Positions 1 to 64,000 of a DNA stretch of 64,000 nt are shown here, piece after piece. Under the pieces are notes generated by a model. That model was not told the origin of the DNA and searched no databases. It worked only from the letters and a program-made list of their open reading frames with translations. The position numbers were made by a program, and so were the translations under genes. The stretch spans positions 14,124-78,123 of the forward strand of contig PBSN01000013.1 in the NCBI GenBank assembly GCA_002726235.1, read 5' to 3'. The stretch's first letter is position 1. Each line of letters begins with the position of its first letter. The DNA is from Nitrospiraceae bacterium (GTDB lineage Bacteria > Nitrospirota > Nitrospiria > Nitrospirales > UBA2166).

Positions 1-272
1 ATGACGTTGTGGTGTTTTTGGTCGATGACAGTGAATGCCTGGGTTCGAAATAATGATTCGGTTCAGCGCGTAGTGCCGGATCGCGCAACATCCTCGGGTG
101 GCGCGAGAAGTTCAGAATAGGCAAGCACATGGGCACCGGGAAAAAGTTCTGATGTCCCCGCGTCACGAGCAGAAAGATGAGTTGGATGACGAGTTTCAGA
201 TCGCGGTTCCCTGGGGGTGGATCCGAGAGTGATGCCGGGAAAATACAAGAATGGTATTCTATCTAACGTTTA

Positions 273-377
273 GATTGAGCAAATTGAGATGTAATTGGGG
301 ACGAGGAAAGAAATTTTTTCTTGCAGGTTGAGTAAATTGAGATGTAATTGGGGACGAGAAAGCGAAATTTTTTCTTG
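273..377. repeat. Two tandem ~51-bp imperfect direct repeats (gattgagcaaattgagatgtaattggggacgaggaaagaaattttttcttg)
   Basis: Copies at 273-323 and 326-377 are nearly identical, each ending in a short aagaaa/tttctt inverted repeat. Confidence 0.85.
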
Positions 378-668
378 ACATGAGGTGTATCGAAATAGAT
401 AATGCGCTAGCCGTTAGGGAGAAATGGGATGCGCGGGTTCTATCACGATTTGGTTTTTCTTGACACCGGATGGGTGACTGTCTCAGAATGCTTCCGGTTT
501 TTCTCTGGTGGGTCGAGGTGCGGTAGTGACCTTGGATCGTACGACGAATGGGTGTAACGGGGATGACACACATAGATGTGAGACATACAACATGACGATT
601 GGGGTAGCAGTGGCAGGACTAACTAGAGGTAGTATGGGGGAATGGGGGCAACACGGAAGGGTCAAGAA

Positions 669-722
669 AAAATATGGGGACGAAAAAAAAATATGGGGAC
701 GAAGAAAATATGGGGACGAGAG
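669..722. repeat. Three short direct repeats with core atatggggacgaa/g
   Basis: aatatggggacgaaaaaaaaatatggggacgaagaaaatatggggacgag read directly; shares the tggggacga core with the repeats at 273-377. Confidence 0.8.
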
Positions 723-778
723 GTGAAGTTGTGTTGTTGAGTAGAAATGAAGATCATCAAATAGGGAGGACTGAACCA

Positions 779-2899
779 ATGGGAAACAAGAAAACGGCGA
801 GGAAGGCCCGGTGGGCATCTTCAAGCTTCATCCTTTTGCTGTGTGCATTAGGGTTGGGGTTAGTGCTGGTTGGTTGTAGCGGTGATGATGGTTCGGTCGG
901 AGCTCCCGGCCCAGCTGGACCTCCGGGACCAGCCGGATCTGTCGGACCTGCAGGGGCAACTGGAGCGGATGGCTCCTCTGGCTCAGCAGGAGCAAGGGGC
1001 CCAGCGGGCCCAGCGGGACCAGCGGGAGCGCAAGGCGCATCAGGATCGACGGGCGTGGCGGGAGCGACAGGAGCAGAGGGATCTGCGGCAGTGGTTCCTG
1101 GGTCAACCCTCACGAAGGGACTTGCCATCAAAGGGCCTATTGCTAACGCGGTCGTGGTTCTGTCGTTGTATGGAGCCAATAATGGCGACGCGTGTCCTGC
1201 CAGCACTACTGCCATCGCGGGCTCAGGGGCGCTGGCTTTGACAGGTCGATGCATCGTCGGCTCCTCGGGGACAACCGATGAGAACGGTCTCTTTGCGCTC
1301 ACCATTCCTGGTGATCAGACAGCGGCTGCGGGTCCTTTCCTGATCACAGTCAGCAACGGAACCATGCTTGATGAGGTGACTGGAGCAACGGTTACAGGGC
1401 CACAGGGCGGCGGCATCAACACGGAATTTCGGTCGCTTCTTGCTCTCGACTTTGCCGATGACCTGAGACTTCCCGGTGGGGCAGCGAACATCATTCCTGT
1501 TGCCGTGACCGCACTTACCGAAATGGCAGCATCTCGTGCACTGGCTGCCGGCGTGGTCGCGCCGTCTCCAGCTGATGCGCATTCGGCAAACACGCAAACG
1601 GCCGAGCTCTTTGGCCTGGGCGGTGTTGATATTACGACGACTATTCCGTCTAATATTCTCGATCCGAATTCGTCAAACGACTCAGACGTCGCCAAGAAGT
1701 ACGGCTTGATCAACGCAGCATTCTCCCAGCTTGCACAGGTGCTTGAAGGGGATCAGGATGTGCTTGATGTCGTAAATGCTGTGAGCAACGATTATGACGA
1801 CGGTATCTTGAACTCACAATCACGTGACGGACTAGATGCGTCTGTTACCGTGACGGGTGCATCCCGGACAATGCCGGCGAGTACGATGGGGAATACCTTC
1901 GCCGCTGCTATCGAGACTATTCAGGCCAGCTCGGTGAACCAAACTGGGTTCACTATTGATGCGGCTACCATCACCACCATCAGCAAAGCGCATATCATGT
2001 CAAATAATATCGTCACCCTTGCGGACAATGGCTGTGTTGTCGCCGATGCCAGGTTGCCTTCAGGGTCGATGATCTTTGTGCGGCAGCATCGAGGTGGGAC
2101 CAGCACCGGCGTTGCTACTGATGGAGCAGCGGATGACCAGGGTATTGTGAATGGTGTCGCAACGCTGAGAAATGCGGCGGGCGGACTTGGGGACACGATC
2201 GGACCGGATCTTGCCGGCCGTCTTGCTGTCACCTTCCCTGGCGGCGGGTTGTTCTCGGCCCAGAGTGTGACAATCCGTTGCGTTCTCGCCAACTACTCGC
2301 AAGGCCAGACTGCAGCTGGTGACCGAGGTACTGGACAGATTATGATCAGCCCTCGGTTTACCATTCGTGACCCTGTCACGGCTGATGTCGCTCTTGGGCT
2401 TGCGACTCAAGCTCATGTCGATGCTCTCGCTGGCTCCGCGAGGACCATCACTGGAGTTCTCAGTGGAATGTTAATCAACAACAATCCGACTGGCGTGACT
2501 GCGTCGCAGCCGGAAGGTACGGTCATTACGATTACGGGCCTGCGTGATGGAAACGGAAGCACCATCAACGTGACCACCCCGCTTCCCCCAACAGCCATTC
2601 TGAACCAGGGGGGGAATGTGGTACGGTTTGTTCCCAATGCGCTTATCGCAGCGCTCAGCAATGCCGGAATATCGCAGTTTGATACGCTGGTTAAATCGGG
2701 AACTTTCGTTTATGAGATTTCACCGGGCATGAATCTGCAGTTGCATCCTAATACTACAGGCGCAACGGAGAGCAACGCCCCACCAGCGGGTCGTGCGCAA
2801 ACATGCAACGGGGATCCAGATACGATGGTCAGTATCACTCCCACAGGTACCTGCACGGCTGTGAACACGATCAGGGGGTCATTGACCGTCGCGCAGTAA
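779..2899 (+). CDS. Lipoprotein with N-terminal collagen-like Gly-X-Y repeat region and large secreted C-terminal domain
   Basis: agggagga RBS before ATG 779; signal peptide with lipobox LVLVGC; about 21 consecutive G-X-Y triplets. The ORF track start at 674 lies upstream of the RBS. Confidence 0.85.
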   Translation: MGNKKTARKARWASSSFILLLCALGLGLVLVGCSGDDGSVGAPGPAGPPGPAGSVGPAGATGADGSSGSAGARGPAGPAGPAGAQGASGSTGVAGATGAEGSAAVVPGSTLTKGLAIKGPIANAVVVLSLYGANNGDACPASTTAIAGSGALALTGRCIVGSSGTTDENGLFALTIPGDQTAAAGPFLITVSNGTMLDEVTGATVTGPQGGGINTEFRSLLALDFADDLRLPGGAANIIPVAVTALTEMAASRALAAGVVAPSPADAHSANTQTAELFGLGGVDITTTIPSNILDPNSSNDSDVAKKYGLINAAFSQLAQVLEGDQDVLDVVNAVSNDYDDGILNSQSRDGLDASVTVTGASRTMPASTMGNTFAAAIETIQASSVNQTGFTIDAATITTISKAHIMSNNIVTLADNGCVVADARLPSGSMIFVRQHRGGTSTGVATDGAADDQGIVNGVATLRNAAGGLGDTIGPDLAGRLAVTFPGGGLFSAQSVTIRCVLANYSQGQTAAGDRGTGQIMISPRFTIRDPVTADVALGLATQAHVDALAGSARTITGVLSGMLINNNPTGVTASQPEGTVITITGLRDGNGSTINVTTPLPPTAILNQGGNVVRFVPNALIAALSNAGISQFDTLVKSGTFVYEISPGMNLQLHPNTTGATESNAPPAGRAQTCNGDPDTMVSITPTGTCTAVNTIRGSLTVAQ

Positions 2900-2953
2900 G
2901 CACTAACGACCATAGATTCAGGCTTCTACAAGTCTGGATAGGGTGAGTATGTC

Positions 2954-2987
2954 GAAGGGCCCGACACCGATTGGTGTCGGGCCCTTC
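2954..2987 (+). terminator. Rho-independent terminator
   Basis: gaagggcccgacacc-gatt-ggtgtcgggcccttc perfect stem followed by gtttatt. Confidence 0.85.
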
Positions 2988-3326
2988 GTTTATTCATCGT
3001 ACCCTTGTACTGTGTTACATGCTGGCAGGTTTACTCGTTGCAGATTAGTTGCCACTTTGCCGGTGCTTGGCCATCGCAACCCGCGGTACGTGACTCCCGT
3101 AATGCGAAATTTGCGAGTGGATGTTTTTCTTTCCGCCCCTGCCCTGCTCGTTTCAGATGCTTGCTTCGCGATGTATTCGATTAGATAAACCGTGATCGTT
3201 GCCCGTTGCACAGGCGCACGGACGTGGTGAAGATGCTCGTGGTCACCTTGTCCTGCTGGGTGGACTCACCGTAGTTTGGCGCTTCCCTCCTTCCCAAGAT
3301 AATCTATTGCGCATGTCCAATCACTC

Positions 3327-3896
3327 ATGAAGACACACCTGTTATTCTTGCCCCATCCCTTCTTTTTTAGTACATCATCTTCTGCTATCAACCTGTATAA
3401 ATAGTACAAAAGGGAGCAGTGCAGATAATCCTTATGTCATTGATGAACCTGAAATTTCAAAAGCAATATTTTTGTCGCTAAAAGGCACACCCTATTTCTA
3501 TCAAATTTCAAGTGATGCCTTTTTTAGATTCCACCAGGGATAACAACACCACAATAGATGGGTGTTGTAGTTTTCCTTGTTTTTCATTTGTCTCCTAGAT
3601 CAAAGCTTTCATGCAGTTCAAGAGGTTGATGGGCAAAACTTCCGGTGGGAGAATGGGATGAAGCGTATGGGGAAAAATGGTCTTGGGTTGGACGAAAGTA
3701 TGGCCGAGAGTTTAAAAGCACGCAAGGCATTGGTGGAGGCACCTACTATATTGGTGTTTATAACAAGGCAAACAAAGGCAATTGCGTTTTGGCCGTAGGG
3801 GATAGAGAAAAAGGCACTCCTTTTGTTAGGGCCAAAATGATTTTTTTACTCCCAAAGCTCAAAAAAACAATTGTGGGAGCAAGCAAATTGCGATGA
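3327..3896 (+). pseudogene. Decayed secreted-protein gene (ADNPYVIDEPEISKAIF...; VQEVDGQNFRW; TYYIGVYNKANKGNCVLAVGD...)
   Basis: Collinear peptide segments in frame 1 (3421-3540 and 3577-3650) then frame 3 (3645-3896), interrupted by stops and a frameshift. Confidence 0.6.
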
Positions 3897-4651
3897 AGCT
3901 CTTGTTTGAAAAACAGCCAGATAGCGAGTGAACATAGAGTAAGAAAACCTCGATAGATACTATTTAGGCAGTAAGGAAATTAAAACTCGCGTCAGTGTGG
4001 TGGCCCAAAGCACTTCGCGTTGGGAGCAACTTCTTACTCTGCTCCAGGGGCGTGACTGAGTCCGCAAAAATTACCCCACTATGATGGGATGCTAGGTGTT
4101 TTCCTCTTCACTGCTTGCTTCGTGGTTGGCAGGACACTTCGAAAGTAGTTCTAATGCAACTCTCCGCAAGTGGTGTTTTCTCGCTCCCTTAACACCTCTC
4201 TTGTGCCAATACTCTTCCAATGGCAAGGGGGACTCTCGTAGTATGGTGTTTCTTTTTTTCTGCAGCTGTAGACGTTTCCACAAATAGCGTTGGAGTAGCG
4301 GGTGTTCTGTGTGTATCATCAATACAGAACGGACAACCACTGCTAGCCATGATCTTTCCCCCTCTGTGCCCGGCTCATATTTTTTCAGTGTCTTCAATCT
4401 TGTATCGTCGGTTTCGTCGCAGATCCTCCGGACGATGTCTGTCCTCTTCGTCCTTTTTTCAATGTTCGCCCGCGGCCACATATTTCCCGGATTTTTTGTT
4501 GTAGAGAAATTTGTATCCGTCGAGACACATCACACGTGGTTTGCCGTAACACAACTTTCCGCGACTGCAGCTGCTCTATAAACATGGGGCCGCCACAGGC
4601 AAAGTAGAAGTGGTGGTGGGCGAGATTGCGTGGTGGCTAGATGGTGGTGAT

Positions 4652-4682
4652 GCGCCCCCTGGCGCTAGACGCCAGGGGGCGG
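4652..4682 (-). terminator. Strong hairpin downstream of the minus-strand kelch-like gene
   Basis: cgccccctggcg-ctaga-cgccagggggcg palindrome just 3' of the stop at 4696. Confidence 0.7.
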
Positions 4683-4695
4683 TGATGTGGAGCTG

Positions 4696-7600
4696 TTAGT
4701 TAAACGTAGCGATTACGACGACAGGCGCCGTGAGTTCAATGTTGCATGAAATATTGGTCCCGGAACACCCGCCACTCCATCCAGCGAAGGTCGAACCTGT
4801 CTCTTCCGTTGCGGTGAGTGTTGCCACTGCTCCTGAGGAATATGCATGGGAGCAGTCTGATCCGCAATTAATTACGGGCGTGGTCCCGGTTAGTGTCATA
4901 CTGGTCACGGTTCCTACGCCGCTTCCTGTTCGGCCAACGGCCAACGTCTGTTCGGTGAAGGTTTCCCCTCCTACCGTTACAGTCGAGGCTGCATCAAACG
5001 CAGCGATGACGGTTTTGCTGTGTGTCATGGTTACGGTACATGTCGTCGCGGTTCCGGAACAGCCCCCTCCCCCCCATCCGATAAATGTCGAACCGGATGC
5101 TGGGGCTGCCTCCAGAGTGATAGCCGTTCCAGTGACGATCGATTCGGAGCAGTCTGTCAATGAACCATTGCTGCCGCAGCTTATGCCGGTGGCCGTGATC
5201 GATCCTGTCCCGGTCTCTTTCACTTCTATCACCGTGAGTAATGAGGCCGCGCTGCTCACGTTCGTAAACTCAGCGGTTACCGTGCGGGCTTGTGTCATGG
5301 AAACCGTGCATGTTGATGTGCCCACACATACGCCGCCACTCCATCCGGCAAATGTTGCGGTTTCATCGGCGGTGGTAGCGGGGATTGCCGTCAGAGAGAC
5401 AGACGTTCCAGTGGTGTAGTTGTTCGTGCAATCTGCTCCGCACAAAATGCCTGCCGGGCTACTCGTGACGGTTCCGGTACCAGTGCCGATTTTGGTCACC
5501 GTCAGTGCTGCGGATGAGCCAACGGGTCCCGAGAATTCAGCACCCACAGTGAAATTTTGCGTCATGATCACCACACACTGTCCGTTGCCTGTACACCCGC
5601 CGCCACTCCACCCGATGAATGTATCGGTGGACGAGGGGAATGCCTGGAGAGTGATAGGAGTTCCAATGGGGTAGGTTTCTGTACAATCTAGGCCACAGTC
5701 AATGCCAGCAGGAGCACTCTTGACTTCGCCTGAACCAAGGCCTGGTTTGGTTACCGTAAGCGTCACGGAGCTTGAGAACTCAGCGGATACAGTGTGGCTT
5801 TGCGTCATAGGCACCGTACACAGTCCCGAGCCTGCACATCCGCCGCCACTCCATCCGGCAAGAGCCCACCCTGGAGCTGGCGTCGCTTGCAGGATGACAA
5901 CGCTTCCTGAAGAGAAGACTTCTGTGCAATCGCCACCAGTTCCCGTTCCGCACATAATACCACCAGGTATGGTCTCGATTGCGCCTTGGCCCGACACGAT
6001 GACCGAGAGGGTCACCTCTTGGCCTGGCGTGGGTGCGGCTGGTGTGGGTGCGGCCGGCGTGGGTGCGGCCGGCGTGGGTGCGGCCGGCGTGGGTGTGGTC
6101 GATGCGAGTTCGAAGGATGCAATTATCGATCTGTTCTGAAGCAACGAAACGAACTGACAGGTCCCACTCAGCGAATCATCGACGATGAGGGTAACGTTAC
6201 ATGCGTCGCCGCTCCATCCCGTGAACACAGAGCCCGGATCAGCCGTGGCCGTGAACAGGACGGTCGCGTTGGCTGGAAAGTTGCTGGCGCATCCTGTCGC
6301 CGTGATATCGGTTGATACACATGTGATGCCTTCTGGAGCGCTAGTGATCATACCGCTTCCATCTCCGGCACGAGTGACGGTCACGAGGGGGAAGCTACTA
6401 GAACCGGCGGCAACAGTGGCGGCCGCATCGATCACTCGTGTCAGGGTGTTATTGTGTGTGTTCTCTTCGCCGGCAACGGGATCAATAGTAACAAGCGCGA
6501 ACATGTCGGTAATGGACCCAAGTCCCTTAACCTTAAATTTTATCTTTGCTTCTGCCCCGGCATTGAGGTCATTAATTGAGATGGTTTGGAGCGGGGTATC
6601 CAGCTCATCCAAAGTTTCATCGGCGGACAGGTACAGGGAGACAGGAATGGATGCGAGGCCTGCTCCTGTCGGGTTAAATGGGCCGTTGGCTGCTTCCGTC
6701 CCGAGATTATTGATTGTCACTTTAACTTTAAGCCTGTTGCCGCCTTCCTTTGCCTTTACCGTAAGTTTCGTGACGATCATGGCAAGATCAGGTGCAGACT
6801 TCACAAACAATTCCGCAGTGGAGAGGATGCCGACGCCCCCTGTCAAAAGCAATTGCCCGTTCTGAAGCAGGGTAGCCGTGTGCAGTTGCCGCGGTGTTGT
6901 CATCGAAGTGATAGCGGCAAAGGAGGTGTTTTCGGGGTCAAATGTCTCTGCGAATGCTCCAGCTCCGCCTGCGAGAAGTACGTGTCCACTTGGGAGCACC
7001 GTGGCCGTATGAAGTTCGCGTGTTGCCGTCATGGGGCCGATAGCGAGGAATGATTCGGTGGTCGGATCAAACAGTTCGGCCGTCTTACCTGCCGTAGCTT
7101 CTTGAGCGATCCCGCCTGCGATAAGGACATTGCCATCAGGCAGTAGCGTGGCGGTGTGCAGACTTCGGGCGGTCGTCAGATTGCTGACTGCGGTGAATGA
7201 CTCGGTGGTCGGGTCGAACACCTCGGCTGTCGCAAGTGCAAAGATGTCACCCAGGCCGCCGGTGAGAAGTACGCGGCCATCCGCTAACAATGTGGCGGTA
7301 TGGCGGCTTCGGGCGGGCGTCAAGTTGTCAGTCGTGGTGAATGACTCGGTGGTCGGGTCGAACACCTCGGCTGTGGCAAGTGTTTGGCCGTTCTCGCTGA
7401 TCCCGCCGGTGAGAAGCACGCGGCCATCCGTTAACAAAGTGGCGGTGTGGCGGCTTCGTGTGGCCGTCAAGTTATCGGTCTCAGTGAAGGACTCCGTGTC
7501 CAGATCAAACAGTTCAGCTGTTGCGCCGCCGCCTGATCCTCCGGCAACTAGTACGCGGCCATCCGTCAACGACACTGCTGTGTGCTCGTGGCGCGACGCA

Positions 7601-8874
7601 ATCATGTTTCCCGTTGGGAAAAACGATTCGGCTTCAGTGTCAAACAACTCGGCCGTTGCGCCGCCGCCAAACCCTCCGGCGATGAGCACTTGCCCTGATG
7701 ATAGGAGAGTTGCCGTATGGCTCTGGCGAGCTGTGATCATGCTGTTTACTGCAAGAAAGCGGCCTTCGAGTGGGAAGAGTCCCGGCGGGGTCACTTCGGG
7801 TGTTACCTCTGGTGTCACAGGGATAGGGATCTCAAAGAGCTCAGCAGTCGTGCTACCGCCAACTCCCCCCGCGATCAGTACCTGTCCAGTGGGCATCCGG
7901 GTAGCTGTTTGGAATGCGCGCTCCGTGGTCAAAGGTTCCGTTGGGGAAAATACGCCTGTCGCTGGATCGAAAAGCTCTGCGGTAGATCCTCCCGCCAAGC
8001 CCCCTGCAACAAGTACCTGCCCGTTCGATAAGAGCGTTGCCGTGGGGTTTCTCCGCTCAGTGAGCAAGTCGCCCGTCGGTGTAAACACCCCCGTTGCTGG
8101 GTCAAATAGTTCGGCGGAGGACAACGTCAGCCCATCTCCTGCCCCCCCGACAATGAGTACCTGCCCGGTGGACAACAGGGTGGAGGTGTGGTTGCTGCGG
8201 GCTACCGTCATGGTGCTGGCAGGGGTAAAGGTCCCGGTGGCTGGATCATAGAGCTCAGCCGTTGCCGTACCCTCAGCGCCTCCTGTTAGGAGTACCTGCC
8301 CATTCGTGAGGAGTGTGGCGCGGTGAAACATTCGTGCAGAGGTCAAATTGCTTGTCGGGGTAAAGGTTCCGGTTAGCGGATCATAGCGCTCGGCTGTTGC
8401 GAGGGATCCGCCATCCGAGCCCGTTCCTCCGGCGAGGAGTACATGGCCATTAGGCAATAGAGTCGCCGTATGATTACTCCGAGCTGTGGTCATGTTGCCT
8501 GTCGTGGTAAAGGTCTCAGTTGCCGGGTCGAACAGTTCGACCGATGTGTCGCTGCCCACGCCGCCGGCGATGAGCACCTGCCCATCATTTAGAAGAGTTG
8601 CGGTGTGAAGGGTGCGCGTCGTGCCCATGCTGCCTACGGGGGAGAATTCTGCAATCGCTGGGTCGAATAGCTCCGCTGTTGCTCCCGCATCCGAACCGCC
8701 GGTGATGAGCACCTGCCCATCATTTAGAAGAGTTGCGGTGTGAAAGATTCGTGGCGCGGTAAGGGTGCTGGTGCTCGTAAATGTCTGGCTTATGGCTGAT
8801 ATGCCACTTCCGAGAATGACAGCCGCCCCGGTTGCTAGTATGAATAGTGACCAACTGCTTGTTGTCCGTATCAC
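4696..8874 (-). CDS. Large secreted protein: kelch/galactose-oxidase-like repeats, CARDB-like domain, Pro-rich linker and six GWSGG bacterial (InlB-B/BR-type) repeats
   Basis: 1392 aa, signal peptide; 14 copies of HTATLLxxGQVLIAGG; APDLAMIVTKLTVKAKEGG...; (APTPA)n; six units ending FxGWSGGxCxGxxxCxVxMTxxxTVxAEF. Confidence 0.85.
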   Translation of the reverse strand: MIRTTSSWSLFILATGAAVILGSGISAISQTFTSTSTLTAPRIFHTATLLNDGQVLITGGSDAGATAELFDPAIAEFSPVGSMGTTRTLHTATLLNDGQVLIAGGVGSDTSVELFDPATETFTTTGNMTTARSNHTATLLPNGHVLLAGGTGSDGGSLATAERYDPLTGTFTPTSNLTSARMFHRATLLTNGQVLLTGGAEGTATAELYDPATGTFTPASTMTVARSNHTSTLLSTGQVLIVGGAGDGLTLSSAELFDPATGVFTPTGDLLTERRNPTATLLSNGQVLVAGGLAGGSTAELFDPATGVFSPTEPLTTERAFQTATRMPTGQVLIAGGVGGSTTAELFEIPIPVTPEVTPEVTPPGLFPLEGRFLAVNSMITARQSHTATLLSSGQVLIAGGFGGGATAELFDTEAESFFPTGNMIASRHEHTAVSLTDGRVLVAGGSGGGATAELFDLDTESFTETDNLTATRSRHTATLLTDGRVLLTGGISENGQTLATAEVFDPTTESFTTTDNLTPARSRHTATLLADGRVLLTGGLGDIFALATAEVFDPTTESFTAVSNLTTARSLHTATLLPDGNVLIAGGIAQEATAGKTAELFDPTTESFLAIGPMTATRELHTATVLPSGHVLLAGGAGAFAETFDPENTSFAAITSMTTPRQLHTATLLQNGQLLLTGGVGILSTAELFVKSAPDLAMIVTKLTVKAKEGGNRLKVKVTINNLGTEAANGPFNPTGAGLASIPVSLYLSADETLDELDTPLQTISINDLNAGAEAKIKFKVKGLGSITDMFALVTIDPVAGEENTHNNTLTRVIDAAATVAAGSSSFPLVTVTRAGDGSGMITSAPEGITCVSTDITATGCASNFPANATVLFTATADPGSVFTGWSGDACNVTLIVDDSLSGTCQFVSLLQNRSIIASFELASTTPTPAAPTPAAPTPAAPTPAAPTPGQEVTLSVIVSGQGAIETIPGGIMCGTGTGGDCTEVFSSGSVVILQATPAPGWALAGWSGGGCAGSGLCTVPMTQSHTVSAEFSSSVTLTVTKPGLGSGEVKSAPAGIDCGLDCTETYPIGTPITLQAFPSSTDTFIGWSGGGCTGNGQCVVIMTQNFTVGAEFSGPVGSSAALTVTKIGTGTGTVTSSPAGILCGADCTNNYTTGTSVSLTAIPATTADETATFAGWSGGVCVGTSTCTVSMTQARTVTAEFTNVSSAASLLTVIEVKETGTGSITATGISCGSNGSLTDCSESIVTGTAITLEAAPASGSTFIGWGGGGCSGTATTCTVTMTHSKTVIAAFDAASTVTVGGETFTEQTLAVGRTGSGVGTVTSMTLTGTTPVINCGSDCSHAYSSGAVATLTATEETGSTFAGWSGGCSGTNISCNIELTAPVVVIATFN
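6025..6096. repeat. 15-bp minisatellite (gtgggtgcggccggc)n encoding the (APTPA)n linker
   Basis: About five near-identical 15-bp units read directly. Confidence 0.9.
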
Positions 8875-9318
8875 GCGTACCCCCTCATACTCTGGTTGAT
8901 ATTTATGTACGCTACCTGACCAATAACCCTAGCGTACCATAACTCGGTTTTTTTTGGTGTATCTTGGTGTATCAACTGGAAAAACTGTACCAAGAATAAT
9001 ATGTGTTCGGCGGACAGTAAGCACATGGAGATAGGGGAAGTCATGCAGGATCTAACGACAGATTCTGAGGCGTATGTTTGAGCGATGCCCTCTTGAAGGC
9101 TTTTCTCTTAGGCCTCTCTCATTCATTCACGGAACGTTCACGGTTCCTGATGGTGAGCATTCAGTACACCTGTGTATTGGGGTGGTTCTTGTTTGTAGGA
9201 TGAAGAATATTCATCGAAACGTTCTCCTTATTGCTCGCGTTGATACTAGATGCGTGATTGCTGACTGCAAGGAGCACAATGTCGTGGTACGCAGTGCAGG
9301 ACGCGAATGGAGAGAGAG

Positions 9319-9753
9319 TTAGGCTAGGCGCTCCCAGAGGGCACGGACAGTCTGTTGATGTCCGCCAAGGGTGAGTGGGGGAGTTGTCAGGAGAAGACGA
9401 TTTCCGGAAAACTCGAAGAAACGTGTTTGTATCGTCCCTCCCCAATTCGGAAACAAGCTGCATTCCAAGATATGCGCGATGGTTCTCTTTGATTCGTTGA
9501 CATCGTAGGTGCCGCAGTACGCCATATATCCCTGAAATGCCGTTCGGGTTTCCTCAGCGCTTCCCTGTAACGGGTCTCCGGATGCAAACGACATCCGATC
9601 ACGCCGCATGACGTGTCCGGACATGTACCCGTGTATGTCATACATGATCATTCCAGCCGGGTTTTGGCCGAGTGGATAACTCACGGTTCCATCTGCCCGG
9701 CAGAGTTCAAATGAAATTAATTTCCATGTCCCAACAAATTGCTCTTTTCCCAA
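9319..9753 (-). CDS. Lipocalin-like domain protein
   Basis: 144 aa; FVGTWKLISFELCRADGTVSYPLGQNPAGMIMYD is typical of Lipocalin-like (PF13924-type) proteins. Confidence 0.75.
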   Translation of the reverse strand: MGKEQFVGTWKLISFELCRADGTVSYPLGQNPAGMIMYDIHGYMSGHVMRRDRMSFASGDPLQGSAEETRTAFQGYMAYCGTYDVNESKRTIAHILECSLFPNWGGTIQTRFFEFSGNRLLLTTPPLTLGGHQQTVRALWERLA

Positions 9754-9773
9754 TGCTTCTCTTCCTTAACTTC

Positions 9774-10427
9774 TTAGCGGGCAGTTCTTGGGGAGACCGG
9801 CGCCTTATCCTGAAAAGTACATAGATCGTGAAGCATGCACGTGGGGCAGGCTGGTTTGCGCGCCTTGCAGACATAACGTCCGTGCAAGATAAGCCAATGA
9901 TGCGCGTGCCGGTGCCATCTCTGGGGTATTCTCGTCTCTAGGCCCTGCTCCACCGCAAGGGGTGTTGTCCCTGGTGCGAGTCCTGTTCGGTTGCTCACTC
10001 TAAAGATATGGGTATCGACTGCAATGGTTGGGACTCCGAACGCGCAGTTCAAAACTACATTTGCTGTTTTTCTGCCCACGCCAGGCAACGCCTCAAGGCT
10101 TTCTCGTGTGGGGGGAATCTGTCCGCCATGTTCGGCGATAAGTATGCGACTCAACTTGATGATGTTTTTTGCCTTCGTATTGTATAAACCGATGGTTTTT
10201 ATGTAGTGACGAAGGCGGCGCTCGCCTAGGCGAAGCATTTTTTCTGGCGTGTCCGCGACAGCAAATAAGGGGGGGGTGGCTTTGTTGACTCCAACATCTG
10301 TGGATTGCGCTGACAAGACTACCGCGACGAGGAGCGTGTACCGATTCACAGATTGCAATTCAGTGTGGGGTGCGGGGTTCTGGGTGGAGAATCGATGAAA
10401 CATTGTATTCACTGCCGATGCCGTCAT
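9774..10427 (-). CDS. nth: Endonuclease III
   Basis: 217 aa; LVAVVLSAQSTDVGVNKATP, LPGVGRKTANVVLNCAFG HhH motif, C-terminal Cys cluster CKARKPACPTCMLHDLC. Confidence 0.93.
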   Translation of the reverse strand: MTASAVNTMFHRFSTQNPAPHTELQSVNRYTLLVAVVLSAQSTDVGVNKATPPLFAVADTPEKMLRLGERRLRHYIKTIGLYNTKAKNIIKLSRILIAEHGGQIPPTRESLEALPGVGRKTANVVLNCAFGVPTIAVDTHIFRVSNRTGLAPGTTPLAVEQGLETRIPQRWHRHAHHWLILHGRYVCKARKPACPTCMLHDLCTFQDKAPVSPRTAR

Positions 10428-10594
10428 CGCTTACAGTGAACTAGTGGTCATTGCGTATGCGGAGGACATTGGCCAGGATATTCACGCAGTGCGTACAGTG
10501 CGGTCGTAGTGCTGGAATACCTGAAGTGTACGTGGTTGTACGGTAAGGGTATTCGTGATGTGAGAACAAAGCTGGTGAGATTTTAGCATTCTAC

Positions 10595-12046
10595 TTAGTA
10601 TGCCCTGGCAAAGATGGCCGTTTGATTTGTTCTTTTTCCTGTCAGAACGCATTGCCCTTCTTCCTTAGCGTTCTCCATGGGGAGGCAACGAAGGGTTGCC
10701 TTGGTTTCCTTCTGGATTCGTTCTTCATCTTGAGTTGTGCCTGCCCAATGAACATGGAGAAACCCTCCTTGTTCCCGCAGCACGTCTTGGAATGCAGTGT
10801 ATGAGGTCACGCGATGCGTATTGTCGGTACGTTTCTGTAACGCTTGATGACGTAGATTTTCTTGAATGGAGTGAAGGAGTGTTCGTGTTTCCTGGGCGAC
10901 TCCAGCAAGTGGAACCCCAAAGTTTTTCCCTTCTTTTCCTGGGCGATCGCGGCGCGCGAGGACAGCACTTTGCTGTTGCACGTCTTTCGGTCCAATCTCA
11001 ATGCGAATGGGCACCCCTCGCATCTCCCAATCATTGAACTTGAAGCCAGGGGTCTGGTCGTCCCGACGGTCAACTTTGACTCGCATGCCTTCGTCTCGAA
11101 GGCTCGCGTGGACATGGTCAGCAATCTCCAACACGGGGCCCCGCTCAGCTTCTTTTCGCCAAATGGGTACGATCACAACTTGAATGGGCGCGAGCGCGGG
11201 CGGGAGGCGAAGCCCGCGGTCATCGCCGTGTGCCATGATCACGGCTCCAACCATCCGTGTGCTTATGCCCCAGCTTGTGGTATGGCACAATTGAGTAACA
11301 TTGTTTTGGTCGAGGAAGCTGACATTAAAGGCTTGAGCAAATTTTGTTCCCAAATAGTGACTCGTTCCCATTTGCAATGCCCAGCCGTTTCCCATCATTC
11401 CCTCGATCGTGTAGCTATCAACCGCACCGGCAAACTTTTCTCGGTCACTTTTGACACCTTTGATTACGGGGATGGCCGCATCGTTTTCTGCAAAGTCGAC
11501 GTAGACGTCCAACATGCGCAATGTTTCTTCTCTCGCTTCTTTCTCCGTCGCATGGGCGGTATGACCTTCCTGCCAGAGAAACTCCATCGTCCGTAAAAAA
11601 GGGCGGGTTCGCATTTCCCAGCGCACCACGTTGGCCCATTGATTAATCAATAGTGGCAAATCACGATAGGATTGAATCCATTTTGCGTAGTGGTGACCGA
11701 TGATGGTTTCCGAAGTTGGGCGAACGACCAGTGGTTCTTCTAAGGTGTTTCCCCCGCCTATCGTCACGACTGCAAGTTCGGGGGAAAAGCCTTCAATGTG
11801 CTCCGTTTCTTTTTGTAGAAAACTCTTCGGGATGAAGAGCGGAAAATACGCGTTCACATGGCCGGTCGCTTTGAAACGGCGATCGAGTCCTGATTGAATG
11901 GCTTCCCACAGTGCGTACCCGTAGGGTCGAATCACCATTGACCCGCGCACAGGTGAGTCTTCGGCTAGTTCAGCCTCGCGAATGACGTCGAGGTACCACC
12001 GCGAGTAATCTTCGTTCTGTGGTGTAATTTTATTGTTATCGGCCAT
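10595..12046 (-). CDS. proS: Prolyl-tRNA synthetase, short archaeal/eukaryote-like type
   Basis: 483 aa; YSRWYLDVIREAELAEDSPVRGSMVIRPYGYALWE; VRPTSETII; TTSWGISTRMVGAVIMAHGDDRGL. Confidence 0.93.
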   Translation of the reverse strand: MADNNKITPQNEDYSRWYLDVIREAELAEDSPVRGSMVIRPYGYALWEAIQSGLDRRFKATGHVNAYFPLFIPKSFLQKETEHIEGFSPELAVVTIGGGNTLEEPLVVRPTSETIIGHHYAKWIQSYRDLPLLINQWANVVRWEMRTRPFLRTMEFLWQEGHTAHATEKEAREETLRMLDVYVDFAENDAAIPVIKGVKSDREKFAGAVDSYTIEGMMGNGWALQMGTSHYLGTKFAQAFNVSFLDQNNVTQLCHTTSWGISTRMVGAVIMAHGDDRGLRLPPALAPIQVVIVPIWRKEAERGPVLEIADHVHASLRDEGMRVKVDRRDDQTPGFKFNDWEMRGVPIRIEIGPKDVQQQSAVLARRDRPGKEGKNFGVPLAGVAQETRTLLHSIQENLRHQALQKRTDNTHRVTSYTAFQDVLREQGGFLHVHWAGTTQDEERIQKETKATLRCLPMENAKEEGQCVLTGKRTNQTAIFARAY

Positions 12047-12064
12047 GGGGCGATCTTTTTCTCA

Positions 12065-12616
12065 TCATGTCATGCTCTTCCTCTGGTACGCTACGACACG
12101 CTCAATGAATTTGGTCCGTACGACGCGGTGCTGTAGACGGGTCTCATCCTCGACGGGAAGCGAGGGACAATGGGTGGTGACCACTGAAGCGAATAGTCCT
12201 CGCCCATGTGCAACAAGGGAATGGGCTTGGTACACGGGGACGTCGTCCAACCCGCAGGATGGTGAGCGCGCTTTCAGAATAAATCCGTGGATGCCTGTTG
12301 TCAGCAGATCACGCATCCGGAAGTCCGAAAATTTCAAAAGCATCTCTGTCATATCTTGATTGGAGCCGGACGTCATTAATCTTGGAGTGTCCGGTGTTCC
12401 TATCATCTGGAGGGTTTCGCGTGGGATGCCGAGGCCGCATTCAACTTCAGGACATACGGGAACCCATTGGAAGTGGGTTCCTAACTCTTCCGCAATAACT
12501 TGGGTGTTCTTATGCCCTCCGTCGTACCGGACACGCTCGCCAAGCAAACAGCGGCTAATGCCAACACGAGGACGCAATGGGATGTCGCAGAGTTCTTTGA
12601 AAACAGGGGGTTTCAT
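12065..12616 (-). CDS. DUF523 (YbbK-like) family protein
   Basis: RVGISRCLLGERVRYDGGHK...PVCPEVECGLGIPRE...GFILKARSPSCGL; start taken as MKPPVFKELCD rather than the TTG at 12841. Confidence 0.75.
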   Translation of the reverse strand: MKPPVFKELCDIPLRPRVGISRCLLGERVRYDGGHKNTQVIAEELGTHFQWVPVCPEVECGLGIPRETLQMIGTPDTPRLMTSGSNQDMTEMLLKFSDFRMRDLLTTGIHGFILKARSPSCGLDDVPVYQAHSLVAHGRGLFASVVTTHCPSLPVEDETRLQHRVVRTKFIERVVAYQRKSMT

Positions 12617-12636
12617 GAATTCATGCGGCAGACCAG

Positions 12637-12771
12637 TTACAGATTGTTTTTGAAATTTCTTTTCACTCGTTTCGTGTTGAAATAGCGATAGATGCGAACG
12701 ACAAGCGGAATAGCGATGATGAGTACAATGGTTGCACCCATGAAGAATTCTTCTTCGGAAATGGCGAACAT
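12637..12771 (-). CDS. Small single-TM protein (44 aa)
   Basis: MFAISEEEFFMGATIVLIIAIPLVVRIYRYFNTKRVKRNFKNNL* between queC and the DUF523 gene; below the ORF-track length cutoff. Confidence 0.55.
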   Translation of the reverse strand: MFAISEEEFFMGATIVLIIAIPLVVRIYRYFNTKRVKRNFKNNL

Positions 12772-12774
12772 GAG

Positions 12775-13473
12775 CTAACGAGCCTCCAATGCCGGATCCG
12801 GTATGCCTGCTTCGTGAAACCCCTTTTGTCTGAGGAGGCAACTATCGCATTCGCCGCACGGCTTGCCCTGAGGTGATGGATCATAACAGCTGTGGGTAAG
12901 GCTGAACGGCACTCCGAGTTCGATGCCTTTCAAAATAATCTCTGCTTTGGTGAGCTGAAGCAGTGGTGCGTACACCGTGATTGGTGACCCCTCTATCCCT
13001 TGTTGTGTGCCGAGCCGAGCTAATGCATTGAATGCCATCACGAACTCCGGGCGGCAGTCTGGGTATCCCGCGTAGTCGAGCATATTGGCGCCAAAAAAGA
13101 TAGCCGATGCGCCAAGTGACTCGGCCCATGCGAGAGCAAGGGAAAGAAAGATAGTGTTTCGTCCTGGCACGTAGGTGGAGGGGATGCCCTGCCCAATGCG
13201 CTCGACCGTTCTGCCCTTTGGCACGGGGATGGAGGTGGTGAGCGCGGAGCGACTGATGGTGCGGAGATCAACATCAAGAACTAGTGAAGAGGCAGTTTTA
13301 AGGCTCGTCGCGACCTGTTGCGCATGGGCAATTTCAATCTCATGCCGTTGACCATAATTCAGAATAAGGCAGTGGCACTCATACCCATCGGCCATTGCGA
13401 TTGCGGTGGTAACGGTTGAATCCAGGCCTCCGCTGGTAAGGACCACGGCTTGGGTGGCATCCGCTGTACTCAT
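12775..13473 (-). CDS. queC: 7-cyano-7-deazaguanine synthase
   Basis: VVLTSGGLDSTVTTAIA PP-loop; YVPGRNTIFLSLALAWAESLGA; CGECDSCLLRQKGF Zn site. Confidence 0.93.
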   Translation of the reverse strand: MSTADATQAVVLTSGGLDSTVTTAIAMADGYECHCLILNYGQRHEIEIAHAQQVATSLKTASSLVLDVDLRTISRSALTTSIPVPKGRTVERIGQGIPSTYVPGRNTIFLSLALAWAESLGASAIFFGANMLDYAGYPDCRPEFVMAFNALARLGTQQGIEGSPITVYAPLLQLTKAEIILKGIELGVPFSLTHSCYDPSPQGKPCGECDSCLLRQKGFHEAGIPDPALEAR

Positions 13474-14549
13474 GAAAGGGGGCGCTCTCCGAGTGTAATA
13501 TCCACAGTGCGTTGTGTCTTGCCGCGGATAAAAGTGACGCGTACTGTTGCTCCAGGTGTATGGCGACGCATCTCTCGGCCAAGGTCTTCGACCGATGTGA
13601 CGGGTTTCCCGGCGAGGGAGGTAATCACATCGCCTCCAATGATCACGATGGAGTTCCCGATCAGTACTTGTCGGGTTCCGCCACGAAGTCCTGCCTTGGC
13701 GGCGGGACCGTTCTTGAAGACACGAACGAGGAGAACTGCTTGCTTGACAGGGAGCTCAAGCGCCTGCGCAACTCTTGGAAGAAGGGTCTGCATATCAGCA
13801 CCCATCCACGGGTAGGATACATATCCCTTGCTGATGAGTTCGTCGATGATGCGTTTTGCCGTATGGATGGGGATGGCAAAGCCAATACCGACACTTCCGC
13901 CTGAAGGCGTGAAAATTGCGGTATTGATTCCAATCATTTTTCCGGAGGAATCCAGCAGTGGGCCACCGGAATTCCCCGAATTAATCGCGGCATCGGTCTG
14001 TATCACGTTTTCAAGTTCAACTCCACCAACCTGCAGCGTTTTCCGAATTGAACTAATCACTCCTGTTGTGAGTGTTTGATTTAGTGCGAATGGGTTGCCG
14101 ATGGCAAGAACTTTTTGTCCAGTTCTGAGATTACGCGAGTTGCCTATGGAAATAACCGAGAGTCGTTCAGGGGGGGCATCAATGCGCAGTGTTGCTAGGT
14201 CGCTCAGCGGATCAGCTCCGACGAGTTGGGCTTCCCATTGACTCCCATCCGACAGGGTGACTTCAAGTCGCTGGGCTCCTCGTACTACATGATAATTCGT
14301 CACGATATGTCCGCTCAGATCGATGATCGCGCCAGACCCAGACCCTTCTTGCGGAATCGGTGTCATAAAAAAGTCATATGACACGGATCGAGTCGTGATA
14401 TTCACAACAGCTGCCTTGGTATTGTTGTAGACCTGAATGGTATTTTCTTCATCCTGTGTGTGTGCCGGTGAATAGGATGGATGCACGAACAACACGAACA
14501 TGAAGAATATGCTTACGACCGCCCAAAGTGTCTTGTTGCTAGATGACAT
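13470..14549 (-). CDS. S1C serine protease with PDZ domain (DegP/HtrA family)
   Basis: VTNYHVV, SDLATLRID, INSGNSGGPLLD catalytic motifs and a C-terminal PDZ; signal peptide. Confidence 0.9.
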   Translation of the reverse strand: MSSSNKTLWAVVSIFFMFVLFVHPSYSPAHTQDEENTIQVYNNTKAAVVNITTRSVSYDFFMTPIPQEGSGSGAIIDLSGHIVTNYHVVRGAQRLEVTLSDGSQWEAQLVGADPLSDLATLRIDAPPERLSVISIGNSRNLRTGQKVLAIGNPFALNQTLTTGVISSIRKTLQVGGVELENVIQTDAAINSGNSGGPLLDSSGKMIGINTAIFTPSGGSVGIGFAIPIHTAKRIIDELISKGYVSYPWMGADMQTLLPRVAQALELPVKQAVLLVRVFKNGPAAKAGLRGGTRQVLIGNSIVIIGGDVITSLAGKPVTSVEDLGREMRRHTPGATVRVTFIRGKTQRTVDITLGERPLS

Positions 14550-14599
14550 GATCTACAAGGTTCCTGTTTAAATACACGGTGAAACTCATAACATGGCAT

Positions 14600-16333
14600 T
14601 TATGGTTTTACAAGATGGAATTGCGTTTCGTACAGGGTGCGGTACGTTGCACTGCGAGTTATCAGTGCATTATGTGGTCCCTGGTCGATAATGCGGCCAC
14701 CCATAAGCACTAGGATACGATCGGCATGTTGTAGCGTTGCCAAACGATGCGCGATGATAAAGGTGGTTCGATTGCGTGTCAGTTCGTTCAGTGCCGCACG
14801 TATTTTCACTTCAGTTTCTGTATCGATGCTTGAAGTGGCCTCGTCGAAGACGATGATTGGAGGATCTTTGAGAAGGACGCGGGCGATGGCGAGTCGCTGC
14901 TTCTGACCAACCGATAATTTTACGCCACGTTCTCCCACTAATGTCTCGTATTGCTCGGGGAGGGAGGCAATGAACTCGTGGGCTCTGGCTGCTCTGGCAA
15001 CCGCTTCGATGTGGCTGAAATTGGCTGCTAGATCGCCGTACGCAATGTTTTCCCGAACGGTGCCATTGAAGAGGAACGGTTCTTGTTGTACCATCCCTAT
15101 GTGATCGCGCACGTAGGCGAGTGGGAGCGCGCGAAGATCATGGTCATCGAGAAAAATACTTCCTTGTTTTACGTCATAGAAGCGCATGAGTAGCTTAAGG
15201 AATGTACTCTTTCCGGCTCCGGAATGTCCGACAAGAGCAATGCGCTCCCCTGCCTGAACTGCAAAACTCATGTTCGTGAGGACCGGTGTAGCAGGTCGGT
15301 AGCTGAACGTCACATTCTTGGCTGTCACATTTCCACGTAGACGATGTGATGGCGTTGTTACGCCCGGTTGGTCCCGGACTTCTGGCGTGGCATCTAGGAT
15401 TTCGACAACACGATCGCCTGCAGCAAGCGCGCTCTGAAGCATGTTGTTGACCGAATGGATTTGGTTGATCGGGATATAGAACAATGCAACGTAGGCAAGA
15501 AACGCGACGAGTTCGCCGACCGTAAGCTGACCTGCCTGAACCTGCGTCGTTCCGTACCAGAGAATAAGGACACTTCCAAGGCTTCCCATAAAAATCATGC
15601 TGGGCGAATATGTTGCCCATAGCCGCATCACTTGAAGGGTGCTTTCGCAATAGGCGGCGCTTCGCTGTCTGAATCGTTCTCGTTCGTAGGAATGGCGATT
15701 AAACGACATGGTTTCTCTGATGCCTGAGAGCGCGTCCTGAAGATAGGCGTTGAGTTCAGCTACGGCTCGTCGGATCGTGTGATAGAAGCGATGGATGGTT
15801 CTGGTATACAGCACCGCAACGAGAACAAGTACTGGAATGGGAAGCAATGACAGGATGGCAAGTTTCCAGTTGAGAGAAAATAAGATGATTGATATTCCAA
15901 TCAGGGTTAACGATGCCATCAAGAGCGTCTCGAGTCCATCGATAAAGATACGTTCGATGTTTTCCACGTCATTGCTGACTCGGCTCATGATTTCTCCAGT
16001 TTGCCTGTGTTCGTAATAGGCAATTGAGAGGCGCTGGAGAGACTCGAACACTTTTTCACGAAGGTCGTAGATCACTTTTTGTTCGAGGGTGTTGTTGAAA
16101 CGGATTCGTAGACTGGCGGCGATATTACGTCCAGTGTGTGCGGCGATGAGCGCACCGATAAGCCATGGGAGGAACGTGTCGTGCCCTCCAACAATAACAT
16201 CGTCGATGATGAGTTTGATGATCCATGGCGGAACAAGATCAAGCGCGGTCACTCCCGCTGCTGTGATCAAGGTAAGCGAGGATAGAACCCAGTATGGTTG
16301 GATAAAAGCAAGGACGCGGAGCAGCGATTTCAG
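14600..16333 (-). CDS. ABC transporter, fused permease/ATPase (MsbA-like exporter)
   Basis: Walker A GHSGAGKST, LSVGQKQRLAIARVLLKDP signature, VFDEATSSID Walker B. Reading frame extends upstream of the listed TTG (LKSLLRVLAFIQPYWVLSSLT) to a CTG overlapping the lipA stop. Confidence 0.88.
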   Translation of the reverse strand: MKSLLRVLAFIQPYWVLSSLTLITAAGVTALDLVPPWIIKLIIDDVIVGGHDTFLPWLIGALIAAHTGRNIAASLRIRFNNTLEQKVIYDLREKVFESLQRLSIAYYEHRQTGEIMSRVSNDVENIERIFIDGLETLLMASLTLIGISIILFSLNWKLAILSLLPIPVLVLVAVLYTRTIHRFYHTIRRAVAELNAYLQDALSGIRETMSFNRHSYERERFRQRSAAYCESTLQVMRLWATYSPSMIFMGSLGSVLILWYGTTQVQAGQLTVGELVAFLAYVALFYIPINQIHSVNNMLQSALAAGDRVVEILDATPEVRDQPGVTTPSHRLRGNVTAKNVTFSYRPATPVLTNMSFAVQAGERIALVGHSGAGKSTFLKLLMRFYDVKQGSIFLDDHDLRALPLAYVRDHIGMVQQEPFLFNGTVRENIAYGDLAANFSHIEAVARAARAHEFIASLPEQYETLVGERGVKLSVGQKQRLAIARVLLKDPPIIVFDEATSSIDTETEVKIRAALNELTRNRTTFIIAHRLATLQHADRILVLMGGRIIDQGPHNALITRSATYRTLYETQFHLVKP

Positions 16334-17232
16334 TGACGGACCTCCCGCCCCTGTTGTTCGGCATGGTACGAGCTGCGTACAAGCGGTCCGGATTCCACGT
16401 GAGTGAACCCCTTGTTGATGCCGGTGGTACGTAGCGCTTCAAATTCTAGTGGTTCGTAAAATCGTGAAACTTGGCGATGGGCATTGGTTGGCTGGAGGTA
16501 CTGACCGATGGTGAGTATTTCGCACCCGACGGAGCGAAGATCGTCCATGACGGTCTCTACTTCCGCTATCGACTCGCCCATGCCGACGATCATGCCGGAT
16601 TTTGTCATGATTCCAGATTGCATGGCATGCGCGAGTACATTAAGTGATCGACAGTAGTTGCCTTGTGGTCGAACAGAATGAAACAGGCGTGGCACGGTTT
16701 CGATATTATGGTTTACGATGTCCGGATGAGCACCAAGGGTGACGTCAAGGGCACTGGTTTCTCCCTTGAAGTCGGGAATTAAAACTTCAATGCGACAATT
16801 GGGTGTTTGTGTTCGAATGTGGCGGATCGTTGCCGCAAATTCCGCACTTCCACCATCTGAGAGATCGTCACGATTTGGGGAGGTGATGACTACGTGTCGA
16901 AGCCCTAAGCGTTCCACCACCTGCGCGATTCTCAGGGGTTCCCCTGGGTCTATTGCAAGGGGCTTGCCTGTTGTAACGGAACAGTATTCGCACCGTCTGG
17001 TGCAAATCTCTCCGAGGATCATCAGGGTCGCGGTCTGATTATTCCAGCATTCCCAGATGTTGGGGCACCGAGCTTCCTCACAGATGGTGTGAAGTGAGAA
17101 TTTCTCGGTGAGGTGTTTTATCTGGGCATAACGAGGTCCAGATTTGAGGTGTATGCGAAACCATGGAGGGAGGGATTTTCGCTCACCTCCTGCATTTGAA
17201 CGGGCTCGTGAGACTGGTGCGCCTCGATGCAA
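16330..17232 (-). CDS. lipA: Lipoyl synthase
   Basis: Radical SAM CTRRCEYCSV, CEEARCPNIWECW N-terminal cluster, GLRHVVITSPNRDDL. Start placed at TTG 17232 after AAGGAG. Confidence 0.92.
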   Translation of the reverse strand: MHRGAPVSRARSNAGGERKSLPPWFRIHLKSGPRYAQIKHLTEKFSLHTICEEARCPNIWECWNNQTATLMILGEICTRRCEYCSVTTGKPLAIDPGEPLRIAQVVERLGLRHVVITSPNRDDLSDGGSAEFAATIRHIRTQTPNCRIEVLIPDFKGETSALDVTLGAHPDIVNHNIETVPRLFHSVRPQGNYCRSLNVLAHAMQSGIMTKSGMIVGMGESIAEVETVMDDLRSVGCEILTIGQYLQPTNAHRQVSRFYEPLEFEALRTTGINKGFTHVESGPLVRSSYHAEQQGREVRH

Positions 17233-17242
17233 TGGCGACTCC

Positions 17243-17590
17243 TTAACCCCGCACTTGACTCCAACATAGGTTCTCGTCGATCTCTTTATCGGGATTGAGA
17301 TCTCTGGCTTTTTGAAGCAGCACTTCCTTGGTTTCGGGTTGTTGTGGATCCGGTATACAGCAGTCGTCGACGGGGCAGACGGCTTGGCATTGTATATCGT
17401 CAAAGTGCCCCACGCATTCTGTGCAACGATCGTGGGTAATAACATAAAGCGTGTCGCCCTCCCCGTCTCCTTCGGAGACCTTGTAGCCTTTAGCTTCGGC
17501 GTCGCTTCTTACTTCAAAAATTGCTTCGTTGGGACACTCTGGAAGGCATGCGCCACAATTAATGCACTCTTCGGTAATTTTAACTGACAT
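17243..17590 (-). CDS. 2[4Fe-4S] ferredoxin (YfhL-like)
   Basis: MSVKITEECINCGACLPECPNEAIF...CTECVGHFDDIQCQAVCPVDDC. Confidence 0.9.
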   Translation of the reverse strand: MSVKITEECINCGACLPECPNEAIFEVRSDAEAKGYKVSEGDGEGDTLYVITHDRCTECVGHFDDIQCQAVCPVDDCCIPDPQQPETKEVLLQKARDLNPDKEIDENLCWSQVRG

Positions 17591-17786
17591 GAACCGTCCT
17601 CCTTGAATTATTTCTTCTGTCAGTACAGAAAAGCATCGCAAGTTAGCAAGGAAACATGGACTATGATAGCAGTTTGGGGCACCAAAGCCCAATAGTAGCA
17701 AGTACATAGATGCTGGGAATAAGGGCATCAGCGTGGTTAATAAGACCTACCACAGGCGTGGGCATGGGCCTAGCGAAAATATAATG

Positions 17787-17816
17787 TTGACGTTTATTTC
17801 CTCTTTTCGCTATTCT
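17787..17816 (+). promoter_or_regulatory. Candidate sigma70-type promoter upstream of the Rrf2 regulator
   Basis: TTGACG - 18 bp - TATTCT, about 40 bp upstream of the ATG at 17858. Confidence 0.35.
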
Positions 17817-17857
17817 GCGTTTTTTTTCAAAGGTGCGAGAAAGGTTTTAGGAGTGTC

Positions 17858-18304
17858 ATGAAAATCAGTCGGCTTGAAGAATACGGTCTGCGGTGTATGT
17901 TGCAGCTTGTACAGCATGTTGGGGAGCCAATGAGGGTCGAGGCAATTGCCAAACTGGAAGGGTTGTCGAAGGCTTATGTGGCGAAGATCATGTCTCCGCT
18001 ACGGCGAGCTGGTCTCGTCCTCAGTGTTCGCGGCGTGCGAGGGGGATACCTGTTGGTCCGTCCGCCGGAGATGATCACCCTCACTGAGGTTCTGTTTGCA
18101 CTTGAGGCTACTGAGGTAGACGAGGGGTTTTGTCGAACGCATAGCGGAAATTGTCCACGGTGTATCCATATGTCGGATTGTGGGATTCGGGCGATGTGGA
18201 TGCAGGTCACTGCGCAGACGTATCACGCGCTGTCGCATATCACGCTGGCTCAGTTGCTTGGAAAAGAAACTGTAGTTGCCAAGCGCATCAAACAGCATTT
18301 TTAG
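17858..18304 (+). CDS. Rrf2-family regulator with Cys ligands
   Basis: MKISRLEEYGLRCMLQLVQH winged-helix; FCRTHSGNCPRCIHMSDC Cys cluster. Confidence 0.88.
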   Translation: MKISRLEEYGLRCMLQLVQHVGEPMRVEAIAKLEGLSKAYVAKIMSPLRRAGLVLSVRGVRGGYLLVRPPEMITLTEVLFALEATEVDEGFCRTHSGNCPRCIHMSDCGIRAMWMQVTAQTYHALSHITLAQLLGKETVVAKRIKQHF

Positions 18305-18408
18305 CGGGGGGAACATTGTCGTCATCACTTCCAGGCGCCCAATAATCGGTATTGTCTTTCGGCGACACGATGTCGACCATGTGTATGTCACACAAAAGGA
18401 GATTATCT

Positions 18409-18963
18409 ATGGGAAAAGTTATCTCAATTGAACCGACACCCAACCCGCATGCAAAGAAGTTCATGTTGGATAGTCCGGTATGTACAGGAAGTGCACGATC
18501 GTTTGAAAAAATAAATGATGGGATAGTAGATCCCCTAGCACACGCCCTATTTGAGATTGACCATATCACTTCAATTTTTTATGTGCAGGAGTTCGTGACG
18601 GTGAGTAAGGCTCCTGATGTTTCGTGGGATGCGCTGGAACAGCAGATCATTTCGACGATTGAAGCGAATCTTGATGCTGTCATTGGGAGCAGGGAAAAAG
18701 AACCTGAGCATGCCAATGCGTCTACTACAGCCTCCAATCCACTTCTCGAAAAAATCAATGCGGTTCTAGACGAGAAAGTTCGTCCCGCGTTGGCTGGTGA
18801 TGGGGGTGGGCTTAATGTCCTCGGGCTTGATGGCCTCACGTTGAAGATTCACTATCAAGGGGCTTGTGGGAGCTGTCCCAGTGCAACTACAGGCACGATG
18901 ATGGCAATAGAGAATGTACTCAAGAAAGACGTTGATGAGCGAATCCAGGTCACCCTGGCTTAG
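18409..18963 (+). CDS. Nfu/NifU-type Fe-S scaffold (Nfu_N + NifU C-terminal domain)
   Basis: ISIEPTPNPHAKKFML and ACGSCPSATTGTMMAIENVL (CxxC). Confidence 0.88.
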   Translation: MGKVISIEPTPNPHAKKFMLDSPVCTGSARSFEKINDGIVDPLAHALFEIDHITSIFYVQEFVTVSKAPDVSWDALEQQIISTIEANLDAVIGSREKEPEHANASTTASNPLLEKINAVLDEKVRPALAGDGGGLNVLGLDGLTLKIHYQGACGSCPSATTGTMMAIENVLKKDVDERIQVTLA

Positions 18964-18975
18964 CAGGGAGGAGTT

Positions 18976-20085
18976 ATGTCGGATGCGATATGCGCTGTGC
19001 GCGAGGAGGCTGTTCTTCATGTTCTCCGAACCGTCCAAGACCCAGATCTTCATAAGGACATTGTCAGCCTCGGTTTCATCAAGAATCTAGCGATTGCAGG
19101 GACCAAAGTTAGTTTTGATGTTGAACTGACAACACCTGCTTGCCCGGTTAAAGAACAACTAAAACAGGAATGTTATGACAAGGTGCTGGCCTTGGATGGT
19201 GTGGCGGAAGTCGACATTTCAATGACCTCGAATGTTCGGGCGCGAGAGGTTCAGAGTTCGATTGCGATACCAGGAGTCAAAAACGTGCTTGCTGTCGCGA
19301 GTGGAAAAGGTGGCGTCGGGAAGTCAACGGCAAGCGTCAATATTGCGTTGGCGCTGCAGGCGACAGGAGCGCGTGTTGGGTTGCTGGACGCTGATATTTA
19401 TGGACCGAGCATTCCGACCATGCTGGGTATCGACGGCGCTCTTGAAAAGACAGCGGAGAATAAACTCGTCCCAAAAGAAAAGTTTGGGCTTCGTGTTATG
19501 TCGATGGGTTTTCTGGTCTCTGACGATGCTCCCGTGGTATGGCGTGGGCCAATGGTGCATGGCATCCTGCAACAATTCCTTGGCCAGGTGTTATGGAATG
19601 ACTTGGACTATCTCATTGTTGATATGCCCCCGGGGACGGGAGATGCGCAGTTGACCCTCACACAGTCAGCCCCTCTCGCTGGCGCGGTCATTATTACGAC
19701 TCCACAAGACGTCAGTTTGATTGATGCACGACGCGGTTTGAGGATGTTCGAACAGGTAAACGTTCCTGTGCTTGGCCTGATTGAGAACATGAGCTTTTTT
19801 GTCTGCCACACGTGTGATGAACGGCACGATATTTTTCGTCATGGTGGTGGCAAGAAGGTGAGTGAAGAGCTAAGAATTCCATTCCTTGGGGAGATTCCCA
19901 TTGATCCCAGCATTGTGCTTGGCGGAGATACGGGTGTGCCCATTGTGCAGCAGGCTCCAAGGTCTGCTGCAGCCAAGGCGTATCACTCAATTGCGTCAAA
20001 TATAGCCGCGGGATTGAGCATGGCTGCCATGGAGCTTATCGATCCTGCAGACCTGAAATTGCAATGGAAAACCACGTCTCAGTAG
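18976..20085 (+). CDS. Mrp/NBP35-family Fe-S carrier ATPase with N-terminal DUF59/MIP18 domain
   Basis: VASGKGGVGKSTASVNIALAL; VVWRGPMVHGILQQFL; LIVDMPPGTGDAQLTL. Confidence 0.93.
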   Translation: MSDAICAVREEAVLHVLRTVQDPDLHKDIVSLGFIKNLAIAGTKVSFDVELTTPACPVKEQLKQECYDKVLALDGVAEVDISMTSNVRAREVQSSIAIPGVKNVLAVASGKGGVGKSTASVNIALALQATGARVGLLDADIYGPSIPTMLGIDGALEKTAENKLVPKEKFGLRVMSMGFLVSDDAPVVWRGPMVHGILQQFLGQVLWNDLDYLIVDMPPGTGDAQLTLTQSAPLAGAVIITTPQDVSLIDARRGLRMFEQVNVPVLGLIENMSFFVCHTCDERHDIFRHGGGKKVSEELRIPFLGEIPIDPSIVLGGDTGVPIVQQAPRSAAAKAYHSIASNIAAGLSMAAMELIDPADLKLQWKTTSQ

Positions 20086-20426
20086 TGACGGATCATCCTA
20101 TTGTGATCAACACGCTTCGACCTACCGGCATCCGCCAAATTGGTGAAAACGTATTAGGTATTACCTGGAATGATGGCCATGAAAGCCGTTATCCCGTCAA
20201 GGCACTACGAGAAGCGTGCGAATGTGCAGTTTGCATTGATGAATGGTCTGGAGAAAAGCGTATTGAGCCTGGCGCTATTCCTGAAGATGTGCATCCCCTA
20301 GAGATCAATCCTGTTGGTCTTTACGGTATCCGTATTGACTGGAGTGATGGGCATAACAGTGGTATTTATACCTTCCCGCATATTCGATCTTTATGTGCCT
20401 GTCTAACCTGCTCTGGATGTAAGTAG
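20064..20426 (+). CDS. DUF971 (gamma-butyrobetaine hydroxylase N-terminal-like) protein
   Basis: GITWNDGHESRYPVKALREACECAVCIDEWSGEKRI...YGIRIDWSDGHNSGIYTFPHIRSLC. Confidence 0.75.
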   Translation: MENHVSVVTDHPIVINTLRPTGIRQIGENVLGITWNDGHESRYPVKALREACECAVCIDEWSGEKRIEPGAIPEDVHPLEINPVGLYGIRIDWSDGHNSGIYTFPHIRSLCACLTCSGCK

Positions 20427-20629
20427 CGTGCTATTGGAACGCCGGTGGCAATCAAATGGAAAGTTCGTAGATGGTCAACGCTTGACATGTTGTTGAAGCT
20501 CTCTATAATGCGCTCCTGTGAGATTTTGAGGTTTCGTGAATTGAGGCATGTTCCAAGCGGTGGGGCTGGTCTGCATTTGGGTAGTACAGGGCGGGATAGG
20601 TACTCATACTAGGCGCACAGGGACGATAG

Positions 20630-20869
20630 ATGTCAACGAGAGCGTATGTGCTTCTGAAGGTTAAAACGGGAAAAACGAAAGACGTTGTGAGGGCATTGAA
20701 CGCCGTATCCAGTGTAAAGCAGGTTCATCCATGTTTTGGCCAGCCCGATGTGTTTTGCTTTGTCGAAGTGCAAGATGAAAAAGGTCTTTCCGATCTTGTC
20801 ATACGGACGATCCACACGATCGACGGGGTTGACGAAACTGACACCCATATTGTGGCAGAGACGGCGTAA
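20630..20869 (+). CDS. Stand-alone Lrp/AsnC ligand-binding-domain protein
   Basis: MSTRAYVLLKVKTGKTKDVVRALNAVSSVKQVHPCFGQPDVFCFVEV. Confidence 0.8.
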   Translation: MSTRAYVLLKVKTGKTKDVVRALNAVSSVKQVHPCFGQPDVFCFVEVQDEKGLSDLVIRTIHTIDGVDETDTHIVAETA

Positions 20870-20889
20870 GACCGGAAACGATTAATTAG

Positions 20890-20982
20890 ATGTCCAGTGT
20901 TGTAAAGAAGCGACGAAAGAAGATGCGCAAACACAAAGACCGAAAACTGAGAAAACGTATGAAGTTTCAACGGAGGAAGTAG
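20890..20982 (+). CDS. 30-aa bS22 / AURKAIP1-COX24-domain ribosomal protein
   Basis: ATG...TAG encodes MSSVVKKRRKKMRKHKDRKLRKRMKFQRRK, matching the SVxKKRRKxMxKxKxRK family pattern. Confidence 0.8.
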   Translation: MSSVVKKRRKKMRKHKDRKLRKRMKFQRRK

Positions 20983-21170
20983 CCCCTCGTTCCTTCTGTT
21001 CTAAGATCCACTTCCTCCTTTGCTCCATTCTCACACAGAGAGATCACAGGCGACGGTCGGCTGAGCCTCCTTACTAAGGCCAAAGGGTCGTTGGTGTGCG
21101 TGGCGCACACGAAGTATGCGGGCATAACAACGGGGGGAATGCCCCTGGCAGCTGTTTTCAACAGCCCTGA

Positions 21171-22400
21171 TTATTGAATGACCGCTAACACATCGACGAT
21201 GCCATCTCCATCAATATCGGTTCCGATGACATCTGGGGTGCTGTCGTTATTGTGGTCGAAAGAGTGGGTTTCATACGTCCCATCGCCGTCTTTGTCATGC
21301 GCTGTCTTCTCATGGCGACCGTTTTTGTCCGCGTCGCGAGCAATATAATCGGGCACGCCATCCTGATCCCCGTCGATAATCCACGCATCCACATATTTGT
21401 TTTGGTCAGAATCGATTCCAATGCGATCGATTACCCCATCGTCATTGGTATCAAATTGTTTCAGAATTCCATTCCTTCTCCAAGTGGTCAGCGTTTCCGC
21501 TGCCCACGATGTAATGTCGGGGATGTTCTCAGCCCGAGGTGAGGGGAGTACGTCAAGAAACGAAGTGATTGTGTCTGCTGGTATGGCATAGCTCTGAGAT
21601 GTTTCAGGGTCATAAAATGCCGCCACTCCGATCACGTCTCCGCGTTTGTTAAGGATTGGACCGCCAGGACTTCCAGAGACAGTTTGTGCATGAATCACCA
21701 TAGGCTGTGTATGTATTTGTGTGTGTCGAACGCGCTTGGAATATTCTTCTGACCAGGAAATGGTCGTGTTGATTTCGGTCACCGCCGTATCGCTATATAC
21801 CCATGCTTCCGGAGTGGGGAGTCCGATACTAAACACTTGGTCGCTAACGTGAACCTTCGATACGTCTCCAAATGCGACAGGATTCCTGTTGGCGGGTGGA
21901 TGGGGAAGGTGAAGAACAGCAAGGTCGTTCCCTGGGTTTGCCATGAACACATTGGCGGTAACAATCAAGTTTTTTCCTATATCCGCAATGCTCTTTGGCC
22001 GAAACACGGCAGCAATGGTTTTGGCCTCTTTGACGACGTGCCAATCCGTTAAAATTAATCCTCTCTCATCAATGATCAAGCCAATCCCGGTTCCATTGTC
22101 AGTTATGACATATACAACCGAGTCGACAGCATTCCCAAAGGCTTGTGCACCGGGACTCGTTTGATAGGGGTCATTAATCAGGTCAAGCCAAAAAGCTAGG
22201 ACCGCTTTTTCTGCGCGGGCAATAAATTCCACAGTTGGATCGCTTGGAGAAACAAAGCCTCGAACGGTGGCTGCGGATTTTTCCCAAAGAGATGGTACTG
22301 GGGATCCGGGCATGAATGACGTTGATTGGGCAAACGCCGACAACGCAGTGGCAATTAGAACGCAGACGGTGATCAGAATGTGAACTGACAGTATCGGCAT
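21171..22400 (-). CDS. Secreted trypsin-fold protein with C-terminal Asp-rich (EF-hand/TSP3-like) repeats
   Basis: Signal peptide MPILSVHILITVCVLIATALSAFA; GLILTDWHVV, GNDLAVL, VSGSPGGPIL; tail of repeated DxDxDGxxD units. Confidence 0.8.
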   Translation of the reverse strand: MPILSVHILITVCVLIATALSAFAQSTSFMPGSPVPSLWEKSAATVRGFVSPSDPTVEFIARAEKAVLAFWLDLINDPYQTSPGAQAFGNAVDSVVYVITDNGTGIGLIIDERGLILTDWHVVKEAKTIAAVFRPKSIADIGKNLIVTANVFMANPGNDLAVLHLPHPPANRNPVAFGDVSKVHVSDQVFSIGLPTPEAWVYSDTAVTEINTTISWSEEYSKRVRHTQIHTQPMVIHAQTVSGSPGGPILNKRGDVIGVAAFYDPETSQSYAIPADTITSFLDVLPSPRAENIPDITSWAAETLTTWRRNGILKQFDTNDDGVIDRIGIDSDQNKYVDAWIIDGDQDGVPDYIARDADKNGRHEKTAHDKDGDGTYETHSFDHNNDSTPDVIGTDIDGDGIVDVLAVIQ

Positions 22401-22543
22401 GGGAGATAGCTTTGCGAATCTACTGTTGCGAGGGAGGGCCCCATGTGATTGTCCAGCATAACAATCCATTTCCTGCACTGTCAACGCGCAGAAACGCTTG
22501 CTTTGCGCGGTCGAATTGGTGTGGGCAGAGCGGCAAAAAAACG

Positions 22544-23128
22544 TCAGTGCATCAAGTGCTGACGCACTTGGAGGTAGCGGGACTCCTGCATATGGTCCAG
22601 CGTTGAGCGTACGTGGTCAAGTCCTACTACGCACAGCTCGAAGTTGTCAGAAAGTTTCTGCCATGCCGATGTATTGGCTTTTGGAGGGTGGTCTTTATAT
22701 TCAGCCGCGATTGAATAGGATCGTTTGCCTGTCCTGATGTAATCAATCAAGAAATCTCCGTGATGAATCATCCCTGATGATTTGATGCGGCGGAGGTGTT
22801 GCGGAAAGATTCCGCCCATGAACAGGGTAAAGTCACCAATGTGCTGGTGAACTTCTTGCTCTCGTTCGAAGGAGGAGGCCTCTAGGAGGACATCAGATTC
22901 ATATAACATTTCTATGACGGTTCCAACCTGGTCTCCGTTGCGATTGCGAATCGTGTACAACCGATCGATATCGATAAATTTTAACAGCAACTCACTGATG
23001 TAGGATGTGACATGCAAATCATCCCACCGGAGATAGTGCAGAAAACTACGTTCGACGAGTGATCTGAAGAGGTGTCTGAGCGGATGGTCGTTGGGAATCG
23101 AGGTGCTCATCATGTTCTGTCCCTCCAC
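22544..23128 (-). CDS. Hypothetical protein
   Basis: 194-aa ORF, no domain recognised; start possibly at an internal Met-Met. Confidence 0.6.
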   Translation of the reverse strand: MEGQNMMSTSIPNDHPLRHLFRSLVERSFLHYLRWDDLHVTSYISELLLKFIDIDRLYTIRNRNGDQVGTVIEMLYESDVLLEASSFEREQEVHQHIGDFTLFMGGIFPQHLRRIKSSGMIHHGDFLIDYIRTGKRSYSIAAEYKDHPPKANTSAWQKLSDNFELCVVGLDHVRSTLDHMQESRYLQVRQHLMH

Positions 23129-23332
23129 AAGTCACAACATGTCTCTCGTGCCGAATGATAATGGCGAGAATCCTTTCAACTTGTCAATGGCATATCACAT
23201 ATGTGAGGACGGCAGGCTACCCCCTCCCTGCATCGGTGTTCTCGGCTCGTTGTCGTGCGTATGTGCTTCGCGTACATTCTGTGCGCCAAATGTTCTGCGG
23301 TCTCGCGGGGCAAGTTTTTTTCAACATTCCTG

Positions 23333-25108
23333 TCAGGGTGGAAAGAAAAATGGAATTGTGACTGTCGCAAAGACCCACAGAACGAGATTTAAGGGCAAGC
23401 CTATTCGAACAAAATCTTTAAATGTGTACCCGCCAGGACCCAATACCATAAGATTAGTTTGATAGCTGATTGGTGTTGCAAAACATGAACTGGCACCAAA
23501 AATTATTGCGATCATGAGGGGTATTGGATTCATGCCCACTTCGGTTGCTACGCTTAGTGCTACAGGAACCATAAGGGCTGCCGTCGCGGTGTTCGAGAAA
23601 AATGCGGTAAAAACCATGGTGAGGAAGTATATTCCCCCAATGACAATCCATGGCTGTGTAGTGCCGATCACACCGAGGAAATGGGTAGCAATGTCGAATG
23701 CCAAGCCAGTCTTTATCATGGCCAGCCCAAGGGGAATTGTTCCAGCCATTAGGAGCAAGACTGACGTATCCATTGCCTGAGTCGCTTCAGATAATCTAAG
23801 GCATCGTGTGAGAAGCATGAGTGCGGCTCCGGATAGCGTAAGTGAGACAAGTGGGAACACGTTCAATGCAGCGAGAACTACGACTCCAACCATAATAGCT
23901 AGGGCAATAGGTGCTTTTTCCCGTTCAACCATGGCTTGTTGGATTTCTTCAACAACCATGACCCCGCCTGCTTCGCGAAGCCGAATGAGTCCATCGACGT
24001 CGGATTGAACCAGCAACACGTCTCCCACTTTCAGGCGTGTCTCGCGGATCAATAATCGATGTGGTCTCCCCAAACGTTCGATTCCAAGCACTTTTATCCC
24101 GTAAAGGCGGTTTAACCCGATTCGACTCAGCCGACGGCCGACATAGGGTGAGTTGGACAGGATCACGGCTTCAGCAAGGGTGTTGTCGCCAGGTTGTTGC
24201 TTGGTCGCTTCACCTTCCTGGATGGCAGGCGCAAGCACGACTCCCACGCTTGAAATTAGGGTGCGGATATTCATAGCAGTTCCATGAATGATTAGCGCGT
24301 CATCGGGTTTGATAATTGTGGTTGGGTCAATGGGCGACCGTAGCACTTCACGCTCTCTGATAATTTCAAGAATTGTTACCTCTGCCCCTTCTCCGAAGAC
24401 CGCTGAGATTGGTTGGCCGATCAAGGATGACTTCGCTTGCACAATGACTTCTGTGTCGAACGTTCCTCCCCGATCCTGCGTTGACTGCAAGATGACCGGC
24501 GTACGATTTGGAAGGAGTGTGTCACTAAGGAAGTACAGGTAGACGACGCCAATGCTGAGATTCAGAATCCCAAGCACTGAGAAATCAAAAATGCCAAACT
24601 CTGGACCCCCACTACGTTTGGAGAGATCGTTGACGAGGATGTTGGTACTCGTCCCAATCAGCGTGCAGGTGCCACCGAGAATTGCAAGGTAGTTGATGGG
24701 CATGAGTAGCTTAGACGGGCTGATTGTCAGGCGTCGGCAGACGGTGAGCGCAATCGGAATCATCATCATGACAATCGGCGTATTGTTCGCAAAGGCGCTC
24801 AGTGTTGGAATCAGAGCGGTGAGAAGGAGAAATAGCCTGTGCTGACTTTCCTTTGCATGGCGCAAGACGAATGTCACTGCCATGTCGAGGGCACCGGTAC
24901 GAATGAGTCCGGCGCTGAGAACGAACATTCCTGCTACCGTGACGGTTGCGGAACTTGAAAAACCTGAGATGGCCTCTTCTGGCGTCAGGAGGCCAGTGAT
25001 CGCGAGAGTCGCAATGATCAGGAGCGCAGTGACCTCTGTTCGAATGTGCTGAGTGATCAGGAGGGTGACTGCTATGAGGATCAGCAGGGAGAGGATAATT
25101 TCGTCCAT
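23333..25108 (-). CDS. SLC13-family permease with RCK_C/TrkA-C domains
   Basis: 591 aa, many TM segments; SAFANNTPIVMMMIPIAL, NILVNDLSKRSGGPEFG, central TrkA-C-like pairs. Confidence 0.85.
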   Translation of the reverse strand: MDEIILSLLILIAVTLLITQHIRTEVTALLIIATLAITGLLTPEEAISGFSSSATVTVAGMFVLSAGLIRTGALDMAVTFVLRHAKESQHRLFLLLTALIPTLSAFANNTPIVMMMIPIALTVCRRLTISPSKLLMPINYLAILGGTCTLIGTSTNILVNDLSKRSGGPEFGIFDFSVLGILNLSIGVVYLYFLSDTLLPNRTPVILQSTQDRGGTFDTEVIVQAKSSLIGQPISAVFGEGAEVTILEIIREREVLRSPIDPTTIIKPDDALIIHGTAMNIRTLISSVGVVLAPAIQEGEATKQQPGDNTLAEAVILSNSPYVGRRLSRIGLNRLYGIKVLGIERLGRPHRLLIRETRLKVGDVLLVQSDVDGLIRLREAGGVMVVEEIQQAMVEREKAPIALAIMVGVVVLAALNVFPLVSLTLSGAALMLLTRCLRLSEATQAMDTSVLLLMAGTIPLGLAMIKTGLAFDIATHFLGVIGTTQPWIVIGGIYFLTMVFTAFFSNTATAALMVPVALSVATEVGMNPIPLMIAIIFGASSCFATPISYQTNLMVLGPGGYTFKDFVRIGLPLNLVLWVFATVTIPFFFPP

Positions 25109-25390
25109 CTAAGATGGGATCCTAAAACCGATGGCAACGATAGTACAGGCGCATAAATGGTACGGAAGCAACGATGTCTAACAGTCTACTGCACACCCAA
25201 ACAATGCCAGAAGATGTTCATGTTACATGGAAATACTCAACACGTCAGTTAAAACGCAGAATGCCCAAAAAGGTTGCAAGTCCATCGGCGCGCAGAGCGT
25301 AATGAGGTATGTGAAGGAGGGAACGCTTCTGGCGGATTTTTTTAACATCTTGTTAGGGCCGAACGTCAGACCGGACGTAGTCGCAATCCC

Positions 25391-25624
25391 TCAGAACTTA
25401 CTGAGCATACGGGAGATGAGGCGTGACCGTTCGATAATCGTGGTTTTTTCGGATTTTAGCATGTCGAGCTCAGTTTTGACCTTGAGAAACCCCTTATATG
25501 CCTCCTGCATTTCTAGATTGACGGTATAGAGGGCTCGATCGAGTTCTGCTGCCATCTGCATCAGCCGATCGTAGTTTTTTTCGAGATTGCCGGCCTCTTC
25601 AGAGGTCAGTGGTTGGACTGACAA
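25391..25624 (-). CDS. Hypothetical coiled-coil protein
   Basis: 77 aa, Glu/Lys/Leu-rich helical. Confidence 0.5.
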   Translation of the reverse strand: MSVQPLTSEEAGNLEKNYDRLMQMAAELDRALYTVNLEMQEAYKGFLKVKTELDMLKSEKTTIIERSRLISRMLSKF

Positions 25625-26012
25625 GATGCTAGATCCTCCTCATGTGGCTTGGTTGGAACAATGCCATCTGTTAATGACGTAAATGGTTTTCCCGCTCTTA
25701 TCTGTCGAAAGCGGACAAAACCCGTATCTCACGAGCATAGGATGGCACCGTATAGCGTCTGGCGATGTGATGTCAAGGCACCGTATTTGAGTATTTGAGA
25801 GAGGCGAGAGGATTGTCGCTCCATTCTTCACATTCATACGCACGCAACAAGTAATGGGTTGAGTGCTCCGGCTAGCAGGCACAGAGAAGTCAGTAGCCAC
25901 TTCTTCTCCTGAATTTGAGCATCTCAGGCATGTTTATAAATTGACAACTTCTAGGACTTCTCCTACAATCGCGTACGCGTTTTTCTATTAACTAGAGTAG
26001 GCTAACATCGCG

Positions 26013-27188
26013 ATGAAACAGGGTTTTCACCGAATTAACAGGCTTCCCCCGTATGTTTTTGCGGAGGTGACAGCGCTTAAGCTTGAGGCGCGACACCAAG
26101 GGGAGGATATCATAGATTTTGGGATGGGAAATCCGGATATGCCCACTCCGCAACCGATTGTTGATAAGTTGGTCGAAGCGGCGAAAAATCCCAGAAATAT
26201 GAGATACTCGGCATCTCGAGGCATTACCAAGCTGCGTGCTGCGATTGCCGCGCGGTACAAGCGAAAATATGGCGTCGACCTTGATCCAGAGACGGAGACG
26301 ATCGCAACTATTGGATCAAAAGACGGCATTGCGCACCTTGTGTTGGCTCTCGTGGGGCCAGGGGATGCGGTGTTAGCTCCGACCCCCACGTACCCTATTC
26401 ATCTCTACAGCGTCATTATCGCTGGCGCAGAAGTCCGCGGGGTGCCGTTGCGGGAAGGGGAGGATTTTTTCGAGGCGATTACCGTTGCCTATCGCCAGAC
26501 CCTTCCGCGACCGAGATTGTTAATTCTCAACTTTCCGCATAATCCAACAACTCAGACTGCCGACCTCGAATTTTTCAAAAAAATTGTCGCATTTGCAAAA
26601 GCGAATGACATCATGGTTATGCATGATCTGGCTTATGCCGATTTGGTATTTGATGGTTACCGTGCGCCAAGCTTTTTAGAGGTTGATGGAGCGAAGGACG
26701 TTGGGGTTGAGTTTTTTACCCTCTCAAAAAGTTATGCGATGCCCGGATGGCGTGTTGGCTTTTGCGTAGGCAATCGTGACATCGTTGGCGCGCTGGCGAA
26801 AATAAAGAGCTACCTAGACTACGGCATCTTTCAGCCAATCCAAATCGCGAGTATTCTCGCGTTGAATGAACAGGAGGAGTCCGTGACAGATATTGTCTCG
26901 ACGTATCGATCGCGGCGCGATGTGTTGGTGGATGGACTCAACCGGATTGGCTGGCCGGTCCATCGGCCTCTTGCGACAATGTTTGTATGGGCTAGGATTC
27001 CTGATCGATTTCGCTCGATGGGTTCCCTCGCCTTTTCAAAGATGCTTCTGCATGACGCAAAGGTTGCAGTGTCTCCGGGTATCGGGTTTGGAGAATATGG
27101 CGACGAACATGTCCGGTTTGCGCTGGTGGAGAACGAACATCGAACTCGTCAAGCCATTCGATGTATCAAACAAACATTGACCGTGTGA
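26013..27188 (+). CDS. Class I/II PLP aminotransferase (AlaC/LL-DAP aminotransferase-like)
   Basis: [40 protein letters not shown]. Confidence 0.88.
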
Positions 27189-27222
27189 GCACTTAGAGCC
27201 TTTTCGCATGCCGTGATGGGGG

Positions 27223-27416
27223 AGTGTTGAAAAACGTACAAATGTTCAGAAGCCTGGCATGGCACATGAAAAGCGAAACACCCCGGGTGAATGGCAAGGT
27301 GGTTAAAAAGACTTATTTGGTCGAGTCGCAGACCTGTTTGGCGTACGGAGTGTATGCGGAGTACGTAGGCATGACAACGGACCGAGAGCGACGCTAGGTA
27401 CCTTTTTCAATAGACT
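27223..27416. mobile_element. Candidate ~195-bp MITE/REP-like element with imperfect terminal inverted repeats
   Basis: Left agtgttgaaaaacgta; right tacctttttcaatagact (inverted: agtctattgaaaaaggta); noncoding. Confidence 0.45.
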
Positions 27417-27426
27417 GTTAGATAGC

Positions 27427-28752
27427 GTGATGAAACAGCGAATTGGTATTGGAATCATTGGCTTCGGCACGGTTGGGTGTGGGGTTGTGAAGATCCTCAT
27501 CGATCAGGCAGAGCTTATTCGTCGACGAGTTGGCATTCCGCTTGAGATTGTCGGCATAGCTGATCAGGACATCACCTCGGATCGTGGCATTGCCCTCGAC
27601 CGGGGTATCCTGACGACCGATGTTAAGCGACTCATTGACAACCCTCAAACCGATATTGTCGTGGAACTTATTGGTGGATTAGAACCCGCAAAACAATTTA
27701 TTGTGGCAGCGTTGACAAAAGGCAAGCCACTCGTGACTGCGAATAAGGCACTTTTAGCCGTTCATGGTGAGGAGATTTATGCCACAGCTCAGCAGTATGG
27801 TGTGGATATCGGGTTTGAAGCCAGCGTTGGTGGTGGGATGCCCATTATCCGCACGCTCCGCGAAGGACTTGCGGGTGAGAAGGTTCATACCATCTACGGC
27901 ATCATCAACGGGACAGCCAACTACATTCTGACAAAGATGAATGAAGAAGAGGTGCCATTTCAGGAGGTTGTCGCGGAAGCTCAACGTGCTGGTTTTGCCG
28001 AAGCAGACCCCTCAACGGATATTGAAGGATTGGATTCAGCCCATAAGCTCGCTATTCTCATCAATCTTGCCTTTGGGACCCCAGTGAACCTTGGAGATGT
28101 ATATACAGAGGGAGTGACATCAATTACCTCCTTAGATCTCGAAGCGGCACGTGAATTTGGGTACACCATCAAGCTTCTGGGAATCGCCAAGTGGAGTTGC
28201 GGGGATGCTAGGTTGCCACAAGGACAGATAGAAGCCCGTGTTCACCCAACCATGATTCCCAATCATTCGCCGCTTGCGCAGGTGAATGGGGTATTCAACG
28301 CCATTCATCTGGTGGGGGAAAGCGTTGGAGATATCATGGTGTATGGGAGAGGGGCAGGATCGCTTCCCACCGGGAGTGCAGTAGTAGGTGACCTTATTGA
28401 CATAGCTCGCAATCTCGTTACGAAAGCGTGCGTGCGTGTCCCTCACTGCTCGTTTCAACCGGATGCTCGCGAGATGCTTCGGCTTAAGCCCATGGCAGAG
28501 TTGTGCTGTGCCTACTATTTGAGGTTCACCGTTCAAGATACGCCGGGCATATTATCGCAGCTGGCGGGAATTCTGGGAGATCACGACATTAGTATTGCCT
28601 CTGTCTTGCAACGTGGCCGTGAGCGCGGGGGGAAGGTTCCGGTTGTCATGATTACTCACGAAGCCACAGAGCACAATATCCAGGCTGCGATTCAAAAAAT
28701 CGAAGGCAATCTGTCGGAGCGAACGATGATCATTCGTATTGAATCGCAATAA
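27427..28752 (+). CDS. hom: Homoserine dehydrogenase with ACT domain
   Basis: GIGIIGFGTVGCGVVKIL; VTANKALLAVHGEEI; GIINGTANYILTKM. Confidence 0.95.
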   Translation: MMKQRIGIGIIGFGTVGCGVVKILIDQAELIRRRVGIPLEIVGIADQDITSDRGIALDRGILTTDVKRLIDNPQTDIVVELIGGLEPAKQFIVAALTKGKPLVTANKALLAVHGEEIYATAQQYGVDIGFEASVGGGMPIIRTLREGLAGEKVHTIYGIINGTANYILTKMNEEEVPFQEVVAEAQRAGFAEADPSTDIEGLDSAHKLAILINLAFGTPVNLGDVYTEGVTSITSLDLEAAREFGYTIKLLGIAKWSCGDARLPQGQIEARVHPTMIPNHSPLAQVNGVFNAIHLVGESVGDIMVYGRGAGSLPTGSAVVGDLIDIARNLVTKACVRVPHCSFQPDAREMLRLKPMAELCCAYYLRFTVQDTPGILSQLAGILGDHDISIASVLQRGRERGGKVPVVMITHEATEHNIQAAIQKIEGNLSERTMIIRIESQ

Positions 28753-28753
28753 G

Positions 28754-29818
28754 ATGAGTAAACATCCTCAGGGCGTCATTGCCACTTATCGCGAGTTTCT
28801 TCCGGTGACGGACAAGACGCCTATTGTGTCGCTTCACGAAGGGCGCACTCCGCTGATTGCGGCTCGGCAATTAGGGAAAACGTTTAATCCTCCGATCGCC
28901 GTGTATCTCAAGTGTGAAGGTTTTAACCCAACCGGATCGTTCAAAGATCGCGGCATGTGTCTTGCGATATCAAAGGCGCTTGAGAAAAAGGCGCGGGCAG
29001 TGATTTGTGCGTCCACTGGTAATACCTCAGCGTCCGCTTCGGCCTACGGGGCACGAGCGGGACTTCCAGTCTGTGTTGTGATTCCAGAAGGTGAAATTGC
29101 CATGGGAAAGCTTGCTCAGGCCATAATCCACGGAGCGAAGGTTCTCCAGATCAAAGGGAATTTTGATGTGGCGTTGGATATGGTTAAGGAAATTGCGGCC
29201 AACCAGTCGCTTGAGATCGTCAATTCCATTAATCCGTTTAGGATTGAGGGGCAAAAGACCGCTGCGTTTGAGGTGTGTGATGTGCTTGGGACCATGCCAA
29301 CCTATCATTTTCTTCCAGTAGGAAATGCTGGAAATATTACTGCCTACTGGAAGGGGTATCGGGAGTACAAGGATGCGAAACGAATTTCCTCGTTGCCGAA
29401 GATGATGGGATTCCAAGCGGCGGGTGCTGCGCCGATTGTTATCGGGCGAGTGGTGAACAATCCCGAAACCGTCGCGTCGGCAATTCGCATTGGAAATCCT
29501 GCCAGTTGGAAAGCAGCAGCGAATGCCGCAGCGGAGTCGTCAGGAACCATCGATATGGTAACCGACGACGAAATTCTCGATGCCTACAAAATGGTTGCTG
29601 AGCAAGAAGGAATCTTTTGTGAACCAGCTTCAGCGGCATCTGTTGCTGGCCTGCTCAAACTGGCACGCGCGGGTATATTTCAGGCCAATGATGCGGTGGT
29701 GTGTACGTTGACTGGCCATGGGCTGAAAGATGTCGATCGTGCCATGGCTGTTGCGTCTAGGCCAACAACATGTGTGAATGCTGGAGATGTCGCAGAGGCA
29801 ATCAGAGGGTGGCTCTGA
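28754..29818 (+). CDS. thrC: Threonine synthase
   Basis: LHEGRTPLIAARQLG, CEGFNPTGSFKDRGM, PVGNAGNITAYWKGY; start after the hom stop. Confidence 0.93.
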   Translation: MSKHPQGVIATYREFLPVTDKTPIVSLHEGRTPLIAARQLGKTFNPPIAVYLKCEGFNPTGSFKDRGMCLAISKALEKKARAVICASTGNTSASASAYGARAGLPVCVVIPEGEIAMGKLAQAIIHGAKVLQIKGNFDVALDMVKEIAANQSLEIVNSINPFRIEGQKTAAFEVCDVLGTMPTYHFLPVGNAGNITAYWKGYREYKDAKRISSLPKMMGFQAAGAAPIVIGRVVNNPETVASAIRIGNPASWKAAANAAAESSGTIDMVTDDEILDAYKMVAEQEGIFCEPASAASVAGLLKLARAGIFQANDAVVCTLTGHGLKDVDRAMAVASRPTTCVNAGDVAEAIRGWL

Positions 29819-29850
29819 TGGTCTGCTTTTTTCTGTGAATATTGCTATCA

Positions 29851-31074
29851 ATGAGTTTGGTTGTTCAGAAGTACGGAGGAACTTCGGTCGGGACGGTTGA
29901 TCGGATCAAGCATATCGCAGAGAGGATCGCTGCGGTGGCGCACGACAATCATCACATTGTGGTGGTGGTCTCTGCAATGAATGATGAAACCGATCGATTG
30001 ATGACGCTTGCGCATGAGATTTCAGCCCAGCCCGACGAGCGTGAGTTAGATCTTCTTCTTTCGAGTGGTGAACGCACCACCATCGCCCTAGTCGCAATGA
30101 TGCTCAAGGAGATGGGAGTGAAAGCGCGATCATTTACCGGTCGCCAAGTTGGCATTTTTACCAACAATGCACACACAAAAGCTAGGATCGAGCGGGTAGC
30201 CGCAGACAGGATTACGACCGCTTTGGAACAGAACCTAGTGCCGATTGTTGCAGGGTTTCAGGGAATCAACGAGCAGTCGGATGTTACCACATTGGGGCGC
30301 GGCGGTTCCGATCTTACGGCGATAGCATTGGCGGCATCTTTACATGCGGATCGATGTGAGATTTATACGGATGTTGATGGGGTTTACACGGCCGATCCGA
30401 GAATTGTTCCGATGGCGAGGCGGCTTGATCGCATCTCGTACGAAGAAATGCTTGAGATGGCCAGTCTTGGAGCGAAGGTGCTTCAGGATCGTGCTGTCGT
30501 ATTTGCGGCGAACCATCAGGTGAGAATTGTGGTAAAGTCAAGTTTTTCCGAGGCTCCTGGGACCGAAGTTATTCAAGAACATAGAGAAATGGAACGCAAT
30601 GCCGTCTCTGGCGTGACCTATGATCGTAATCAAGCCAAGGTTACTCTCATCGGTGTGCCAGACACGCCGGGTATTGCCGCGCGTATTTTTGAACCTGTTG
30701 CACAGGCTGATATTATCGTTGATATGATCATTCAGAACGTAGGTCAGGATGCGATGACAGATATCTCTTTTACTGTGCCAAAGGACGATGTTCCGAAGGC
30801 GATTGAGGTAATGAATTGTGTTTCACAGGAGATTCACGCGAAACGAGTTGAAGTGGTGCAAGATATTGCCAAGGTGTCACTCGTCGGGGTTGGTATGCGC
30901 GCCCATTCGGGCGTTGCAGCAAAGATGTTTGTCATAATGGCCAACGAGGGTATCAACATTATGATGATCAGTACCTCTGAGATTAAGATTTCCTGTGTGA
31001 TCGAAGAAAAACATGTCGAGGCTGCAGTGAAGCTGCTTCATAGGGAGTTTGAACTCGATAAGGCATCGAGATAA
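29851..31074 (+). CDS. lysC: Aspartate kinase with ACT domains
   Basis: [28 protein letters not shown]. Confidence 0.95.
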
Positions 31075-31084
31075 TGGGAGGTCG

Positions 31085-32035
31085 ATGACGGTTGCTCGGT
31101 TAGGGCTCTGCCTCGGCATGATCCTTGTCGGCGTGTTTCATGGTGGGGCTATTCTATGGGGGGCACCTGAGGAAGAGGCAGAGAAGTATAATCAAGAGGC
31201 CGTTGCCTCGGATGATAGAGGCGCAAAGGAAATGCGCCGAGCCGAAATTGCCAGAACTAATCAGGAACTCAAAATGATCCAAGTTGGAGTCTTAGAGGGA
31301 CTCAAAGGAAAAGGGGTTATTCCGCCTGAGGATATGGAGTTTATTCCTGCTGGCACGTTTGTCATGGGGTTGGAGGAAACCGACATCTCCGGCTTAAAGC
31401 CGGCTCACCGAGTCTATCTTGATGCCTATTGGATTGATCGATTCCCGGTGACCAATGAGGCCTATCAAGCGTGCGTTGAAGCACATGTGTGTCGCCCGCC
31501 TATGGATCGACCTGGGGGATTCTTAAACCGGCGGGAATATTATGACAATCCTGATTTCGCAAATTTCCCGGTAAATTATGTGCGTCATGGGCATGCGGTC
31601 ACCTATTGCCACTGGGCAGGAAAGCGTTTACCTACGGAGGCAGAATGGGAGAAAACAGCGCGTGGTGATGATGGACGGCTGTATCCGTGGGGAGACGAAA
31701 TCCCAGAAAGGCTTCTTGAGACCGACCCGAAGTTTCCATCCGTCCCACAGGTCGATCCCGTGGGGTCTATTCCGGAATTCGTAGGTCCATATGGGGTGAT
31801 GGATATGGGCGGGAGCATGTGGGAATGGGTCGCAGATTCATACGAGGGGGATTATTACGCGAATAGCCCAGTGGTAAACCCCAAGGGACCGCAACAAGCA
31901 CACGCGACGAAAGTGAAGCGCGGGGGGGATCGATTTATTCTCACGCCGTGGGCCGTGACCAGAAGTCCTGAATGGGCGCGTGATTCGAATCCCAACGTGG
32001 GGTTTCGATGCACGAAGGATCTCACCATCCCATGA
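31085..32035 (+). CDS. Secreted formylglycine-generating-enzyme (SUMF1)-family protein
   Basis: FIPAGTFVMGLEE, WAGKRLPTEAEWEKTARG, YPWGDE, GGSMWEWVADSY. Confidence 0.88.
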   Translation: MTVARLGLCLGMILVGVFHGGAILWGAPEEEAEKYNQEAVASDDRGAKEMRRAEIARTNQELKMIQVGVLEGLKGKGVIPPEDMEFIPAGTFVMGLEETDISGLKPAHRVYLDAYWIDRFPVTNEAYQACVEAHVCRPPMDRPGGFLNRREYYDNPDFANFPVNYVRHGHAVTYCHWAGKRLPTEAEWEKTARGDDGRLYPWGDEIPERLLETDPKFPSVPQVDPVGSIPEFVGPYGVMDMGGSMWEWVADSYEGDYYANSPVVNPKGPQQAHATKVKRGGDRFILTPWAVTRSPEWARDSNPNVGFRCTKDLTIP

Positions 32036-33681
32036 GCAAGCGGACGATCGAGATCTATGATACCACCCTACGTGACGGGTCGCAGGCAATTGATGTGGCC
32101 TTCTCAGCGGATGACAAGGGTCGTATTGCGCACAAGCTGGATGAGCTGGGAGTGCACTTCATCGAGGGCGGATGGCCTGGATCAAACCCTAAGGACATCG
32201 AGTTTTTCAAGGTGATGAAGGATCACCCTCTCACCCATGCTAAAGTGGTTGCCTTTGGATCGACACGCAAAGCGGCACTGCGAGTTCAGAATGACCCGAA
32301 CTTGCAGGCCTTGTTGAAAGCAGACACCGAGGTCATCACCATTTTTGGGAAAAGCTGGGTGTTGCACGTTTCCACTGCGCTTGGGATTTCGCGTGCGAAG
32401 AACCTTGAACTCATCTCGGACTCGATTGCCTATTTACGCAGTTATGACAAAGAGGTGATTTATGATGCTGAGCACTTCTTTGATGGGTTTAAATCTGATC
32501 CTGACTACGCATTGAAGACATTGGAAAGCGCGACAAAGGCGGGTGCGATGCGCCTAGTGTTATGTGACACCAATGGGGCTGCGATGCCGTGGGAAATTCG
32601 CGAGATCGTCACCAAGGTATCGAAGGAGACGAAAACGCCAATTGGAATCCATGCGCACAATGATGGGGAGATGGCAGTGGCAAATTCTCTCATGGCGGTT
32701 AGAAGTGGGGCCACCCAGGTGCAGGGAACGATCAATGGCATTGGAGAACGATGTGGAAACGCTAATTTGTGTTCCATCGTGCCCAATCTGAAATTAAAAA
32801 TGGGCCGAGAATGTCTCTCCAGCGAGCAGCTTCAGAAACTTCGAGGTGTCTCTCTCTTTGTGTGCGAAATTGCTAATCTGACACCGGATAAACGACAACC
32901 CTATGTTGGAGAAGCCGCGTTTACTCACAAGGGAGGCGTACATATTCATGCAGTTGAGAAGCATCCTACTACCTACGAACATGTCATGCCTGAAGCGGTT
33001 GGCAATTGCCGTAAGATTCTCATATCGGATAGCGCGGGACGCAGTGCGATCTTAGCCAAAGCCAAGGATTTTAACCTCTCACTGTCAAAGGCCAGCCCTC
33101 AACTTGATGCGCTACTCCGCGAGTTGAAGGATCGCGAACATCAAGGTTTCCAATTCGATGGAGCTGAAGGATCGTTCGAGTTGCTGATGCGGAAAGCAAT
33201 TGGGCCGGCTGGTGAATCGTTTGAATTGCTCGGATTCCGCGTGATCGTTGAAAAGAGGGATGCAAGGCAGGGAACGGTATCAGAAGCGACCATTATGGTG
33301 CGTGTGGGGGACCGTGTTGAGCATTGCGTGGCGGATGGGAATGGGCCGGTGCATGCGCTTGATAACGCTCTTAGAAAATCCTTGGAGCTGTTTTACCCGG
33401 AACTTTGTGGCGTCCAACTCCGGGATTACAAGGTGCGCGTGTTGACTGGTGCGAAGGGGACCGCATCGAAGGTGCGTGTTTTGATTGTGTCGGGCGATCA
33501 TGAGAGGGAATGGAACACGGTAGGGGTCTCAGGTAATATTATTGATGCGAGTTGGCAGGCGCTTGCGGATAGTATTGAACTCTGTCTCCTGCGGGAACAT
33601 ACGTCAAAATCAAATTCATTGCCAAAAAGGAGCCCGAAGAGGGGGCATGCGAAAAGCAGATCTGGCACACGAACTGTTTGA
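32032..33681 (+). CDS. cimA: (R)-citramalate synthase
   Basis: KRTIEIYDTTLRDGSQAIDVAFSADDK; GIHAHNDGEMAVANSL; C-terminal LeuA-dimer-like domain. Confidence 0.93.
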   Translation: MSKRTIEIYDTTLRDGSQAIDVAFSADDKGRIAHKLDELGVHFIEGGWPGSNPKDIEFFKVMKDHPLTHAKVVAFGSTRKAALRVQNDPNLQALLKADTEVITIFGKSWVLHVSTALGISRAKNLELISDSIAYLRSYDKEVIYDAEHFFDGFKSDPDYALKTLESATKAGAMRLVLCDTNGAAMPWEIREIVTKVSKETKTPIGIHAHNDGEMAVANSLMAVRSGATQVQGTINGIGERCGNANLCSIVPNLKLKMGRECLSSEQLQKLRGVSLFVCEIANLTPDKRQPYVGEAAFTHKGGVHIHAVEKHPTTYEHVMPEAVGNCRKILISDSAGRSAILAKAKDFNLSLSKASPQLDALLRELKDREHQGFQFDGAEGSFELLMRKAIGPAGESFELLGFRVIVEKRDARQGTVSEATIMVRVGDRVEHCVADGNGPVHALDNALRKSLELFYPELCGVQLRDYKVRVLTGAKGTASKVRVLIVSGDHEREWNTVGVSGNIIDASWQALADSIELCLLREHTSKSNSLPKRSPKRGHAKSRSGTRTV

Positions 33682-33925
33682 AAAAGTGGGAATTTCCAAA
33701 CGGGATGCGACACATATTGTCAACAGCGTCTTCTCGTCTATCAGGGAAACCCTGCAAAAAGGCGAGTCGGTTAAGATTACCGGGTTTGGATGCTTTATGG
33801 TGCGGAGTAAGGGGTCGCGCAAAGGAAGAAACCCTCGAACCGGAGAGGAAATAGGTATTACGCCACGCCGGGTTGTGAGCTTTCGGCCAAGTCAGGTGTT
33901 CAAACGGCATGTCAGTCCGAGCTGA
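33647..33925 (+). CDS. ihfA: HU/IHF-family DNA-binding protein (IHF-alpha-like)
   Basis: MRKADLAHELFEKVGISKRDATHIV; RKGRNPRTGEEIGITPRRVVSFRPS. Confidence 0.88.
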   Translation: MRKADLAHELFEKVGISKRDATHIVNSVFSSIRETLQKGESVKITGFGCFMVRSKGSRKGRNPRTGEEIGITPRRVVSFRPSQVFKRHVSPS

Positions 33926-34268
33926 ACATTCGCAGACCAAGAAACTCTTCCACAAAATAGGGGAAGTCAGTGAGATTACTCAGGTGCCTGCCTATGTGCT
34001 CAGGTTCTGGGAATCGGAATTCAAGTTTCTTAAACCAGAAAAAGGGCCAGGGCGACGACGGACGTATGTTGAGAGGGATATCAAAACCGTACTTACCATC
34101 AAGAAGTTGCTGTATGATGAGGGCTACACCATCGAGGGGGTAAGGCGCTGGTGGGGAAGAAAATCGCGTGCAAAGCGTGAGGATTTGGCCACTACACGGC
34201 TTCCGGGAGAGGTACTCAATCACGTCAAAGCCGAACTTAGCGAGGTGCTCAAGATCGTCACGTCATAG
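33909..34268 (+). CDS. MerR-family transcriptional regulator
   Basis: KIGEVSEITQVPAYVLRFWESEFKFLKPEKGPGRRRTY. Confidence 0.88.
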   Translation: MSVRAEHSQTKKLFHKIGEVSEITQVPAYVLRFWESEFKFLKPEKGPGRRRTYVERDIKTVLTIKKLLYDEGYTIEGVRRWWGRKSRAKREDLATTRLPGEVLNHVKAELSEVLKIVTS

Positions 34269-34309
34269 ATGGAAAGTCGTAGCCAAAATGTCACAGCACT
34301 TCAGTGGTT

Positions 34310-34386
34310 CGGGGCGTAGCGCAGCCAGGTAGCGCACTCGCTTGGGGTGCGAGAGGTCGGCCGTTCAAATCGGCTCGCCCCGACCA
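34310..34386 (+). tRNA. tRNA-Pro(GGG)
   Basis: CGGGGCG acceptor pairs CGCCCCG; anticodon stem ctcgc-TTGGGGT-gcgag; ggTTCAAATc T-loop; encoded CCA. Confidence 0.96.
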
Positions 34387-34390
34387 GTTA

Positions 34391-34461
34391 TGGGAAGCGA
34401 TCAGCAGTCAATGTTCAGCTCAATTTTCCCCTATCTCTTGGCTGAGCGCTGACTGCTGATC
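34391..34461. repeat. Long imperfect inverted repeat immediately 3' of the tRNA
   Basis: gaagcgatcagcagtca ... tgactgctgatcacg arms. Confidence 0.65.
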
Positions 34462-34470
34462 ACGTCTTGG

Positions 34471-35055
34471 ATGTTTCAGGATCTTGCGCAATGGATGCTT
34501 GAGTGGGCAGGATCTCCTTACGCGGTCTGGGCGTTGTTTTTTATCGCGGTTGCCGAATCGTCTTTTTTTCCAATCCCTCCTGATATCCTCCTCATTGCAT
34601 TAGTTTTGAACGACCCGGATAGGGGGATGTATTTGGCTACGGTGACAACGGCTGGATCAGTGATTGGTGGAGGCATCGGGTATTTTATTGGGTTTTGGGG
34701 AGGACGCCCGATTCTCAAGCGATTTGTTGCAGAGAACATCATCGGGCGAGTCCAGCGGCAATTTGATCGTTATGGAGGCTGGGCGGTTGGCATTGCGGGG
34801 TTTACCCCCATTCCGTACAAGATCTTTACTATTGCTTCTGGGGCGTTTGCATTGAAACTTTCCGTGTTTGTGGTGATGTCCCTTGCGGGACGAGGCGGGC
34901 GTTTTTTTGCAGTTGCGGGGTCTATCAAGCTCTTTGGTGCACAGATGGTTGAGTTGATTGAGCGCTACTTTAACATTGGTTCACTTGTTCTGATTGTGGT
35001 GATCGCAGGAAGTGCTTTTCTCGTCCACCTCTTGCGGAAAGCGGAACCCGTGTAG
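34471..35055 (+). CDS. DedA-family (VTT domain) membrane protein
   Basis: ESSFFPIPPDILLIALVL; GGIGYFIGFWGG; FTPIPYKIFTIASGAF. Confidence 0.88.
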   Translation: MFQDLAQWMLEWAGSPYAVWALFFIAVAESSFFPIPPDILLIALVLNDPDRGMYLATVTTAGSVIGGGIGYFIGFWGGRPILKRFVAENIIGRVQRQFDRYGGWAVGIAGFTPIPYKIFTIASGAFALKLSVFVVMSLAGRGGRFFAVAGSIKLFGAQMVELIERYFNIGSLVLIVVIAGSAFLVHLLRKAEPV

Positions 35056-35068
35056 ACGGGATCTTCCT

Positions 35069-36532
35069 ATGCTTACGATTCATAATACCATGAGTGGAAT
35101 GAAGGAAGCCTTTAAGCCACTGATTCCCGGTCAGGTTGGAATGTACGTGTGTGGCGTAACGGTGTATGACGACTGCCACCTTGGGCACGCGAGAAGTGCC
35201 ATCGTTTTCGATACCATCCGTCGCTATCTCCAATGGCGAGGATTTGTGGTCACCTACGTCAGAAATTTCACGGATGTGGATGATAAGATCATCGTGCGGG
35301 CAAATCAGGAATCACGGGATTGGACTGAGGTTGTGGCCCAATACATTGATGCGTTTGCGCGCGATATGGAAAGATTATCCGTGACCGTTCCAGATCAGGA
35401 GCCGCGAGCGACGGAACATATGCCAGAAATTATTCATATGGTCGGCGGTTTGATTGATAAGGGTGTGGCATACGTGGTGGATGGGAATGTGTATTATCGC
35501 GTAGGAGGCTTTTCGGAGTACGGTTGCCTCTCACATCGAAAGCTCGCCGATATGCTTGCGGGTGCTCGTGTTGACATTGATGAACGCAAACACCATCCAA
35601 TGGATTTTGCGCTGTGGAAGACTTCGAAGGTGGGAGAGCCTGCGTGGGAAAGTCCGTGGGGCAGCGGTCGTCCTGGATGGCATATCGAATGTTCAGCGAT
35701 GTCAGTGGCCCATCTGGGGGAAACATTCGATATTCATGGAGGAGGAGAAGATCTGATTTTTCCCCATCACGAAAACGAGATCGCCCAATCTCAAGCATTC
35801 ACTGGAAAGTCGTTTGCGCGTTATTGGATACACAATGGTTTTGTCACCATTCACGCGGAAAAAATGTCGAAGTCCCTTGGTAATACGTTCACCATCAGAG
35901 CATTGTTCGAGGCGTCTGGGTATGCGGAAGTCGTGACGGCTGAGGTGATCCGCTATTTCGTGCTCTCTGCGCATTATCGCAGCCCCATCGATGTTCTCGA
36001 TGACAGTTTTCAGGAAAGTAAGCGTGCGCTCAATAATGTGTACGATCTATTGCTCCGGCTTGACGAAGTCAGCACAACGCATGGTGGGGCTGATGCAGAC
36101 ATCGCTGGCATTCTGACTCGGCTTCAATCGGGCTTTGAGGCGGCAATGGATGATGATTTCAACACGCCTGAAGCTATAGGCGAACTTCAGCGTGTTCGCA
36201 CAGAGATCAATGTATGTTTGGCGAAAGGCCTATCTGGGGAAACAGCGGCGCAGGTGCGAGACAGACTTCGGAGTATCGGACAGGTGTTGGGATTGTTCCA
36301 GATTCAAGTGCAGGACTGGGAATTTGGGGAAAAAGCCGCTTGGACGAGCAAGTTGGCCAATCGATCGACTCCTCAGCTGAGTGAAGTGGATATTGAGGAG
36401 ATGATCGGTGAACGGCAGGCCGCTCGTTCGAACAAGGATTGGAAACGTTCAGACGAGATTCGGGACAATTTGGCAGTACACGGTGTGATTCTTGAGGATC
36501 GTCCAGACGGCACATCGCGATGGAAGAGATGA
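35069..36532 (+). CDS. cysS: Cysteinyl-tRNA synthetase
   Basis: MYVCGVTVYDDCHLGHARSAIVFD; WHIECSAMS; EKMSKSLGN. Confidence 0.96.
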   Translation: MLTIHNTMSGMKEAFKPLIPGQVGMYVCGVTVYDDCHLGHARSAIVFDTIRRYLQWRGFVVTYVRNFTDVDDKIIVRANQESRDWTEVVAQYIDAFARDMERLSVTVPDQEPRATEHMPEIIHMVGGLIDKGVAYVVDGNVYYRVGGFSEYGCLSHRKLADMLAGARVDIDERKHHPMDFALWKTSKVGEPAWESPWGSGRPGWHIECSAMSVAHLGETFDIHGGGEDLIFPHHENEIAQSQAFTGKSFARYWIHNGFVTIHAEKMSKSLGNTFTIRALFEASGYAEVVTAEVIRYFVLSAHYRSPIDVLDDSFQESKRALNNVYDLLLRLDEVSTTHGGADADIAGILTRLQSGFEAAMDDDFNTPEAIGELQRVRTEINVCLAKGLSGETAAQVRDRLRSIGQVLGLFQIQVQDWEFGEKAAWTSKLANRSTPQLSEVDIEEMIGERQAARSNKDWKRSDEIRDNLAVHGVILEDRPDGTSRWKR

Positions 36533-36578
36533 GTCGAAAATTGGACACTAGTATCTGGAACCTGAGGCATGAGATGTA

Positions 36579-39425
36579 TTGCCTGAGATTTCAAAGAACG
36601 TCCACGAGTCCAGACCTCGGACTCCTGCTGAGGCTTTCATGAATCGGCACACTCAGGCAAATCAGAGTCAGATGGACAGTGATGTACGTGCGTTACTCGC
36701 CGAGTTGCAGAAGGTCTCCAAAAGAAGTTGCGAAGAATGTATCCAGTCGCTTCCGGCAGCTCTCGAACGATGTGACATTAAGGTTATCCGTCTATGGATT
36801 GATCTTGGAATTGAAATTGCTTCCAGCTCTGGGGCAACAGGGATACGCTATTTCAAAGAAAGCCTTGCATTTCTTATCGCGCTTAAAAAAGCAGAACATC
36901 AAGAGCGTGTATTGACGGCAGCCATACAGATGATCAATGTTGATGACGATGCCAAAGGTGCGGGGGCATGTCTTGCGTTCGAGTGTGTGCGTAGGGGGGG
37001 CGTGGCTGTTGGTGTTCTTGCGGAAACGAGTCTTGATGAATGGATGGCGATCGGGATGGATATTGGGAAGTGGAATACCCTTGCTGCCGTCGAGTACTTC
37101 CGAGAAAGTCCGGCCGTCTTGCAGGTTATTCCGTTCGATCATCTCAAGCGATGGGCTGAATGCGGGATCAAACTGGTCACCACGAATCAATTTGATAATT
37201 TTGATTACTTGTTGACGGTAGAGTTCTTTCGAATGACGTCACAGATTTTCAGTGCGATTCCAGAATTGGAGATGCGCTTACGGGTGCTGGACTATGGGAA
37301 TCAGCTTGCTGATCAAAGTCCACATGTTGCAATGGCGTTCTTGAAACAGAGTCCGAATGCCGTGGCGGCAATTATCCAGGTTCCGGAGGGTTGCTCGGCT
37401 GATGAAGAAGTCAGCCTGCGAGAAGAAGGCAATGCACGGTTTGAACAGTGGGTTAGTGCTGGAATGCAGGCGCTCGAATACAGCGTGGAAGCGGCACGAG
37501 CCTACTTCGCGTATGAAAGCCGTTGGGCATTGGTCTCCATTGAACGGGCCATGAGCGGCGTGTCTATTCAGACAATGCGTCGATCCTTGCGGTTGCTTGT
37601 GACCGGTCTGAGCGGGAAAGACATACGTATTGAAACTCATCGTGCTCATGCTACCGCGTCGACCTCATCCGCAATGACGGAATGTCCGGTTGAGCAACCT
37701 AGGGTTGAGCGTCCCCCATGCCTTCAGGATACAGTGGACTCCATTGTGCTTCCATCGGTTCTCAATTCCTATCCACGAAAAAGTGACAATGCGCGCTTAT
37801 ATCGTGTGATGGCCGCACATAAGGCCGGACATTTCGAATTTGGGACGCATGAATTGCGCATCGACTCTCTACGCGACCTTGTCGCGGACCTTCACTCTCG
37901 CTATGGCCAGAGTCATTGGCCTGCCTCGGTGTGGGAGGTCTTTGCATTGTACCCCTCCCCTGCGCTGGCTCAAGATTTGTGGATGATTGTCGAGGACGCG
38001 CGAGTCGATTCACGACTCGCGCGAGAATACCCTGGTCTTCGTCGTGACATGGATCGTGTCGTGAAAGAAGCGGTAATCCAACGCCCGCTGTTCCAGTCAG
38101 GATCATTGCGTGACATGGTGGTTGAAGCCTTAATGCGTATGTCCGTCAATCAATCGACTGATGGGATTCCAGCGTCATGCCAGGAAATTCTTGATCAAGC
38201 TCGCCCCATGTTTGCCGAGGTGCAGGATGTGCGTACGACATGCGAAGTCGCACTTCGAATGGCCGATCGCCTGTATAGGTTGCTCGATGTTCTGAGTCCC
38301 ATGGACTCGTCTTTGTCTGAGACGGCGAGTTTAGTACCAGACTCCCAAGGCTCACAGCCAGACGAGGGTGATCACACTCAGCAGGGGAATGGATTCGCCT
38401 ATCACCAGGTCACCAATTTGGCCCATCGTGGTGTTGCACAGTCCGTTCCCAATGAGGGGGTCGAATTTCTGGATCGCCAAATCCTCGAGGTTGATGCTTT
38501 CCAAGATGAGGAGACTTCAGACTCTCAGCGGGTGTTTCATTATGATGAGTGGGATGCGACGCTTGGCGATTATCGGTCTCGTTGGTGCAGAGTTGTTGAA
38601 GACGTAGGGGAAGCGAAAGCCGGAGGTGAGGCCTTCGTGGCGCGAACGTTGGCGGATCATCAATGGACAATTCAGCGGCTTCGTAAATATTTCGAAGGCA
38701 TTCGACCGAGTGCACTCCGGTGGGTAAAGAACCAGCTCGACGGCGAAAATGTCGATATGGATGCAGCAATTGATTGGCTTGCAGAGCGACGGGCACATCG
38801 GGCTCCATCGGATCGCGTATTCATGAATCGCGAAATGCGTGTGAGGAACGTGTCTGCGGCTGTGCTGATGGATATGAGTGGTTCGACAAACCGACTGTTA
38901 GATCCCAATGGAAAACGCGTCATCGAGGTCGAAAAAGAAGCGCTGATTCTTCTATGCGAAGCTTTGGAGGCGCTTGGAGATCGCTACGCGATCTATGGGT
39001 TCTCTGGCCGATCTCGCCACGATGTCCGGTTCACCATTCTGAAAGAATTTGATCATGTCTACGATAGTAGATGCAAACAACGAATTGGCGCGATTGAGCC
39101 GGTACATCAGAACCGAGATGGGGTTGCCATACGCCATGCGGTGGCAAAGCTGCGTCATGAGCGTGCAAAGGTCAAACTTCTTTTACTGTTGAGTGACGGG
39201 AGGCCGCTGGATGACCAGTATGAACGCGATTATGCGCTTGAGGACACACGAATGGCGTTGCTCGAGGCCAAACGATTAGGGATTCATCCGTTTTGTGTGA
39301 CGATTGATCGTGAAGCACCCACCTATCTGAGTCGGATGTGTGGTGAAGTTGGGTTTATGGTGGTTGATCAAGTCGGCCGTCTGCCGGATTGCCTGCCGCA
39401 CATTTACCGGCGTTTGACAACATGA
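36579..39425 (+). CDS. NorD/CbbO-like VWA-domain protein
   Basis: 948 aa; C-terminal VWA with MIDAS DMSGSTN, LLLLSDGRPLDD; helical-repeat N-terminus; start codon uncertain. Confidence 0.8.
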   Translation: MPEISKNVHESRPRTPAEAFMNRHTQANQSQMDSDVRALLAELQKVSKRSCEECIQSLPAALERCDIKVIRLWIDLGIEIASSSGATGIRYFKESLAFLIALKKAEHQERVLTAAIQMINVDDDAKGAGACLAFECVRRGGVAVGVLAETSLDEWMAIGMDIGKWNTLAAVEYFRESPAVLQVIPFDHLKRWAECGIKLVTTNQFDNFDYLLTVEFFRMTSQIFSAIPELEMRLRVLDYGNQLADQSPHVAMAFLKQSPNAVAAIIQVPEGCSADEEVSLREEGNARFEQWVSAGMQALEYSVEAARAYFAYESRWALVSIERAMSGVSIQTMRRSLRLLVTGLSGKDIRIETHRAHATASTSSAMTECPVEQPRVERPPCLQDTVDSIVLPSVLNSYPRKSDNARLYRVMAAHKAGHFEFGTHELRIDSLRDLVADLHSRYGQSHWPASVWEVFALYPSPALAQDLWMIVEDARVDSRLAREYPGLRRDMDRVVKEAVIQRPLFQSGSLRDMVVEALMRMSVNQSTDGIPASCQEILDQARPMFAEVQDVRTTCEVALRMADRLYRLLDVLSPMDSSLSETASLVPDSQGSQPDEGDHTQQGNGFAYHQVTNLAHRGVAQSVPNEGVEFLDRQILEVDAFQDEETSDSQRVFHYDEWDATLGDYRSRWCRVVEDVGEAKAGGEAFVARTLADHQWTIQRLRKYFEGIRPSALRWVKNQLDGENVDMDAAIDWLAERRAHRAPSDRVFMNREMRVRNVSAAVLMDMSGSTNRLLDPNGKRVIEVEKEALILLCEALEALGDRYAIYGFSGRSRHDVRFTILKEFDHVYDSRCKQRIGAIEPVHQNRDGVAIRHAVAKLRHERAKVKLLLLLSDGRPLDDQYERDYALEDTRMALLEAKRLGIHPFCVTIDREAPTYLSRMCGEVGFMVVDQVGRLPDCLPHIYRRLTT

Positions 39426-39784
39426 GCACTGGCGATGCCAATGTGCCGGACTGGCTCTACCGCCTCTTCACCGGGGGATCCTATCCCTATCTTAGGAGGC
39501 AGGCAAAATTTCGTTTCAAGCGCGATCCTACTCCTGATGTACTGCGAGAACTATTTGTCGATACATTTCCCCGCTGCACTATGAAAGTGTTGATCGAGGA
39601 AAAACAGGGCATGATCGTGCAGTTTCGTGAGCTTAAAACGTATGAGCCGGGGCAGTATATGTCCTTAGTCTGGACTCCGGTAGACGTTCTTCGTACTACA
39701 TATGGACGAGGAAAATACAAGTTGAATTTCTACGAGGGTGAAAATTTTATCTGTACTACTAATGTCAAAGTTGATCTTGACTGA
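39422..39784 (+). CDS. Hypothetical protein coupled to the NorD-like gene
   Basis: ATG overlaps the upstream TGA (acaTGAgc region); 120 aa. Confidence 0.7.
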   Translation: MSTGDANVPDWLYRLFTGGSYPYLRRQAKFRFKRDPTPDVLRELFVDTFPRCTMKVLIEEKQGMIVQFRELKTYEPGQYMSLVWTPVDVLRTTYGRGKYKLNFYEGENFICTTNVKVDLD

Positions 39785-39796
39785 GGAGAAGAATGC

Positions 39797-40735
39797 ATGG
39801 GACGTGAGAAGATTACCGTAATCGGTGCGGGCAATGTTGGCGGTACGGCTGCGCAACGACTGGCGGAGAAGGATTGTTACGATGTTGTGTTGCTCGACAT
39901 TATCCCTGGCCTTCCGAAAGGCAAGGCGCTGGATTTGGCGCAATCAGCTCCAATCTGTGGCTACACCGGTGAAATTATCGGTACCAGTGATTATAAGGAT
40001 ACGGCGGATTCCTCGATGGTGGTGGTGACATCTGGGGTGCCGCGAAAGCCTGGAATGGCTAGGGATGGGCTGTTGGAAACCAATGTTCGGATTGTCAAAA
40101 GTGTTGTCGAGCAGGTGGTAGAATACTCACCGAATACCATTCTCGTGATCGTTTCGAATCCCTTAGATGCTATGACCTATGTCGCGTACAAAGTAAGCGG
40201 GTTTCCCAAGGAACGTGTGCTTGGAATGGCCGGTGTTCTTGATTCAGCGAGGTTTCGTGCCGGGATTGCCAAGGAGCGCGGTGTCTCGGTGCAGGAGGTT
40301 CATACCATGGTGCTTGGTGGGCATGGCGATTCTATGGTTCCGCTGATTGGGAGCACTACTATCGCTGGGATTCCAATCCGAGAGGTTATGTCGGAGAAAG
40401 CATTACATGATCTTGTTGAGCGAACGCGGCATGGGGGGGCGGAAATTGTTCGCTTGCTCGAAAAGGGAAGCGCCTTTTACGCACCATCTGCGGCAGTCGT
40501 TGAAATGGTAGAGGCGGTTATGAAAGACAAGCGTAGCATTCTCCCGTGTGCAACCCTCTGTAGTGGTGAATATGGAATCTACGATGTGTTTGTTGGGGTT
40601 CCGGTCAAACTTGGTCGACGTGGGGCAGAGCAGATCGTTGAAATGACACTGACGCCGGACGAACAAGCAGCGTTGGCGAAGTCGACGGCAGACGTTACGG
40701 AACTTTGTGTGCAGATAGATGGGATGTTACAGTGA
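39797..40735 (+). CDS. mdh: Malate dehydrogenase
   Basis: KITVIGAGNVGGTAAQRLAEK; GVPRKPGMARDGLLETN; VLGGHGDSMVPL. Confidence 0.95.
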   Translation: MGREKITVIGAGNVGGTAAQRLAEKDCYDVVLLDIIPGLPKGKALDLAQSAPICGYTGEIIGTSDYKDTADSSMVVVTSGVPRKPGMARDGLLETNVRIVKSVVEQVVEYSPNTILVIVSNPLDAMTYVAYKVSGFPKERVLGMAGVLDSARFRAGIAKERGVSVQEVHTMVLGGHGDSMVPLIGSTTIAGIPIREVMSEKALHDLVERTRHGGAEIVRLLEKGSAFYAPSAAVVEMVEAVMKDKRSILPCATLCSGEYGIYDVFVGVPVKLGRRGAEQIVEMTLTPDEQAALAKSTADVTELCVQIDGMLQ

Positions 40736-40751
40736 TGACGGAGATTCAGGC

Positions 40752-40847
40752 ATGTTTAACGATACCGCTTTTTGGCTATTGCTTATTGCCGCGATAGCAT
40801 CTGTTATCTTTGCCCGCATGACCTACGTTGGTCTGAAATGGGGGTGA
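40752..40847 (+). CDS. 31-aa predicted single-TM miniprotein
   Basis: MFNDTAFWLLLIAAIASVIFARMTYVGLKWG* directly after mdh. Confidence 0.5.
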   Translation: MFNDTAFWLLLIAAIASVIFARMTYVGLKWG

Positions 40848-40998
40848 GTTCTCCCTTCACCTCCTCCCAACGTCCCTGCATTGGATGGGCTTCGTTTGCA
40901 GTGAGGGGATGACTCCTCCCGGAAATGATGTCTCCCTCCTGGACTGCGGAACGCAATCAGGTGCGGATAATCCCTGCGTCATGAGTAGGCATTCGAGT

Positions 40999-41685
40999 TT
41001 ATCCAGGCAGTCTCAGCATTCCAGTCTCAGGAGCATCGTCGAAGGTGTCCAAAATCTCCTCACCTTCGGTGGAGTCGGTCGTGCTCGTGGATCTTTTGAA
41101 GGTTCTCCAAGCGCTTCCTGAGAATACCTGGCGATTAAACGGATCAACCTGAGCAAACACGATGCCGTCGCCGTCATTGACCAAAAAACCGCGCCAGACC
41201 CTTTGCCCTCGGCCAATATTCCCGTTGATGTTGAGGTCAAGGCGTAGACAGTTCGTCTGACTGCACACGTCATCGTCAATATCCTCGATTAAGAAGTCTC
41301 CGTCGATCTCGAGTCTTTCGAGTGATTGCGTTTCACAGTTCATAAAGAGAAAAAATCCTCTGGGGATTTCTCGTGTCTGACCGTTAGCCTCGAACCAGCC
41401 GATCATCGACGCCGGACATGTCACGAGGGATGTTTCAGCAGCCATTGCACTGACGTGATAGATTCCATCGAAACTGGTGATGCCGGGACCTCCGGATGTG
41501 CTTCCCTCGTTCGTCCTGCGGTCGTCAACTTGTGCGGTCGAAGCAATAGCGCTGCCTGCTACTGCGGAACCGATAACAGCGACGGCTGCCGGATCCACTC
41601 CACATCCGAGCAGGGTGAAAAACCCGAGATATCCCACGCACATAATGCGCTGAATCAGTTTCTGCACTTTGACACTCCTTATCAT
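40999..41685 (-). CDS. Hypothetical lipoprotein
   Basis: Signal peptide with LLGC lipobox: MIRSVKVQKLIQRIMCVGYLGFFTLLGCGVDP. Confidence 0.65.
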   Translation of the reverse strand: MIRSVKVQKLIQRIMCVGYLGFFTLLGCGVDPAAVAVIGSAVAGSAIASTAQVDDRRTNEGSTSGGPGITSFDGIYHVSAMAAETSLVTCPASMIGWFEANGQTREIPRGFFLFMNCETQSLERLEIDGDFLIEDIDDDVCSQTNCLRLDLNINGNIGRGQRVWRGFLVNDGDGIVFAQVDPFNRQVFSGSAWRTFKRSTSTTDSTEGEEILDTFDDAPETGMLRLPG

Positions 41686-41722
41686 GCGTTGCCCGCTGGG
41701 GGCAGGTGAAAGATGATGTGCC

Positions 41723-42370
41723 CTAGGGCTCATGGTGGTCCGGTATCCCAAGCTTGCTCCGAAGCGCGCGCAGTTCTGCCTCCAAGACCTCGAAGCGCTC
41801 AGTCACCGGATCGGGAATATTGATGTGGTCCATTGCTACCTCGGGAAGGCGTTCGCCCTTCACCCGGATTATTCGTGCGGGCACTCCGATAACTGTTGAG
41901 TGGGGAGGGACCGATTTAAGGACTACCGAGTTTGCCCCAATGGTGACGTTGTCTCCGATGGTCATCCCACCCAGAATCTTCGCCCCAGCGCCGACAACCA
42001 CGTGGGAACCTAACGTCGGATGTCGTTTGCCGCGTTCTTTGCCTGTTCCCCCAAGGGTGACACCTTGAAAGAGCGTGACGTTATTTCCGATGACGGTCGT
42101 CTCTCCGATCACGACCCCTGCGCCATGATCGATAAAAAAATTACTACCTATTGCGGCCGCTGGATGAATCTCGATCCCAGTCACCATTCGGCCAATGTGG
42201 CTTAAGATGCGAGGAAGAAGGGGAACGCGGTGGTTCAGAAGCCAGTGTGCAACGCGGTGCATGAGGATAGCGTGCAACCCCGAATAGGTTAGCAACACTT
42301 CCAAGGTGCTGACCGCTGCAGGGTCCCGCTGGAACACGGTTTGGAAATCTTGGCGAATGGTGCGAAACAT
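41723..42370 (-). CDS. cysE: Serine O-acetyltransferase
   Basis: [46 protein letters not shown]; start at MFRTIRQDF. Confidence 0.93.
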
Positions 42371-42371
42371 G

Positions 42372-42872
42372 CTAAGGCGTGGCAGGGGACGATGGCACTG
42401 CTGCGAGGAGGCAGACCGCATGAGCGGCAATGGCCTCTTCTCTCCCGATCCCGTCAATCCCCTCTCCTGATTTGACTTTCACGTTAACACGCTGCTGATC
42501 AACGCCTAAAACGGCAGCAAGCCGAGCTTTGATTGCGGGCAGATGCGGGCCCAAGCGGGGGGCCTGAGCGACAATCACGGTATCGACGTTGAGCAGAGAA
42601 TATCCCTTCGTCGTGACGAGTTTCTGGACATCTTCAAGCAAAACCACGCTCGCGATATTTTTGAACGACGGATCATTGCTTGGAAAGCGTGATCCGATAT
42701 CACCTTCTCCCAACGCGCCAAGTAGTGCATCGCAGACTGCATGGATTAGTGCATCGGCATCGGAGTGGCCGGCAAGACCCTTGTGGTGAGGAATCTCGAT
42801 GCCTCCTAGAATAAGCCGACGGTTTTTTGCCAGGGGGTGAATGTCATACCCGAGTCCGACGCGCATAGTCAT
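42372..42872 (-). CDS. ispF: 2-C-methyl-D-erythritol 2,4-cyclodiphosphate synthase
   Basis: [33 protein letters not shown]. Confidence 0.94.
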
Positions 42873-43594
42873 GGTGTTACCGCAGTCTGTTTGGTCTCGC
42901 GCCAATGCAGGAAACTTTCCGCGAAAGCCAGGTCTTGCGGGGTCGTAATCTTCATGTTGTCACTGGAACCCTCATGCACCTTCACCTTATAGCCGAGGCG
43001 CTCGACCAGCGCCGCTTCATCAGTCATCTGAATATGGTTGGTGCGCGCATGATCGAGTGCGTTCACTAGGACATCGTATCGAAATGCCTGAGGTGTTTGT
43101 GCCGTCCACAGCCCCTTTCGATCGATCGTCTCCCTGATCATCCCATCTTCGGATACGCGTTTGGTTGTATCCTGCACTTTCATCGCAACGATAGCGCCGT
43201 CGACCTCGGTTGCTGCCTGGATGCAGTGCTCAAACATCTTCGGTGTCGCAAATGGGCGTACGCCATCGTGGATTACCACTATATCAGTTCCGGGGGACAC
43301 GTTTGCGAGACCCTGCGAAACCGAATCTTGGCGAGTTGGCCCTCCGGTCAGAACGTGTGCGACTTTGGTGAGGCCGTAGCTATCTACGATTGTCTCACGC
43401 CACTCGCGTTCGGCTCCTGCAGGAACCACCACAATGACTTCTCGTATAGCGGGGATAGCCTGAATCGTCCGAAGCGTGTGCACGATGAGAGGATATGCTC
43501 CTAGGGGTAAAAACTGCTTTGGCAGTTGATGTCCCATTCTGATGCCTCGCCCCGCGGCCGGAATAAGTGCGGTAACGTTAACTGGGGGAATCAT
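42869..43594 (-). CDS. ispD: 2-C-methyl-D-erythritol 4-phosphate cytidylyltransferase
   Basis: ALIPAAGRGIRMGHQLPKQFLPL; VIHDGVRPF; TDEAALVERLG. Confidence 0.94.
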   Translation of the reverse strand: MIPPVNVTALIPAAGRGIRMGHQLPKQFLPLGAYPLIVHTLRTIQAIPAIREVIVVVPAGAEREWRETIVDSYGLTKVAHVLTGGPTRQDSVSQGLANVSPGTDIVVIHDGVRPFATPKMFEHCIQAATEVDGAIVAMKVQDTTKRVSEDGMIRETIDRKGLWTAQTPQAFRYDVLVNALDHARTNHIQMTDEAALVERLGYKVKVHEGSSDNMKITTPQDLAFAESFLHWRETKQTAVTP

Positions 43595-43783
43595 CTATTA
43601 TACACCCTCATTCATTCTGTGTATTTTCTGTGCACTTCGTTCGCTCTCGCGCCGACCCATCATAATACGCTTTGAATGCGAGCGGCGCAATTTCCTTTCC
43701 TTCCAAAGAGCCGAAAGTAAAGGGGTTTTTCGCTAGGATGTGGCGCCGTGGGGTGGGTTGCTCCTCGGTACGGAAAAAGTTTC

Positions 43784-43811
43784 TTGACAAGTTTTCCGAA
43801 AGTGGTATAAA
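43784..43811 (+). promoter_or_regulatory. Strong sigma70-type promoter candidate
   Basis: TTGACA - 16 bp - TATAAA, about 540 bp upstream of the redox cluster. Confidence 0.65.
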
Positions 43812-44252
43812 GGCGGTTCGCAGCCCTATGGGGGGGTCTGCATTGCGGGCTGGGAAATCAGTTTCCAGCGGTTTGCAAGTGAGCAGTTGTGCTCAAAATG
43901 GGAGAGGGGCTACGATCGTTCCTAGTGCTTGGCGCGTGCGCTCGGGTCAAATTTTGTTGTGCGAGATTGTTTGTTGGCCAGAGTGTGAGATCTCTTACAT
44001 CGCTAAGACAGGCGGGCGTTTTATCGTGTCGGTTCGCGTGTAATGACATTATGTACGGTCCTTGCGATTCAGATAGTGTGAATTTTTGCAGATAGTATGA
44101 ATTTTTGTATTCACTGGCAGCCAATGAAGCTAACTGCGTATGATCCCGAAAGGAGGTGCCGCAACAGGTGTTGGCCTGGCATGGTAGGGGCGAGCCAATA
44201 CAATGCTCGGAAGGCGTATGATATGACAGCAGGAAAAGAGAGTGCAGGCATG

Positions 44253-44296
44253 ATAGGGGAGAGGGTTTGAATGAGACGCTCTCCCCTATTGTTTTT
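44253..44296 (+). terminator. Intrinsic terminator/attenuator hairpin between promoter and redox cluster
   Basis: ataggggagag...ctctcccctat followed by tgtttttgtt. Confidence 0.75.
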
Positions 44297-44354
44297 GTTA
44301 CGGATCAGGTTTCAGTTTTAATCAACGTTCTTTCAATCAAGAGGGGGTGTATGT

Positions 44355-45890
44355 ATGAGCATACATAACTGGAAAGTAGTGAGTAGCTTGGTGTTGGCCA
44401 TGCTTCTGGCTTTCGGCGTCGGGACGGCTTTCGGCGCAGCCAAGATGGAGCTGGGCGACGATGGTTACACCGTTCCGGTGACCGACAATACGTTTGGGTT
44501 CTGGGACGAGGGATACGCGAGCTATACGGGCACTGACAATCCGAACATTGTCGCGATTCCGTTGGCGCAGGTTTTGACGCCATTGCCGCAGGGTGCAGCT
44601 AGTGCCACACGGAACAAAGATGGTAGCGGTGAAGGCTACACCATTGGCAAATGGACGTATTGGGCGGGTGAATATAGCGATCTCCATCCCATTGAAGAAG
44701 CGGGAACTCCGTTGCCGCCAAATGAAATGGGTGTGCCGACCATGTTGAAGGCCGTTCTGGGTGAGAAAGCCTTCTTTGATGGGCGGTATTCCGGGGACAC
44801 CAGCACGCCGTGTTCCAAGTGTCATGATCCGGCCCAGGGCTTCGGAACCTTCGACGACGTGTCGACGGGGTATCCGAGCATCATTCACTGGCGGAACAGC
44901 CATACGACCATGAACAACGCATGGCACGACAAGTTTTTCTGGGATGGACGGGCCTTGGCCTTGGACAGTCAGGCAGAGGGCGCCAACACGGGCTCAGGCT
45001 TAGCCGGCAATGCGACGTCCGAGCACATGCTCCCGCGGCATTTCCAATCTGATGAGTACACCATTGGTTTTTTCCAGGAGTGGAATGCTCCTCCATCCAT
45101 TGCAAAGATTGACTGGGCCATCGACATCTACGAGCGGATCACACGGTCGGATCCCAACGTCGTCCCGTTTGATATGTGGATGAACGGCGATGAAGATGCC
45201 ATTTCCGATGAAGCCAAGCGGGGCGCTGAGCTCTTCAACGGCGAATGGGATTGTGTGCGTTGCCACTTTGGCCCGCATGGCGTGGGGACCCAGGATTTCT
45301 ATAGCTTAGGGTTGCCGCGTATTGCTTCTTTTGACGATGATCCGTTACGCCAAGAAACAGTCCGCTACATCGACTATGGAGCCGGTATGCATGGCATCAT
45401 GGATTGGGACTTGGACTATTTCGATGACCTCGGCATCGGTATGCGGACACACTTGAAACAAGATTTGATGCATCTCAAAACCCAGCAGTTGCGTGAACTC
45501 TGCGTAACCATGCCGTACTTCCATCAGGGTACCCACAATGACCTGGATGAAGTGGTGCGGTTCCACCTGCATGGTGGCGGCAATCCGTACCTTAAGGATG
45601 CGGACGGTCGTGGGGCTGACTTTGCTGGTTGGCGCCATGAGGGTCGCGAGGGTGAAGATCCTGGACCTGGTACCGGCGGTTTCCCTGGTACGGTGAACTA
45701 CGACCGCCCTGGGAAGAAAGGTGCCAACATGAAAGTGATCAATGACCCCGCTGATGAGGATGTCGACGCCATGGTGGCGTTCTTGGAGTCCATGTGCACG
45801 CCGGAAGAAGAGGGCAGTGCTCCGTGGACGGAGCGGAAGGTGTCAGTTCCGAGATATTCACCACCGCTCTATACGGGACCTCAACCGTAA
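44355..45890 (+). CDS. Di-haem cytochrome c peroxidase / MauG-like protein (IdrP-like)
   Basis: Signal peptide; two CXXCH sites CSKCHDPAQGFG and CVRCHFGPHGVG. Confidence 0.85.
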   Translation: MSIHNWKVVSSLVLAMLLAFGVGTAFGAAKMELGDDGYTVPVTDNTFGFWDEGYASYTGTDNPNIVAIPLAQVLTPLPQGAASATRNKDGSGEGYTIGKWTYWAGEYSDLHPIEEAGTPLPPNEMGVPTMLKAVLGEKAFFDGRYSGDTSTPCSKCHDPAQGFGTFDDVSTGYPSIIHWRNSHTTMNNAWHDKFFWDGRALALDSQAEGANTGSGLAGNATSEHMLPRHFQSDEYTIGFFQEWNAPPSIAKIDWAIDIYERITRSDPNVVPFDMWMNGDEDAISDEAKRGAELFNGEWDCVRCHFGPHGVGTQDFYSLGLPRIASFDDDPLRQETVRYIDYGAGMHGIMDWDLDYFDDLGIGMRTHLKQDLMHLKTQQLRELCVTMPYFHQGTHNDLDEVVRFHLHGGGNPYLKDADGRGADFAGWRHEGREGEDPGPGTGGFPGTVNYDRPGKKGANMKVINDPADEDVDAMVAFLESMCTPEEEGSAPWTERKVSVPRYSPPLYTGPQP

Positions 45891-45955
45891 CAACGCTTGA
45901 GCGAATTGGAAATCAAGAAGACACTTATTAACCTCGTTAGTGAGGAGGGCATCGG

Positions 45956-46537
45956 ATGGAAGTTAAGAAGAAAGAAATAGCCGAAGAGCCCGAAGATTGT
46001 GGCTGTGGCGTGACGCGACGCCAGGTCATGGTTGGGGCAGCAGTCGGTACGGCAGCCCTTGCGGCGTCGGGTCTTGTGACCGGCAAGCCGGCGATTGCAG
46101 GAAGTATGGACGGATACCCAAGGAAGTTGATTGGTACGGTGAGCGGTCTTTCGACTGACCAGCCGCAGGTGTTCACGTATCCTCAGGATGCTCCATCGAT
46201 TTTCCGGTCTGCGCTCGTAAAGCTCGGCGTTCCGGCGGTTGATGGTGTTGGCCCTGAAGGTGATATCGTGGCCTTTAACGGGCGATGCCCTCATCAGGGT
46301 GGCGAGCTCGTTCCTGAAGACGACACTCTTCGGTACGATGGGGCGTCGAAAACCATGGGTCCGTGCCCGTGGCACCTTTCAACATTTGACGTGAGCAATG
46401 AAGGTATGATCACCAGTGCTCATTCCACCCAAAACCTGCCACAGATCGTGTTGGAGGTTGAGGGGGACAACATTTACGCAGTTGGTGTAAAGGGGCTCAT
46501 TTACGGGATGCCCTCCAACTTGATGCAAGTGAGCTAA
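45956..46537 (+). CDS. TAT-exported Rieske protein, small subunit of an Aio/Idr-like oxidoreductase
   Basis: TAT motif TRRQVMVGAAVG; CPHQGGEL...CPWHLSTFD cluster motifs. Confidence 0.85.
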   Translation: MEVKKKEIAEEPEDCGCGVTRRQVMVGAAVGTAALAASGLVTGKPAIAGSMDGYPRKLIGTVSGLSTDQPQVFTYPQDAPSIFRSALVKLGVPAVDGVGPEGDIVAFNGRCPHQGGELVPEDDTLRYDGASKTMGPCPWHLSTFDVSNEGMITSAHSTQNLPQIVLEVEGDNIYAVGVKGLIYGMPSNLMQVS

Positions 46538-46549
46538 GGAGGGGAACTC

Positions 46550-49243
46550 ATGGCAGGAACAAGCTTCAGTAATGTAGGGTTCGCGAAAGACGAACCTACT
46601 GATAAGGTACCCCTTCCTCCGAAAGATGCGAAGGTGTATCCGACGGCCTGCGATTACTGCATCGTTGGCTGTGCCTATAAAGCGTTTGTATGGCCTAAGG
46701 GAACCGAAGGCGGCCCGGCGGCTGGCGACAATGCCTACGGCGTTGATTTTCCGCGGGTGGATGCACTGGCGGGTTGGTGGCCAACCCCCAACCAGTACAA
46801 TGAAGCCTACATTGACGGCAAGCTCCACAGTATTGTCGTAATTCCTGATGGCAATGCCACGGTAGTGAACCGTGCTGGAAACCACAGTATTCGTGGTGGA
46901 GCAATTGCGCAGAAAATTTACAATCCCAACAAGGGCACTCGGGATCGGCTTCAGACCCCGATGATGCGGGTTGGGAATTATCACCTTCCGGTGTCTTGGG
47001 ACACCGCGACGCGTGTGGCCGGTGAATTGATGCGCTACACCGTCAATGAGTTTGGGGAGCTGGCGTTGACCGGAAAGGTCGGCAGCTATATTTTCTGGGA
47101 AAATACCTATGCCTGGACCAAGCTCATGATGCAGCAGTTCGAGACCATGATGGTTGCGCACCATGATAAGCCGTCATGGAGTTTCGGGGCGGATAGTTCC
47201 GCCATGTCGGCGCTCGGTATCAATGCGTTTGCGCCGGCCTATGATGATTACTCCACGGCAGAGGTGATCTTCTCGTCCGGTACGGATTCTTACGAGGATC
47301 ATACCGTGCTCTGGACGGAGTGGATTCAGCAGGCGGAGCCGACCATGATTTATGTGCTTCCGCGTCAATCGAAGGGTGTGCCGTGGGCACTTTCCCGTGG
47401 TGGTGTGTACCTTGAAGTTTATCCTGGTACCGACGTTCCGGTTATGAACGCGATCTCTCGCGTGATTATTGAGAATGGCTGGTATGACAAGAGCTGGCTC
47501 AATTATCACGGTGTGACCCGTCATGACATTAATGCGGGCATGGGACGTGGAAAGCGGAATAGCCACAAGCAGTGGCGTACTACCAAATGGGGACTGACGC
47601 TGTCTGAGTTCAAGCAGTTCATCCTCAATGACGAATTTTCAACGTTAGAGGCTGCAGAGAAGATTGCCGGCGTTAAACGTGCCGATATCGTTCGAGCGGC
47701 TGAAATTATGGCGAAGCCGAAGCCAGATGGTTCGCGGACCAAGACCTCGTTCTTGAATGAGAAGGGGAACTATTGGTCGAACAATTGGCTGAACAACGCG
47801 GGCTTTGTGAACTTGGCGTTCTTGTGCGGCGCTGGGACTCGTCTCGGTCAGGTCATCGGCCGTGGTGGTGGACACCAACGTGGCATGATTCAGGGAAGCA
47901 AGTTCCTTTCGCATAAATCGCCTAACCGTTATGGGCAGAATACTCGAGTTGCTGGCGATGTCGACCAGTGGGTGCAGGCCGGCCATGCCCGTTTCTTCTA
48001 CCTGACGGCTTGTCAGTGGACCAACTGTAGCTGCGCTGCAAGCGACCTGTCGGAAACCATTGCGGATCAGACAGTCAGAATGCCGCAGCAGCTCCAAAGT
48101 ACCGATGCCGATCATGCGATTCAGGTCTTAAAAGAAAGAATGCAGAATCGTGGGTTGGTGCTGGTGCATCAAGACGTGTATGCCCGTGATGTCACTGAGA
48201 TGGCGGATATCGTTTTGCCTGCCGCACAGTGGGGCGAGGCTGACTTGACGCGTGCTCAGGGTGAGCGGCGTATGCGTGCGTACAGTAAGTTCACCGATCC
48301 TCCCGGAGATGCCAAGCCGGACTGGTGGATTACACAAAAGATTGGGCAGTATGCAGGGTTTGGGGCAAACGGCTTTAACTGGAAGACCAACCGCGACGTG
48401 TTGAAAGAAGCCGCGCGTTATTCCAGAAAGGGCGTGTTGGAGTATGCCCCGCTGATTCGGTACACCACCCGCTTGAAAGCGGATCCGTTCAAGTTCATCC
48501 AGTCCTTGGGGTCGACAGGTTTGCAGACGCCCATTCGGTTGGACTTGGGCAAGTTGGTTGGAACCAAAAAGCTCCACTATGAATCTGCGCCGCAGATGCG
48601 TCACGAAGAGAACACCACGCACCACAAAAAGCTGTTCAACTGGTTCACCTTCTCCACAGGGAAGGCGATGTTCTTCAAGACCGATTGGCGGCTGTTCTCT
48701 GATTACTTTGAGCGGATTAAACCACGCGGTGATGAACTGTGGGTGACCAACGGCCGCGTGAATGAAATCTGGCAGTCCTTGTATGACGATCTTCGTCGTC
48801 CATATATCATGCAGCGGTATCCGATGAACTTCATCGAGATGCATAAAGACGATGCTGCCGCGCGTGGTATTGAGACGGGCGATCTCGTCGCGGTCGAAAA
48901 CGATGACCTGCTGATTCAAACCGGTGGTCAGTTCGGTGTCCGCGATGAAGACTCGCTCTTTACGGGGCTGATGAAGAATGGGCACATCAAACGGTCTCGT
49001 GCCGCTCTGACCGCTATGGCTGTTGTGAATACCGACGTCAAGAAGGGCGTCACCTTCATGTACTTCCTGTGGCCAGGGTCTTCGTTTAACAGCTTGATGC
49101 ATGCTGTTCCGGATCCGATTACTGCTGCTCCGCGGTATAAGACTGCGAAGGGCCGGATTCGTAAGATCGGTGAGACGGCTGCGAAGCGGAGCGGGATCCT
49201 CAGGGGTCTTGAGCACAAAAACACCATGCCGGAATGGGCCTAA
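46550..49243 (+). CDS. Molybdopterin oxidoreductase catalytic subunit, AioA/IdrA-type
   Basis: 897 aa; CDYCIVGCAY [3Fe-4S] motif with Ser of NHSIRGG near the fourth-ligand position; DMSO-reductase-family Mo-bisPGD folds. Confidence 0.85.
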   Translation: MAGTSFSNVGFAKDEPTDKVPLPPKDAKVYPTACDYCIVGCAYKAFVWPKGTEGGPAAGDNAYGVDFPRVDALAGWWPTPNQYNEAYIDGKLHSIVVIPDGNATVVNRAGNHSIRGGAIAQKIYNPNKGTRDRLQTPMMRVGNYHLPVSWDTATRVAGELMRYTVNEFGELALTGKVGSYIFWENTYAWTKLMMQQFETMMVAHHDKPSWSFGADSSAMSALGINAFAPAYDDYSTAEVIFSSGTDSYEDHTVLWTEWIQQAEPTMIYVLPRQSKGVPWALSRGGVYLEVYPGTDVPVMNAISRVIIENGWYDKSWLNYHGVTRHDINAGMGRGKRNSHKQWRTTKWGLTLSEFKQFILNDEFSTLEAAEKIAGVKRADIVRAAEIMAKPKPDGSRTKTSFLNEKGNYWSNNWLNNAGFVNLAFLCGAGTRLGQVIGRGGGHQRGMIQGSKFLSHKSPNRYGQNTRVAGDVDQWVQAGHARFFYLTACQWTNCSCAASDLSETIADQTVRMPQQLQSTDADHAIQVLKERMQNRGLVLVHQDVYARDVTEMADIVLPAAQWGEADLTRAQGERRMRAYSKFTDPPGDAKPDWWITQKIGQYAGFGANGFNWKTNRDVLKEAARYSRKGVLEYAPLIRYTTRLKADPFKFIQSLGSTGLQTPIRLDLGKLVGTKKLHYESAPQMRHEENTTHHKKLFNWFTFSTGKAMFFKTDWRLFSDYFERIKPRGDELWVTNGRVNEIWQSLYDDLRRPYIMQRYPMNFIEMHKDDAAARGIETGDLVAVENDDLLIQTGGQFGVRDEDSLFTGLMKNGHIKRSRAALTAMAVVNTDVKKGVTFMYFLWPGSSFNSLMHAVPDPITAAPRYKTAKGRIRKIGETAAKRSGILRGLEHKNTMPEWA

Positions 49244-49404
49244 CATCACCCTATTGAGGTATGTGATTAACACGCAACGTGACATATGGACTGGTGCCTT
49301 GCGAGGAGGCAGTATTCTCCTCGCAAGGGCCTGGTTCGTGCATGAAATTAACTTTCGCAACTACAGTGTTTCGAGTTAGAGAAAGAGGGGAGGATCTAAG
49401 TCAC

Positions 49405-50286
49405 ATGAAAAAGCTACTTACACTTGCGGTGGCCGGCGTCTTTTTAGCCTTTGGCTTTGCCGCGACTGCGGATGCGCAGATTAAAAAACCAGGTTTCCAG
49501 AAAAAAGCTCCAAAAATGCCGAAGACGGCTTATGCTGAAGGTTCCGCTGGCGGCGGATCTGTGGCCGGGAAAGTGTCCTACTCTGGCAAGGTGCCGGATC
49601 CAAAGCCGTTTACCATCAGCAAAAATCCTGAAGTTTGTGGAATTGAAGGCAGTGGAAAAGCAACGAGTGGCGGCCAGCAGTACTCTACAGAGGGCCAGCG
49701 AGTCTTCCACTTCACCTATGCGCCGGGCGGTGTCGCACAGCATGCTGTTGTCTTCATCGAGGGCATTGAAACCGGCAAGCCGTGGGGCGATTTTGGCGCA
49801 AAGATGGACATTCGTGCCGAGGATTGCGCATTTCTTGAGTACCAGAACCTCGTCCGTGACGGAACCACCGTGTTTGAGACGGTCAACCTTGACTCCGTAC
49901 TCCACAACCCGCATACGTTCTATTTTGCGGGCAAAGCGCGGAAGACCTTCTTTAACGTAGCCGTCAACCCCAAAGGCGAAAAAGGCGATAAGACCGGATT
50001 CACCTTCGCAGGCAAGATGGCGATGAAAAAGGGCAAGGCTCGCGTTTTCAAGTTAGAGTGCGACCAGCATGATTTCATGCATTCATGGGGTTGGAATGCG
50101 TCAAACCCTTACGCGCAAATCGTCGCGGCTGATGGAACCTACACTTTGGATGGCGTTCCGGATGGAACCTACAATGTGTGTGTCTGGCATCCAGAGACCG
50201 GGATTTGGTGTGATGAAGTGGCTGTTGCTGGGGCAACGACTCACGACTTCACCATTTGCAACAAAATGAAAAAAGGCTGCTCGTAA
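49405..50286 (+). CDS. Secreted cupredoxin-like / methylamine-utilisation-type protein
   Basis: Signal peptide MKKLLTLAVAGVFLAFGFAATADA; LECDQHDFMHSWGW...DGVPDGTYNVCVWHPE. Confidence 0.7.
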   Translation: MKKLLTLAVAGVFLAFGFAATADAQIKKPGFQKKAPKMPKTAYAEGSAGGGSVAGKVSYSGKVPDPKPFTISKNPEVCGIEGSGKATSGGQQYSTEGQRVFHFTYAPGGVAQHAVVFIEGIETGKPWGDFGAKMDIRAEDCAFLEYQNLVRDGTTVFETVNLDSVLHNPHTFYFAGKARKTFFNVAVNPKGEKGDKTGFTFAGKMAMKKGKARVFKLECDQHDFMHSWGWNASNPYAQIVAADGTYTLDGVPDGTYNVCVWHPETGIWCDEVAVAGATTHDFTICNKMKKGCS

Positions 50287-50320
50287 ACCTTTAAAGGCCG
50301 ATTAAACTGGAGGTAATGCA

Positions 50321-51652
50321 ATGAAAACTCCGTTAGGGAAATACGCTATTGCGGTAGCGGGGATTGCCGTGGCCTTTGGGTTCTTCGTGGCAATATCCGT
50401 TACTCCGAGTGCGGTTCAGGCCGGGACGACCATCATCACGGTACCTGACGTTGCGCCGCTGCCGCCGGCGCCATTTACCGACGCCCGAATCGTCAATATC
50501 GGGCGCCAGATGTTTTTTGACAAGATGCTGGCTGCTGATGGACAGCAGGGTTGCAAATTGTGTCATGATCCGAAGTTTGGATGGGCGCATGATAAGCAAA
50601 TTTCACCGGGCTATCCTTCGACCATGCATTGGCGGAATTCGCAATCTGTCATGAACACAGCCCATCGCGATGGAGGTGAGTTGGGGCAGACCGGTAACTG
50701 GGGCGGGCTCAGTGCCGCCATACAGTACAAGTGGTCATCGCCGTATTTCCTCGCCCGTGACGGCCGTTTGGTCGTTCAGGTGTGGCGGCAGTTCCCTGGG
50801 TACATGAAGATGTGGAAGGAAGTGTATGGGCATATGCCGTCCTACCCAACCATGCGGGATAGCCTTGTTGAATTTACCAAGACCATTAATTCACAAAATG
50901 TGCCGCTGGATTCGTATCTCCAAGGCAATGACAAAGCACTGTCAGGGATGGCGAAAAACGGATTATCTCTCTTCAAGGGCAAAGCGCGTTGCATTTTGTG
51001 TCACAATGGCGCGTTGCTCTCCGATGAGAAGTACCATAACCTGATGATCCCGAAGAATCCGATTGTTGACATCGATCCGTTGATGCAATTCAACCGTCGG
51101 TTTTCGTTCCGCAACCTTGGGACTCCAGGCAACGATGTCTGGTGCCGTGGTAACGTGCCGGATCTTGTTGATTATCAGCCACAGCCCTGTTCTGAGGGTA
51201 AAGAGCCGATGTTTGATATGGGACGTTTCACTGTCACCAAGGACTGGGGCGATCTCCACAAATTCAAGACAGCCATGTTGCGTGACGTCAGCCGGACATC
51301 GCCCTATGGGCATAACGGCATGATGGGCGCTTCGTTGGACGAAGTGGTGGAGTTCTATAACAAAGGCGGCGGCCCGATGTGGCAGCCGACGCACGTCCAC
51401 TTCGCCGAGATGGTGAAGGCTCCTGCGATCAAGCCATTGGGCTTGACCTCACAGGAACAGGCTGATTTGGTGGCCTTCCTTGACGAAGGGCTTACCGGGT
51501 CGAAAATTATTGTGGAAGAGGTCAATGCATTTCCTCCACCACAAGCTCGTCCGGTGCAAACAATTCGGCTGTTGGAAACAAACTGGACTCACCTGAAGAG
51601 CGACAAGTATGGTAAGGGTGAGGCTATCGATACACTGCACGGCCACAGGTAG
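50321..51652 (+). CDS. Second di-haem cytochrome c peroxidase / MauG-like protein
   Basis: CXXCH sites CKLCHDPKFGWAHD and CILCHNGALL; signal peptide. Confidence 0.85.
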   Translation: MKTPLGKYAIAVAGIAVAFGFFVAISVTPSAVQAGTTIITVPDVAPLPPAPFTDARIVNIGRQMFFDKMLAADGQQGCKLCHDPKFGWAHDKQISPGYPSTMHWRNSQSVMNTAHRDGGELGQTGNWGGLSAAIQYKWSSPYFLARDGRLVVQVWRQFPGYMKMWKEVYGHMPSYPTMRDSLVEFTKTINSQNVPLDSYLQGNDKALSGMAKNGLSLFKGKARCILCHNGALLSDEKYHNLMIPKNPIVDIDPLMQFNRRFSFRNLGTPGNDVWCRGNVPDLVDYQPQPCSEGKEPMFDMGRFTVTKDWGDLHKFKTAMLRDVSRTSPYGHNGMMGASLDEVVEFYNKGGGPMWQPTHVHFAEMVKAPAIKPLGLTSQEQADLVAFLDEGLTGSKIIVEEVNAFPPPQARPVQTIRLLETNWTHLKSDKYGKGEAIDTLHGHR

Positions 51653-51669
51653 GCCAGCAGAAGTGTGAT

Positions 51670-51758
51670 CCCTGGCAGCTTTCTTGTCAAAGCTGTCAGG
51701 GTGGAGTATAAAAAAGGGGTGGGTTGGCGATTTGTTGCGGCCGCTCACCCTTTTTTTT
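51670..51758 (+). terminator. Tandem hairpins; the second is a bidirectional-type terminator
   Basis: ccctggcagcttt-cttgtc-aaagctgtcaggg, then aaaaaaggggtg...cgctcaccctttttttt. Confidence 0.75.
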
Positions 51759-51795
51759 GTGGGTTCAACGAAACGATTTTTAAGGGGGGCGAATA

Positions 51796-52287
51796 GTGAA
51801 GGTAATGAGAGGAGTGCTCGCGCTTGCAATAGCGGTAGCGTTCATGGCAGGAGGCCTCTTTGTGGGGACGCCGGACGTGGGAGCTGCGAAGCTCAAGGCG
51901 CAGGTTGCCATACCAAAGAAGTATGAGGGGAAACATATGCCGGAAGGTGGCTGGACTGATCCCAAGCTGATTGCGCGTGGGAAAGAGGTCTATACCGGCA
52001 AGGTCAACAAAAAAGTGAAATGTTCAAAATGCCATGGCAAAAAAGGAAAACCTAAAGCCAAAGGCGCGCGGGATTTCCGGAAGGCCGCCAACATGGAAAA
52101 GTTTTCTGATACCTATTGGTTTTACCGCATTGCCGATGGGGTTCCGAAAACGCTGATGAAGGGCTGGTTGGGCAAAATCACCGAAGACGATATTTGGGCG
52201 GTGATGGCGTACGAGAACATGTTTTCCCACGGGGGGAAGCCGGCTGTGCCTGATAAGTCAAAGTGGGCAGCCCCTAAATTTAAATAA
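51796..52287 (+). CDS. Mono-haem c-type cytochrome
   Basis: GTG start; signal peptide; single CSKCH; downstream Met candidates. Confidence 0.85.
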   Translation: MKVMRGVLALAIAVAFMAGGLFVGTPDVGAAKLKAQVAIPKKYEGKHMPEGGWTDPKLIARGKEVYTGKVNKKVKCSKCHGKKGKPKAKGARDFRKAANMEKFSDTYWFYRIADGVPKTLMKGWLGKITEDDIWAVMAYENMFSHGGKPAVPDKSKWAAPKFK

Positions 52288-52319
52288 GACGACACTTGAT
52301 GGGTTGATTTTGAGAGTGC

Positions 52320-52355
52320 GTGGAGATGAGGGCGTTGCTCTCGTCTCCACATCTT
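52320..52355 (+). terminator. Hairpin with weak T tract after the cytochrome c gene
   Basis: gtggagatgagggc-gtt-gctctcgtctccac then atcttt. Confidence 0.5.
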
Positions 52356-52416
52356 TCGGCAGTGGTGCCACGCTACATTTGATAGAACCTACGCATTGAT
52401 ACGATAAGGACAAAGC

Positions 52417-52914
52417 ATGGCACGAGACTTATTTGAGATTCGCACTGAAGTGAAACGAATTTCTCGGCACTTGAATATTCTCTCCGACAAAGTTTCGAGT
52501 CGCGCGGAAAAACAGGACTTGGATGCCGAGCAGGTATTCATCGCCATTGACGAGCTTCGGAGCAACTTAACCGAAGTGCAAGCGCTATCGCTGAATTTGG
52601 TCGAAGGGGCAAATCCGGAAGCCGATTCCGATCTCACGCGGAAAAATCTTCGTGCCCAGTTTAAGGAAGTGGGGATGCTTGTTGACGTCGTGCGACGTCG
52701 CGGAGCGTCAACATCTCGGCTGGTCAATGATATCTTGACCGCCGCGTCTGAAATTGCAGATCATTCCGATCATCTTGCGGCTCTCGACATCGACCTCGAC
52801 CAGCTTGGACAGCGCCAACCGGAGTTAGCGGAATATTCAAACGAGCTGACCTCTGCACCAGTTCGGGCTGCTGGAGAGATGACAGACGTTGACGGTGAAG
52901 TCCAGGAACACTAG
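52417..52914 (+). CDS. Hypothetical cytoplasmic helical protein
   Basis: 165 aa, MARDLFEIRTEVKRISRHLNILSDKVSS...; no signal peptide. Confidence 0.65.
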   Translation: MARDLFEIRTEVKRISRHLNILSDKVSSRAEKQDLDAEQVFIAIDELRSNLTEVQALSLNLVEGANPEADSDLTRKNLRAQFKEVGMLVDVVRRRGASTSRLVNDILTAASEIADHSDHLAALDIDLDQLGQRQPELAEYSNELTSAPVRAAGEMTDVDGEVQEH

Positions 52915-52970
52915 GTTATCGCACTGATCAACGCTCGATCGAAAACTCCTTCATCTTTCTTTTTCGGCAA

Positions 52971-53870
52971 ATGAAACTATTGTGGATTGTGGTGATGCCC
53001 CTCGCGGGGCTGTGGATGGTCTTGGCTCATGCTGAATCCCCTCCTTCCACGTGGGTTTTGATTCCTGCCGGTGAGTTCATCATGGGAAGCAGCGCGGAAG
53101 ATATTGAGCATGGGACTGGGTTGTGTGAAACCGACTGCACCACCAAAGTGGGAGACTTGATGGGGGACGTTGAAGCCTTGAGGGTGTGTCGGGGGCAGTG
53201 CAAGCCAGAAATGTTTGGCAACGAAACGCCAGTGCATCGTGTCTATCTTGATGCCTACTTTCTCGATAAATTCCTCGTAACCAACGCTCAGTATCGTGAG
53301 TTCGTTGTCGCCAAGGGTCGTCCTGCGCCACGCAATGAATCCAGGGCAAAGTATACGCTCTGGAAGGGGGATACGGTCCCGCAGGCAATCATGCAACAGC
53401 CGGTGATCAATGTTTCATGGTATGATGCACGAGCCTATTGTCGGTGGGTTGGGGGGAGATTACCGACAGAAGCCGAGTGGGAAAAAGCCGCTCGTGGGCC
53501 GGATGGGCTGAGGTATCCGTGGGGCCATGAGATGCCGACACCGTCTCATGCCAACTATGGCCGACCATGGAGTGGAGACACGACGTTATCGCCGGTTGGG
53601 CAGTTTGAAAAGGGGAAGAGTCCCTACGGCATTTATGACATGGCAGGGAACGTGTGGCAATGGACGAATGATTGGTATGCCGAGCATTACTACGACGTGA
53701 GTCCAAAACAAAATCCCCAGGGCCCCAAACGAGGTCGCAACAAAACTGTTCGTGCGGGGTCGTGGATCAACATCCCTGCAGTCATCCATTCGGCGTCACG
53801 TGTGGGGTATGATCCACTCAACCGAATCTATGATATTGGCATTCGGTGTGCCAAGGGTGTCAAGGGGTGA
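52971..53870 (+). CDS. Secreted SUMF1/formylglycine-generating-enzyme-family protein
   Basis: LIPAGEFIMGSSAED, GGRLPTEAEWEKAARGPDGLRYPWG, MAGNVWQWTNDWY. Confidence 0.88.
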   Translation: MKLLWIVVMPLAGLWMVLAHAESPPSTWVLIPAGEFIMGSSAEDIEHGTGLCETDCTTKVGDLMGDVEALRVCRGQCKPEMFGNETPVHRVYLDAYFLDKFLVTNAQYREFVVAKGRPAPRNESRAKYTLWKGDTVPQAIMQQPVINVSWYDARAYCRWVGGRLPTEAEWEKAARGPDGLRYPWGHEMPTPSHANYGRPWSGDTTLSPVGQFEKGKSPYGIYDMAGNVWQWTNDWYAEHYYDVSPKQNPQGPKRGRNKTVRAGSWINIPAVIHSASRVGYDPLNRIYDIGIRCAKGVKG

Positions 53871-53922
53871 CCACGCGTCACAGGGCAAGATTTCAATGGA
53901 CAACAAATCGGAGGTATCCACT

Positions 53923-54414
53923 ATGACACGACTAGTTCTTATTCTCATGATGATGGGGATTGGTACCAACGCATTGGCTGCGGATGATCCCAGTATTAAA
54001 GGGGAAAAGCGGTCATCTATCCAGGCAGCGATGAGTACGCACATTGCGGAAAACTCTGTGGACGGGCGGTATGTTCTCTATGATCCCATTGACGACAAGG
54101 TTCTCAAGTTGAAACTCGACGACCTTCACGATGGGATTGTCCAAAAGTCAGATTTCTATGTGAGCTGCGCAGATTTTTCTGCCAGCGACGGGACGTATTA
54201 CGATCTCGATTTCATGGTGGTAGAGAACGACGGCGAGTATAAAGCGTTGCAAGGGTTCGTACACAAGGTAGGAGATACCAAGCGGAAGTATCATTTGGAA
54301 AATACGGTGGACACAACAACTGTTGCAAGTGTACAGGAGACTGCGAAAGCAACGGAGACGTCCGACACCTTCACTCTTTTTGGGTTTGATCTGAGTTGGC
54401 TGAAGTTTTGGTGA
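53923..54414 (+). CDS. Small periplasmic hypothetical protein
   Basis: GGAGG RBS before ATG 53923; signal peptide MTRLVLILMMMGIGTNALAA. Confidence 0.65.
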   Translation: MTRLVLILMMMGIGTNALAADDPSIKGEKRSSIQAAMSTHIAENSVDGRYVLYDPIDDKVLKLKLDDLHDGIVQKSDFYVSCADFSASDGTYYDLDFMVVENDGEYKALQGFVHKVGDTKRKYHLENTVDTTTVASVQETAKATETSDTFTLFGFDLSWLKFW

Positions 54415-54628
54415 GGGTGGCGGTGCTGTTCACCATTTCTGTAATTCGCTGAGGCGGTTTAATACGGCCAAGATGCAGGGCCTGAGATCGATGCCTTGGA
54501 ATGTGTGTTGCAAAAGTGCATGGTGACGATGATTGTTTTCCCATCTTTCTTGAGGAGTAAAGCTTGGGGAAATAATCGTCGTGAACCTTGTTTTCTCCTC
54601 GAAGCAACGATCGTTGATGGCTGCTATC

Positions 54629-54663
54629 GGCTGGTCGTTGCACATATTACAACTCCCTTCCCA
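54629..54663. repeat. Left copy of an imperfect direct repeat flanking the HEWTH gene
   Basis: cggctggtcgttgcacatattacaactcccttccc; compare 56546-56579. Confidence 0.6.
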
Positions 54664-54732
54664 TCCTTCTCCTTACTCTTTCTTCCGATGATGAGATGGG
54701 GAGAATCGTAAGTCCGTGAAGCGGTGGTGCGT

Positions 54733-56436
54733 CTAAAGAGATTCAACCCCCTGACACAAGGTGCCAAAGTCAAACTTTGACTCATCGATTTGATAACAGT
54801 CGCAGATCTGAGTCACTTTGGTAATGAGGCGCTCGAAAGAGGCTTCGCTGATGATCCCGGGCTGGATAAAACGCTCGGTGAACCAAGTGCTCTTGAGAAA
54901 CCAGCTCATCGGATCTTCAATACGACTCAGACGCAAGTATTGAAACTCGTACGCTTGACGGCCCAGCTGCACGTAAGCCCCTCCTGAGGTGTCATCCTCC
55001 CAATGGGAGTACACGTTGTTTCGCACATAGGTGTCCATCTCATCGAGGCTCAGGAATCGCTGTGCCAGAAGGTTGCAGAGGAAATCCTCACTACGATGCA
55101 ACATGCGTTTGAGTACGGCCTGACCCAAGCGATCGGATTCTTCCTTCAACCCAGTCAGCTCCCGAGCGGTCTGATTCCGGACGGCTGTGGGTGCGACGGC
55201 ATAAATCTCATCAAAGAGCTCGGCCAGCTCTTCGGTCAACGTCTTCCACTCGCTCCTTGTTGCTGGTGGGATAAGGATCCATCCTGACTCGGCCGCAAGA
55301 TGCGTCCACTCGTGAACGGTGCGGGCAGCCAGCATGAAGCGTTCGTACGGTGGTGACGGCTCCCAGAGGCGATTTTCATACTCTCCTGGCCCGATATTGT
55401 AGGCCACCAGCTTCCGTTGCCCATGTACGTAGCTCAGTCCCACTTCGGAGAGATCGGGTGCTGGATCGGCGAGTTCTTGGGGCAATCGAAGCGATTCCAA
55501 AAATCGTCGGGAGTGAAATGCTACGACGTTCAAGTCCTTCAAAATACGCTCCTCTCCCTGCTCAGTCAGTTCAGCCAAGGATGCGTGAAGCTCTGCCGTC
55601 TTTTCTGGTGCATCAGGAGCCCACAGGATCCGCCCTTTGGCTCCTGTGACCAGCAATGGAGGCTGCATCTCCGATAACCACGTACTAATTTTCGTTTCCC
55701 GGATAGAAACGCACGTGTAGGTTCCACGATGCTGCTGGATCACGTCACTTGCACAATTCAGCCACGACTGCAGAAGGCGATCCAGCTTATTGGAGAGATT
55801 GCCAGGAAGGATCAACCCAGTCTCCCGCATCATACGGGCGCGAGGCAATGCCAGCGTGGGCCTCTTGATCTGCTCATGATAGAGTTTCTGCACCCATGAC
55901 ATGGCCTCTGCCAATGCTCGGAATCCCCGAGCATCAGGCCGAGGGGTCTTCCGACAGCCGGTGACAAAATCACGCAGCTGTGTGGGGCTGCGTGTGAGAA
56001 AGTAGCTGAGGTTGGCCGCTAATGATGCAGGGCCAATTTCCTGTAATAGGGCCATCCGCTCCACATGAAAAAATTGGTAAGTGGCAAACTCCAAGGTAGA
56101 GAAAGCCGGATCAAAGTCGGAAGAATACACGACCCAGGAATTCTTGTTGAAGGGCAAGTAATATGGGCGGATGCGATTGGGCTGCGTCACAATACAGATA
56201 TGTTGTACCCGAGGTGGAAACCAAAAACGAGGAGCTTTGTGATGAAGATCTAACGCCCGTTTCCAGTACGTAGTAAAGGCTTGGTTGAACAGCGCGGCAG
56301 ATGCACGGGTGAAGACATCTCGTTCCAGTACCTTATCCTCGAAGGAACGGCTCAAACCAACCGATGACAAGTGTTCTATCGGAATGACAAATATGCCGTC
56401 ATGCGCGAAGTAGTAGTTGAACAGGTCGGAGTTCAA
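54733..56436 (-). CDS. Uncharacterised 567-aa protein with an HEXXH-type motif
   Basis: Long ORF; RTVHEWTHLAAESGW motif near 55300-55316. Confidence 0.7.
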   Translation of the reverse strand: MNSDLFNYYFAHDGIFVIPIEHLSSVGLSRSFEDKVLERDVFTRASAALFNQAFTTYWKRALDLHHKAPRFWFPPRVQHICIVTQPNRIRPYYLPFNKNSWVVYSSDFDPAFSTLEFATYQFFHVERMALLQEIGPASLAANLSYFLTRSPTQLRDFVTGCRKTPRPDARGFRALAEAMSWVQKLYHEQIKRPTLALPRARMMRETGLILPGNLSNKLDRLLQSWLNCASDVIQQHRGTYTCVSIRETKISTWLSEMQPPLLVTGAKGRILWAPDAPEKTAELHASLAELTEQGEERILKDLNVVAFHSRRFLESLRLPQELADPAPDLSEVGLSYVHGQRKLVAYNIGPGEYENRLWEPSPPYERFMLAARTVHEWTHLAAESGWILIPPATRSEWKTLTEELAELFDEIYAVAPTAVRNQTARELTGLKEESDRLGQAVLKRMLHRSEDFLCNLLAQRFLSLDEMDTYVRNNVYSHWEDDTSGGAYVQLGRQAYEFQYLRLSRIEDPMSWFLKSTWFTERFIQPGIISEASFERLITKVTQICDCYQIDESKFDFGTLCQGVESL

Positions 56437-56545
56437 AAGCCTCTCCCGGAGAAGTTGAGTGGCAATAGGCCGTGATTGTCATGAAAGTGAAGAACAAAGT
56501 CAACGACGGTGATGAAAAACGACACGTCAATTTTTCTTGAGGATT

Positions 56546-56579
56546 CGGTTGGTCGTTGCATGTATTGCAACCCCCTCCC
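56546..56579. repeat. Right copy of the flanking direct repeat
   Basis: cggttggtcgttgcatgtattgcaaccccctccc. Confidence 0.6.
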
Positions 56580-57146
56580 CGCGCATCTCCGCCCTCTCGT
56601 CATGTCGCTGTCCTGGAAGATTGATGAGGAATTTTTACCCTTTCCTTCATGATCTCCGCCTTGGCGAGTGTTATAGTTAAAGCACACGCACTCTCGCATG
56701 AATGCGGCGAAAGGAAATGATGAAAAGAACTCTGTTGTGGCTGGAGTGGGTATGGGGGGTTCCACTCTGTGCATAGCCGCTGGCGTCTCGGCCTATGAGG
56801 ACGACGGTTCTGAACGGCAGTTTATCGCGGAATGTTCCTCCGTTTTGGAGCCCTAGCGCATGGGAGGGGTTTCCCTCGGCATGGCGAGACGAGGCTTCAC
56901 CGTTGTTCACGGTTTGGGTGTGATCACCCTGCTGGATACGAAACGGACGAAGCGTGAATTTGATGCGCAGAGTTTTCTGGCGTATTTTGGGGAGAGTTCC
57001 CAAAGTTCTAGGTCATCGTATCCTCGCGAAGCGGGGTGGCGTCGGCAGGCTTATGCCCAGTCGAGGTTTACAGCGCTTTTTCACGTTTCTGCAGGCTCAT
57101 TTGTCATTGGCTAGATAATGCGCTAGTTCTCAACCCTCGCGGGCCA

Positions 57147-58043
57147 ATGGATAAGCAAACCCTCGCCTATGTGTATGCTGTCGCTGCCGTCTTGTTATGG
57201 TCGACGGTAGCTTCGGCATTTAAACTCACCTTGCAGGTCATGCGTCCCATTGAAATGGTGCTGTACGCATCCTTCGTCTCGGTGGCGGTTTTGTTTGCCA
57301 TGCTTGTTGGGCAAAAGCGGCTGAGCCAGTTGCGAGGCTGGTCCTCTTCCGATGTCTTGCGCTCTGCCCTTTTCGGGTTTCTCAATCCCTTCCTGTACTA
57401 TTTCATTTTGTTTAAAGCCTACGCGTTGCTCCCCGCACAAGAAGCACAGGCGCTGAACTTTATCTGGCCCATTGTTCTGGTTCTCTGTTCCATGGTCTTT
57501 CTCAAGCAGCAGATCGCATTGAAATGCGTCATGGCCATGATGATCAGTTTTATCGGAGTGCTGGTCATTGCCACACGTGGGAATATGCTCGCCCTCGAAT
57601 TTACCCATACTACGGGAGTGCTTTTGGCACTCGGCAGTGCATTGATTTGGGCGGTGTATTGGATTGGAAATCTCAATGATTCGTGCGACCCAGTTGCACG
57701 GTTGTTCATGAATTTTGTGTTCGGCTGTGTATTTGTGACGGGGTATGTGGTGCTGTTTGACCGTATTCAAATGCCAAGCCCGCAAGGACTTTTGGGATGT
57801 CTCTATGTTGGCCTGTTCGAAATGGGGGTGACATTTCTCTTGTGGCTCAAAGCACTTCAACTCTCTCAGACTACGGATACCGTCAGTGGTCTTATCTATA
57901 TCTCGCCATTTTTGTCATTGGTGTTCATTCATTTCACAGTGGGAGAATCGATCTTTCCGTCTACCGTCGTCGGACTCGCTCTGATTGTCGCCGGGATCAT
58001 GGCGCAGCATGGCCAGAGATTTACCCGTTCCTCCCTGTCATGA
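57147..58043 (+). CDS. EamA/DMT-family transporter
   Basis: MDKQTLAYVYAVAAVLLWSTVASAFKLTL; about 10 TM segments, paired EamA domains. Confidence 0.85.
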   Translation: MDKQTLAYVYAVAAVLLWSTVASAFKLTLQVMRPIEMVLYASFVSVAVLFAMLVGQKRLSQLRGWSSSDVLRSALFGFLNPFLYYFILFKAYALLPAQEAQALNFIWPIVLVLCSMVFLKQQIALKCVMAMMISFIGVLVIATRGNMLALEFTHTTGVLLALGSALIWAVYWIGNLNDSCDPVARLFMNFVFGCVFVTGYVVLFDRIQMPSPQGLLGCLYVGLFEMGVTFLLWLKALQLSQTTDTVSGLIYISPFLSLVFIHFTVGESIFPSTVVGLALIVAGIMAQHGQRFTRSSLS

Positions 58044-58070
58044 GGGAATGGTCCTGCACACGCCCAATGG

Positions 58071-59324
58071 TTAGGGTGATGAACGACCGTGGGCAGCCGC
58101 ACGACAAAGTGGGACGTGACGCTCTTCAGCCACACGGCGACATGTGGCTGCCTGTTTTTCTGGATCGGCAATGACCGCAGAGAGCGCTTCGCCAAGCTGG
58201 GCATAACACGCACGCTTGTCCCGCTGTGCAGCCATTGCACAGAGGCGTGCAGCTCGGTCAACTGACTTGTCAAGGTTGACTAAGTCCAAGACTGCACCCA
58301 TCAGGCAAATACCGGGTACCGATACTGGCCATCCATCTGGCGGACGTAATGGAGCACCGATCGCACACTGTGCGATGGCCGCCTCAAGGTCATGGTCGGT
58401 GTGCCAATTGATGCTGCGCCCCATGCTTCGAAAGCAATGGAAACGGTATGTGTCTGGCACGCGTTCGCATTCCGCAAACGCCTGCTGAAAATCAAACCCA
58501 TTCTGTTTTACGAACCAATCGGTGATCCCAAAATAGCATGCTGCCTTATAGCGCTCGTGTACGGCCGTGCATGGGTAGTGGAGGTCGGCTTTCTGTAAAT
58601 ATTTCGATGGGTGGTGGTCATGGGCAACAATATTTTCCATAAACACGCCACCGTAACAGGACGCTTGGGACGATTCGGTTGGAAGGAGGTCGCAGTGTTC
58701 AAGTGAGGCGAATAACTCATGCTGGAGATGGATCATGAATCCGTGTCCCAGTCCATGCAAACATTGGAAACTTGTATAGCGATCCTCATCTTCACGCGTT
58801 CCCTGCTGGCAGAGTGTGGGGATTGCCGCTTCGAGGTCCGAGGTTTCGGTCAGCAATTGCTCCATGGTCCCGTGATAACACCCGGAGGAACATTGGGCAT
58901 TGCAGTGGGCAAAGGCTTGGCTAAGATCATGGGTGAGCGCATAGGTCGTGCGCCCGATCACGTGGGTGATGGCATGGCAATGGTGCAGAACGTCTGGATC
59001 CTGTGTGGTGGCGATGTTGAGAGCGCGTAAGGTTGCCGGCGTTCCATGTTCATGGACGGCCTTCTGAAACACCTCCTTGAAGCAGTCAACGCGGGCCTCA
59101 ATTGGCAATGATTTCGTGCAGGGGGCGATGCTCGCGATCTTCAGGGGCGCCAGAATTTTTTCAGTGGATTTGTCATCACTTGGGGTGGGAGTAATGGCGA
59201 GGGTTCCCCAGAAGGAACTATACAGCACCCAGAGAGTTGCCCCCCCTACCGCAATTCCGAGAACCCAGCGTCCTGCCTTGCCCATGTCTCTTGACGGCTC
59301 GTATTGTATGGGTTCATCTTGCAC
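58071..59324 (-). CDS. Membrane-anchored Cys/His-rich protein (20 Cys)
   Basis: N-terminal TM anchor; repeated HCHAITHVIG, CNAQCSSGCYHG, CLHGLGHGF, CYGGVFMEN motifs. Confidence 0.75.
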   Translation of the reverse strand: MQDEPIQYEPSRDMGKAGRWVLGIAVGGATLWVLYSSFWGTLAITPTPSDDKSTEKILAPLKIASIAPCTKSLPIEARVDCFKEVFQKAVHEHGTPATLRALNIATTQDPDVLHHCHAITHVIGRTTYALTHDLSQAFAHCNAQCSSGCYHGTMEQLLTETSDLEAAIPTLCQQGTREDEDRYTSFQCLHGLGHGFMIHLQHELFASLEHCDLLPTESSQASCYGGVFMENIVAHDHHPSKYLQKADLHYPCTAVHERYKAACYFGITDWFVKQNGFDFQQAFAECERVPDTYRFHCFRSMGRSINWHTDHDLEAAIAQCAIGAPLRPPDGWPVSVPGICLMGAVLDLVNLDKSVDRAARLCAMAAQRDKRACYAQLGEALSAVIADPEKQAATCRRVAEERHVPLCRAAAHGRSSP

Positions 59325-59383
59325 CGAGGGGCGGCATCAGGGGCGCCTGCGCTGTCAGCCCTCGATGGGACGGGAGTCGTTTT

Positions 59384-59821
59384 TCAGTCTCCTGCTAGCT
59401 TGGTGGCGGGGTTGATGATCGAGAATTCGGCTGGAGCAATCTTCCCATCCACGATTCGAAAGGCCTTGATGTCTGGCTGATCTTTCACTTCAAGCGAGAT
59501 GATGATGTAGTGCGCTTCGGGATAGAAGGCTAGGCGAATGTCGGTGGCCGACGGATAGGCCTGCGTGTGCGTGTGGGAATGATAGATCACCAGCAGATCG
59601 AGTGTGTTCGAGCGCATGTTTTTGTGGGCCCACAGCAATTCCTTGGGATCCATAAAGTACGAGACGATGGAGGCATCTCCATTTTTGATTGGATAAATAT
59701 GGGTGACGGTGGCATCCTCTTCGGAGGTGGTCCCGGCCATGATGCCGCAGCACTCAACGGGGTCGATGCTCCGCGCGTGCGCCGTCATTTCATCGATGAC
59801 TGATTGGGGGATGTGCAGCAT
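59384..59821 (-). CDS. JAMM/MPN+ metalloprotease (M67 family, Mec+/QbsD-like)
   Basis: JAMM motif YHSHTHTQAYPSATD; DPVECCGIMAG. Confidence 0.9.
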   Translation of the reverse strand: MLHIPQSVIDEMTAHARSIDPVECCGIMAGTTSEEDATVTHIYPIKNGDASIVSYFMDPKELLWAHKNMRSNTLDLLVIYHSHTHTQAYPSATDIRLAFYPEAHYIIISLEVKDQPDIKAFRIVDGKIAPAEFSIINPATKLAGD

Positions 59822-59844
59822 GAGGGGACGTGGTCAGCAGCTCT

Positions 59845-60651
59845 TTACTGAGCAACCGTGCAGCTAAATGAGTAGTCCAGAAATTGTGTAATGGTGGGGT
59901 TAGGGCTACACAGTGCGCATTTCGGGTCTTTGGGAATTTTCACTTCACGAAATGTCATGCTGAGGGCGTCGTAGAGCATGAGGCGGCCGGCGAGGGATGT
60001 CCCGATGCCTAAGATTTCCTTAATCACTTCCGCGGCCTGAAGTGAGCCCATAGTGCCAGCAAGTGCCCCCAAGACTCCCGCCTCCTGGCAATTCGGAACC
60101 AGCCCTTCGGGCGGGGGTTCCGGATACAGGCAGCGGTAGCATGGGGAGGCCTGATGAGGTTTTAAGGTTGTCAGTTGTCCTTCAAAACGGAACATGCTCG
60201 CAGACACCAGTGTTTTTTTCGCGAAGAAACTTGCGTCGTTGATGAGGTAGCGAGTCGCGAAGTTGTCCGATCCATCCACGATAATGTCATAGGACTCAAA
60301 CATCTCTTCGATATTTGAGGTATCGATCGACTGCTGGTATGGCACTACGGTAACATCGGGATTAACCGATCTGAGCCGTTCAAATGCCGATTGTACTTTT
60401 GGGTGATTGATGGTGAGCGTTGAATGCAATATTTGTCGCTGAAGGTTGGAGAGGTCAACGACATCATGGTCAATGATGCCTAGGGTTCCGACACCTGATG
60501 CGGCGAGATACAAGGCAGCGGGGGAGCCTAATCCTCCCGCTCCGATCATCATAACCTTTGCTTGCGCGATCTTTTTCTGCCCCTTCCCTCCCACTTCTGG
60601 AAGAATGAAATGGCGACTATAGCGCTCAACCTGCGTATCCGTGAATTCCAT
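59845..60651 (-). CDS. ThiF/MoeB-family adenylyltransferase (paralog 1)
   Basis: YSRHFILPEVGGKGQKKIAQAKVMMIGAGGLGSPAALYLAASGVG; Zn CxxC pairs. Confidence 0.92.
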   Translation of the reverse strand: MEFTDTQVERYSRHFILPEVGGKGQKKIAQAKVMMIGAGGLGSPAALYLAASGVGTLGIIDHDVVDLSNLQRQILHSTLTINHPKVQSAFERLRSVNPDVTVVPYQQSIDTSNIEEMFESYDIIVDGSDNFATRYLINDASFFAKKTLVSASMFRFEGQLTTLKPHQASPCYRCLYPEPPPEGLVPNCQEAGVLGALAGTMGSLQAAEVIKEILGIGTSLAGRLMLYDALSMTFREVKIPKDPKCALCSPNPTITQFLDYSFSCTVAQ

Positions 60652-60657
60652 AATTGG

Positions 60658-60897
60658 TTACTCAATCACATCGAGTTCGATAGGATCGACCTGCACGCCT
60701 TTCTGTTTCAATCCTTCAACGGCCTGTTCAATGTCGGCAATGTCTCCGGTGAGTTCAAGGTTCAACCACCCGGTGGTTTCAGTGACATTGGCCCCGCGAA
60801 TATTTGTCACGACGGGGTATTCTTGTCCAATTTCGTATACGACGGGATGTGGAATCTTCTCCTCAGGGAAACGGAGATGATATTTTAGACTTGCCAT
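60658..60897 (-). CDS. NIL-domain protein
   Basis: 79 aa; LRFPEEKIPHPVVYEIGQEYPVVTNIRGANVTETTGWLNLELTG. Confidence 0.85.
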   Translation of the reverse strand: MASLKYHLRFPEEKIPHPVVYEIGQEYPVVTNIRGANVTETTGWLNLELTGDIADIEQAVEGLKQKGVQVDPIELDVIE

Positions 60898-60906
60898 CTT
60901 GGTTCC

Positions 60907-61185
60907 TCAGTTTCCGCCAGCAATGGCTGGGATAATGGAGACTTCATCGCCCTCATTGAGTTTGGTCTCTTTGCCGTCAAGAAATCGAATATCCTCTTCG
61001 TTGACATAAACGTTTACAAAACGGCGTAACTCGCCTTGGTCATCGCAGAGACGTTCTTTCATTCCGGGGTAATTCGTTTCCAATTCCTCAAGTAGGCTGC
61101 CGATGTTTGAGCTCATTGCCTCAACTTCACTCTTGCCTCCTGTCACTGGCAGGAGTGGTGGTGGAATCCGAACGTTAATTGGCAT
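60907..61185 (-). CDS. MoaD/ThiS-family sulfur carrier protein with C-terminal -GGN
   Basis: MPINVRIPPPLLPVTGG...VNVYVNEEDIRFLDGKETKLNEGDEVSIIPAIAGGN*. Confidence 0.9.
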   Translation of the reverse strand: MPINVRIPPPLLPVTGGKSEVEAMSSNIGSLLEELETNYPGMKERLCDDQGELRRFVNVYVNEEDIRFLDGKETKLNEGDEVSIIPAIAGGN

Positions 61186-62410
61186 GCGGGACTCCTTCTT
61201 CAAAACTCTGCAACTTGGGCAGGATGCGAAGGGGGCGTCCGACGAATTCCTCGACCGCTTCCTGCGTCTTGAGGCCATTTCCGGTCACATAGGCAACCGT
61301 TACGTCCCCCTTTTTGATTAAACCGTTTTTGACCAATTTCTTGAGTACGCCAATAGTGACGCCGCCAGCAGTCTCGGCGAAGATGCCTTCGGTCTGCGCT
61401 AGGAGCTTGATGCTGTCGACGATTTCGTCATCCGACACGAAGTCCATGCTTCCGGTGCTTTCATGTGTTGCCTTGATGGCATAATAACCGTCTGCGGGGT
61501 TTCCAATGGCAAGTGATTTGGCAATGGTGTTGGGTTTCACTGGTTTAAAGAAATCGACTCCGCGTTTAAACGCGGTGGCGACCGGAGAACATCCCTCAGC
61601 TTGTGCGCCATGCAGTTTGGTGGTCACTGGATCGATTAATCCGAGCTGATGAAGTTCATTCAGGCCTTTCCATATCTTGGTCAGCAGTGATCCTGATGCG
61701 ATTGGAATTACGACTTGATCGGGCGCCTTCCAGCCAAGCTGTTCTGCGGTTTCAAATGCGAGGCTCTTCGATCCTTCAGCATAGTAGGGGCGGATGTTCA
61801 CGTTGACGAACGCCCACGGATATTTCGCGGCAATTTCGCTGCACAATCTGTTGACGTCGTCGTAGTTGCCCTCGACTTCAACGACGGTTGGGCGGTAGAT
61901 GAGATTTCCCAACACCTTGCCGGATTCGAGGTTTGCAGGAATAAAGACGAAGCATCGCATGCCGGCTTGTGCTGCTTGGGCAGCAACAGCATTGGCGAGG
62001 TTTCCTGTTGACGCACATGCAACCGTCTCAAACCCCATTTCGCGTGCTCGCGTCAGAGCCACCGCCACGACGCGGTCTTTAAAGGAAAGGGTTGGATGAT
62101 TAACGGTGTCATTTTTAATATACAGTTCGTCGAGTCCGAGATGTGCACCGAGATTTTTGGCATGAACCAGTGGGGTGTAGCCAGCGTCCAGGCCGACGGT
62201 AGCACGGCCTTCTACAGGCAGTAGATCGATAAATCTCCAGAGGCTCGGAGGGCCATTCTGAATCGTCTCGCGAGAGAGGACCTGCTTAATGGCGTCGTAG
62301 TTGTAATCCACCTCTAAGGGGCCGAAACACATCTCGCAGACGTGAATTGGATCTGCGGGATAGGCTCGTCCACACTCGCGGCACTTCAGTCCTTTAATTT
62401 TTCCCGTCAT
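61175..62410 (-). CDS. Threonine synthase paralog with N-terminal zinc ribbon
   Basis: LKCRECGRAYPADPIHVCEMCFG; NHPTLSFKDRVVAVAL; PIASGSLLTKIWKGL. Confidence 0.88.
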   Translation of the reverse strand: MTGKIKGLKCRECGRAYPADPIHVCEMCFGPLEVDYNYDAIKQVLSRETIQNGPPSLWRFIDLLPVEGRATVGLDAGYTPLVHAKNLGAHLGLDELYIKNDTVNHPTLSFKDRVVAVALTRAREMGFETVACASTGNLANAVAAQAAQAGMRCFVFIPANLESGKVLGNLIYRPTVVEVEGNYDDVNRLCSEIAAKYPWAFVNVNIRPYYAEGSKSLAFETAEQLGWKAPDQVVIPIASGSLLTKIWKGLNELHQLGLIDPVTTKLHGAQAEGCSPVATAFKRGVDFFKPVKPNTIAKSLAIGNPADGYYAIKATHESTGSMDFVSDDEIVDSIKLLAQTEGIFAETAGGVTIGVLKKLVKNGLIKKGDVTVAYVTGNGLKTQEAVEEFVGRPLRILPKLQSFEEGVPHAN

Positions 62411-62414
62411 CGTC

Positions 62415-63221
62415 TCAGGTGTTAAGCGCGCAGGCAGGTTGTTCTGATTCGGTTAGTTCGGAGATCTCCTGATGTTCCCCGCACAGCGGACACTCAGGGC
62501 GTTTTGCTACCTTGACCTGACGAAAACGGCTTGTCTTTGCATCGTAGTCAAGGAGTCGATTGGTGATCGGCGTTCCAATGCCAATGACCAGCTTGAGCAC
62601 TTCTGTGGCTTGGATGGTCCCGATTACACCGGCAAGCACGCCAATCACGCCGGCTTCTTGGCAACTGGGCACAACTCCAGCCGGAGGAGGTGCTTTGAAT
62701 ATGCAGCGATAACATGCGGTTTGCCGTGGAAGAATCGTGAAGACCCGTCCCTCAAATCGAAGAATGGCTCCGTGGACGAGGGGCCGATTTGTAAAGTAAC
62801 AGGCATCATTAATAAGAAATTTCGTCGGAAAATTATCGGCTCCATCAACGATAATATCGTAATCTTTGATGATGTCGATGGCGTTGTTTGCGTCCAGACG
62901 TTTCTCAAGCGGGACGACGGTGACATCCGGATTGAGCGCCTTGACTTTGTTCTGCGCGGAGCGGACTTTGGATGTCCCAAGGTCTTCGGTGTGATGAATG
63001 ACTTGCCGTTGCAAATTGGTCAGATCGACGACATCGTTGTCAATGATTCCAATCGTGCCGATGCCGGCTGCGGCGAGGTAGAGAATGGCTGGCGAACCAA
63101 GCCCGCCCGCTCCGACAACTAGTACGCGCGCCTGTGCAAGTTTCTTCTGCCCTTTGCCGCCGACTTCGGGAAGCAAAATGTGTCGGCTATAGCGTGTAAT
63201 CTGTTCGTCGGTAAAGTTCAT
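62415..63221 (-). CDS. ThiF/MoeB-family adenylyltransferase (paralog 2)
   Basis: YSRHILLPEVGGKGQKKLAQARVLVVGAGGLGSPAILYLAAAGIG; CYRCIF and CPLCG Zn ligands. Confidence 0.92.
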   Translation of the reverse strand: MNFTDEQITRYSRHILLPEVGGKGQKKLAQARVLVVGAGGLGSPAILYLAAAGIGTIGIIDNDVVDLTNLQRQVIHHTEDLGTSKVRSAQNKVKALNPDVTVVPLEKRLDANNAIDIIKDYDIIVDGADNFPTKFLINDACYFTNRPLVHGAILRFEGRVFTILPRQTACYRCIFKAPPPAGVVPSCQEAGVIGVLAGVIGTIQATEVLKLVIGIGTPITNRLLDYDAKTSRFRQVKVAKRPECPLCGEHQEISELTESEQPACALNT

Positions 63222-63237
63222 CTTGGTTCGTGCATCG

Positions 63238-64000
63238 TTAAATATTAAAATATTTCTCTACCGTAAGATATCGCTCGCCCGTATCGCATACTACCGTCAC
63301 GACAGTTTTGCCAGGGCCGAGCTCTTTCGCGACTTGTTGCGCGGCAAACACATTAGCTCCAGAGGATATGCCAGTGAGGAGTCCTTCGGTGCGCGCCAAT
63401 TGCTTGGTCGTTCGGTAGGCGTCGTCGTCGCTTACGGTGATGACTCGATCAAGAATTGACTGGTTGAGCACTTTCGGAACAAATCCTGCCCCAATGCCCT
63501 GGATCTTATGCGGTCCGGGTTCTCCGCCGGACAATACCGGTGATCCCGCCGGTTCCACCGCGATAATTTGCACCGCGGGACGCTTTGCCTTCAGCACTTC
63601 GCCGACCCCCGTAATTGTTCCTCCAGTTCCGACGGCTGCCACAAATGCATCGATGTTTCCTGCGCGCGCATCCCATATTTCCGGCCCTGTCGTGCGTCGA
63701 TGCATGGCGGGATTGGCAGCATTCGAAAATTGATCCGGCATCAGGTATGTGGGGTGCTGGGCTACGATGTTTTCAGCTTCGGTGATCGACCCGCTCATTC
63801 CTTCCCATGCAGGGGTGAGCACTAACTGGGCACCATAGGAGGAGAGGAGGCTGGCGCGTTCCATGCTCATGCTTTCTGGCATAACCAGAATCAGCTTATA
63901 TCCACGCACCGCAGAAATCATGGCAAGCCCGATGCCGGTATTGCCACTTGTGGGCTCGACCATTGTTGCGCCTGGTTTCAAGATTCCCTGACGCTCCGCT
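63238..64000 (-). CDS. Cysteine synthase (CysK/CysM), 5' end beyond the window
   Basis: Frame continues past the listed TTG as [27 protein letters not shown]; no start before the edge. Confidence 0.92.

Follow-up and report, generated by a model that had tools for sequence, protein, structure and literature searches.

What kind of redox system is encoded by six consecutive plus-strand genes in a small-genome relative of the nitrite-oxidising bacteria? The window, a 64,000-nucleotide stretch of contig PBSN01000013.1, belongs to a Nitrospirales metagenome-assembled genome (MAG) of 1.87 Mb in 27 contigs, estimated to be 91% complete. Between positions 44355 and 52287 it carries genes for a di-haem peroxidase (P1), a Rieske protein (B), a molybdoenzyme (A), a cupredoxin (CU), a second di-haem peroxidase (P2) and a cytochrome c (CYT). 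The original prediction had called these six ORFs in this order and had read them as an iodate reductase (Idr)-like or new molybdenum-enzyme system; all six are present at these positions and on this strand, and Pfam and NCBIfam domains bear out the peroxidases, Rieske protein, molybdoenzyme and cytochrome c. The successive intergenic gaps measure 65, 12, 161, 34 and 143 bp, and the GC content of the operon (50–56%) resembles that of its flanks, with an ordinary base composition. A recent island of odd composition was considered and rejected, as GC is flat across the operon and the sole tRNA of the window lies 10 kb away. The closest protein to A (91% identity) comes from "Nitrospirales bacterium OFTM238" (G002), of the same genus as the window, and the PF00384 matches in the host genome comprise A, two NuoG-like proteins and one that by eye resembles assimilatory nitrate reductase or formate dehydrogenase.

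A (46550–49243) combines Rieske_3, Molybdopterin and Molydop_binding domains, as expected of a catalytic Mo-bisPGD subunit with a [3Fe-4S] cluster, while B (45956–46537) is a Tat-exported Rieske [2Fe-2S] subunit with the Tat motif TRRQV and the ligand motifs CPH...CPWH. The N-terminus of A (MAGTSFSNV...) contains no RR, so A has no Tat signal of its own; the signal is on B, as in Idr. In a thorough maximum-likelihood analysis of 27 sequences (support given as bootstrap/SH-aLRT), in which Azonexus and Endozoicomonas OPT23, the latter a predicted iodate reducer (PMC8692401), stood in for the IdrA of the proven iodate reducers Denitromonas and Pseudomonas SCT, A fell within the IdrA-type clade at 100/100, and neither in AioA, which formed the other clade (100/99), nor in an unrelated molybdoenzyme clade. 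Placement of A with AioA was rejected (p-AU 0.0003), and B likewise grouped with Idr-type B subunits, split from AioB at 99/98. Within the IdrA superclade the A proteins of the window lineage form a deep, long branch that pairs with Nitrospinota sequences (99/97) outside an 11-row clade of canonical gene order (96/99). All canonical-order Idr loci sampled in the tree belong to that clade, among them the Planctomycetaceae type, which has been listed as deep-branching (PMC8692401).

The substrate pocket gives the same answer. In the alignment, HN...E and GGHQE occur in 21 of 21 Aio rows, while the Idr rows show HD (62 of 62 readable rows) and GGHQR (63 of 64) and have lost the Glu in all but one. 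A has HD...D and GGHQR, the HDxP/GGHQR signature. Relative to the arsenite site, which in Alcaligenes faecalis we take to be H195, E203, R419 and H423, the Glu is replaced by Asp beside a two-residue insert, HN has become HD and GGHQE has become GGHQR, with the Arg and His kept.

That A and B might nevertheless be an arsenite oxidase (Aio) with added cytochromes is suggested by NCBIfam, which labels both as arsenite oxidase subunits above cut-off (A, TIGR02693, 428.8 bits against 359; B, TIGR02694, 97.5 bits against 95.65), and by the solved structures closest to A, which are AioA. However, the same A model also matches canonical Idr proteins at 389–426 bits, compared with 1499 bits for NT-26 AioA, and the tree, the AU test and the loss of the HNRPAYNSE/GGHQE site all reject this identity. 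Genes for AioX/S/R, arsC or arsH do not adjoin the operon, unlike in NT-26 or Nitrobacter, and the neighbours scanned within about 10 kb included no aio or ars regulatory or resistance genes. Compared with AioAB of NT-26 and A. faecalis, the window proteins thus share the [3Fe-4S] and Mo-bisPGD large subunit, the Rieske small subunit and the Arg and His of the site, but differ in overall sequence (~27–29% identity), in the lost Glu and motifs and in the presence of peroxidases. We therefore consider an arsenite oxidase very improbable.

The labels themselves deserve comment. TIGR02693 and TIGR02694 name canonical Idr proteins and those of the window lineage "arsenate reductase (azurin)" just above cut-off (389–467 bits), and Idr loci are mislabelled in databases, where "arsenite oxidase" annotations from these models hide Idr-type enzymes. 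The "arsenite oxidase" that adjoins nitrite oxidoreductase (NXR) in Ca. Nitrosediminicolota (PMC11009272) may need the same check. Several Nitrospira-type genomes do carry AioA-type genes (L121–L125 and L129–L135, all in Nitrospirales family f3 apart from L125, in f4); HNRP/GGHQE is present in those f3 sequences that were tested, the available flanks show no peroxidases, and these genes probably encode real arsenite oxidases. Groundwater Nitrospirae/Thermodesulfovibrionia (L103, L105–L107, L110) hold a very deep AioA/IdrA relative in a clade of its own (support 100), with a Rieske partner, no peroxidases and the pocket N-G...E...R instead of H-N/H-D.

P1 (44355–45890) and P2 (50321–51652) are secreted proteins, each with a CCP_MauG domain (E 1.1e-24 and 1.6e-22, respectively) and two CxxCH motifs, and P1 carries an N-terminal extension of ~130 aa. 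When 31 di-haem cores are placed in a tree, they divide with 100/98 support into peroxidases encoded next to B (IdrP1) and those encoded further away (IdrP2). P1 lies in the IdrP1 clade, with the upstream peroxidases of Nitrospinota (97/88), and P2 in the IdrP2 clade (100/98), both on long branches. These trees identify B, P1 and P2 as the orthologues of IdrB, IdrP1 and IdrP2, and because it is the downstream protein that falls in the IdrP2 clade, P2 sits on the opposite side of A compared with the canonical order. That order is P2-P1-B-A: in 48 Idr-type loci both peroxidases are encoded upstream of B-A, a consistent association. Among 22 AioA-type loci no peroxidase was found; for 14 of these the contig extends 4 kb or more upstream. 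Thus, the peroxidases do flank the AB core in the window, as had been predicted, but the accompanying statement that canonical Idr peroxidases follow AB was mistaken, as they precede it.

CU (49405–50286) was the least transparent component: sequence searches of Pfam and the PDB gave nothing above threshold, and a fold search alone resolved it. With 17 relatives as input, AlphaFold gave a model (mean pLDDT 79) whose PDB matches include amicyanin, plastocyanin and the Nitrosopumilus purple cupredoxin, and H169, C221, H224 and M227 (a His plus C-x2-H-x2-M) are invariant in the family. These features uphold the call of a secreted cupredoxin-like protein, which is probably, on the strength of the model, a type-1 copper electron carrier. 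Its start is the ATG at 49405 rather than the GTG at 49279, start and signal peptide being conserved in a second locus (L035). CU shares the fold and ligand set of amicyanin and plastocyanin but is longer, at 10–22% identity, with a fn3/carboxypeptidase-regulatory-like domain at its C-terminus and an association with Idr. Of the Idr-type loci examined, about one third (21 loci from several phyla, the window included) have a CU relative nearby; none of the AioA-type loci does. The idea of two added electron-transfer or copper components therefore stands in that CU and CYT are both there, but CU is not unique to this lineage. It is a frequent Idr accessory, which in the window lineage and its neighbours lies inside the operon, between A and P2.

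The cupredoxin gene directly upstream of P2 also raises the idea that P1 and P2 are modifying enzymes of the MauG/MbnH kind, which would oxidise a residue of CU (or of A) so that the operon matures an unusual copper carrier. MbnH and MauG models match both proteins below cut-off, and in the PDB P2 matches a di-heme enzyme best, with cytochrome c peroxidases ranking lower. Yet the NCBIfam equivalog matches do not exceed 135 bits, where the cut-off is 363, P1 is closer to classical cytochrome c peroxidases than to MauG/MbnH, and CU is no obligate partner, as many canonical Idr loci have P1 and P2 and no nearby CU. Like MauG/MbnH and CcpA, P1 and P2 have the CCP_MauG domain and two CxxCH haems, but they score below the family cut-offs and form Idr-specific clades of their own. 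We regard a maturation role as improbable.

CYT (51796–52287) is a secreted mono-haem cytochrome c with a Cytochrom_C domain, and its affinities link the operon to the host. In the Nitrospinota loci L036 and L180, P2 bears a third, C-terminal haem domain, and CYT is 45% identical to this tail in L036 (E 4e-34). That the two are encoded separately in the window genus but fused in Nitrospinota argues for CYT and P2 working together. That CYT is a mere neighbour had been entertained in view of a homologue in the seemingly operon-free genome G001, and was dropped when the G001 contig was seen to show CU-P2-CYT cut at its end. Each of the four window-genus genomes, as well as Nitrospira-type genomes, encodes paralogues of CYT (43–48% identical), which lie just upstream of a bd-like oxidase subunit and a further cytochrome c; in the window's genome this locus also holds Rieske and cytochrome b genes. 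Haem-copper oxidase gave no matches in the four MAGs of the window genus (G000–G003), in which the bd-like oxidase is present. Given the kinship of CYT to the cytochrome of that oxidase locus, the operon seems to connect to a Nitrospira-type respiratory chain. The small cytochromes adjoining canonical Idr loci (Azonexus, Thiothrix) look unlike CYT, and we read these sequence relationships as a probable swap, in the window lineage, of the usual Idr carrier for its own respiratory cytochrome.

The window lineage comprises three genomes of the window genus and three of Nitrospinota, and the order P1-B-A-CU-P2 is kept wherever the contigs show it, namely in the window, L035 and the loci L036 and L180 of marine Nitrospinota. 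A short contig (L037), from a genome titled Nitrospirota but listed within the phylum of the Nitrospinaceae genome G402, shows B-A-CU. In the third window-genus genome the contig starts inside CU and continues with P2, CYT and the counterparts of the genes at 52417, FGE and 53752; the fourth (96% complete) gave no match. Chance does not explain the grouping of these genes, since it recurs in Nitrospinota and in two further members of the genus. Across the 396 genomes of the phylum sample just two more carriers of this type were found, from another family and at about 45%, one of them with canonical order, and 4 of 77 Nitrospinota genomes matched, one (G408) in canonical order. This patchy, cross-phylum distribution suggests horizontal transfer. 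In a deeper pair of loci (L040, L042) CU follows B-A, and L040 has one peroxidase behind CU, which may mean that the downstream placement is old. The L042 locus (9210–17189, Geminicoccaceae), in which Idr-like B-A and CU are followed by CtaG and COX1 genes and no peroxidase was found, may be a peroxidase-free Idr variant.

Taken with the trees of A, B and the peroxidases and with the pocket residues, the gene order in these relatives supports an Idr-like molybdenum-enzyme system, and the operon is a new variant of Idr in a nitrite-oxidiser (NOB) lineage. It resembles IdrABP1P2 of Denitromonas sp. IR-12 and Pseudomonas sp. SCT (PMC8692401) in its four orthologous components, Tat-type B, A devoid of a Tat signal, secreted P1 and P2, and pocket. 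It differs in that A is ~40–44% identical to canonical members, in the order P1-B-A-CU-P2 in place of P2-P1-B-A, in having CU inside the operon and a NOB-lineage CYT, and in forming a separate sister branch common to Nitrospinota.

What would such a system do? The data on which an answer rests are the family membership, the orthology of P1 and P2, the two-phylum operon, the Idr-type pocket and the kinship of CYT to a respiratory-chain cytochrome. We favour, at a probability of about 0.6, a rearranged periplasmic Idr-type system that reduces iodate, with P1 and P2 removing peroxide-type by-products, its substrate and direction being predicted from homology. In a scheme modelled on those published for Denitromonas, in which idrA is needed for iodate reduction (PMC8692401), and for Pseudomonas SCT (PMC8692401; PMC10746228), quinol would be oxidised by a host cytochrome bc-type complex and the electrons would pass to CYT and/or CU and onwards through B, with its Rieske centre, and the [3Fe-4S] cluster to the molybdenum of A. 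There iodate would be converted to hypoiodous acid or iodide, while P1 and P2 would take electrons from CYT and may remove H2O2 or similar oxidants formed on the way. Aerobic marine Idr carriers reduce iodate only under limited oxygen (PMC11445184), and by analogy oxygen-limited iodate use may fit an organism with a bd oxidase in water poor in oxygen.

The same complex could instead act on another oxyanion, or oxidise iodide or hypoiodite and feed a bd-like oxidase via CYT. The deep, long branch of A outside the canonical Idr clade and the new gene order and carrier set leave room for this, and the kinship of CYT to the cytochrome beside the bd-like oxidase would fit electrons moving to oxygen no less than electrons coming from quinol. 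By contrast, the pocket is Idr-type throughout and both Idr peroxidases are kept, as expected for the same chemistry, and oxidation of iodide to iodate requires a very high-potential acceptor, which speaks against the iodide-oxidising version. A changed substrate or direction therefore seems possible but clearly less probable than iodate reduction.

In oxygen-deficient sea water, iodate has been put forward as the oxidant of nitrite (SIGNIFICANCE), an idea that has also been disputed (PMC8114937; PMC11373643). NxrA and NxrB, searched with Nitrospirales queries, were not found in the four window-genus genomes, which are 73–96% complete and from which Nxr can drop out in binning, while the same queries found NxrA in G402 and NxrB in the Nitrospira-type genome G023. 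Gene content lends no support to the window organism being a nitrite oxidiser. The window genus (G000–G003) is possibly a non-nitrite-oxidising branch of Nitrospirales. G402, the Nitrospinaceae genome of L036, has the operon together with an NxrA (52% to the Nitrospirales query) on different contigs of a bin that could be mixed, and no Nxr was seen in the other Nitrospinota operon carriers; we treat this apparent co-occurrence as a lead, not a demonstration. It is doubtful, though conceivable, that the operon in NOB lineages forms a lithotrophic iodate-respiring chain in which a NOB-type cytochrome c carries electrons towards iodate, with nitrite as donor in those Nitrospinaceae that have Nxr, or with some other inorganic compound. 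Were it to do so, the proposed oxygen-independent nitrite oxidation by iodate in oxygen-deficient sea water would gain a genetic basis.

In a non-exhaustive literature search we found no visible report of an Idr system in Nitrospina, Nitrospira, Nitrospinota or Nitrospirota, and a comparative study of Nitrospinota makes no mention of iodate. Two phyla, Nitrospirota and Nitrospinota, have in common an Idr-type operon that is tied to a respiratory cytochrome of their own type. This gives the contested connection between iodine and nitrogen cycling named genes that can be tested, and one carrier of them also has NxrA. As the lineage lies near the base of the IdrA clade, its biochemistry bears on the divergence of iodate reduction and arsenite oxidation.

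Behind CYT, on the plus strand (52417–54414), are genes for a 165 aa orphan, an FGE-sulfatase-like protein (52971–53870) and a 220 aa orphan. They hold this place in three genomes of the genus, the window and two others (L198, L199), and in Nitrospinota L180 an FGE homologue follows P2 at a distance of ~4 kb. The genes flanking the operon are split across contigs in G001 and were not found in G003. On the minus strand, a 567 aa orphan (54733–56436) that has no Pfam match is 84% identical to its counterpart in G001, where it lies close to mdh, indicating that the neighbourhood has been rearranged within the genus.
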